From contig NW_023365756.1 of the NCBI RefSeq assembly GCF_000003815.2, forward strand, positions 1 to 64,000: a DNA stretch of 64,000 nucleotides, written 5' to 3'. Positions within the stretch are counted from its first letter, which is position 1. Each line of letters opens with the position of its first letter. Both the position numbers and the translations under genes were made by a program. The notes below the pieces were generated by a model, which saw nothing but the letters and a program-made list of their open reading frames with translations, was not told where the DNA came from and made no database searches. The DNA comes from Branchiostoma floridae (taxonomy: Eukaryota > Chordata > Leptocardii > Amphioxiformes > Branchiostomatidae). Below, in pieces: positions 1 to 64,000 of this stretch.

Positions 1-427
1 ACAGCATTGCATCGTGGACGACATGCCAAATGTGAAAACTTGTAAATATTTCTTGTCCAGGCCATGCATAATACATGTCCAGACGTATCGTTTAAGAGAT
101 TCATTAGTCACGTTTAGAATTTTCTTCTAACAGTGAAGAAGCAGTCCACATCCAGCTAGTTGAAAGGTGCGAGACTGAACCGCAATGATGGCTGGGAGCT
201 GCCCAAGTCCTACTTACCCCTACTCCGCAAGGAGGCGGGGTGAGGGGCAGAAGATTCATGCAAGTCTCGACCTAGTTCTCGCAACTCTCGCGAGACTAGG
301 TCACTCCGTGATCAAGATGGACTGATAGCCATCGGAAATTTGGATGTCTAGACGTAATTTTATGAAGGTCATCCAACTTTGGTATATTGCATTTCACTGT
401 GCATGCGAATTTTGAACTATGAACCTT

Positions 428-433
428 TTTATT
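428..433 (-). promoter_or_regulatory. Polyadenylation signal AATAAA for the TMC gene
   Basis: AATAAA reads on the minus strand 55 bases after the TMC stop codon, a normal position for the end of the 3'UTR. Confidence 0.55.
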
Positions 434-487
434 ATTGCTTCGCAAATCAACATTTCAAACAAAACAGGCCCGTTGCTCCAGCCGGTC

Positions 488-12162
<11,675 letters not shown>

Positions 12163-12850
12163 CTATATGGCCGGGGTTTAGCATCAAAAGTGTTATCAAA
12201 ATTGACATGCTCATCATGTGTCCAGTTAGAAGTAGAACTACATTGGATGGTAGTTTGTTAAATGTCATGAATGATGGGTATGACTAACAAATACATCCAC
12301 AGTTGAGAATCATTTTCTACTGTCATAACAATTACTATGATCATGTGAAATGCAAATGTCGACATGGAAATGGACACACACACACACACATGACACTTAC
12401 TTAACACTTAACACAACACACACTTAAAACATACTTTAAGACACATGGATGTCAGAAACCTCTGGACAACGAGAACCGAGAGATGATCTGATGATGGCAC
12501 GAAACAAGTGTTTGGAAGTTTGACAGATGTGCTCCACAATTATTTTCATAATGTTTTTGTTGATCGAAAAACGATACGCAGTAAATAATGGTCAAAATGA
12601 TGGCATTGAACTGTTCACGGTACAACTCCACGTAATACATACCAATAGCAGTTACTCAAGCAACTGGATATGATTTTGGAAACGGTCCTTCGTTTCAGAT
12701 AGTATCCACTATCTGTCGTCATTGACACTGTGATCTGAAAGAAACTGGTCTTTTATACCCTAACCTATGAATGAAGACAATTCTAGATGTCCAATAGGAA
12801 ACATTGTAAGACAAAGTCAAGCTGGAGAGAATTGGATCCAATAGAAAATA

Positions 12851-12967
12851 NNNNNNNNNNNNNNNNNNNNNNNNNNNNNNNNNNNNNNNNNNNNNNNNNN
12901 NNNNNNNNNNNNNNNNNNNNNNNNNNNNNNNNNNNNNNNNNNNNNNNNNNNNNNNNNNNNNNNNNNN
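12851..12967. other. Assembly gap (117 N) at the TMC / ankyrin-MYND junction
   Basis: The N run lies between the last visible TMC exon and truncated ankyrin-MYND copy A. Both genes lack exons on this side, so the gap size or the join may be wrong. Confidence 0.95.
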
Positions 12968-13359
12968 GAGGATAAGGCGGGGCATTAACGTTATTATCAT
13001 ATAGCCTACACAAACTGACCCATTTAAGCAACAAATTCCTTTATAATACATACATCCTTTATTCAAGACTTCCAAGGCTTGACATAATGACAAATTCCCT
13101 CCTGCTGGGACAAGTGTGTTGCTATTCAATCCTTAGTTATAGTTGTACATATTCAATAAATTTGAAGGAATGTGAACAGTAATAATGTTTGGATTAACTC
13201 TAACATGGACTGCACACTGTACAAAGCACCCCCCCCCCCCCACTGACTCACGCTAAAGGAACAAACAGAAACAAACTTTGTCAACTTCCGGTCAAGCGCT
13301 ACATGGAAGTAGCAATCGTCCATTGATTCTATAGTCTAATAGAAGGAGGTGATACCTAC

Positions 13360-15254
13360 ATCTCGTCTATATAGCTGTCTGGCAAATCAGGCCTTGCCCC
13401 AAGCTGAATCAGTCGTTTAACCGTGTCGACGTGGTTGTTGATGCAAGCAGTCATGAGTGGAGTGTACTGGAAGCCGTCCTTTATTTCTAATGTTGCACCA
13501 TGCTGCACCAGCAAGTCCACCACTTCTGTGTTCCTTATGTGCGATATGAGACACAAAAATTACGCATCAATTAAACGTTGCAAACATAGTATTTCCAAGT
13601 TCCTGCTCTGCAATGTGAAAATACGATAAACCTCCACAAATCATTGTGCTTCCCTTTTGTACGCTTTTTATTGTGCTTTCGTATTTTATGACGTCTAGTA
13701 CATGCTCGGTTTAGCCTATAGACATATCAGCTCGCATGCATTTCTTTCCCACTACATGTACAAGTATTACCTACATTCCAAAGTTGGGTGACCATGATCC
13801 AAGAGGTGTGAATATCACCGGAATATTTCGCAATGAACATCGTATGTCAGTATTTAGCTTATAGCTTCTATTGTCTGGCTTTGTAGTCAAACAGCATGTG
13901 TTGTGGATTGACCTACCACTGTGCGCTGCTGTGTGAAGAGGAGCAAATGTACTCTTGGATCTCTTCACCATAGACGCCCCCTTGCGGAGCAGGAGTCTCA
14001 CTACATCTACATGTCCCCTGTTGGAAGCCAGGAACAGAGCTGTGCCAGAGCTGAAGACCTCACTGTTTACACGGTCGTAGTCGATGTCTGCACCTGCGTT
14101 TGGGGATTACAAGAGTAAAGCTTTGATATGATTTTACAAGTACAAGTGAGATACCAAATAAGTTAAAAACAGCAATCACTCACAAACTTGCAAAATATAT
14201 TATGGATACCTAGTAGTTAAACAAGTGTGTTGCTCATTGTATGTTTCGACGGCCGTAGATCTGTGATGGGTGACCATGAGTTTCTACCAACCCATACGGA
14301 CTCACAGTAACGGAGAGCATTGTCTTTTGTATAACTTCCTTTCGAAAAGACACACATGACACACATAACAGGGCTTAGGCATCATGATACATTTGACTGA
14401 CATTATCTTTGCATACTTCTCCAGGGGACAACTGTTACTTCCCAGGACACAGTTGTTATGCACGGTTAGATGGAACAACAAAGATAGTGGCCTACAACAG
14501 TTGTCTGCTTGGTATAAAACAAAGGTACCGGTAGTGTACGCACTTACACAAGTGAGAACAGCCTTTACATTTGAATAATACCCGCTCAAAAGCCTTGTTT
14601 TCACATTCAAATTTAGGAGCAGATTCCTGCTGTAACCATCACTTGTACTATGAAATAAAACAACACAACACATGTACCTAACTGTATGCAAGTGTTATGA
14701 GAACACTAAACGCTCAGAGCTGGGCATGTAGGAACAAAGCTACTCTTCAAGGTTGGTGGGGAAAAACTTAGCGACATAACACGAAAAGGTCACAGTTTCA
14801 CCCCGCCAACCTCTGCTTGGAGAGTAATTCAAAACCAAGAAATATCAGTGGTTAATGTGGATGTTGTCCATAAAGCGAACTGACTTCGTTTTTGGGGACG
14901 CTTCGACTTTAGTAGTAGATGTGCAATGGGATACATAGCAGTGTTTAGCTAGCAAAATTCAACGCTCTTCAATGATTTACGACACATTGTCTGACACGAA
15001 TATAATATTCTCCAAGCAGAGGTTGGGTTGGGGAGGGAGGGAGCAGTAAGACATCTCGATTGGTCACTTGATAACCAGTCTCTACTGCCTACCGACCCAA
15101 CTTTCGCTAGGACAATAGATGACAGTCTTTAATAGGAGCCTGAGAGTTTCAATTTGTGCTTACCTGCTTTCAAAGACATTTCAACGCCCTCAAGTGAGCC
15201 TTCCCTAGCAGCATGCAACAGGAATTCATTCACATCATAATAAGTTTCCGCCAT
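13360..15254 (-). pseudogene. Ankyrin-MYND copy A, truncated and splice-damaged
   Basis: Three exons match intact paralog C: exon 1 15254-15164 (start MAETYYDVNEFLL), exon 2 14093-13917 and exon 3 13534-13360, encoding ankyrin repeats such as TALFLASNRGHVDVVRLLL. Two lesions are visible. The exon 3 acceptor, CATAG|GG in copy C, is CATAAGG here, so the only AG is shifted by one base. Using it (exon start 13533) changes frame and meets a stop after about 15 codons. Second, homology to copy C intron 3 runs to about 13210 and stops at a poly-C tract; exons 4-5 with the MYND finger are absent. The first two exons remain open, so a short product or a recent loss is possible. Confidence 0.8.
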
Positions 15255-15567
15255 TTCTTCAAGACCGCTGTTGTCGACACCTTGCTCGCGTGCTGTCTGG
15301 GCTTAAACTGATCAGTGAAGAACCATGGGAGTTGGAGAGTTGGTAAGTATGTCTCGTCACGTGATCTATTCTTTTGCCACGTGACTAGTGACATGGTAAG
15401 ACAACAATAGTTCACGTGACCAGACAACTGTTTCCCATGATTCTTCAGTTCAAGCCTATTATATACAATAAGGGAAATCGGCCAAGGTCTTCTAACAAGA
15501 CTGCTCAGTCGGAAGGTGTGGACAACAGCAGTTCTGGGAAGGCGTCAACAACAGTGGTTACAACAAA
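15255..15567. promoter_or_regulatory. Bidirectional promoter A/B with three CACGTG boxes
   Basis: 313 bp separate the divergent start codons of copies A and B. CACGTG occurs at 15358-15363, 15378-15383 and 15413-15418, in contexts GTCACGTGA, GCCACGTGAC and TTCACGTGAC. These are E-boxes of the type bound by bHLH-ZIP factors (USF, MITF/TFE). Both flanks carry a related AAGGTGT-GACAACAGCAGT block just upstream of each ATG, so the region is roughly mirror-symmetric. Confidence 0.7.
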
Positions 15568-18500
15568 ATGGCATTGTATGGAATTGATGCAAACTATGAC
15601 CTGTTGTGTGCTGCCAGGTATGGAGAACTTGAAGACGTTAAAGCGGCTTTGAAAGCAGGTGAGTACATAATTATGTATTTCTCTTCCCTAAAGCGTTTAA
15701 CGTTATAATAATGTCAACACGCGCAAGGTGTTGAAAACGGCGTTTTTAACGAAATGAAGAAAGCCTGTGTCTATGGTATGTTGTATGGTTTGAGTTTGGC
15801 CCACTTCAATGCATTAGAACAGCTTTGAAAGCATGTAAGCACATAGTGAAATTCTTTCCTAAAACGCATGCACGCACCATACGGCAAGGTGTACAAGCAG
15901 GTAAATTGTTTTGGTTTCGAATGCTGGTCGCCTGTTTCTGTGATGTAGTTGATCATGGCTTTTCTACGTGCCCTATACATATCTTTGTCTTTTATACCGC
16001 ATGTTAATCTCATTAGATTAACAGGTGGCATAAGAGTATCAAAAGTGTCCAACCTTGGTCCAACTGGCCCTCACCCTGACCCTTTGGATAGAAATGTCTT
16101 TTTATGCCGCTGGTAAATATGTTGTGTTGAACGTTGAATGTTCTCGGAAACTGCGTCACTTTAGTTTATGGGCAACATCCGCATCAATATTTCTTGCCTC
16201 TGGGTATCCCACCACGCCACCCCCTGGAAAATGTGCAAATCATAGCATTTGCTGTTATAAACAGTCACTGTGTTAACGTTGCTTTGCTTCACAAGTGCTG
16301 GGTGTGGCAGAAATGCCGTAAATGCTCCCGCAAAGATCGAAAAGTTGGAGCAGTAAATGTGTATTCACATGTAAATTAGAAATAAGGACCCACGCAGTTA
16401 CTTGGGACACCTTTGTTGCATGGTATGCAGACAAGTTGCATAATGACAATAGATTAGCGTGCTTTGAATCAACACCGACTATGTTTTTTTTCGTCCGGAT
16501 TTTGCTATAAAGTTGAGATCTTTTAAAATGTAAATTATATGTAAATAAGGACCCCCTCACAAGTGCGCACAGTGCACTAGCCGCACATTTGTTCTTTGTT
16601 TCATGCTATGCAGACAACTTGCATAATGATAATACGTCATTAACATGTTTTAAATCAACGCCAACTTTTTTCTAATTTGTGCCTGATGTTTTACGTGGTA
16701 AAAAGTTAGCAAGTAATATAACACTAGTAGTCGAATACCAAGGTCGCAAAATAATAACGTTTTTGTCATGTTTCAAACAAGCATTTACAAATAAGATCAA
16801 CAAAACTTTTGCTGTAGTTGAATTTTTCGTTGTTACGCAGCGTAAGATGGCCTAATTTACAGGTTAAACGCCACGTTATAACACTAGACGGTTCGCAAAG
16901 TTGTTCGAGCTCGCATTGGGAAGGAAAGTCTGTCATGACTGTATATGTTTTGTAGTAGGCGGTAGGAACAGCCTTTCCCTTAATTCAGCCCCATTCACAA
17001 GAATATTAATACTATTATTGGTAATGGTATAATGATTCGTCTTTCGGACGGGATGTAAAACGGGTGGTGCATCGAGCAAGTAAATCAGCCCCATGATTTA
17101 CTCAATTGTAAAACCATATCAATGTTATTACCAAACGCAGGTGCAGACATCGACTTCGACCACGTGGACTGTGAGTCCTCCAGCACTGGTACGGCGTTGT
17201 ACAATGCTTGCATGAAGGGACACATCGACGTGATCAAACTGCTACTCCGCAAGGGGGCGTCTACGGCGAAGAGAGACAAAACTGCATTTGCTCCCCTTCA
17301 CGTAGCAGTACACGAAGGTAAGACAATCCACAACAGATGATGGTGTATATGTGACCTATTGGATCATCCGAATTTGCAAAATACGTACTGCTTATACCCC
17401 CTCACGTTAGGCGAAAATCGATCGGACGACGAGTCTGTGAGCTCTAAATTACGAGGAGGCATGACCCTGACGGGCAGGGGGGACTCTGCAATTTCTTCGT
17501 TGGCATCATGGCCATGCCTCCTCGTAAATTAGAGCTCGCAGACTCGTCGTCCTATCGAATCGCGCCTAATGTGAGGGGGTATATTACTATAAGGAAACCC
17601 TCTTGATAGATAGTACATGTAGCATGTGAGCGAAGAGGTCCATAGTACATATATATGCCAGGCCAAAACGTGCTGCACATACTACTAGTATGACATTGAA
17701 AAGCACACACGCTATACTGACAACCACACACGCACAAGAATCTGCAGTAACTTTTTATGAAGGCATATCTCATTTAGAAGGGATGGGAAAATACAAATAC
17801 CCAGTTTGCTTGATTTATATATCCCGTTTCTCCCATCCTAGGAAGGATTGACGTAGTTGACTTGCTGGTGCAGCATGGTGCAACAGTAGACATACGGGAC
17901 GGCTTCCAGAACACACCACTCATGACTGCATGTGTCTACAATCGTGTGGACTTAGTTAAGCGATTGATTCAGCTTGGAGCAAGGCCGGATGTAAAAGATG
18001 GCTACATAGCCCAGAGGCAAGTATACATCCTTCTCGTGACCTAGTGAACTATTGCTTCTTAATGTAGATACATTTTTATATTAAACTGAACTGTATTCTT
18101 TTTTATATTTTTTTCAGGGTGTATGTGTATGGTGTATATTTTATACCTGCTCCGATCCACTACAATCCGGATGTCATAAAATCGCGTATCACTTATACTG
18201 TGCGTCCTATATAAACGTATATACGCATGTGGCCTATAGTTACCTAAATGAGTCATATCTTCCATTATAGATTGGGAGACTATACCGGCTGTGACAAGAG
18301 TCGGAGGCTGATACAAGCGGCGGCGAAGTCCAAGCTGTTGAGATGCTGCAACCCCAAGTGTGGCAAACCAGGCTACAGGTAGATTTTCTGCTGACGGTTC
18401 CGCAGCAAAATGTTGTATTTCTACTTTGTCAGAGAAGAATGTTTATCAAATGTTGGTATATTATAGAACCAAATAAATTATTTCCATTTGACTTTCTACA

Positions 18501-18808
18501 ACAGTACTCTTTGTAGCCTACGAAATGACGTTCTGAACCCTGCACAGTCCCTAAATGGATTGTTTACCTTCTACAGGAAAACCCTGAAGCTGTGTGCCGG
18601 GTGCAAGCTGACCCGCTACTGCAGCCGTGACTGTCAGAAACAGCACTGGTCTGTCGGACACAAGAAGTGCTGTGGGCATGACGCGTACACTGAAGAAGGG
18701 CCACATCCCATCGACAGAATGGAATCACATCCTAGCACATGTCCATGTAAACAAGAGAGGTTTAAATTTCCAAAGACGTCTGTAGTGAAACGGCTTTATC
18801 CTAAATGA
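15568..18808 (+). CDS. Ankyrin-repeat and MYND zinc-finger protein, copy B
   Basis: Five exons: 15568-15658, 17141-17317, 17842-18016, 18271-18378, 18577-18808. The total is 783 bp, a 260-residue protein with no internal stop. Residues 1-135 hold about four ankyrin repeats (YDLLCAARYGELEDVKAAL; TALYNACMKGHIDVIKLLL; APLHVAVHEGRIDVVDLLV; TPLMTACVYNRVDLVKRLI). A basic linker leads to a MYND finger: CCNPKC, LCAGC, YCSRDC, then HWSVGHKKCC, with all zinc ligands in place. Such proteins are usually cytoplasmic or nuclear interaction adaptors; the partner is unknown. The exon 3 donor is AG|GCAAGT, a GC-AG intron shared with copy D. The unique C-terminal tail ends KRLYPK. It is divergently paired with broken copy A. 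Confidence 0.88.
17395..17581. mobile_element. Foldback MITE-like element in intron 2 of copy B
   Basis: Arms of about 67 bp (17397-17463 and 17513-17579) are inverted repeats with few mismatches. They start CCCCCTCACGTTAGGCG and are flanked by TA on both sides. Copy D has no such sequence at the equivalent intron position (near 25300), which gives an empty site. A related end (AAAATCGATCGGACGACGA) occurs near 19598. Confidence 0.8.
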
Positions 18809-19321
18809 AGAACTGTTGAACACACGATGCGGCAACAGCCATATCAAATGAAGTCAAAAGATAAGTGGCAATTTGGAATGTTGGCAAATCCGGAATTTCT
18901 TACTTTGGTCAGTATGGATAAGCTGCTTGTGTTTTTGTGTAACGTTTTATACAATAATGTTGTGTCAAATCTTTTTATTCACATATGTAGTCTGTAAAAT
19001 TTTACATGGTTCTGTCAATAACTCGTTCAAGTTGGTTTATCTTGTAAAAGAAAGTTAAATTTGGAGTCAGAATGCAACAAATAATTAGAAAATGTTGCAG
19101 CGCCCCCATTTCCTGTCGTTAATGTTTTATGTTGGACGTTGTTGATGTTTACCAGTAAGCTGACAATCTGTTCATTTCACAATTACCCCCTCCCCCAAAA
19201 TTAGATCTGAATTGTGATTAGTAATGTCCGAGCTAAAGTAACATTCTAGTGTACGATATGTTAGTGTTTTGGTGTGAATGTAATGCTATCTCAGTATCTG
19301 TTGTTATTCTATGTAAATAAA
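18809..19321 (+). other. 3'UTR of copy B with AATAAA at 19316-19321
   Basis: The region after the stop is homologous to that after copy D, up to the shared block TATGTAAATAAA. The same block is found after copy D (27359-27364) and as an orphan at 31430-31435. Confidence 0.65.
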
Positions 19322-20917
19322 AGCAAAATGAAAAGTGAACAAGTCTCTTGATAACTTGCAATTGCTTTTCCCTGTTCGTGTGTAAGTTCAATTGAATAAC
19401 ATGGCCAGAACATATCAAAACCGGAAGTTCCGTTGCACTACCGTATAAAGCCGCTAGAGGACCCATTACTGAACACCTTTGTTTTACCGACCGATACCCA
19501 TACCGACTGTAATGTTTGATCCGCACACACTGGGAATGGCCCTACTCGTGTTTTATGAGTGTGCTGGGTTCTTTTATACCCCTGTCACATTTGTAGAAAA
19601 TCGATCGGACGACGATTTTGCGGCAATCGCCCGATCCTCGCTTATAGTAATAGCTTTATTGCACAACAATTGTACGAGGTACAAAGTATGGCTTAAATGT
19701 AACAGGGAAAAAGTGAACAAGTCTCTTAATATACTAGTAATACCCCATCCCCTTTATGTTTTATGTTTGACCTTGTTGAGGTTTATTTCCCAGTTCCCAA
19801 GTTTTTTCCCGAAATTAGATTTGTGATGTGATTCGTACTGTCCAAGCTTCGGGAGATCGTTACCTTCTTCTGACAAGAGTTAATCTATCTGCTATTATAT
19901 TGTAGATGAATAAAAACAAATATATAAAAAGGTGTGTAAGTTGACCAAATATGACCAGAACATGGCATATCAAACCCGGAAGTTCCGTAGCAGTACCGTA
20001 CAAAACCCTAGAAGACCCATTAGAAAACTTGACTTTTGTTTTCCGATCTCTACCCACATCTTCTTCTTGGTTTTCGAGACTACTAACTTCAGCTGAAGAA
20101 TCTATAGTCAATATACCGACTGTTAGGTTTGATCCGCTCACACCTGGAATGCCCACCACTCTTTTCTAGTCCCTAGCCAAATGCTCCTTTTTATCTGAGG
20201 CAAAGGGGCAAAAGATCCGACAGAATTCGCACCTGTCGAAAATTGATAAGCGCGTGGATGTCATACATATTATCAAATCAACATGACCTCGCTGGGAAAA
20301 AACCACGCGTTACGTTTAGCATAAAATGTCTAATAGACTAATTTTTGGATATTAGTCTAGTACCCACGAATCGGAGAAAGATCTATTAACATTTACTTTG
20401 TTGTGTTTGTTAATAACAGTCGGCGTCACATTTCATTACCTAATCACATTCATATCACAACACTCAACAGACCATTCAGTAGGATGTTATTTTTTATTAT
20501 ACGAAACACGATTGAGGGAGAACATGAAACGTACCCGTGACAATTATGTTGCAACAGTGAGCCACGTTCTCAGTGATCTAACAACGGATACGAAAGGTAG
20601 AGTCCCGACTCCACATCTTACATTTCAACTTGTTAACGTCCTGCGACAAGATAATCCAAGTAAAACGAGGTCTTTATAAACCACATTACTGTTCAAATAG
20701 AAACCAGTTGACAAAACAAACAAAACTTAGCGTTGTCTTATACCTACGTATATGGATACAAGCACCATAAGAAAGAGATAAATGTTTCAGGTTTGGCAAC
20801 TTATTGTTTGCTATATTTCATATGCGGCTGTTGTCGTGTACTCCACAGTTCTTCGTATTGAATGATAAGTCGTCTCATGTCATCGTTAAAGATCAGAAGT
20901 AGTAAAAACGTTTAGAG
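19322..20917. other. Intergenic between convergent copies B and C
   Basis: It holds two copies of the 'ccggaagttcc' dispersed repeat (near 19405 and 19965) and a MITE-like end near 20255-20290. It also holds the reverse-strand 3'UTR remnant of copy C (around 20480-20540, matching ATCGTGTTTCGT in the family's 3'UTR). No gene is seen. Confidence 0.55.
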
Positions 20918-23657
20918 TCACAATTCTTTTGCACGTGCACATGCCTGTGCTATTAGATCATCTGCCATGGACTTGAAGAATTTGAAGAAGGGGCTTGGTC
21001 CATCGTTAGTGTACGCGTCATGCCCACAGCACTTCTTGTGTCCGACAGACCAGTGTTGTATCTGACAGTCACGGCTGCAGTAGCGGGTCAGCTTGCACCG
21101 GCCACACAGCTTCATGGTTTTCCTGTAGAAGATAAACAGGTAAAGATGCAATTGAGTAACTATGAAGAGCTCCGGAAGATTTTTTTCATTTTGTGAGCTA
21201 CAAAGACTTGTAGAAAGTTCAATTCATATACCAAGTTGCACATCGGACAAAATTCGGAAGGGGTTTCTTTTCAAAAGTAATAACAGAATATTTCAGCTAT
21301 GGAACCGTTAAAAAACCTACCTGTAGCCTGGTTTGTCACACTTGGGGTTGCAGCATCTTAACAGCTTGGACTTCCTCGCCTTTTGTACAAGCTGCATACT
21401 CTCGGTACTTAAGTTTCCTCGCCTAATGGAAGATGTGACACATTAATGCATTTAGGGAGCCGCCAGGCCATGAGATATCAATACATAGATTTTTATAGGA
21501 CGCAAGAACTAGTGATACAATATGACTTCAGGTTTGTTGCATGTAGATTGGAAGATTATGAACATTATACTAGTAAAACATACATGCACACCCCCCCTCA
21601 CTCACTCACGCTTAAGAAACAAACAGAAACAAACTTTGTCAACCTCCGGTCAAGCGCTACATGGAAGTTTGTTTACACGAGAAGCAATCGTCCTTTGATT
21701 CTATAGTCTAATAGAAGGATAAGATACTTACATTTCGTCTATATAGCTGTCTGGCAAATCAGGTCTTGCCCCAAGCTGAATCAGTCGTTTAACCGTGTCG
21801 ACGTGGTTGTTGATGCATGCAGTCATGAGTGGTGTGTACTGGAAGCCGTCCTTTATTTCTAACGTTGCACCATGTTGGACCAGCAAATCCACCACTTCTG
21901 TGTTCCCTATGCACGAAGACACAGAAATTACGTATTAAGTAAACATAGTATTTTCACGTTCCTGCTTTGTTTCTGCAATGTGAAACCTTAATAAATCATT
22001 GTGTTTACCTTTTGCGCGCTTCTTATCGCGCTTTCTTATTCTATCACATCTAGTACATGCTCTGCTTAGCCTATAGACATATCCGCTCACATGCATTTCT
22101 TTCCCACTACATGTACTAGCATTACCTACATTGCAAAGTTGGGTGACCATGAGGCAAGAGGTGATAATATCATAGGAATATTTCGCAATGAAAATCGTAT
22201 GTCAGTATTCAGCTTATAGCGTCTATTGGCTTTGTATTCAAACAGCATGTGTTGTGGATTGACCTACCATTGTGCGCTGCTGTGTGAAGAGGAGCAAATG
22301 CACTCTTGGATCTCTTCACCACAGACGCCCCCTTGCGGAGCAGGAGTCTCACTACATCTACATGTCCCCTGTTGGAAGCTAGGAACAGAGCTGTGCCAGA
22401 GCTGAAGACTTCACTGTTCACACGGTCGTAGTCGATGTCTGCACCTGCGTTTGGGGATTACAAGAGTGAAGCGTTGATATGATTTTACAAGTACAAGTGA
22501 GATACCAAATAAGTTGAAAACAGCAATCACATATCAACTCACAAACTTGCAAAATATATTATGTATACCTAGTAGGTAAACAAATATGTTGCTCATTGTA
22601 TGTGTTGGCGATGGTAGATTTGTCATGGGTGATCATGAGAAGTTTTTTTATCAATCCATATGGACTCACAGTTACGAAGAGCAATGACTTCTGTATAACG
22701 AAGTTCCTTTCGAAAAGACACACATAATACACAGCACAAGGCTTAGGTATTATGATAGTTGATACGCACTATTTGACATGGTCTATTACGTTATCTAATA
22801 TGAGACATTATTATATTCTTGCATACTTTGTGAATTGCAAATCTCCAGGGGAGAATTGTTACTTCCAATGACATAATTGTCATGCACGGTTAAATGGAAC
22901 AACAGAATATACATAGCGGCACACATCAGTCGTATGCAAGTTGTCTGCATAGCATAAAACAAACAACAAACGGGCCGATAGTGTACTGTATGCACACAAG
23001 TGAGAACAACCTTTACATTTGAATAATAGTGCACATTTGAGTATCCGCTTCAAAGCTTGTTTTCACATTCAGATTGATAAAAGAAGATTCTGGAATGTAC
23101 GCAACTGCAAATATATAATATGAACACTGAACACACAGATGCGAGGCATATAGGGATATTCAAAGCTAGCTACTCTCCAAGAAAAACGCCACGACCCCCA
23201 CCAACCTCTGCTTGGAGAGTAGTAGTGGTCAAATTTATGTGGATGCTGTCTATAAAGCGAGCTGACTTCGTTTTAGGGGACGCTTTGACTTTGGTGGATG
23301 TGCAAATCACAAAATACCTCTTCAACTAGCAAAATTCGTGTTCAACTTCTTTAGATCACAGGTGACCGGCATTTGTCACCGGAATAAAAAGTTCTTCAAT
23401 GATTTACGACATCGTGTCTGACACGAGTATAAAATTATCCAAGCATAGAGTAGATGGAGCATCTCGGTCACTTATGATAACCAGTCTCTACTATCTGCCG
23501 ACTCAACTTTTGCTAGGACAACAGAGGATACGTCTTTAATAGGACAGAGTTTCAATTTGTGCTTACCTGCTTTCAAAGTCATTTTAACGCCCTCGACTGA
23601 GCCTTCCCTAGCAGCATGCAACAGGAATTCATTCACATCACAATAAGTTTCCGCCAT
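20918..23657 (-). CDS. Ankyrin-repeat and MYND zinc-finger protein, copy C
   Basis: Exons on the minus strand: 23657-23567, 22444-22268, 21906-21732, 21422-21321, 21122-20918. The total is 750 bp, 249 residues, with frame continuous across all junctions. It begins MAETYCDVNEFLLHAAREG and carries ankyrin repeats (TALFLASNRGHVDVVRLLL; APLHTAAHNG joined to NTEVVDLLVQHGA; TPLMTACINNHVDTVKRLI). The MYND finger follows: CCNPKC, LCGRC, YCSRDC, HWSVGHKKCC. The tail ends in ACARAKEL. Exon 3 uses a normal GT donor (AT|GTAAGT), unlike B and D. It is the intact counterpart of copy A and is paired head to head with D. Protein-interaction adaptor by family; specific role unknown. Confidence 0.88.
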
Positions 23658-23955
23658 TTCGTCAGGACCGCTGTTGTCGACACCTTGCGCGCGCGCTGTC
23701 TGGGCTTGAACTGATCAGTGGAGAATCATGGGAGTTCGTAAGTTTGTCTCGTCACGTGATCTATTCTTTTGTCACGTGACTAGTGACATGGTAAGACAAT
23801 GACAACTCACGTGACCAGACAACGTCTTCCCATAATTCTTCAGTTCAAACCTATAATAAGGGAAATTGGTCAAGGTCTTCTAACAAGACTGCTCGCTCGG
23901 AAGGTGTGGACAACAGCAGTTCTAGGAAAGCGTCAAGAACAGTGGTTACAACAAA
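23658..23955. promoter_or_regulatory. Bidirectional promoter C/D with three CACGTG boxes
   Basis: 298 bp lie between the start codons of C and D. CACGTG is at 23753-23758, 23773-23778 and 23808-23813, the same 20- and 35-bp spacing as in the A/B promoter. The middle box is the full palindrome GTCACGTGAC, which equals the published CLEAR motif of TFEB-type factors. Which factor binds is inference. Confidence 0.72.
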
Positions 23956-26875
23956 ATGGCATTGTATGGAATTGATGCAAACTATGACCTGTTGTGTGCT
24001 GCCAGGTATGGAGAACTTGAAGACGTTAAAGCGGCTCTGAAAGCTGGTGAGTACATAATTATTGAATTATCTTTCCTAAAGCGTTTAACGTTATAATAAT
24101 GACAACACAGGCGCAAAGTGTTGAAAATGGAGTTTCTAGCGAAATGACGGAAGCCAAGTCTATGCGAATGAATTTCTGTTGTGTGGAGTTGAGTTTGGTT
24201 AAAATGGCTTTGAAGAAGGTAACCACATAGTGAAATTATTTCATAAAGCGCAAGCACACACCATACAGCAAGGTGTACAAGTAGGCAAATTGTTGTAGGA
24301 CTTTTGGTTTCGAATGCTGGTGGCCTTTTTCTGTGATCTAGTCTTCTGTTTACAAATGTATCCTACACGTCTATAAGACTGTGTCCCCTGATCTTCAGGT
24401 TGACAGGTGGCATAAGAGTTTAAAAGCAGTTCAGCCTTGATCCAACTGGCCACTGCTTTGGCTCCTTTGATACAATATTGTTGTTTTTATTCTATACAAG
24501 TGCTGGGTACAGCAGAAATGTAGTAAATGTTGTAGTCTCCGAGTTGATGCTTTGGATCAGTAGATGAGTATTCAAATGTAAATTAGAAATAAGGACCCAC
24601 GCACAAGTGCGCACACGGTACAATTGGCCTATGGGGGCACCTTTGTTCTTTGTTCCATGCTATGCAGACAAATTCCATAATGATAATGAGGCATTATCGA
24701 TCGTGTTGTGAATTGACGCTGACGGTTTCGTCTGATTTTTGCTGAGTTTTTATTATGTAAAACACGGTATAATAGTGGTATAACCTTTGTTCTTTGTTCC
24801 ATGCTATGCAGACAAATTGCATAATGATAATGGGATATTATCGATCGTGAATCGACGCTAACGGTTTCGTCTGTTTTTTTGCTGAGTTTTTATTATGTAA
24901 AACTGTATGAAAGGCATGACTCGCATGTTAAACGTGGAAAACATGTTTTCAAGTTACACTAGTCGGCTAACAAAGTCGAGACACAGTGCCACCTAGAACA
25001 GCGCCACCTAGAATTTCACAAGACTTATGCACTCATGTTATTACTAAACGCAGGTGCAGACATCGACTTCGACCACGTGGACTGTGAGTCCTCCAGCACT
25101 GGTACGGCGTTGTACAATGCTTGCATGAAGGGACACATCGACGTGATCAAACTGCTACTCCGCAAGGGGGCGTCTACGGCGAAGAGAGACAAGACTGCGT
25201 TTGCTCCCCTTCACGTAGCAGTACACGAAGGTAGGACAATCCAAAACAGATAAGCGTGTGTATATGACCGCCTGGATCATCCAAATTTGCAAGATATGTA
25301 CTACTAACGAAACCCTCTTGATAGCCAGTACGTATAGCATGTGAGCGAAGAGGTCAATAGTACATATATATGCCAGGCCAAGACGTACTACACATACTAC
25401 TAATATACTGAAAACATTCTCCTACGCAGAGGGACCACAGTCGTGTCCAAACTCCTTGTGTTTACCTCTGCTATCTTGTGCACTCAGACCAGTTACGGAC
25501 CGCCCTGCTTATGAATATTAATGAGCTTACCCTGATATGGGCAGTCAGCCGTTGGGGTCGGGCGTAGGAGGATGGTGCTATGTGAGACGTAACATGATTG
25601 GCTGATAGCTTTCCAGCGGCCTTTGCGAGATGGCTTTCATGGCTTGCGTAAACAGAAAGCCCAAGAAATGCCTATTCTCTTATTGGCTAACAGCTGGTTT
25701 GTGGCAACAACCATAATAACCGCTGGTAGGCCATGAGATAGCAGGGCCACATAGGCTGAGTCAGGTAGCCGTTGGGGACCGTGCGTAGGAGGATGACTGA
25801 AAAGCACACACGCTATACTGATAAGCACACACAATGAATCTGCAGTAACTTTTTATTACGACATGCCGCATTTGGAAGGGATGTGAAAAATACAAATACC
25901 CAATTTACAACGTTTGCTTGATTCATATTTCCCGTTTCTCCTATCCTAGGAAGGGCAGAAGTGGTGGACTTGTTGGTGCAGCATGGTGCAACAGTAGACA
26001 TACGGGACGGCTTCCAGAACACTCCACTCATGACTGCATGCGTCTACAATCGTGTGGACATAGTTAAGCGACTGATTCAGCTTGGAGCAAGGCCTGATGT
26101 AAAAGATGGCTACATAGCCCAGAGGCAAGTATACGTCCTTCTCGTGACCAAGTGAACTATTGCTTCTTGATGTAGATACATTTTCATATTAAACTGGACT
26201 GTGTTCATTTATGTGTGTTTTTTAGAGTGAGTGTGTGTCTTTGTGTATAATTTTTACTGCTCCGACCAACTACAATCCTTATGTCAGAAAATCGCGCATC
26301 ACTTATTTCCTCTTATACCGTGTGTCCTATTGATACGTATATACGCATGTGGCCTAGTTACCTAATTATGAGTCATATCTTCCATTAGACTGGGAGACTA
26401 TACCGGCTGCGACAAGAGTCGGAGGCTGATACAAGCGGCGGCGAAGACCAAACTGCTGAGATGCTGCAACCCAAAGTGTGGCAAACCGGGCTACAGGTAG
26501 GTTTTCCTACTGACGGTTCCACAGCAAAATGTTGTATTTCTACTTTGTCTGAGAAGAATTGACCCAACCGAATTATTTCCATCTGTAATTTACAAGTCTT
26601 TGTAGCCTACAAAATGACATTGAGAAAAATTGAACCCTGCACAGTCCCTAAATAGATTGTTTACCTTCTACAGGAAAACCCTGAAGCTGTGTGCCGGGTG
26701 CAAGCTGACCCGCTACTGCAGCCGTGACTGTCAACACTGGTCTGTCGGACACAAGAAGTGCTGTGGGCATGACGCGTACACTGAAGAAGGGCCACATCCC
26801 ATCGACAGAATGGAATCACATCCTAGCACATGTCCATGTAAACAAGAGAGGTTTAAATTTCCAAAGACGTCATGA
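23956..26875 (+). CDS. Ankyrin-repeat and MYND zinc-finger protein, copy D (altered MYND)
   Basis: Exons: 23956-24046, 25054-25230, 25950-26124, 26389-26496, 26674-26875. The total is 753 bp, 250 residues. It is very similar to copy B, starting MALYGIDANYDLL with the same ankyrin repeats. As in B, exon 3 ends at a GC donor (AG|GCAAGT). Two differences stand out. In the MYND finger a six-base deletion turns CQKQHW into CQHW, shortening the spacing between the C-x3-C ligands and the H-x3-C ligands by two residues. Near the end a four-base deletion relative to B makes the protein stop after PKTS, losing the KRLYPK tail. Both keep the frame open. Zinc binding by the second site may be weakened. 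Confidence 0.87.
24650..24905 (+). repeat. Tandem duplication (about 140 bp) in intron 1 of copy D
   Basis: The block from CTTTGTTCTTTGTTCCATGC through TTTATTATGTAAAAC occurs twice in a row. Related single or diverged copies lie in intron 1 of B (16410-16690) and E (33470-33560). It is therefore ancestral intron sequence, re-duplicated in D. Confidence 0.7.
25416..25794. mobile_element. Insertion in intron 2 of copy D, absent from copy B
   Basis: Flanks on both sides align with copy B intron 2 (ACTACTA... and TGAAAAGCACACACGCTATA), while the 379 bp between do not. The ends ATTCTCCTACGCA and TGCGTAGGAGGAT are inverted repeats matching at 12 of 13 bases. The right end is duplicated internally near 25546-25575. 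It looks like a non-autonomous DNA element. Confidence 0.65.
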
Positions 26876-27364
26876 AACGGCTTATCCTTATCTGTTAAGC
26901 ACACGATGCGACAACAGCCATTTCAAATGTAGTAAAAGATAAGTGGCAATTTGATATTTCTTACTATGGTCAGTATGGGTAAGTTACTTGTGTCTTAAGT
27001 TTGTATATACAGTACATGATAATGTTGTGCCAAGTCTTTTTTCACATATGTTTGAAATGTCAATTTGGTTTATCTTGTAGAAGAAAAGTTTAAAGAAGTT
27101 AGATTTGCGATGAGTCAAAATGCAACAAAGAAAATCTTACAGCGTCCCCATTTTCTTTCGTATCTGTTAGATTAGATAAATCTAGATCAATGATCGAGAA
27201 TTTAACCGTCGCGATATAATCACAGATAAGTTTCATATTCTCCCTTGCCTCGATCGTGTTTGTTTGATAAAAGTACCATTCCCTACTGAATGTTGTGAAT
27301 GTAATAAGATAATGAAGTGTTAAGCTATCTGCTGTTATTCTTTGTAAATTTCTATGTAAATAAA
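26876..27364 (+). other. 3'UTR of copy D with AATAAA at 27359-27364
   Basis: Homologous to the copy B 3'UTR and ends in the shared TATGTAAATAAAC block. Confidence 0.6.
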
Positions 27365-27639
27365 CACTACAAAATGAAAAGTGAACAAGTCTCTTAATAT
27401 AATGCTTCATCCCCTTCGTATGAACGTAAAACGTATGACGTAAAAGTTAGGGTTTATTTCCCAGTTAGGTGAAAATTTGTTCAGATCCAGAGGCCACACC
27501 AAGAACATAAAATACAATGTAAAACATAATGACTCCATTTTCATAAGCACGTTTATCTCACTATTCTTCATATGATGTCATCCATAAAATTTACTTGCTG
27601 TGGCCTAGCAGTCCAAACGTAGATAGCAGGCCTGCCTAC

Positions 27640-28720
27640 GCCTTACGGAAAAGAGCATGCAGACCCTCTTATCAGAATGTTGGGCTAGTTTTCTCCAAGC
27701 AGATGTATCGAGGGCAGTATCAGACTTCAGTAAGGCCTTTGATCTTGTAGATCACACCACGGCTATATGTCACCTTCTCGAGCTCGGAGTCCGACCGCAA
27801 ATAGTGCCATGGATTGCCAGCTTTCACACTGACCGGAGTCAGAAAACCAAATACCAGGGAGCGCTCTCACAAGTGAAACATCTTACCTGTGGCCTGGCGC
27901 AGGGTACGAAACTCGGCCCTATTATGTTTATAGCCCATGTGAATAGGATCGCCGACAACATGCGGTCTCAGTCGTGGGGTTTTGTAGATGACTTAAACGT
28001 TATTGAAACAAGACTGATAGCCCACCCATCCAAACTGCAGGATGATCATAACAACCTTTCTACATGGACTGAATCGAACAACAACTGAACTCAGGCAAGT
28101 GTAAGGCTATGCAGGTGTGCTTTGTCAGGAACCCACCCCCACCCCCTGTTCTCACCACTGGCGGTCGTGAACTTGAAGTAGTCAGTATTGCTAAAGGCTT
28201 AGGGGTAACCTTCCAGTCTGACCTCAAGTGGGTCACGCACGTCGTAGAAATGACTAAAAAAAGGGAAGCAGTGGTTGTACCTCCTATGTAGGCTGAGGCA
28301 GTTTCAGCTACCCACACAGGACTTGTTGCTTACAGTCTACACATGTTTTGTACGGCCGGTTTTGGAGTATGCAACCCCCATGTGGCATCCTGCCTTAACC
28401 AACAGCCAACGGAAGAAGATAGAGAGCATTTAAGTGCGTGCGTGCAGCTGAGATCATCCTTGGCAACAACTTCCACAGTTACACCTCAGCCTGTGAAGCT
28501 CTACGACTCTAAACTCTCGAGGACCGACGTGTCACGCTGTGTCTGAAGTTTGCACAGAAACTGTACAAGTCTGAACAGTACAGGCATTGGTTTCCACGGC
28601 TGCGGGGAGAAATAAGTGGTAGGGAAACTAGACAGCACAAAAAAACTTGTCAATGGCCAGCCCGCACTGTACAATACTCTACAATCCCACTCCCTTACCT
28701 TGTACAGCTCCTGAATAGCA
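27640..28720 (+). mobile_element. Decayed CR1/L2-like LINE with reverse transcriptase fragment
   Basis: 27657-28088 reads as an RT core: DFSKAFDLVDH, then GLAQGTKLGPIMF and the catalytic box FVDDL (family YADD). Downstream, KGLGVTFQSDLKWVTHV and fragments resembling the post-RT region continue in another frame (28109-28291, then 28343 on). At least one frameshift and several stops are present. The 5' end and endonuclease are missing. This is a dead element between copy D and the 28963-30317 gene. Confidence 0.8.
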
Positions 28721-28962
28721 TATTTTAACGGTAAACCAGAATATTTTAACTGTTCGTATATGTATATATATATACATACATGTTGATATGTGATTTTAGC
28801 CCATTATTAAGTAAGCCCGATTTGTCAATGTACTTTTTAATGTACAAAACATGTAATTCAGCACTCTAGATCCCCCTTGGAGCTGAATACTGATGCATTG
28901 TATAACTTTATCTTTCTGAATCTAAAGTCCAAACATTATTGTTTAGTCACAGCTGTCTGAAT

Positions 28963-30317
28963 CTACGTATACAGTCCACCGGCGGCCCATGCCCGTCTAG
29001 CGATTATCATGTCCCTGAGGAGATTCCTTGCTTCTTCACCACTTGCTTCTTGACTGCCGTCCGTTATAGGTCGTACGTAGTACCTGTTGGTTCCGGGAAC
29101 ATGGTCCAACATGAGGACGGGGCACACTTGCCATTTGGCCAACAGCAGCTGGCGACGCGTCAGTCTGGCGGGACGGGCTTGCGGTACAAAAGGTACCACA
29201 GCACTGCTGGTCGCCCCGCCCTCACTGGTTGCCTGTGGCGCCTCCCCCGGGCTGTCTTGTCCATCCAAATCGCTAGGGGTCTCGCTTACCTCGCTAGCGT
29301 CCTCCGTATTTGTGACCTCCATCTTCGGCATAAAAAATCCGGGTTCAACCCAGCAAAAACTTTCCTCCTTCTCGGTAGTTTTGTTGGGCTGTCCAGGTAC
29401 GGGTGCAGAGGCGCTTGCTCCCGCTGTGATGTTTGGGCCGTTGTGGGTCGGGCCGTCAAGGTCTTCCTTCTCCACTTTCGCGGATGGAGTTTCGCTAACG
29501 TTGTTGAGGCCTGAAACTGTAGAGATGTAAAAATATGTAAAAAAAAGGATTTCGGGATCTATAATATTGACATGTTTATTCGATTATATGGATGGTATAC
29601 GCACATATAAGTTTTCGTCCGTTTCTACAAAATGATGCGCATAGAATTCTGTGGTTCGACTGCTCACACAGCGCGGTGTAAGATACAGGCAAATGTTCTA
29701 GAACAGCAAGGCCATTCGCTCTCCAAGAAAATGTGTTAAAAACTACATTCTCTTAAACCCACTTCTGTTTTTCTTAAAAATGATAACTTCTTTAGCCATG
29801 TAACCATACATGTAACGTTATGCACTACTTCACGCCATGTTTATTTAGTCATATATAACCAATAGATATTGAGCTTACAGTTTTCTTATATCGATTTGCA
29901 ACCAATTCAAAACAGTGGCTACTGTATGTCTCATATCGCATTGATTTCTACAAACGTATTAATTTTTCCAATTGTCAACAATACTGCCAAACGGTTTACA
30001 AGTGCACGCAGGTCGACTGCCTTTCATTCTTCAATACAACGTTATGTTATCGGAGTATTCATGAATACATTTTAGTGGCCTTGGATTGTCTTTGGACGAA
30101 TGAAGGGAAAGATTTTCGTCCGTGGTTCATCCGCTGTCACGGTGTGGCACTGACCGTTCTTAGAACACTTACAAGGTCGTCTTGACCTGTCTAAGCTGAC
30201 AGAAAGTATTATGGGGTTTAGAGAAGTAAACATGCACTCACCACTCTTCAGATAGCCGTAGAGCTTGTCTACAACCTGCAGCAACAATCCAGCATTGATC
30301 ATAATCAAACCGAACAT
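28963..30317 (-). CDS. Unrecognised two-exon gene, 209-residue protein with N-terminal hydrophobic segment
   Basis: Exon 1 is 30317-30242 and exon 2 is 29516-28963. GT-AG sites are good (AAGAGTG|GTGAGT; CTCTACAG|TTTCAGG) and the joined length of 630 bp is an exact open frame. The protein starts MFGLIMINAGLLLQVVDKLY, a signal peptide or signal anchor. The middle is acidic and rich in Ser, Thr and Pro, with two similar blocks, NNVSETPS and SEVSETPSDLDG. The C-terminal third is basic then compact (LTRRQLLLAKWQVCPVLML...NLLRDMIIARRAWAAGGLYT). Exon 2 is markedly more GC-rich than its surroundings. I do not recognise the family. It may be secreted or a single-pass membrane protein. It interrupts the ankyrin-MYND cluster. 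Upstream exons cannot be excluded. Confidence 0.6.
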
Positions 30318-31265
30318 GTTGATTCTAAACGAAGTCGAAAAATCAATCGAGAAACAATGTCAAGTTAGAGGAACGCAAAAACGCGTGTGATCACTTGTCT
30401 TCCAAATTTTCTCAACTGTAAATATGATTATGACGTCATAGAGAAGTTACGCAGGAGTCTAAGGTGACATTTATGACGTCATAAAAGGTAGGTTGGTTTT
30501 CATGTTACATAAAAGAGCTATGTGACGTGTTTCATTTTCGTTGGCTGTTTCTTTACAGTGGTCTTGAATCTGAAAGGCCGACAAAGTACAATCTTCGCGT
30601 GTAGTAAATATTGAATCCGCAAGAGGGACTCAGTACCCTAGACGACGCTAGCCAAGTCGTCATTTCTTAGGCCAAAAAGAGCAAAAAGATTGTTTTTTTC
30701 CCAATTTTTCGTTAAAAATGACCTCCAGTGAAAATACTTTTAAAGAAAAACAAAATAGCCGCGGACAGTTTTAACAAACAAGTGCTGATACTTCAAAATA
30801 CACTAAATTTGTCAGCAATAATGCTATTTTGACCGAGGCTGAAACCCATAAAGTTGACAATGCAAGTTGCTTCGCGAAGCTTCGGGCCGTTGTCAATCAA
30901 AGCTGTCGTTTTCCTGCCATTTTAAATCGAACACGGTTCGGGCGGTACCATTATGCGGCTTCCGCGGGGGCCTTGTATTCTTAATCGCATCGAATTATTT
31001 CAATATTTGATAAAAACTTTATCAATACCTAATACGGTTAGCACTTAGACGTCTTTCCAAAAGTAGTTAGTGTGCCCCATACAAAGTGAGTTCCTGTTTT
31101 CGAAATGTAACATAACGTTATGACATTGGACCGTTCTGAAAACTTGGCGGTCCTGCAGGTCACCTACGGTCACGGAGTGGTTCGAAATTCATGTTCGGTT
31201 CCATCACCCTGGTAACCTTGCGGGCCACGCCCTTTTTTACTCCCCAGGGAGCTCTATCGAATCAC
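30318..31265. other. Intergenic, nothing recognised
   Basis: No coding frame or clear repeat. The proximal part probably contains the promoter of the minus-strand 28963-30317 gene. A palindromic TTCGCGAAGCTTCG stretch lies near 30872. Confidence 0.4.
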
Positions 31266-31480
31266 AGGCCTTAAGTTACCCAAGTTGTCATGGATACGTT
31301 CATATTCCACCGCAATCGTGTTTCGTTTGATAAAATTAAGATTCTACTGAACGGTATGTCAGTGGTTTGATGTGAATGTGAATGTAATGAGGTAATGGAA
31401 TGTTAAACTATCTGTTTTTATTCTATGTAAATAAACACAACAAAATGAAAAATGATCGGGTCTCTTGATGTAATGTTTCC
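31266..31480 (+). pseudogene. Orphan ankyrin-MYND 3'UTR with no coding exons upstream
   Basis: The stretch matches the 3'UTRs of copies B and D: ATCGTGTTTCGTTTGATAAA, TGTGAATGTAATG, then TATGTAAATAAAC with AATAAA at 31430-31435. The following 'ccggaagttcc' repeat also matches the downstream region of copy B. No ankyrin or MYND exon precedes it. It is probably the remnant of a sixth family member. Confidence 0.55.
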
Positions 31481-32125
31481 TCCGATTTGTGTGCAAGTTC
31501 AAATGAATAGAATGACCAGAACATACCAAAACCGGAAGTTCCGTCGCAGTATTGTACAAAGCCGCTAGAGAACCCATTACAAACTTTGCGTTCCCAACCC
31601 CCTTCTTCTTCTTAGTTTTTGAGACTACTAAGTAAACTTAAACTTGCTTAAGAATCTTTAGCTTATATACCGAATGTAACGTTTGATCCGCCCACACTGG
31701 GAAGGACCCATCACTCTTTTCGACTAGTCTGGTGGGTTCTTCCAGGGATTCTGGCTCTCCTCAGGCACAATCCCGAGGGACGTCCCTCAGCCAAAAGGCT
31801 CATTTTCACCTGAGGCAAAATATCCATGACATGACAGCATTCGCACATGTTAGATCAATGATGATAGACTGACATAAAGAGCCACGGTCGTGTCTTATTT
31901 TCTCTCTCAGATAATCTTTCTTTTCTTGAAAATATTGGTCCAGATTGGGTACCTTTCTGCTATAAGGAACAGGTAGCCTTTCCAGTTCTCCAGATCTCTA
32001 AGCAGATCAATCGGGGCAAAACTGTTCAGCCCTTTGGATACTGTTTTGCCTCGTCAAACGAAGAATAATGCTGAGAAGCGGTAAATACAAAAACACAGTC
32101 GGTGTGGCCTGCAACGGAGGCTAGA

Positions 32126-32600
32126 TAGATAAGTTTATTGCAAATTCTTGCCCGATGGCTAATTGCAGGTTACAAAAGAAGAAAAAAAGACAGGCAAATA
32201 ATAGTAAGCACTAAAACAGTATAGTAAGCGACTATTATAGTCTAACTTAAAGATGTAACTTATTGGGTTTGACTTCTTTTTCTGAGACAGTGGAAGACGA
32301 AAGATCCCGCTTTTCTGTAATGTGTAGGTTTTGCGACGTTAAAAGGAGAGTAGTTTTCTTTTCGTCTGTAAACGTGGAGATATAAGGATAGAATGAAGTG
32401 GCTTATTTTAAGAGCCCTTTTGTTTCTTGATCATAGAAGGGCAGTTTGAAATAAAATGTGTTTCGTCTTCTACCATATCTAATTAACGTACAGTATTTAC
32501 AAGTTCTTTTGCATTGCAAGACGCGTGTACCCCTCCCCCTCATGCGTGAATGATTGTATATGTGATGGTTCCGCATATGTTTGTACATCAATCACTATAA
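32126..32600 (-). mobile_element. LINE 3' remnant
   Basis: On the minus strand it carries the same 3' end as 10131-10560 (ATTAGCCATCGGGCAAGAA-TTGCAATAAAC) and a degraded C-x2-C region (CKYC). It lies just upstream of the copy E promoter. Confidence 0.6.
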
Positions 32601-32699
32601 CATGTCCTTGCATACGGAAATTTATTCTGAAAAAGGTTAACAAATTAAAAAAATCAGTTTCTCGATACATGTATTCATTTTCTAAACGTTCACGATTAG

Positions 32700-32868
32700 G
32701 AAATGACAATCTGGTCATGTGACAATACTTGTAGTTCATATGGCAAGACAATGATAGCTCACGTGACAAAACAATAGGTCACGTGATGAGAGAGCTGCTT
32801 CCCGTGATCCTACAGTTCAAACCCAGACAGCACGCGCGCAAGGTGTCGACAACAGCAGTCCTGACGAA
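32700..32868 (+). promoter_or_regulatory. Promoter of copy E with two CACGTG boxes
   Basis: CACGTG at 32760-32765 and 32780-32785, 20 bp apart as in the paired promoters. A degenerate CATGTG at 32715 sits near the expected place of the third box. The AAGGTGTCGACAACAGCAGT block before the ATG matches the A/C side of the divergent promoters. Confidence 0.65.
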
Positions 32869-35832
32869 ATGGCGGAAACTCGTGACGCAAATGAACTTCT
32901 GTGGCAAGCTTCTGAGAAAGGCTCACTTCAAGACGTTAAAACGGCTTTGAAATCAGGTAAGTACATATTGAAGTTCTTTCCTGAGACGTATAAAGTTACA
33001 CGTTATCAGACAACAGGATGGGATTTTGGTTCTGCGAGCTGGTCGTCTGTTTCCATGATCTAAAGACGTTAAACACGCTTCTCTTTGGTTTATATGTATC
33101 CTACTCACTGCAGTCTAAGTCTCAACCGAAGCCAACTTCAAAGCCCCCAGGAACGACGTCAGTTTAGTCTACGTTTTATCAAGACCTCCTTGGTTTGTGG
33201 ACAACATCTTCTTATCTCAGAACATCCCACCACGACGCCTACGTATACTGAAACTGTTAAAAGCACAAGTTTAGGTAGTATTTGCAGTGACGTACCTTTT
33301 ATGATTCTTGTGTTGGTTACAGCATAAATGTAGTACTAGTATACGTTTTCGAAATTTCTCTTAGCGTTGAATTTGAAAAGAGGGCTTTGGAGCAGTAAAT
33401 GAGTATTCAGATGTAAATGTACAAATAAGGACCCACGCACTAGTGCGCACACAGTACAATAGGGGGCACCTTTGTTCTTTGTTCCATACTATGCAGACAA
33501 GTTGCATAATGATGAGGTTATTAACGTGTTTTAAATCAACACAAACTTTTGTTTGCTTATTTTTGCTGTAGTGATGAGTTTGCAGTGTAAAGCACTGAAA
33601 AAATCTGAATCTCACGTTTTGTGTGAAAAAAAACTCTTCCCCAAATTATCACACTAGATGGTACTAAGTCCGTACCAAGCGAAGTCCCTAAACACGTTGT
33701 TGTTTCATTTCACCTTGTAGCTAACGTTACGTGACCCATACTTTTCCGACATACTGAGCATACGGTAGTGGTTAGGAAACATCGATGTAGTTTCAGATGT
33801 GCTTCCTAATTCCTGTACTATTTTCACTTATTTGAAAAATTGTATGAACGTCGGTGCACTCATGTAATCCCCAAACGCAGGTGCAGACATTGACTTTGAC
33901 CACGCGGACTGTGAAGGATGCAGTGGTACGGCATTGTACGTTGCTAGCACGGTGGGTCACGTCGACATAGTGAGACTGCTGCTCCGCAAGGGGGCGTCTT
34001 TGGTCAAGAGAGCCAAGACATCAGCCGCTCCCCTCCATGTAGCAGCGATAGAAGGTAAGTCAATCCACTAGAAATGCATGGAAGCTATAAACTCGAAATG
34101 AATACGATGTTCTCGGTGATATATTGTATAGTCATTATGTTTTGGATCATGGCAATATCAAAATTGCACAATACTACATTTAGTGACAATGAAGTTTATT
34201 GCATATTCATGCCCCGTTGGGGCTAAATGCAGTCAGTTTGGTACAAAAGGTAGTAAACGCAAAGTTATACAATTTCACATACTATAGTTTACATGCATCT
34301 TCTCTCTTCCTAAAACATTTGTAGATGAACTTACAGAGATTTTCTAGTATATCGTGGTCAGATGATGACATGAGATATTTGAACATATCTTCCTTCGTCA
34401 TTTAGTGTAAAATAAATTCATGTGTGGGTGGTCTTACTATGCTGACTTACTATGCAAGGAAAGGCTGAGCCGAGGAGATATAGTAGTAGTCAGGAGATCT
34501 ACTGTAAGAGTAAATTTCCCCGCTGCTACAATATCTCCGCGACTCAACCTCTGCTTGGAGAGTATGCTGACCTCCATAGCAGGCTCATTTGGGCTTTATA
34601 TTAGTCCATACCAGGATAGCCAACCTGCCCAACCACCAGGGCCAGACTTGCTACACTACAAAATTAAACTGAAAAGACACGAAACGTAAATTGCAATAAC
34701 TTGATATATTATATTTTCCTATATAGAAGGGACGTGATGAAATAAATGTGGACTTGATGTGTATATCCCTGTCTCAAATCCTACCTAGGGAAGACAGAAG
34801 TGGTGGATCTACTGGTGCAACATGGTGCAACATTGGACACACAGGACGGCTGGCAGAAGACACCACTCATGGTTGCATTTAGCTATAATCGTGTCGATAC
34901 TGTTCGAAGACTGATTGAGCTTGGAGCAAGGCCTGATTTAGTCACCGACGATTACATAGCCACGATGTAAGTGTCACATCCTTCTACCAGAATAAGTATA
35001 TAGGACGCATAACTATTGTTTCTTATGCAGAAAAAACATTGGTCTTATTCGTCGGCTTGTGTTTGATTCTATTTCTTTCAGTGTGCGTTTTGAGAGATGG
35101 TAATTTTTGTTTCTTGTTTCATACTGTTCCGATCCGCATTCAAGAACACTATATGTCATAAAATCATGTATCACTTGAAACTTTTAAATTGTGCATCTTA
35201 TGAAAAAAATCCTACATATATATGTCTCATGGCCTAGTTCCCTAAATTCATGTATTACGATTACTAGTATATACCATGGTCCAGTTCCCTAAACAAGTGA
35301 CATCTTCAACTAGGTTGAAGTACCTTGACTGTGACGAGAGTTTGAAGCTGGTACAAGAGGCGAGGCAGTCCAAGCTGTTGAGATGCTGCAACCCTAAGTG
35401 TGGCAAACCTGACTACAGGTAGGTTTTGCTGCTGATAGCTCCACAGCTACAGTAAATTGTTTTATTTTTAATTACTTGAATACTGTCATCGATCCTGTGT
35501 TCAAATGCTGGTATTGACCCGTGGAAATTATATTCATCTGACTTTCTACAAATATTTGTAGCCTACAAAATGACCCTGAGAAAATTTCTGACCCTAAATA
35601 GATTGTTGACCTCATGGCGTGTTTCATCCTCTACAGGTCAGCCCTGAAGCTGTGTGGCGGGTGCAAGCTGACCCGCTACTGCAGCCGTGACTGTCAGATA
35701 CAACACTGGTCTGTCGGACACAAGAAGTGCTGTGGGCATGACGTGTATACTGGCGAGAGATCAAACGCCCTCCAAACGTTCGTCAAGCACCTTCAGGACA
35801 AATACCTCCAGAATACTACATCTAAAACATAA
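32869..35832 (+). CDS. Ankyrin-repeat and MYND zinc-finger protein, copy E
   Basis: Exons: 32869-32956, 33881-34054, 34789-34966, 35314-35418, 35637-35832. The total is 741 bp, 246 residues, all frames continuous. It starts MAETRDANELLWQASEKG. The ankyrin repeats are more diverged than in the paired copies (TALYVASTVGHVDIVRLLL; APLHVAAIEGKTEVVDLLV; TPLMVAFSYNRVDTVRRLI). The MYND finger is complete: CCNPKC, LCGGC, YCSRDC, HWSVGHKKCC. The tail ends LQNTTSKT. All introns have GT donors. Start and promoter resemble the A/C side, so it is probably the oldest-diverged member of that side, now without a divergent partner. Confidence 0.87.
34190..34415 (-). mobile_element. LINE 3' end in intron 2 of copy E
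   Basis: The minus strand encodes the ORF2 C-terminus (FKYLMSSSDHDILENLCKFI) followed by the 3' terminus GCCCCAACGGGGCATGAATA. It has the same terminus as 43010-43245. Confidence 0.6.
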
Positions 35833-36010
35833 GTGACTCCATTTTCATAAGTACGTTTGCAAATCGTCATTTTTAACAACGACATGAAGTGACATGTAGT
35901 AAAGTGACAGAAACCTTCAGCATTTATCTATTTTGGACAATGGATATGGTGCTTGTGTCAATGTTTAACGGTTATTCTTGCTGCAAAGTGCCAAGTATTG
36001 TGTTCACACA
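35833..36010 (+). other. Probable 3'UTR of copy E, running into a gap
   Basis: The sequence resembles the other 3'UTRs (GTTTAACGGTTAT..TGCAAAGTGCCAAG..TTCACAC) and is cut off by N. Confidence 0.5.
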
Positions 36011-36793
36011 NNNNNNNNNNNNNNNNNNNNNNNNNNNNNNNNNNNNNNNNNNNNNNNNNNNNNNNNNNNNNNNNNNNNNNNNNNNNNNNNNNNNNNNNNN
36101 NNNNNNNNNNNNNNNNNNNNNNNNNNNNNNNNNNNNNNNNNNNNNNNNNNNNNNNNNNNNNNNNNNNNNNNNNNNNNNNNNNNNNNNNNNNNNNNNNNNN
36201 NNNNNNNNNNNNNNNNNNNNNNNNNNNNNNNNNNNNNNNNNNNNNNNNNNNNNNNNNNNNNNNNNNNNNNNNNNNNNNNNNNNNNNNNNNNNNNNNNNNN
36301 NNNNNNNNNNNNNNNNNNNNNNNNNNNNNNNNNNNNNNNNNNNNNNNNNNNNNNNNNNNNNNNNNNNNNNNNNNNNNNNNNNNNNNNNNNNNNNNNNNNN
36401 NNNNNNNNNNNNNNNNNNNNNNNNNNNNNNNNNNNNNNNNNNNNNNNNNNNNNNNNNNNNNNNNNNNNNNNNNNNNNNNNNNNNNNNNNNNNNNNNNNNN
36501 NNNNNNNNNNNNNNNNNNNNNNNNNNNNNNNNNNNNNNNNNNNNNNNNNNNNNNNNNNNNNNNNNNNNNNNNNNNNNNNNNNNNNNNNNNNNNNNNNNNN
36601 NNNNNNNNNNNNNNNNNNNNNNNNNNNNNNNNNNNNNNNNNNNNNNNNNNNNNNNNNNNNNNNNNNNNNNNNNNNNNNNNNNNNNNNNNNNNNNNNNNNN
36701 NNNNNNNNNNNNNNNNNNNNNNNNNNNNNNNNNNNNNNNNNNNNNNNNNNNNNNNNNNNNNNNNNNNNNNNNNNNNNNNNNNNNNNNNNNNNN
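36011..36793. other. Assembly gap (783 N)
   Basis: N run between copy E and the LINE fragment. Confidence 0.95.
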
Positions 36794-37470
36794 GGGGCAA
36801 ATCGGATTAATGATAAGTCACCCATTGAACAAGTTCATCTGAAGTTTTGCAAGTCGTTATTAGGCGTAAGAAAAAACTCAAGTAATCTTGCAACAAGGGC
36901 AGAACTAGGCAGGTATCCTCTGTGGATCGAAGTATATACTAGATTGTATTCATACTACAAAAGATTAGTTAAAGAAGTGCCAAGAAATAGTCTACAATTT
37001 GAAGCTTTTCTTGTACAGCAGGACTTACACAGTCGCAACATACCATGCTGGTTTTCCAATGTTAGTAAAATCCTGGAGGAGTCTGGTTTTGCCTATCTTT
37101 TGATTAACAGTGATCGCAACACATCTTTCGCTCAGTCCGAAGTAAACCAAAGACTGAAAGACAACTTTGTTCAAAATTTTTACTCCGAAATGAATTCTCC
37201 TGGCATGAAGGAAAACCAAGGTAATAAGTTAAGAACCTACAGAAAATTCAAGCTTACTTATGAAAGAGAAAAGTACCTAGAGATAACAAATTTTAGTTAT
37301 CGCCGAGCCATGACTAAATTAAGGATCAGCGATCACCCACTGCAAATTGAAGCTGGCAGATACACCCGAACTCCTCCTGACGATAGAATATGCATGTTTT
37401 GTAATAAGAATGTCAGATGTATAGAAAATGAAATGCACTTTGTACTAGAGTGTTCTCTGTACAATGATAT
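36794..37470 (+). mobile_element. LINE ORF2 C-terminal region, frame open, gapped both sides
   Basis: 225 codons without a stop. The reading is typical of the region after RT in non-LTR elements: KFCKSLLGVRKNSSNLATRAELGRYPLWIEVY, shown here in parts as KFCKSLLGV and ELGRYPLWIEVY. It ends in a zinc-knuckle-like C-x2-C...H-x4-C cluster (CMFC ... MHFVLEC) and LYND. The long open frame suggests a fairly young copy; the rest is in the adjoining gaps. Confidence 0.8.
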
Positions 37471-37977
37471 NNNNNNNNNNNNNNNNNNNNNNNNNNNNNN
37501 NNNNNNNNNNNNNNNNNNNNNNNNNNNNNNNNNNNNNNNNNNNNNNNNNNNNNNNNNNNNNNNNNNNNNNNNNNNNNNNNNNNNNNNNNNNNNNNNNNNN
37601 NNNNNNNNNNNNNNNNNNNNNNNNNNNNNNNNNNNNNNNNNNNNNNNNNNNNNNNNNNNNNNNNNNNNNNNNNNNNNNNNNNNNNNNNNNNNNNNNNNNN
37701 NNNNNNNNNNNNNNNNNNNNNNNNNNNNNNNNNNNNNNNNNNNNNNNNNNNNNNNNNNNNNNNNNNNNNNNNNNNNNNNNNNNNNNNNNNNNNNNNNNNN
37801 NNNNNNNNNNNNNNNNNNNNNNNNNNNNNNNNNNNNNNNNNNNNNNNNNNNNNNNNNNNNNNNNNNNNNNNNNNNNNNNNNNNNNNNNNNNNNNNNNNNN
37901 NNNNNNNNNNNNNNNNNNNNNNNNNNNNNNNNNNNNNNNNNNNNNNNNNNNNNNNNNNNNNNNNNNNNNNNNNNNNN
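37471..37977. other. Assembly gap (507 N)
   Basis: N run immediately downstream of the LINE fragment. Confidence 0.95.
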
Positions 37978-38640
37978 CATACAAAATAGATTATGCCTAG
38001 CAAATTACAGTATTATATGCATATTCAATGAGACAATTAGATGAGACAAAAAGTATTTGTGCGTTACACCCAATAACGAGGACATAGACTCTGTTGTGAC
38101 ATGTTTTATTTGTAGGTGTTTCAACAGTGACGGATTTACTTGCAGTTAATGTACGTAATGACGACTGGTACCCTCTTTCGCCATGCAGCTCGCCCGGAAG
38201 CAGGAGTTGCACAGCGTGTAATTTGACCTCACCTTGCAACTTGCATGACGTACATAGAAAAAAAGTACAGACATTTTTCATCGCAGTTAAAAGATCGTGA
38301 TGATTACTTCCACTTTCAGTCATGATTTTTTAATGATGACTAACAAATATAGACTACATCACTTTTAACCTTTTGTGCGGTAACCAGTCCAAATACCAGC
38401 TTCGGTTAAGACCTTTCAATACCTACTTCAATGAATAATTCCAAACCGTTCCGCCATTCCCTTCTTACTAATTCTCACGTCGCCAGTGTTTTTTTTAAAA
38501 ACCACGCTTTTTAATATTACTTTGTACCGCCGTTTCCATGCAGGCTCTAAAATGGCCGGCTATCAGAGAGGCCAGCAATCAGCGACCCAGTACAAAAAGA
38601 AATGACCAGCAAAAGTGCCAAAAAAGGCCATAGAGAGCCT
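37978..38640. other. Intergenic, nothing recognised
   Basis: Only short frames on both strands and no clear repeat structure. Confidence 0.4.
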
Positions 38641-38649
38641 TCTATGGAG

Positions 38650-39700
38650 GTTATTGCAGTCTGTCAATACCCGTGACTGTGAATTTGAAACTCAGTGTGT
38701 TGTCTGATTCGAGTTGACCGACAATTAACTCAATTATACATGCATACAAACATCAGATGTCTTCTCAGGTACGGTACTGGACTTCCGGTTTTTCAATACT
38801 CGTGACTGTGTATCTGAAACTTATAGTGTGTTCTCTTATTCAAGTTGGTAGACAATTACCTTAATTATACATTCCATACAGACCCCAAATGTCTTCTTAA
38901 GTGCAGTACTAGACTTAAGAATCTGTCAATATTCGTGACTGTGCCTGTGAAACTCACAGTGTGTTGTCTAATTCGAGTTGATAGACAATTGTCTCAATCA
39001 TACATGCCATACATGAAGTCTTTCGACATTCGTGACGGTGCTTGTGGACATCATGGTGAGTTGTCTAATTTGAGTTGACAGACAATTGAGTTGACTTAAT
39101 TCTAGATGCCATGCAGCCCTTAGAGGTCTTCTAAAGTACAGTACTAGACTAACAGTCTTTCGACATTCGTCACTGTGTATCTGGAACTCATAGTGTGCTG
39201 TCTAATTCGAGTTGATGGACAATTACCTCAATTATACATGCCATACAGACCTCACATATCTTCTTAAGTACAGTACTAGACTTAGAGTCTGTCAATATTC
39301 GTGACGGTGCCTATGAAACTCATAGTGTGTTGTCTAATTCGAGTTGACCGACAATAACCTTCATTACACATGCCATACAGACCTCAGAGGTCTTCTTAAG
39401 TACAGTACTAGACGTACAGTCTTTCGACATTCGTGACTGTGTCTATGAAACTCATAGTGTATTGTTCAATTCAAGTTGACAGATAATCACTTCAATCATA
39501 CATGCCATACAAAACCTAAAAGGTCTTTAAATTACAGTGCTAGTCTTTCGATATTCGTGACTGTGTCTCTGAAACTCATAGTGTGTTGTCTAATTCGAGT
39601 TAAAAGATAAGTCCTTTTATCATACATACCATGCAAACATCAGAGGTTTTCTCAGGCACGATACTATGGCACTATACTAGACTTAAAGTGGGGTCACACA
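38650..39700. repeat. Tandem array, about 132-bp unit, about eight copies
   Basis: The anchor TCAATATTCGTGACTGTG (or TTCGACATTCGTGACTGTG) occurs near 38663, 38794, 38927, 39024, 39161, 39292, 39423 and 39547. Each is followed by CTCATAGTGTGTTGTCTAAT and CATGCCATACAGACC blocks. Divergence between units is moderate, so the array is not new. Confidence 0.85.
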
Positions 39701-40786
39701 TGAGTATATATTCAAGTCCGTTTGAGGTGCGTATGAAGCTCTTAGTCTCTACCAGCTGGCTCCACAGGTCGCGGGAAAAAAAGCACAAATTGGACAAACA
39801 TAGATACATAACATGCCGGATTAGTTAGCTGATCGAGAGGTATGGTTAGGGACCCAGCTAACTCGTCTGACATGTTACCTGTTTACGTTTGTCCAACTTC
39901 TATTATTTTTCCAGCGACCTGTGGAGCCAGGTGGAGGCAAAAACTGAAACTCATGGTGTGTTGTCTAATTAGAGGAGACAGCTGGCAATTACCTCAATTA
40001 TACAGGCCAGCGAATGACACTTCTAGGCTAATGAACCATTTACAATCATTTACTTGTGTGGAGAGAATACGAGAGTGGTTCAAGTGATCTCTATAGGCAA
40101 AATGATTAGGTTGACATCTGCAGCTGAAGAGGCAATTTCAGATCACAAAATATTTTCTAACCACGATATAGCATTGTTGTTGTTAATCAACATTCACGGG
40201 TTTGAAGGATGATCTCTATGGCAATTAAAATCGTTCGGCATAACTAAAAATGACAGACAGTTACTTGAATACAGATATACAAAAGCTGGTGTGTTACACC
40301 TAAGGGCGGTTATACTATACTGATGGGTTGCCGATGACCGGACAGTGCCCTCTTATTGACGTTTATCACATCCAAATTTATAGCAAGCTTTATTGACACG
40401 ACAAAAAGTACAATGGCTTTTGTATCGTCAAATATGAACTACAAAAAAATCAGATATAGAATATCACATGAGTAGTAAAATTAATCGTCATTTCCGTTGA
40501 GTCTACGGAATCTTAATGTTACAGGCATGGTTCTGTGGGGGTATTCCCCGGATTTTGCTTAAAGATGTAGATTTTCGCCTCAAAATTGAAAATATTCTCT
40601 GCTTCTGATTTTAAAAGATAACGGATATAGGTTACCCCGCGAAAAAAGCTGAACTAGATTTATACTTTCACTGTGAACGTTAAGCACAATAGTGAGCACA
40701 GGGAATCTCAGATTTTCTCTATATAATGCAAAAATAAGGTTGGCAGGAAGACGAAAGCATGGCAAAGCAAAGTGTGGTGATTAATT

Positions 40787-40920
40787 AAGGGTTAATGACC
40801 CGCCCCGAGGTGTATATGGTGTCATAACGCCTGGTCCTTTGGTGGTTGGAAATATTATAGGTAATTATATTTCAGCCATACCATAGGTATGGTGAAATAT
40901 ATTGTATTCGTAATGTTTAT
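40787..40920. repeat. Dispersed repeat fragment, GGGTTAATGACCCGCC family
   Basis: Shares GGGTTAATG, CCCGCC and GTGTATATGGTG blocks with 7035-7075. Confidence 0.4.
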
Positions 40921-40929
40921 TTCTTTCTC

Positions 40930-41580
40930 CTGTCAAATCTTCGGAACACGGTATCTCCGTTGTTCCTGAACCGATTGACTTGAAATTTGACACAAGGGTA
41001 GAGTGGGCCAATACCCCCAGACATTTTTTCATTTTTTTCATATCTGCCTTTAAAATGATTTTATTAAGGTTTTTTGGTCATCTTAAGACCAAAACTGTAT
41101 ATTTGGGCCCCCTGTACCCTGGTATTATAACCGAATGAGCTGAAATTTGGCACAGATGTGCCTTGATAATTCCCCCATATAAATTCAATACCACTTTTGG
41201 TGTACAGTATAACGAAATGCTTATTTTTGCGATTTTTTGGTCATTTTTTTACCAAAAAAGGACAGTTTTGGCTCCTGTACCTTGGTTTTAGAACCGGATG
41301 ACCTGAAATTTAGTATAGGAGTGCCCTAGACATATGCGCACATGGATTCATTAACAGTTGAGGCATACAGTACAACAAAATGCTTAATTTTGCGATTATT
41401 TGGCCATTTTATGACCAAAAAGTACATTTTTGGCTCTTGTGCTCTGGTTTTAAAACCAAATGACCTAAATTTTGGTAAAATGGTGCACTAGATATTTATT
41501 CAAATGACACATGTATAGTTTTTGTCATAGACTACGTCAAAATGATATATTTGGGGATTTTTTTGTCATTTTCAAATAGC
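40930..41580. repeat. Satellite-like array S1, about 170-180 bp unit
   Basis: About four units share CTGGTTTTA-AACC-AATGACCTGAAATTTGG, a pyrimidine-rich TTTTTGGTCATTTT block and ACAAAATGCTTAATTTTG. The same family forms an array at 54590-55115. Confidence 0.75.
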
Positions 41581-41639
41581 CTGAGGGGTCAATGACCTTA
41601 CTGGCATATATGTCTATTTAATCTAATTAGATAGGTAAC

Positions 41640-41861
41640 CAATCACTTAGCCTGAATCACTTATCCTAAAGAGGGGGGGGGGGGGGACAGCCAATCAGCG
41701 AGTCCAGTGTTATCTGGAAGAGTCCATTCTTACACGGAGGGGTTCATTTTTTTTAAAAATTCATCCTCGGACTGGTGAAGTCTTTCAGTGGGTGTATTTT
41801 TGGACAGGTCTATTTTGCAGTTTTACAGAAGGGTGTGCCCTGTCTGGCGAGATTCCAGCAT
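41640..41861. repeat. Satellite-like array S2 fragment, cut by a gap
   Basis: Includes a poly-G run (41671-41687). AGAGTCCATTCTTACACGG and TTTTTGGACAGGTCTATTTT match the reverse complement of units at 55260-55790. Confidence 0.6.
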
Positions 41862-42285
41862 NNNNNNNNNNNNNNNNNNNNNNNNNNNNNNNNNNNNNNN
41901 NNNNNNNNNNNNNNNNNNNNNNNNNNNNNNNNNNNNNNNNNNNNNNNNNNNNNNNNNNNNNNNNNNNNNNNNNNNNNNNNNNNNNNNNNNNNNNNNNNNN
42001 NNNNNNNNNNNNNNNNNNNNNNNNNNNNNNNNNNNNNNNNNNNNNNNNNNNNNNNNNNNNNNNNNNNNNNNNNNNNNNNNNNNNNNNNNNNNNNNNNNNN
42101 NNNNNNNNNNNNNNNNNNNNNNNNNNNNNNNNNNNNNNNNNNNNNNNNNNNNNNNNNNNNNNNNNNNNNNNNNNNNNNNNNNNNNNNNNNNNNNNNNNNN
42201 NNNNNNNNNNNNNNNNNNNNNNNNNNNNNNNNNNNNNNNNNNNNNNNNNNNNNNNNNNNNNNNNNNNNNNNNNNNNNNNNNNNNN
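41862..42285. other. Assembly gap (424 N)
   Basis: N run inside the satellite-like region. Confidence 0.95.
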
Positions 42286-43009
42286 AAACCTGGCATCACA
42301 GCTTGCAAAAAAATGTTATTTCATCTGCAAGTAGTGCTTAATTATAGTAAAGACATAAAATTAAAAGAGATCGTAATATTTGCTCTGTTTGCTTCTCAAA
42401 AGTACGTTTTTTTTCCCCAAAGTGCAAAGTGTCAAACATGCTGTCTTGTTCATTGTGATGTCATGACTGTTAAAGTCACTTTTTAATCTAATTACCTTGT
42501 GCGAAGAATCAAGAGCATGATTTTTTGATGGGACATTGTTCAATAACATCAGAAAGGTGCATATTTCTGAAAAAGTCTATGTGTTATATGAATGTAATTT
42601 CAGGGAATTTTCAATTTTGATTTGGTGTCTTAAAGCACAAAGTACACACCTGGATATCTGACGTGTGCATACCTTGGTTTGGGTATAATTGATGCTGCTT
42701 TAGTCCATCTCCTTTTGAGTTCACTAATTTTTTTGGTGTTCATAGTGGAATTATGAGAGTTGATATTACATAGATGTGGAAGAATTAAGGTCTTGTGAAA
42801 TGTTGTGGGATGGTTGCAATCTTGTATGTAATGAAGTAGTAGAACAGGTTGGTAGAACATAGGATAATGGAGTTTTCCTTTGGCTTTACACATATGGAAC
42901 TAATGGAAGTCATGAGTGTGGTTCCAGTCAGTAAAGTCTTGCCTGCATACCTTTGCCTATCAGACATCTTCCTCAGAGCTGCCACAAAAGCGCCACCTAT
43001 ACATCGGCT

Positions 43010-43245
43010 ATATAATGACAATGACAATGACAATGACAATGAAGTTTATTTCATATTTATGCCCCATTGGGGCTAAATGCAGTCAGTTTGGTACATAGAA
43101 AGTAATCGGAAAGCTATACATATGCTACAGTTTACATGCTTCTTCTCTCTTCTTAAAACATGCGTGGACGAGCTTACAGAGTTTTTCCAGTATATCGTAG
43201 TTAGATGATGACATAAGGTATTTGAACAGATCTTCCTTCGTTAGG
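43010..43245 (-). mobile_element. LINE 3' end with ATTGTC-type tail repeats
   Basis: The minus strand encodes EDLFKYLMSSSNYDILEKL, then the 3' terminus GCCCCAATGGGGCATAAATA and a tail of (TCATTG)n-like repeats at 43014-43043. Tail repeats of this kind are usual for L2/CR1-like elements. Confidence 0.65.
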
Positions 43246-43320
43246 TGCGCATATTTTTTATCTATATCTGTGGCATTAGCAAATGCATTTCGCAGATCTT
43301 ACAATGAACACTCTAGGACA

Positions 43321-43346
43321 AATATATATATATATATATATATATA
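43321..43346. repeat. (TA)n microsatellite
   Basis: About 12 uninterrupted TA dinucleotides. Confidence 0.9.
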
Positions 43347-43349
43347 GCG

Positions 43350-45500
43350 GCGAGAAGCACAATTCCAGTTAGAATCTCTGCAGAAGATGTCTGATAGATA
43401 TAAAAAAAGGTAAGCAGGTCACAGACATCACTAGTTGTGTAAAAGAAAACTCTGATATGTACTGAAGTCATGGTAACTACATATCGTAATTAAGTAAGTG
43501 TGAAGTTTTACTATTGAAGCCTTTGTCAGTGAAAACCCAAAATGAAGTGATGCTTTTGCCTGTAATATGATATTTCGTATTGACAAAATATTTTGTAGGG
43601 TCTTATAAATCATGAAATAATAAATAAATGATGGCTCATCTACAGGCATCCCTGCACGTTTTTTTAATCTTATAGATAACAAAGTAAACTTTGTTATTTT
43701 GCATGCATGCAAAAATGTCTGTTAAAAAGAATTAATCTAAATGAGAAGTGAAAAAGTGGTAGAAGTCACTGATGTCTACTTCTGTGATTGTTGCTGTATG
43801 TGCTTAGGGCTACTACAGTTTGAAAAGAATATTAACATACATATATTATCATATAAATGGTATGTTAGCAGTGTTGCTGCATTCTTAATTGAATTTGTGG
43901 TACCCTTGACTTTATAATGGGACTTTTGTGCAAAGCCAACAAGTATGACTAAAATACATGAAAACGAGAAAGCGAAAAAGGAATTGTTTTTAATCAATGA
44001 AATTCGTTGAACTCTCTCAAATTGCTTGACCACAGCATAGCTGCCAATATACCACAGTTTCCACTTGATGCCACTAAAAGTGCCATGTAATTTGGGGAAT
44101 AATTGTGCCATATTTGAAAAGATTGTAAGTATTCTTTTATTGATGTATACATTTAAATGACACATATCGATTACAGCAGGTTGCCTAGATTTTTTTCTAA
44201 CGGAAAAATACAAACAATATTGATACCTATAGAGGACACAACGGTTTTATTACAAGTTAGCATAGCTTTCATTGCTGATGATGTCTGCCTTGTGTCGTTA
44301 CAATCAAATGTGATGTATGGTAATTGTTTATGCTCTTCTCTGCAATAAAGATACACCTTTGCATGTAAGTATGGTATGGTTTTGTAATGTGGTATCTATA
44401 TAGTGATGGTGATAGTTATAATGTTATCTACACAATGTACATGTATTCCACAAAGAAGACAAATGCAAGGTACAGTATATTCATTGTACCAAGGAAATTT
44501 GGTAAAAGTAGAGGTATGGGCTTCCCTTTGAAAGTATAAATGCCAAACTTTCAATCTTTTTTAGATATTTTTACTGGTATCCCCATCCATAAAAATGATG
44601 GCCAAAATAACAAATATTGATCAAGGTATATAAAATGAGGTCACCAGTCCTTCTAGATTGATAGGTCAGTGTTGATAAATCTAGGCCAATCTTTCAAGTA
44701 ATAGTTCTGAATTTTTGGTTGAAGACAGAAAAGAAGACCCCCCTTAAAAACAAACCTGTAGCAAAACCTATTGGTGTCTTAAGACTCTTTTTAATGTGTT
44801 CGTAGCATGAAGTAGGGAGAATAAGAAGATTCACGGTTCTGAATCCGCATGAGAAAGGTCTTAGGTGAAAGCCTATACACAAAACATGTCTGGTTAATAC
44901 AAACTAGAGTTCATCGAACACATCCCTTCGCCAAATAATCATGCCTTTATTAATACTTTAAGGTCTTTTTCATGTATTACTAAATAGTACCTACCCCAAT
45001 AGCAAATGACTGCATGAACTTGTGTTCCTTACAAACCCACAAATGCTACCAAAGATAACCTTCTTGGCCAACTGGTGACAATGGAATTATGTACACTGTT
45101 GTGATACTTTCTAGCGCAACTTTAATAATCATAGTGCTTTATTAAAGTCATGTAGTCTCTACCAGACTCCAGCCTGGCCGAATAGTATTGATGATAGGGG
45201 GCATTGGACTGTGACCAAAGATGACCTCAGTGGTAGCATCCCTGGTCAATCAGAATTTCATGCTTGTCAAGAGGATTTTCACAGTGTTAGGGCGTCCAGG
45301 TCACAAGGCTTCTCATGCAAAACATCTGGCAAACAGCTGTGTCCTTAAATGTAGGTCAAAATGAGATGCATCTGTATATAGAAAACACTGTTTATTTCTG
45401 TTAATTGCATAACTTTCCCTAAGTAATTATATCAAATAGATGTTGATAATCAACCAAAGTACCTAGCTACCAAAAACAAAAAAAATATCCATCAATCTCC
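43350..45500. other. AT-rich region, no gene recognised
   Basis: Reading frames are short and low in coding character. The longest, on the minus strand near 43776-44213, has no family features or splice context. Confidence 0.5.
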
Positions 45501-45529
45501 TCTGCAGTTATCCTTCTTAAAAGCTACAA

Positions 45530-46160
45530 ACTATAAGACCCACTGCAGTTCCAAACAAGCTGCTAGGGGGCCCAAAATTAGACCATTGACTCCTAGTACC
45601 AACAGCTATCCACCATTAAAAAATCATGAACCTGGCACTTCTGGAAAATTTAGGCGCAAACTTTGATGCTCACTTGCAGTACCAAAACAAGTCGCCAGGA
45701 GGCCCATTATCGAACTTGACCTTCCTTTCTGTGTCCCCTACCTATCAACCAAATATCATTAGCATCCATCAAGAACATCTCGAGTTATCTTGCATACAGA
45801 CAAACGTACTTACATACAAAGCCAGCTACAGCACCATAGGTAAAAGCTAGCTAAATCATTCTCGCAAATGACAATCCTTTCCACAACCGCTAAACACCTG
45901 CCAAATATCGTGGAAATCGCCCAGCTACATTTTGACTTATGCTTCCCGAAAAAACACCAAAAAAAAAAATACCAAGCTCGCTGCTGTACCGTAGGAAAAC
46001 GCCAGGTAACCCATTTTCGAACTAGGCATGCCTTTCAACAACCGCTACACACCTGCAAAAAATAAAAAAGTTCCATCCACAATTTCTCGAGTTATATCCT
46101 GTTGACCTACATACAGACCCAAGTCAGGCAAAAACATAATCTTCTTGGCGAAGCTAAATA
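45530..46160. repeat. Run of dispersed 'CAGTACC...GCTAGG/CCAGGNGGCCCA' repeats
   Basis: Several successive blocks of the type GCAGTACCAAAACAAGTCGCCAGGAGGCCC, each followed by 'ctatcaaccaaatatcat' and 'tctcgagttat' segments. They belong with the copies near 19405, 31515 and 48640. Shown in parts as GCAGTACCAAAACAAG and GCCAGGAGGCCCA. Confidence 0.5.
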
Positions 46161-46439
46161 TGTACCCTATACATTTCAATGTTGGCAGTAGTGAATTGCG
46201 GTACAACTCCGATGTACTTAGCTAGGAGGCGCTTCAAAGTCGCATACTACACCGTATGTCTCAAGTATCTTTACTAGTACCCCCTGTGACCTACTTGGTA
46301 TCCAGTACATTGTATACAATGTATTCAACTTTCAACCGTTCATGAAATGAAGAAATACAAGAAATGATAATCCTACAGATAACCTCTCTTTTCCACATGG
46401 CATATTTCTAAAAATGAAAATCAGCTCATTACACAGGAT

Positions 46440-46870
46440 TTAAAGGTGGGAGGGGCCTAGGGGGCTGAATCTGTTCAATAGTGCCATTGTTTACATCGGA
46501 ATTTGCCGAACAACCTCCCAATATGTTGCCAAACCTTGTCCGCTTGACTGAACTAATTCAGGAAATGACTCCTGAAGCTAAAGTCTTGTGTCGTGTGTAA
46601 CTCGTGTGATCTGTCGTATGCAACCCGTGTGACAAAGTGCACCACACAGGAATAGAAGGTGGGGGGCGGAGCTAGCTGCATCTGTTCAATAATACCATTG
46701 TTTCCATCAGAACTTGCCAAACAACCTCACATTCTTGCCAAACCTTGTCCGCTTGAGTGAACTAATTGTGAAAAAGTGAACAGGATATGACTCCTGGAGC
46801 TAAAATCTTGTGTCCTGTTCAACTTGTGTGATCTGTCGTGCGTACCACAGAAGTTAGAGACAGCACCAGG
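46440..46870. repeat. Two direct repeats, about 220 bp apart
   Basis: GTGGG-GGGGC..CTGAATCTGTTCAATA, TTGCCAAACCTTGTCCGCTTGA and GATATGACTCCTGGAGCTAAA-type blocks occur twice (about 46445-46640 and 46660-46850). Confidence 0.6.
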
Positions 46871-47129
46871 TAAATCACGTATAATACTACACTGAGTACT
46901 GTTTGTATATTCCTTAATATGAGACTGGTTTTCGGAATATTTGTGTTTTTATCTTTGAATGTGATTTAAGATTGGGAAGGGGCAGAGTACCATTATTACA
47001 AGCCTTTACTTATAAAGCATATCTGTTCTTACATTTTCAATATTACAAAGAAACGAGAAGAAGCCGAATGTACGCAGTAGAATACGATCCTTGAGTAGTG
47101 TAGATTCATTGTATCATTATATCATGTTG

Positions 47130-47205
47130 TATCATTTGTTGTGACCTGTACTAAACCCAGTGGGTATGAATGTACAATAAAGGTCTTCATTCATTCATTC
47201 ATTAT
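47130..47205 (+). mobile_element. Retroelement 3' tail with (ATTC)n
   Basis: GTATGAATGTACAATAAAGG is followed by CTTCATTCATTCATTCATTA, the typical end of a LINE or SINE insertion. The body is not recognisable. Confidence 0.45.
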
Positions 47206-47569
47206 AGAAAAGGGGTTTTAAACCCTTAAAAGTATGTTTTCGTTTAATTCTAGCCTACTGCTGTCCACATCATGTACACTTTGTGACTGTTATAGTTTTT
47301 AGATCGAACCCATGAAAGGTTGTGTATTTTCCCTTGTCAAGTCGACGGTTCTGTCACACCCTCAGGACATTTACCTTAAACAACCCCGTATCGAGGTCAG
47401 CACTGGGTGGGGAGTACTTGTGGAATCTATCCTGTTCTAGCTCCAATTGGCTCCGTAGGTAGCTGTGAAAATGTGATTATAAAAATTAATTCTAAAGACT
47501 AGTACTAAGTAGTAGGCAACCTCGCTGACCAACCCCAAACACATATGATCTTGTTCAGTTCTAAACCCA

Positions 47570-47575
47570 CAGTGT

Positions 47576-47631
<56 letters not shown>

Positions 47632-47645
47632 AGGGGGGGGGGGCG
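47570..47645. repeat. (TG)n microsatellite followed by poly-G
   Basis: About 27 TG dinucleotides, then a G-rich run ending near 47643. Confidence 0.9.
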
Positions 47646-49295
47646 GTATTGCATGACCAGCTAGCTATATTGTGTGTGACAGGGACTTGAAAGGTTTATC
47701 ATTGGCCTACTTACGGCTGGAACCTCATTGTGAACACCACAATAACAACACGTACAATTCGGAGGCCGCATTTCTCCATGAGATTTTCTGATTATGCAAA
47801 TGACTTCTACATTTACACAATCTATTCTTCGCTACTCTAATCGATTACTGTGATAATTTAGACGAATTATGGCACTTTTGCATTGATTATGCAAATTTAA
47901 ATAATTTGAATAACATGTATCTAATCATGTTCCACCTGCCACAACTGAAATATGAAATATGTAAGTCCTGCATGTAAGTCCTACATGGAAAGTACTGCAA
48001 CTATAGATTTTCCTCATTCGATATGCAAATTAATTTACATAACCTACAATTCATTAGGCCACATCAAGTAAATTTTATGGATGAAATTCTATGCAGAGTG
48101 CAAAAATGATAAGATAGGTAAAAACAGCAAGATGACATTGTCAAGTTTTTCAAAATAGACACCATAAACACTGTAACAAGAATTGAAGTGACAAAGTATG
48201 GTGTCATCACAACCAACAAGGCATTCATTCCAGTATTCAAGAATAGTAGTAAAGGTAATACTACTGTGGAACACTGGTATCACTAACCATGTTTACAACT
48301 ACACTCATGGCTTCCGTATTGGTGCCACTCATAACTATCAAATTGTAAGTTTCACTCCTGCAACTTCATTCAAGGCTATCTCTCTAGTGTCAATGCTACA
48401 TACAATTACTTGGTTACAGCACAACCTATGTACACATTTTGGTCTATCTGAACATGCCTGAAGAAAAAAAAATGTTTTTTTTTTCTGGAATAAGGCGAAA
48501 AGTAATGAGCGCACGGATTTCATCCATAAAAATTACTCGCTACATATGGCTTTATGTACATCTCTGTCTATTTTACCTGCCTACCAAAAATCGTTGATAT
48601 CCGTTGTTCCTTTGTTCGGTTATTGTCGTTGGAAAATTTTGACTAAAATACCCCTGCAGTTGCAGAGTAAGCTGCTAGGGGGGCAAACATAACCACTTCA
48701 TTATATTACAGGCTACCTGTCACCAAAAAGCCAAGAACACACCATGTCTGGGTCAAAAGAAACAATAGACGAAAGTTGACCAAAATTAAGCTTGAATTAC
48801 GTGTTCACAATACCCCATACCAGATATCATCACAATCCATCCAGACGGTCTTGAGTTATGGTGACTACAAACATTCGGATGCACAAACAGACACACACAC
48901 AATCACAGACACACCGACACTCCCAAAATAACACTATTTCATGGAGTAACTATGTAAAAATGATAGATTTATGTTAATACTTTACGTTTGGGACTACATC
49001 TATAGGTAGCGACACCTATGCTGCAGTGCAATGTGAACCAGTCAGAATTGCCCTGACAGTCGGTCACCCAAACGTCTGTGGAATAAAGCAATAAGTTGTG
49101 TACAAAGGATATTGTTATTCAGTGACTTAATAACGTAATGAAACTATTCATGCATTCCTATTATCTTTAGGCATTTACAGCAGTGTGCAAAGTATACAGA
49201 CGATTACTGTTGATTCATACCGTCTCGTTGTATATAAGGGTTGTATGACAATTATCTTTGTATCCAATATCTTTTTTGCTTGTCAACAGCTGGAT
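47646..49295. other. Region upstream of the LRR receptor gene, no gene recognised
   Basis: Contains a 'ccatccagacggtcttgagtt' dispersed repeat near 48835-48925, with an AC-rich stretch. The proximal few hundred bases probably carry the receptor promoter, but no clear element is visible. Confidence 0.4.
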
Positions 49296-52200
49296 ATGAT
49301 GGCGTGCCTGATGCAATATGCGCACGTGCTCGCAGTCGTCATCAGTGTGGTGTCTGCCCAGTCCTGTGCACCTCAATGTCGATGTGACGGTACGTTGCAT
49401 AGTACTACCAGAAAAAAACCTACCAGTTGACATTCCTAATATGTGTTGGAGTAGCTAAACAAATCTTAGTATATTATGATACAATTTTAATATACACAGC
49501 AGTAAAGCCCTAATTTATAATTACCAACAAACTTTCGGTCAGTCCTCTGATACTTTTCAAGTTGTAATGACCCAAAGCCTATATCACACATCCAGACCAG
49601 AAGTGTGACATCGAGAAAGGGTCAAAGGTGATTGGAAGTCGGTTTCGGCCCCCGCCTTGATTGAGGTTCATTACAACTTGAAAAGGATCAGGGGATTGAT
49701 CGAAAGCTTGTTGATTTATCTACAGTTAGATTTTCTAACGTTTCTAGTTGAACTCTGTATAGATTTCTTTACCAGTTAGCATACAAGTAATGATATGCAG
49801 TATTGTGATTACTCTACAAGCAGCGCGAGACATCAAAAACAGTTAAAAATAGAAAAACCCGATAAAATGCCTTAACACATTTAAAAAAAACTGCCTTGAG
49901 ACTATTTTGATGACATTTGTCGGGTTTACATTCGCGTTTTGAGTCAAATTAGAGCCAACTCAGCGACTTCGACTCCAAAAACACGTGTGTAAGTCCAATC
50001 GTAGTCTTTCATGCTGAATATATTAAAAGTACAATTAAATTGAATCCAAGGTACCACCATGGACTGCAGCCACGGAGCTCTTCCAGGGTTCCCAGTAGAT
50101 GTACTCATACCGTCTTCAACAGAAATCGTCGTGATGAGCGACAATCTGTTGACAAGAGTTAATCCAACTCCTGCCTTTCCAAACCTGCTGGAACTGAACC
50201 TGGAAGACAACTTCATCACTGAACTTACACCGACTTCTTTCCGTTTGCGACCAAATATCCAGATACTTCGTCTTGGAGGCAATAAGATCATTGATGTCAC
50301 CAATTCTGCTTTCGATGGACTATCCCAACTGGTGAAACTGTATCTGAATCGTAACAACATCGAAACGATAGAAGCGTTTGGAAGTTTGTCTGGTCCAAGT
50401 AGTTTGGAGATGCTGGACTTACAGAAAAACAAACTCACGTCTATATCGATCGGCACGTTCACAGGGATCCCGCTGCTTACGGAGCTCAACCTGTCGTCTA
50501 ACAACATCTCAAAGATAGAAGATGGGAGCTTTGGTCATTTTAAGAAGTTACGTGTCCTGTATCTGCATTCCAACCAAATCCTTCAGCTGACCAACGCGAC
50601 ATTCTTTGGTATGCCCTCCTTAAACCGTCTAACTTTGAGTAACAACAAGATACAGAATCTGCCAGATATGGCCTTCAAAGGTGCCGGGTCGCTGGAGTTT
50701 CTGGACCTGACATCTAACAGCATCCCCACAATCACCCAGGCAGCATTCTCCGGGTTGTTGAATCTTACTGCTCTGTCTCTTAGTTCAAATAATATCAGCA
50801 CTATTGAGGACGGCGCGTTTCGAGATCTGATCAAACTACGCGAATTGTCTGTGTGGGACAATATGCTGCAGGAGATCTCAGCGTCAACTTTTGTAGGTCT
50901 TGCTCCGGAAGATAGAACAGACAACACTGGGCTAGAGGTGAGTATTCAGCGTTTGAGTATGATTTAATATCTCAACAATTGTATATAATTATATGGAACG
51001 TTTCCCTGCCCTGTACCCCCCCCCCCCCGTTTACTAGTTGACAAAGTTTTACCTCATCGAAAAGGTAAGTCGATTTAGTGAAATTTTTGCTTTTAGGTAA
51101 TGTTTATTGTTTTTTGTTTACTGACTTCTTTAGTTGTTGACAGCTTATCTTGTGATTGAAATATGAATGTCAATCATGATGTACCTGAATTGAGGGCAAA
51201 AGAGAAGATACAGTATAGGTAAAGGATAACGTTGTTGCTTACATGCATATACTTACCGTACTCTGGTTTCTTAAAGGTGCTGTACCTCGCTGGCAATCGC
51301 CTCACAACTGTCACAAAGGACGATTTTGCCAGGCTCACAAAACTGACGTTTTTGACGCTTTTCGTAGGTCGAACGAATTTTTCCGTGATATTTTATTTCT
51401 CTGAAACGTTATTACATGTCACAACCCATCGCACGTAGGGAAAGAAAACAATGTGTTTCAAATTCTATATCAATTAATTACATACATGTATTATGTAGAA
51501 AACAAAGTTCACTAACATATAGCAAGACTAACATATAGCAAGTTCTTGTTGTTAAAGCACGATGAGACGGATAGAAAATAATTGATAGTCATTATCAATT
51601 ACAAGAGTTGGAAACAAGCAATGTTAAACGGAAGTTGACCTTAATTCGTATATTTACTTCAATATTGAATTAATGTTAATGTATTCATCGCGCACTAGTT
51701 TTACCGTCGTTTTGCCCTGTAAACTGTCAAGACTTTATAAATAATACATGTCAAATATCTAATAGCCTATTACCTTTTGTAACTCATAAACAGCGCAACG
51801 ATATTACAAGTGAGGGACTCGAAGATGGTTCATTCGCCAATCTTGGGAACCTTGTCTATCTAAGTCTTTACGCCAACCCACTGACCAACATTTCTTCAGC
51901 CACATTTGAAGGTACATAACTTATATATCATTCATTAGATTCATTACGAACGAAATTTGTCCTCAGTGACAATGACATAGCATAGTATTAGTGTAAGTTT
52001 AGAGACTTTAAAAAGGTAACCTGGAATCCAGTCTCTAAGTGGCACGGTCTACCGTAGTTAATGTAGGCTCTCTACGGGGCCAGTGCAGCTCTCAGCCGCC
52101 GGGGTAATAGCTAACACTCGGTAGGATTTTCACGCTGCAGGACTTTGCCCAGTGGGAGTTAATTCCGGCGCCGAGGACTGCAGACATTAGTATTTCCCCT

Positions 52201-55200
52201 TGTGGCCGGCAATTAATTCCCAATGGGCAAAGTCCTACATTTTGTCACTTTCAGGGCATTGTGAGGGCACGACCGGTACCGGGCTTCAGGCACAACCGGG
52301 GCTATACCCCCTACGGGCACCTGTCCAAATGTGTCACACCTTTGTAATAGCCACGGCTAGTTGGGTGGGTGACCTTGGATGCCAAACGATTGACTAAATA
52401 AATAAACAAATCAGAATGTGCATTATATGGTGCCAGTTAATTAGTGCTCATTATCATCCCGAAGTTCTTGTTGTAAGATTATATTTTCTCTCATATTTGG
52501 TCTCTATATAACATCATATTCGGTGTTCTCGGAACCACCTGTATTCAATGCTGGACATGCTGCGGTCGTATTTTCATAGGGTTGGTGTCACTGGAGTCAT
52601 TGGGTCTTGGAAACAACCAGATTCAAAACTACCCACCGTTTGTTTTTGCCAACATGCCATCTCTAACAACCATCAACCTATCCAAGTAGGTATATATTGA
52701 TCAGTACATGTTATAGACCATGTAAAATGTTAGAAAGAATACATGTGTGAAGCTCTAACCATGTTCCCTAGACAATTATAAAGAATATACATTTAAGAAA
52801 CTGCCAAACTAAATTGAGTTGATTTTAGACAAGTATTGGTCAAGTTATCGAATTCCCTCGCAAAGCAATATAAATAAGAATGAAATCATCGGCAATAGAA
52901 ATAAAAACAGAAAAAGATATAATCGAAAAAAAAGAATAAAAGAAAGAATAAAAGAAAGAAAAAGAAAGGAGGAACAAGATAAAGACAAAAAGAGAAAGAA
53001 AGTCAGAAAGAAAGAGAGAGAAAAAGAAAGAAAGAGCACTAAAACATTGTGTTTTTATGTGCATTAGCTTTAGATCCTTTAGCTTCACCTTGCATCCTGA
53101 TACGTTCGGCAACCTAGCGGCACTCCGTAATCTTAATATTGCTGGTGTAACGAGCGTCTCGCCGGGTATGAATTTACAATTTATTGCTTTTTACTTTGTC
53201 TGTAGATATCCATCATTTCGAAATGGATCATATTCCAGTACAGGAAAACTAATGCAAAAATTATCTACCTATTTATACTTTGCAAAATTACGAATTTTTG
53301 CTTTGTTTTACGATTGAATATCTATTCTTGATTTGAGTATCCTGTTTTTTTTTTCAGTATACTTAACCTACGATAAGTTATGTTCTACCTTTAGGTGTGT
53401 TTCGGCACCTTCCTTGTCTCCAAGCAGTATGGATGGGGGGCTTGCTTACCTGCGATTGTGATATACTTGATCTAGTGACATGGCTGAATAGAACAGGTAC
53501 ATGCTTCCGTCAAATTAATTTTGCTTTCATGATAACATTTATTGCATTATGACCCCCCCCCCCAACCAAACCATCTTTAACATAAAGCAGACATTGTTAC
53601 AGTCCCGTCGTGGACACATGTAAAGGGTGCAGGTTAGACTCCTGCTATTTCTCGCTATCTTTGACAACTAAGTACAGAACCTGCCGAACGTACTTTTGTT
53701 TCTCTTTTGTATACAGCTGTGACTGTTCGACCGTTTGAGACCTCGTCAAACCCTGTAGTCTGCTACAATCCAAGTCACTTGATGGGTGTGCCTCTCTTGA
53801 GCTTACGAGAGGAAGACTTGCGTATGACGTGCCCAGCGACAACCGAACCACCATCAACACAATCTACTGTTCAGATCTGGTAAGTATTTAAGAGCTGATG
53901 TCTGTAAAAACCAAGCAAAATCAGAAAAAGTTAGCCAAACTAAAAAAAAATCGATTTTCCTTAAATTTTGTGTGGTGGTAGGGCCTTGGTCCAAACCTAC
54001 AAAAATGGCAAAGTTTTAGATCTGCGGTCACCGGTTGCCATGGCAACGGCCATGTTTCAAAATGGCGGATTTTCACCAAGGGAAGGCCTTGGTCGCGTCC
54101 AAAATAGGACTCCTTTGGACTCCTGTAGCCCCCAAAAATTAACAGATATTTTATTGGTTCTCGGATATGTTATTACCCATATTCTAATGAAAAATGATAT
54201 ATAGTGATGCTCAAAATGTTTTTGTAGTGAGGTGCAGCAGATGTTTGAAAATGATGTGTATTCGTGAATTTCCAAAATTGACAAAAATCAATTTTTTGAG
54301 CATTTTTATTGACCATTAGCTCATTTACAGGCAAATCAATTTGCTTGATTTTTGGCACATTTATTGTTTGAACCTTTGTATACATCATATGTAAAAAAAG
54401 TTTGGGACTTCCACGTATCGGACCGTGGTGGCCCAGAGAGTAAACCAATATTTCCATGTCAAGAAAATCGTAACCATAGAATTATTCCTGGAAAAACAGT
54501 CATAGCTTACCAAAAATGAATCTCAGTTTCATTTTATGTAGCAGAGGAACTTACCTATCACTTATAAAAGCAGGGTTGTTCTAGATTTTTTTTATAATTG
54601 CCTTTAAAATGATTTTATTTTTTTGGTCATTTTTAGACAAAAAATGTATATTTTGGCCCGCAACCAAATGACCTGAAATTTGGTATAGGAATGTCCTGGA
54701 CATGTACACACATGGGATAACTGGTTTGCCATATAATAGAACAAAATGCTGAATTTTGTGACTTTTTGGGGCATTTTTGGCCCCCTACCCTGGTTTTACA
54801 ACCAAATGCCCTGAAATTTGAAATAAGAATGCCCTGGACACATGCGCACATGGATTCCATAACCATTTTTGCGTACTGTTCAACAAAATGCTAAATTTTG
54901 TGATTTTTGTTAATTTTTTTCCCAAAAAAAAACGACATTTTTGGCTCCCCTACCCTGGTTTTACAACTAAATGACCTGGAATTCGGTATAGCAATGCCCT
55001 GAATATATGCGCACATGGATTGCATACAGTACAACAAAATGCTTAATTTTGAGATTTTTGCCATTTTGTTACCAAAATCATTTTTTTGCTCCTGTTCCCT
55101 GGTTTTTCAAGTAAATAACCGGTAACTAGAAAGGCCGACATTTGCTTGAGAGCAAATACAGCATATTTCAGCCATCTCCCTCCCCATGCAACAATAGGCT

Positions 55201-58045
55201 ATTTCAAAATCACCCATTTGAAAAATCACTTTTACTAATGACGGTTTAACCCAAAAATGAGTCTTACAAAATTCCCCCGTTCAAGAATGGACTCCAGTGC
55301 ACCCTATGTGAATTTGCACAATAGACCAGTCCAGAAATACTCCCACTGAAACCTTGGCCTTTTGAATAAGAAACCAAATCCAAAATTGAATTTAGCAAAA
55401 AAGGTCCCAGTGCATAAAAAGGTATGATAGACCAGTCTAAAAACACTTCCACTAAAATTGAATTTTGAATCATCACCCGTTCAAAACTGAATTTGAAAAA
55501 ATCCCCCTTCCGTGTGCAAAAAATGGACTCTTCCATGTAAAGTAGAGCAGTCCAAAAATACATCCGCTAAAATAGGACTTTGACATAATCACTGAAGTCC
55601 AAAAAATGGATTAAAAAAAAGCCCCCTCTATGCAAGAATGGACTCTTCCAGAACACCCATGTAAAATTGCAAATTAGACCAGTCCAAAAATAACCCTACT
55701 GAAAGACTTTGACAAACTAGAAGTCACCAAAGTCCAAAATATGAATTTTGAAAAATCCCCCCGCCGTGCGAGAATAGACTCTTCTGTAAAAGTTTCATGC
55801 ATACACATGTTGTCTTAATGTTGATTTGAACCGTTGAAAGAAAAATATTACCAATGAAAGCTTTGATTTTTAAAATTCATTACAGACTTTTACATGACTT
55901 TCCTCACTACACTCAGGTGGAAATGAGTACCTAGCTTCGGTTAGAGCCATCCACCAATAGAAATTTAAATGGATGTCCTGTGTTTGCCACACCTCGAGCA
56001 CGTTCAAGAACTCCAATTATCGAAAAGAGTAGGGGTTCATTCTTAATGTGAGTGGATCAAAACCAACAGTCCTCTGGCCGCACCTTAGGCTAATTGTCGT
56101 ATTGAGTTCACCAGAGGTAGCGCCGAATGACAGCCGTTCCCTCGCATTTCAGCCAGCGTAGAGAGAGTTGTCGACCCACGCAATAACATAACACATAACA
56201 ACAATATCTTAATGGTTGATGAATACAAATGTGTTCTTTTCTATCATGCTGTCTCTCTCTAAACATGCGTACTGCTTCATCTTTTGTACAGCCCAACACC
56301 CTCTCCTACGACTGAAGCTACGACGGCTCCTCGTCTTGCCACAACTCCAAGGCCAACACCACCACTTCCCTCGTCCTTTAAAACTGCACAACCAGGAACC
56401 TGCCCCGGTCCACAGGACGTCACCATCCAAAACGTACAGGACTCTCGTACCGACATTCAGTGGTCTCACGGAGGTAAAGCCGTTAGTACGGACCTGACAG
56501 GATTCGTCATTCAGTACCAAATCTTTGGTCACCAGTCGTGGATGACAACACAAAAGATTCACTCGGATGGCCGTCACTTCACCATAAATGATCTCCTTCC
56601 TGACACTCCTTACCAAGTCTGTGTGGCCGTTCTCTGCAAGGATGAGCTGGTACAGCCAGGACTGGACCACTGCGTGTCATTTATAACGAAAAGCGCATCT
56701 CCTGTGACATCTCAGCTATCACAGGCAACAGTAGTAGGCTTGGCTGTTGGCATCCCGTCGTTGCTCATCATCCTAGGCCTTTTGGCAGCAATCTTCTGGA
56801 AGATGAGAGGGCGATCCGGATCCTCTTCAGAAGATGAGGCCGGTTACGTATTGCCTGAACGCCCTCACCGCCAGGTAATGTTGTTTGCAATTCAATGAGT
56901 GTCTTTCCTTTTCTTTTGTCTTCCTTTCTTTTCTTTTCTTTTTCTTCTCTTTTCCTTTTTTTCTTACTCTAGTACTGTCCAGTACACTATGAAGCCCCTT
57001 CCCCCCAAAAAGCTTTTGGCATCATTGTGAGTTGTTTTGAGAAGTACCAAAAGAAGCTCAGGATTCTTTGACTTTGACTTGACCTTTGACCTTGCGTATG
57101 GGTACTTACAGGAAGCGGATCAAAACACGGCTGGCTGTGCAGTTGATACTCAGGTGAATGAGTACCAAACCTCACCATTCTCCGGAGAGTCCACAACAGG
57201 CAGTATCACCAGCTCGTATCTGGACTTGGGCAGAGCTGCGGACATGCTGAACTCAACAGGTTTGTCTGTTGCTCCTTTTATTGTCTTTTTATCATAAATC
57301 CCTCTGGAGGAAAATAAACATGTATCCGCCACTCTTTCTAGAGTTCTCTACTAATACGATAATGTGAATGCAACTTTCTTCTAAAAATCACAAGTTGACA
57401 TACTTATTATATAAATACTAACAACGCCTTGCGCATATCACACTATTTTCTATTAATAATATTTCAAATTGAGTTGATAATCGCTATAAATATTATCATG
57501 TCACAGGGGGCAGAACAGAGAGTTTGAAACTACGAAAGCTCAGTATCACAGATTCAAAAATATGTCGGTTATTACCAGTACCACAGCAGACAAGATGATT
57601 TGTTGCGCTTCTATTGTTTTGTGTGTATGTCAACAATTTGAGCTTGAGAAACTGAAGAAAGATCCGTATGATATGTGTCACATGGGTACTTGTCAATCGT
57701 TTATTATGTCCCTAGCGGTTCTCCATGGTACTGCAGCTTGTGGTTTTTAAAATCTGGGCATGTTTCAGTTTTGATTTTTTGGTAGTAGAAGAGATATTAA
57801 AGGTATTTCGTTATTTACCTTTTTCATATTCTATTCTAGATGCAGACCATGATCACTATCCACCAGCTCCTGTCCCACGCCAGGACCCAACTGTCTCCTC
57901 AAGCTCATTCAACAACACTGCGTACGCCCCTGACAGTATGAACGACAATATCTATACTACAGTCGACGACGACGCACTTGAAGACGGAGCAGATGCTAAT
58001 ATGTCATCTACAGAGGACGACGTTTACATCCATGTCATCGGTTAG
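49296..58045 (+). CDS. LRR-FN3 single-pass transmembrane receptor (complete)
   Basis: Eleven exons: 49296-49389, 50051-50937, 51277-51363, 51794-51911, 52580-52685, 53068-53165, 53395-53496, 53717-53879, 56292-56874, 57112-57259, 57840-58045. The total is 2592 bp, 863 residues, frame exact. A signal peptide (MMACLMQYAHVLAVVISVVS) precedes an LRRNT cap (CAPQCRCDGTTMDC). About 17 LRRs follow (for example LTELNLSSNNISKIEDGSF). An LRRCT cap follows (TCDCDILDLVTWL, later cysteines in exon 8), then a Thr/Pro stalk and an FN3-like domain (CPGPQDVTIQNV to LPDTPYQVCVAVLC). The TM helix is VVGLAVGIPSLLIILGLLAA. The acidic tail has tyrosines in SSYLDL, NIYTTV and VYIHVI. Such proteins act in cell-surface recognition or adhesion; the ligand is unknown. 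The start is the first of two adjacent ATGs. A convergent paralog lies at 61356-63956. Confidence 0.9.
49523..49716. mobile_element. Foldback element in intron 1 of the LRR receptor gene
   Basis: Arms of about 48 bp at 49523-49570 and 49668-49716 are inverted repeats (CAACAAACTTTCGGTCAG against its complement; CTTTTCAAGTTGTAATGA against TCATTACAACTTGAAAAG). The inner part is unique. MITE-like. Confidence 0.7.
52010..52420 (+). mobile_element. SINE-like or other GC-rich dispersed repeat with A-rich tail
   Basis: A GC-rich block in an AT-rich intron. It contains an inverted pair, CAGGACTTTGCCCAGTGGGA against CCCAATGGGCAAAGTCCTA. It ends ACTAAATAAATAAACAAATC. The class is uncertain. Confidence 0.4.
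52880..53035. repeat. AAAGAA polypurine tract
   Basis: About 150 bases of almost pure purine on the plus strand just before exon 6 of the receptor gene. It gives spurious Lys/Glu-rich and Phe/Leu-rich frames. Confidence 0.85.
54590..55115. repeat. Satellite-like array S1, second locus
   Basis: Three to four units with CCCTGGTTTTACAAC-AAATG-CCTGAAATT, GCGCACATGGATT and CAACAAAATGCTAAATTTTG blocks, as at 40930-41580. It lies in intron 8 of the receptor gene. Confidence 0.75.
55200..55800. repeat. Satellite-like array S2, about 107-130 bp unit
   Basis: AGACCAGTCCAAAAATA recurs near 55323, 55430, 55547 and 55676, each with AGAATGGACTC and AATTTGAAAAATCCCCC blocks. A reverse-complement fragment is at 41640-41861. 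Confidence 0.7.
55905..56125 (+). mobile_element. SINE-like element in intron 8 of the LRR receptor
   Basis: Contains CTCAGGTGGAAATGAGTACC, TAGCTTCGGTTAG, CACACCTCGAGCACGTTCAA and GGCCGCACCTTAGG. The matching element is in the homologous intron of the paralog at 63268-63490 in the same orientation relative to the gene. Confidence 0.55.
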
Positions 58046-58065
58046 TCCAGGACATTGTTGAGGTT

Positions 58066-58414
58066 AAGGCCAAGTTGTTTGATTATATGGATGACATCTT
58101 TGGGTAATCCCAAAATGATGTAAGCTTGCGAGTAAAAGATAAGTTTGGCAAAAAAAGTTCACTTTATTATGAAATTTGAGGGGTCAGAATTTTTGAACAA
58201 ATGACTATACATCCAGAGTATGGTATACCAAGTATTAATTTTTTTTTACCTTGGAATTCATTTTATCATTTTATGACATCTAACGCATACATTTGCTAAT
58301 TTTGCAGCTGTTTTGTACGATTGGTCATTTATGGTTGAATTTTTTAATGGAAACTGCTGACAATTGTTTACCCCCGCGGATGCCATTATTATATATAATC
58401 AAATCAACGTGGCC
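58066..58414. mobile_element. TIR element 1 (diverged MITE)
   Basis: The left end AAGGCC-AGTTGTTTGATTATATGGATGACATC is answered by a reverse-complement right end (GATGCCATTATTATATATAA, AATCAACGTGGCC). Shown in parts: GTTTGATTATATGGATGACA at the left. It lies just after the receptor stop codon. Confidence 0.6.
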
Positions 58415-58512
58415 GAACAAGGCAGCAGACATTGATCGTAGTGAAGAATTTTGTTAAAAACACATGTATTTGTGGATATCAAGATGGTGGACGGTAGTTT
58501 TGAATTGTAATA

Positions 58513-59366
58513 AGGCCATGTTGATTTGATTATATGGATGACATGCGCTCTCGCACCAATTTTCGGCCATTTCCAACAAAAAAAAAGTTTGGACCACACA
58601 GTAAATTGTGCAAAGCAGCTGTAAAATGAGCACAAATATTCCGTAGATTGAAAAAAAGTATCAGAAAATCGATAACTGATGCCATAGAATGCCAAAATAA
58701 ATCTCAAAAGTCAAAGAATAAAATGTGAAAGGACAGAAAGAAAAAAAGTATTTTTGGTAGGGGTTTGTACATGTACCAGTAAATTCAGGATAGGTCCCGT
58801 TCAGGTGGACGTGAACCTGGACCTGATTGTCTGTGGAAACTTGAGAACTGATAATACTCAAAACAATGGTAATTGGTCAATTTTGCTACAAAGGAATCTA
58901 TTTGGTGGATCATTGGACTACCACTGGCATTTTAAAATCCCATCTTCATGTAATAAAGGCTAGCTGTCTCTGTACCTGCCTGTAGAAACTTGGTACAAGT
59001 GACTATAACTTCTACTCACTTCGCTATTGTCTTCTTGGCCCGGTAAGACCCCAAACACCCGCCGACATAGTGTGTCCATTTTGCAATTAGCGAACCCCGT
59101 TCGTCTGATTTTTTTTCAGGTCTGTTTATTTCAGATTGGTCCAAGAAGAAAAAAAATGTATTGCACCCGTATGATGTACTGGTCTCAACATCTAACTGTT
59201 GGTATACTATACTATGTGTTTGTAGTCCTATATGCAACCTTCCTGGCCACATTGATTTCATACTGAAGCCAACTTTTTTTTGGCCAAACTTTTTTTTTTT
59301 CGCTCGCTCGCATCAATTTTGGAGTTCCCAGAGGATGTCATCCATATAATCAAATCAACATGGCCT
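58513..59366. mobile_element. TIR element 2 with perfect 31-bp terminal inverted repeats
   Basis: The ends 58513-58543 (starting AGGCCATGTTGATTTGATTA) and 59336-59366 are exact reverse complements. The 854-bp element has no transposase frame, so it is non-autonomous. Related single ends occur near 20255, 27560 and 29565. Confidence 0.8.
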
Positions 59367-59901
59367 AAATGGAAAAAAATATTGCTGTTTAAAGCCACCG
59401 TTTGTCGACTTGTTTACCCCTCCCCCCAAATACCCCAGTTCTTAAAGCAATGGATATAGGTTACCTTGCGGATAAAGGTCAACTGGCGTTGCTCAAGCCC
59501 ACGAGCAGGAATTATTTTCTCAGAGACCACATTTCTACGAATACGAATCCAAGCAAATTTCGTAAATTTGCATATCGACAACGAAATGCATGTATTTTCT
59601 TTAAATGACTTTGTTCTCTCTATTTTTGAGGTTGATACTTAAAATAGCAATGAAAGTCTGATTGAAAATGTTTTACGGGCGTCGATGAAGTAGTTTTTTT
59701 GGGGGAAATCTTAATATTTTCCAACAATGACTTCAACCATTTGCGCAGTTTTAAGTTGGAATATCATAGATATACTACGTTACATATTAGCTATTTAAGG
59801 AAGTCTTTTTGATGATCTGTTTATGACAGATATCGATACCCAGAGGTAGGAAGTCACCGTATCACGCCAATCTTTTTTTTTTCAAGATTTTAATGTGTAT
59901 C

Positions 59902-59905
<4 letters not shown>

Positions 59906-59948
<43 letters not shown>
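59906..59948. repeat. (GA)n microsatellite
   Basis: About 21 GA dinucleotides. Confidence 0.9.
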
Positions 59949-59950
<2 letters not shown>

Positions 59951-59968
59951 ATATCGAGTTTATATCAA

Positions 59969-60165
59969 TCAAAGGCCTAGCTGCCATCCGTCCTTACTGT
60001 GTTTGCGCTTGTCAGCCGTCGCCAACCAATCACACCGTCGCCTGCGGTCAAGAGGAAACGTGATTGGCTGGAGACTTTTCCTCTAACAATTGGATGGGAG
60101 CATTTCATTGGCTGACGGCTGGCAAGTGCTAACGAATCGTGAAGGACGGATGGCAGATCAGTACA
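59969..60165. mobile_element. Foldback element with about 50-bp arms
   Basis: CTGCCATCCGTCCTTACTGT ... GTCAGCCGTCGCCAACCAAT is mirrored by ATTGGCTGACGGCTGGCAAG ... AAGGACGGATGGCAG. Inner CAACCAATCA and GATTGGCTGG form a second stem. MITE-like. Confidence 0.7.
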
Positions 60166-60354
60166 CGTTATCGGCGAGTCTGACATAAGAGGATGCTATT
60201 AGTATGTATGTATATATATATATCACCCAGCGTTGGAAGTCTATGATAACGGTGCGCTGAATCTACAATTTCTTATGATAGTAATTATACTGACTAAGAT
60301 ATGGAAGATAAGGTTATTTCCCTGATGTACACCTCATTGCAATTTACGTGTTGT

Positions 60355-60690
60355 TAATGATAGATTCCTTAGTCGAAGCTACAACATTTTACGCGTTATA
60401 AGTATAATGTTATACTAACTATAGTACATTTATGATAAATTCCATAGTCGAAGCTGCAACATTTTACGCGTTCTAAGTGTAAGGTTATACTAACCATAGT
60501 ACGCTTATGATAAATTCCATAGTCGGAGCTACAACATTTTACGCGTTATAAGTACACGGTTATACTAACCATACTACACTGATTATAAATTCCTCACTCG
60601 AAGCTACAACATCTTACGCGTTATAAGTATAATGTTATACTAACCATAATACACTACATGAATTCCTTAGTCGAAGCTACAATGTGCATC
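60355..60690. repeat. Tandem array, about 74-bp unit, about 4.5 copies
   Basis: AGTCGAAGCTACAACATTTT followed by ACGCGTTATAAGTATA-GTTATACTAAC recurs near 60371, 60446, 60521, 60597 and 60669 (the last truncated). Units are closely similar. Confidence 0.85.
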
Positions 60691-60699
60691 ATACACACA

Positions 60700-61355
60700 C
60701 ATGTATCACCAATGTTTTACACGTATTAGTCATTACTTTAATTATAGCGCAAATGGCTTGGGTTTTCTGATATTGCCATTCTAAACTTAATGGATATGAT
60801 GTTAAAATTGCTGTTTTGACCTTAAACTTGTAATCAATGACAACAGAAGGGTTCTTGACAAAATAGAGATTAAATGATCTGTAATACATTTCTATGCTTT
60901 TTAACACTTATTACCGATAACAATTTTTATGTTGAATAAAGTTATGATATACGGCAATATGTATCGTGTATTTCCTTATATTTGCAGTACTACTATTGTT
61001 AGTCAGTCTATACACATATATAAGCTACGCAAAAAAAGCAAAAATCACGATAAAAAATATAATCAGCAATATATCTATAAAATAACTAGACAAGTCAACT
61101 TCTCTAGCTTCGTAACAGACTCTACGGGGCGGGCTTTACTTGGATTAGGGGGGGGGGGGGGCTTACATTGTGCTTTTTTTGGGTAGTATATCAGTTCTGA
61201 CTGTAATTAGATTTTAATTAGACAGAAATCAAAACACGCTTTCATCATCATTATTATCCATCGGTATTCACCACTTTATAACTCCATTATTAACCAGTTC
61301 TACGTCTTGAAGTGAGTTGCCGTCGACTGTACTATAGATGTTGTCGTTCATACTT
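60700..61355. other. Intergenic and 3' flank of the second LRR receptor
   Basis: AT-rich with a poly-G run at 61150-61160. 61270-61355 still holds the receptor-tail coding sequence that falls out of frame after the premature stop (SMNDNIYSTVDGNSLQDVEL in the old frame). Confidence 0.55.
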
Positions 61356-63956
61356 TCACGGAGCGTACGCAGGGTTCTTGAATGAGCTTGAAGAGAATGT
61401 TGGGTTCTGACTCAAACCAGGAATGGATGCATAGTGACCATCGTCTGTTCCTAGAATTGGATATGAAAAAAGTACATTAGAAACATCTACACACACCCCA
61501 ATAAAACTGAAACACGAGATATCAAAGCCAGTAGTTCTACTAGAGTACCACGGAGAACCGCTAGGGTCAGTATTAACGAACTTGTTTTGGCCACGTGACA
61601 ACTATCAAATGGATCTTTCCTTAACTTCTCAAGCTCAAACTGTGAGCAAATATAGAAAACCACAAAGGCGCAGAAACATTATGTTGTTGCCTCAGGTTAT
61701 AAACTTAGTGTTATGTCCTCTGTGACATTTCAATCTTGTCGTTAGGTTTATCAAACTTGATTGCTTCTATCTTGAAATTTTAGATAACGATTATCAATGG
61801 AAGCAATGGAAAATAGTGTGATATGTGCGAGGCGTTGCTGTTACTTATAAGTTTGACGACTTGTGATTTTTTAGAAAAAAAAGTTGCATATACGCTATAG
61901 CATTAATTGAGAACTCTTAGAAAGAGTAGCGGATACATGTAGTCAAGTCATTCCATTAATGGAAAATTGTGATAAACAAACAGACAAAAAACAACAACAT
62001 ACGTACCTGTTGAGTTCAGCATGTCCGCATCTTTGCCGAAGTCCTGATACGAGTCGTTGGTAAAACCGCCAGCTGCGTGCTCATCTGAGGTTTGGTACTC
62101 ATTTCCCTGATAACCAACTGCACCGCCAGTGCTGGTTTGATCCTGTAGGAAAAGACGGAAACTCGTTAGTAATGCATGTAAGACGTCGACGATCTCAGAG
62201 ATTCGCGATTCACGGCTCTAATTTTGAACATGCATGGTCCAAGATGAAGCCTCCTAGGACGTAAACAAACATGTCTGAAAATTCACTACAATATAATGAT
62301 TAGAATTATAAAACAGATATGGCAGAGAGAATCCTGAGCTTCCGTTTATACTTTTTATTTCAAAATCCACTCTCCATGAGGTCATAAGCTTTCAGGGGGT
62401 GTCTTCATAGTGTATGGGACAGTTAAAGTTTATGTATTACACAGAAAAGGAAATTCACTAATTTCAAAAAATGCAAACGACATTACCTGGCGGTAAGGGC
62501 GTTCAGGTGTGTAACCGGCGTCATGATCCGAAGAGGATCGCCCTCTCATCTTCCAGAAGACTGCTGCCAAAAGGCCTAGGATAATGAGCAAGGAGGGGAT
62601 GCCAACGGCCAAGCCTACTATTGTTGTCTGTGATAGCTGAGATGTCGCAGAAGATGGGCTTTTCGTTGTAAATGACACACAGTGGTCCAGTCCTGGCTGT
62701 ATCAGCTCATCCTTGCAGAGAACGGCCACACAGGCTTGGTAGGGCGTGTCAGGAAGGAGATCATTTATGGTGAAGTAACGGCCACGCGAGTGAATCTCTT
62801 GTGTTGTCATCCACGACTGGTGACCAAAGATTTGGTACTGAATGGCGAATCCTGTCAGGTCCGTACTAACGGCTTTACCTCCGTGAGACCACTGAATGTC
62901 GGTACGAGATTCCTGTACGTTTTGGATGGTGACGTCCTGTGGGCCGGGGCAGGTTCCTGGTTGTGCAGTTTTAAAGGACGAGGGAAGGGGTGTTGTTGGT
63001 TTCGGAGTTGTGGCAAGAGAAGACGTCATAACTTCAGTCGTAGGAGAGGGTGTTGGGCTATAAAAAAGATGAAACAGCACATGTGTTTAGAGAAAAACAT
63101 CAATCATGACAGAAGAGAGCACATTAGCATTCATAGTCTTCACCCATTAACTTAAAGATTCTGTCTTATTGGGTGGGCCGACTACTCTCCCTATGCTGGC
63201 TGAATTGAGAGGAGTTTATTATAGGCGGGGCTAAATTGCAAGGGTTTGGAGCGGATGTCATTCGGCGCTAACTCATGTGACCTTAGTGCGGCCAGACGAC
63301 GTTAGGATTTGAACCACCAAGAGGAGCCAATACGTTTTCGGTAAGTGTGTTGGGTTCTTTAACGATCTCGAGGTGTGTTTCCCAAAACATAGGGGAGCAT
63401 AGGGCGATCATTTCAATTCCTATTCTTGGGATAGCTCTAATTAGTAACCGAAGCTAGGTACTTATTACCGCCTGAGTGAAGTGAGCCACGCACAATATCG
63501 GTGGCCTATGAACGGATTTGAACCCTGGTCCTTTGGGCTACAGACCGAGTACCCTACTGTTACGACACGCAACCACACGTATCTTACACACATTTCTCAT
63601 TCCATAGAATAGTTTAAACCTCAAAGCTGTCATTGGTAATAATTCCCCATAAATGATTCTAATCAACGTTAGGACCACATGTATATGCATGAAATCATTC
63701 ATGTGTGCCAATGCTTATCATTTGTTTTGAGACTCATAAATAACAAAGCTTAAGGATGCATGAAGTCTCCACAGTTTGTAAACCTACCAGATCTGAACAG
63801 TAGATTGCGTTGTTGTGGGTTCGGATGTCGCTGGGCACGTCATACGCAAGTCTTCCTCTCGTAGGTTCATGACTGGTACTCCCCTCAGGTGACTTGGATT
63901 GTGGCGCGCGCAAGCTACAGGGTTGGGCGAGGTATCAAACGGTCGAACAGTCACGG
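61356..63956 (-). CDS. LRR-FN3 transmembrane receptor paralog, 5' partial, truncated tail
   Basis: Visible exons on the minus strand: 63956-63788 (end of LRRCT; EEDLRMTC and the Thr-rich stalk), 63057-62487 (stalk, FN3-like domain, TM), 62142-62007 (cytoplasmic), 61450-61356 (last exon). They correspond to exons 8-11 of the gene at 49296-58045, with identical phases. The FN3-like domain (CPGPQDVTIQNV, LPDTPYQACVAVLC) and the TM helix (GLAVGIPSLLIILGLLAAVF) are very similar. The juxtamembrane tail differs: GRSSSDHDAGYTPERPYRQ. In the last exon one extra base after GCGTACGCTCC gives a TGA (61358-61356). This removes the NIY and VYIHVI tyrosine segments. The LRR exons lie beyond the window. Confidence 0.85.
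63200..63570 (-). mobile_element. tRNA-derived SINE-like element in the paralog's intron
   Basis: On the minus strand a tRNA-like head with box B GGTTCAAATCC (63524-63514) precedes a body with AAGTACCTAGCTTCGGTTAC, CACACCTCGAGATCGTTAAA and GTCTGGCCGCACTAAGG. The body matches 55905-56125 in the homologous intron of the first receptor gene. Confidence 0.6.
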
Positions 63957-64000
63957 CTGTATACAAAAGAGACAGAAAAGCGCGTTCAGCAGGTTCTGTA

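Follow-up and report, generated by a model that had tools for sequence, protein, structure and literature searches.

The triad of CACGTG boxes found in two divergent promoters of the amphioxus Branchiostoma floridae is probably one local form of a promoter module that belongs to an expanded family of ankyrin-MYND genes. Many promoters of this family share a repeated unit that holds a characteristic position ahead of the coding sequence, and the two divergent promoters, P1 and P2, are palindromic in make-up. The module usually presents two boxes, mostly TCACGTGA, set 20 bp apart with the nearer one ~90–125 bp ahead of the ATG; in the mechanism we propose, family members would be switched on jointly by a bHLH-ZIP dimer. 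The head-to-head pairs of the window are paralogues joined via inverted copies of this promoter.

CACGTG boxes and ankyrin-MYND genes in the window

The window is the whole stretch of DNA analysed, 64,000 nucleotides in length. Its genes of interest (a–e) and their promoter elements are given below in window coordinates, with a strand for the genes only; the boxes other than GACATG come from a motif scan.

13360–15254, minus strand: gene a, ankyrin, exons 15254–15164, 14093–13917 and 13533–13360, likely pseudogene
15255–15567: divergent promoter P1, between genes a and b, 313 bp, imperfect palindrome
15358–15363: P1 box 1, TCACGTGA, gene a proximal
15378–15383: P1 box 2, CCACGTGA, gene a distal, 20-bp spacing to box 1
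15390–15395: GACATG, faces box 2 when P1 is aligned to its reverse complement, possible decayed fourth box (gene b distal)
15413–15418: P1 box 3, TCACGTGA, gene b proximal
15568–18808, plus strand: gene b, five exons with ankyrin repeats and a MYND exon, GC donor after exon 3, splice-consistent model
20918–23657, minus strand: gene c, five exons with ankyrin repeats and MYND, splice-consistent model and Pfam
23658–23955: divergent promoter P2, between genes c and d, 298 bp
23753–23758: P2 box 1, proximal box of gene c
23773–23778: P2 box 2, inside an exact GTCACGTGAC, distal box of gene c
23808–23813: P2 box 3, proximal box of gene d
23956–26875, plus strand: gene d, five exons with ankyrin repeats and a MYND exon, GC donor after exon 3, splice-consistent model
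32715–32722: TCATGTGA, decayed box upstream of gene e
32736–32743: TCATATGG, decayed box upstream of gene e
32760–32765: CACGTG, distal box of gene e
32780–32785: CACGTG, gene e proximal, 20-bp spacing to its distal box
32869–35832, plus strand: gene e, five exons with ankyrin repeats and a MYND exon, splice-consistent model

The motif scan and direct reading of the sequence placed CACGTG at 15358, 15378 and 15413 in P1, at 23753, 23773 and 23808 in P2, and as a pair 20 bp apart at 32760 and 32780 upstream of gene e. These are the eight boxes reported in an earlier note on this DNA, and its promoter lengths (313 bp for P1 and 298 bp for P2, here measured between the ATGs) and the 20/35 spacing it found common to both divergent promoters were recovered as well. 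Seven of the eight boxes have the form TCACGTGA, and the exact 10-bp palindrome to which that note drew attention is GTCACGTGAC, occurring once, at 23771 in box 2 of P2. The boxes are clustered beyond what dinucleotide shuffles produce, with three boxes reached in 0 of 4000 shuffles of P1 and 2 of 4000 of P2, and two boxes in 199 bp of the gene e promoter reached in 18 of 4000. The window total of 17 CACGTG is unexceptional (shuffle mean 11.2, with 17 reached in 10 of 100). Three YCAYRTGR sites inside 90 bp occur in the window solely in P1, P2 and the gene e promoter, and in 0 of 100 simulated windows. Upstream of gene e the third site is CATGTG at 32716, lying at 44 bp instead of 35, and there is a further CATATG at 32737.

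The description of the genes as two ankyrin-MYND pairs holds in part: in gene a the frame is broken and the MYND exon was not found. Only exons 1–3 of gene a were recovered, a one-base shift of the exon-3 acceptor breaks the frame, and a search for the MYND exon from 9000 to 13360 (including 117 N at 12851–12967) gave none, its one match being 15 residues long at E 0.48. Gene a is probably a pseudogene. A search for a divergent partner of gene e from 27200 to 32868 found none. Pfam was run on gene c alone and detected Ank_2 (99.5 bits; cut-off 27.3) and zf-MYND (25.0 bits; cut-off 22.7), that is, ankyrin-type repeats and MYND and nothing else; genes b, d and e share its five-exon structure, including a MYND exon. 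A PDB sequence search returned 457 matches, the 60 best being ankyrin-repeat proteins or fusions. The five genes fall into three lineages (a/c, b/d and e) with dS of 0.53–0.67 between them (gene a on exons 1–2 only; c versus e 0.53). Purifying selection acts on genes b and d, with a dN/dS of 0.067 between them.

P1 and P2 are copies in a segmental duplication, in which units 1 and 2 lie ~8.4 kb apart and share 82% identity overall, 91% between the ATGs and 63–88% in introns. Their agreement in 20/35 spacing is therefore not independent evidence and was rejected as such. Between the two units, a three-box pattern would survive at 669 of 5591 positions in all. For the promoter the figure is 29 of 253, and for the introns of the duplicate 35 of 3373, with 28 of these in one intron. 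These counts imply that the agreement of P1 with P2 reflects a conserved promoter and not the triad in particular.

The 20-bp doublet across the genome

The scanned genome comprised 513,431,437 bp in 431 contigs, with the window on contig C198. It contains CACGTG-N14-CACGTG at 102 places, of which at least 44 lie in one ankyrin-MYND family (31 on C7, 1 on C11, 3 on C198 and 9 on C199); a filtered form of the doublet pattern gave 83 strand matches (48+35). All 44 family doublets were read along with nine other places (in L001–L004, L013, L016 and L040), whose flanks of 1.5 kb, 5 kb or under 0.7 kb yielded no exon of the family. Of the remaining 49 places, the listed ones were excluded on contig and spacer appearance; for those off C7, C11, C198 and C199 it was mostly the spacer that decided. 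An exon-1 match of the family lies no more than 200 bp from 40 of the 44 doublets. The four exceptions are L010 (match 1.5 kb farther along), L012 (a degenerate exon-1-like stretch immediately downstream and an intact match after 1.2 kb), L037 (no match) and L039 (a weak match, E 0.004, in a smaller search only).

The control spacing N13 occurs at 37 places genome-wide, none of them on C7, C198 or C199. Backwards patterns behaved unevenly (2370 versus 102 for N14, 179 versus 37 for N13, and 18+24 versus 48+35 for the filtered form), the excess probably being due to simple repeats, and N13 was used as the control in their place. Scanning for TCACGTGA pairs with a variable gap yielded 317 places versus 113 for the backwards control, the listed matches being dominated by a C3 satellite. 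The census is keyed on the exact 20-bp doublet, and triads without one would be missed.

The conserved element is a 20-bp unit, about ACAATAGCTCACGTGACAAG, centred on CACGTG and usually present in two copies. Several of the C7 family promoters are nearly identical. For comparison we used 41 of the 44 doublets (three overlapping distal ones were dropped), which include 24 non-redundant ones below 90% identity. Invariance of the boxes in pattern matches is not evidence because the pattern itself selected them; in filtered-form doublets the selected columns also include the pyrimidine that follows the first box and the T that precedes the second. Unselected spacer columns are conserved among the 24, e.g., A in 23, C in 19, A in 20, A in 20, T in 20 and G in 22. 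The majority spacer is ACAAAACAATAGCT, with its fifth base at 11/24 only, and nine of the 14 spacer columns reach 19/24 or more, two of those being selected columns. Copies of the unit are 0.55 identical at period 20, compared to 0.19–0.39 at 14 other offsets.

Among 16 genes (120 pairs), the spacer reaches an ungapped identity of 0.67 and the block one of 0.61. The stretch just upstream gives 0.30 and that just ahead of the ATG 0.43, and intron 1 gives 0.35 and 0.26. The signal is much weaker in gapped alignment (block 0.674, intron 1 0.628, shuffled blocks 0.604), where the block exceeds intron 1 in just 75 of the 120 pairs. Exon 1 of the same genes has a mean amino-acid identity of 54%. The proximal box lies 88–127 bp before the ATG (median 102) in the 16 of 24 with an open exon 1; genes b and d, at 155 and 148 bp, fall outside this usual range.

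A hand count over a shortened listing, with 150 of 634 candidates scored, gave ~80 MYND exons of the family, a lower bound, so the exact doublet is present in roughly half of the genes or fewer. Eleven genes without it were read, including two for which the printed start codon is not ATG (the minus gene of L044, and L010) and one stretch that is partly N (L012). In six, CACGTG lies no more than 130 bp from the presumed ATG; one has TCATGTGA, and in four the 160 bp ahead of the ATG are free of CACGTG. Upstream of the proximal box by 20 bp, L006, L018 and the minus gene of L044 carry a box with one or two mismatches. The near-identical C199 copy of gene e, with the same exon-1 peptide, keeps the proximal box and lacks the distal one, and its homology with gene e stops in the spacer between the boxes.

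The C199 copy of gene e and the four genes free of CACGTG speak against the doublet being required, and they bear on the role of the distal box. It is possible, though unlikely, that the 20-bp unit simply duplicates easily and that the single proximal box does the work, a reading that overlaps our own and differs from it on the distal box only. The likeness of unit copies at period 20 is consistent with this, as are the three boxes 20 bp apart in L015 and L017, the fourth box 8 bp on in L019, and the extra box at 15, 23 or 10 bp in other family promoters. Four single-CACGTG genes have their box 79–92 bp from the presumed ATG, and the retention of just the proximal box in the C199 copy of gene e points the same way. 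However, TRF at score 30 found no tandem repeat in the three window promoters, and the exact 20-bp spacing, recurring at 44 or more places, lacks an N13 counterpart on C7, C198 or C199. The mismatched box of L006, L018 and L044 has also stayed 20 bp upstream of the proximal one.

Inheritance could explain the likeness among promoters if the boxes of a founding promoter were spread by tandem and segmental duplication together with gene conversion, neither their number nor their spacing being under selection. Promoters of clustered copies could also have been kept alike by gene conversion. Such a history is suggested by the 82% and 91% identities of the window units, by the near identity of several C7 promoters, by the positions at which the three-box pattern would survive overall and in the promoter, and by the absence of the doublet from the C199 copy of gene e and from other genes. 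Between genes c and e, moreover, the box block and the 5' leader are kept alike: the 33-bp block is identical at 30 of 33 positions and the last 55 bp before the ATG at 52 of 55, with the block only marginally better kept than coding sequence (P 0.054). In favour of the module, the block keeps its 30 of 33 positions at a synonymous dS of 0.53 between the two genes. We regard inheritance without selection as distinctly unlikely: among promoters less than 90% identical, the doublet is still the centre of the conserved island, and this in 16 genes with a mean exon-1 amino-acid identity of 54%; in the introns of the duplicate the three-box pattern would seldom survive.

Inverted promoters and the 35-bp gap

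Our preferred reading, a family module present in inverted copies, is reflected in the symmetry of the divergent promoters. P1 aligned with its own reverse complement scores 72 over the boxes (300 shuffles: mean 18.8, maximum 30) and P2 scores 54 (300 shuffles: maximum 31). In P1, boxes 1 and 3 are mirror counterparts, and the counterpart of box 2 is the GACATG at 15390. The gene e promoter scores 34 against its own reverse complement (300 shuffles: maximum 25), but outside the boxes. It aligns to both halves of the divergent promoters, and its 32760/32780 pair, with almost the same spacer, corresponds to box 2 and box 1 of the minus genes; the 20-bp spacing previously noted for this unpaired copy thus holds when read in gene orientation.

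In genes b, d and e, CAGTTYAA is 33 bp away from the proximal box and TCCCRT 20 bp; the corresponding distances are 53 and 33 bp in gene a and 45 and 25 bp in gene c. These distances indicate that each gene has its own proximal box, and hence that the triad is the doublet of the minus gene plus the proximal box of the plus gene. The 35-bp gap is the interval from the distal box of the minus gene to the proximal box of its partner. The minus gene has the full doublet and the plus gene a proximal box with a possible decayed distal one, and in our reading the gap is a by-product of where two promoters meet. The alignments reveal the duplicated pair, and we infer that it was copied as a block after the inversion.

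Nine doublet-bearing head-to-head pairs were read. Five have the 20/35 spacing, two in the window and three on C199 (L025–L027), the C199 copies being 92–94% identical to P2. The other four, all on C7 (L014, L018, L021 and L035), carry two doublets each with the inner boxes 206–215 bp apart. Two looser pairs were also read, with ~1.0 kb between the genes in L005 and 0.8 kb in L044. A fixed triad, as had been claimed, is not supported: the 35-bp gap is shared by five closely related pairs while four others carry two separate doublets, and the gap was rejected as a family constraint. In the model of the earlier note, three bHLH-ZIP dimers at fixed 20/35 spacing would form one complex co-regulating each pair, and in its favour five of five read pairs of the window subtype keep the spacing. 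We consider it highly improbable, since these five are close copies, the gap is absent from the four C7 pairs, gene e has its third site at 44 bp, 35 bp amounts to 3.3 turns and is off face (by arithmetic, at 10.5 bp a turn of the DNA helix), and gene a looks broken with its adjoining boxes intact.

Candidate factors and related systems

The TCACGTGA form is preferred by bHLH-ZIP dimers of the MiT/TFE or USF class. A bHLH-ZIP factor that reads TCACGTGA likely binds the boxes, and a dimer of one of these classes would be the most likely occupant of each. TFEB, MITF and USF had been named as candidates by motif only, and the TCACGTGA flanks, present in 73 of the 85 family boxes, fit a TFE/MITF/USF-type factor. 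Two sites about two helical turns apart would be expected to aid occupancy.

A more ambitious reading, which we consider doubtful, is a lineage-specific regulon in which a single bHLH-ZIP factor would read the two-turn 20-bp composite repeat and activate dozens of ankyrin-MYND genes together, perhaps aided by an HMG-box protein bound to the spacer's ACAAT, with inversion letting paired promoters share sites. The HMG-box partner is a guess from the motif. A literature search by title found no promoter study of ankyrin-MYND genes in amphioxus. With at least 44 promoter doublets of one spacing and one spacer kind in a large family, what appeared to be a local curiosity becomes a testable regulon. 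The natural variants, with 0, 1, 2 or 3 boxes and with joined or separate doublets, would allow box number and spacing to be related to expression without engineering.

Tandemly duplicated gene clusters share inherited promoter motifs. The present case is similar in that a cis motif has been inherited by a gene cluster, and differs in that the unit is a two-copy 20-bp repeat, exact in about half of the listed genes at most.

The CLEAR consensus is the 10-bp GTCACGTGAC, lying within 200 bp of transcription starts (PMC10626434). The window resembles this MiT-TFE system (TFEB, TFE3, MITF) in its exact GTCACGTGAC at 23771 and its seven TCACGTGA boxes of eight. The boxes would also be promoter-proximal, the proximal one lying 88–127 bp (16 genes) or 155/148 bp (b/d) from the ATG. 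In contrast to CLEAR, the boxes here are 20-bp repeats with a conserved ACAATAG spacer and the candidate targets are ankyrin-MYND genes, for which we know of no lysosomal role. The tandem E-boxes of CLOCK:BMAL1 likewise pair two sites at a fixed spacing; their gap is 6 or 7 nt (PMC12424780), whereas the gap here is 14 nt.

In amphioxus, 25% (3,950/15,884) of neighbouring genes are head-to-head, and their bidirectional promoters are enriched in housekeeping functions (PMC6292497). On those figures the head-to-head layout is itself ordinary, and at 313 and 298 bp between ATGs both window pairs fall below the 1 kb limit for a bidirectional promoter, of which P1 and P2 are candidates. The window pairs differ from such promoters in that the partners are paralogues apparently joined via an inverted promoter, which suggests a route by which divergent paralogue pairs may arise.

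Leader motif and CACGTG groupings

A further motif, approximately AAGGTGTCGACAACAGCGGT, is shared among 5' leaders of the expanded ankyrin-MYND family, a short distance upstream of the ATG, and is present in many of the 16 family genes compared. An example is:

32840-32859: ~AAGGTGTCGACAACAGCGGT motif, family 5' leader (gene e)

At L040, a locus read around genome matches to CACGTG-N14-CACGTG (contig C17:6674100-6674800), nine CACGTG boxes occur in repeated groups, with spacings that include 20, 11 and 35 bp, among others. No ankyrin-MYND exon was found in these 701 bases.

A near-palindrome of two TCACGTGA boxes at 24-bp spacing recurs at scattered sites in the window's own genome, among them:

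C1:24222135
C2:934604
C2:25180357
C2:34239219
C2:34517243
C3:4586882

The spacer is alike across these dispersed sites (~CRATGTCCATCAAACG); the pairs may represent another promoter class, or a repeat.

Repeats and an open frame

17393-17583: hairpin, 78-nt arms, 88% complementary
38660-39652: tandem-repeat array, 132-133 bp repeats
50059-50967: open frame, 302 aa, composed of leucine-rich repeats
56334-56817 and 62535-63018: two arms of an inverted repeat, each 484 nt, 5.7 kb apart, 94% complementary

The inverted repeat is possibly a mobile element. The hairpin lies within intron 2 of gene b (ankyrin repeats and MYND), the intron with the poorest alignment between the duplicated units 1 and 2. 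Elsewhere in the genome, a satellite with a 13-bp unit, TCACGTGAGCACA, runs from C3:33960979 onward.
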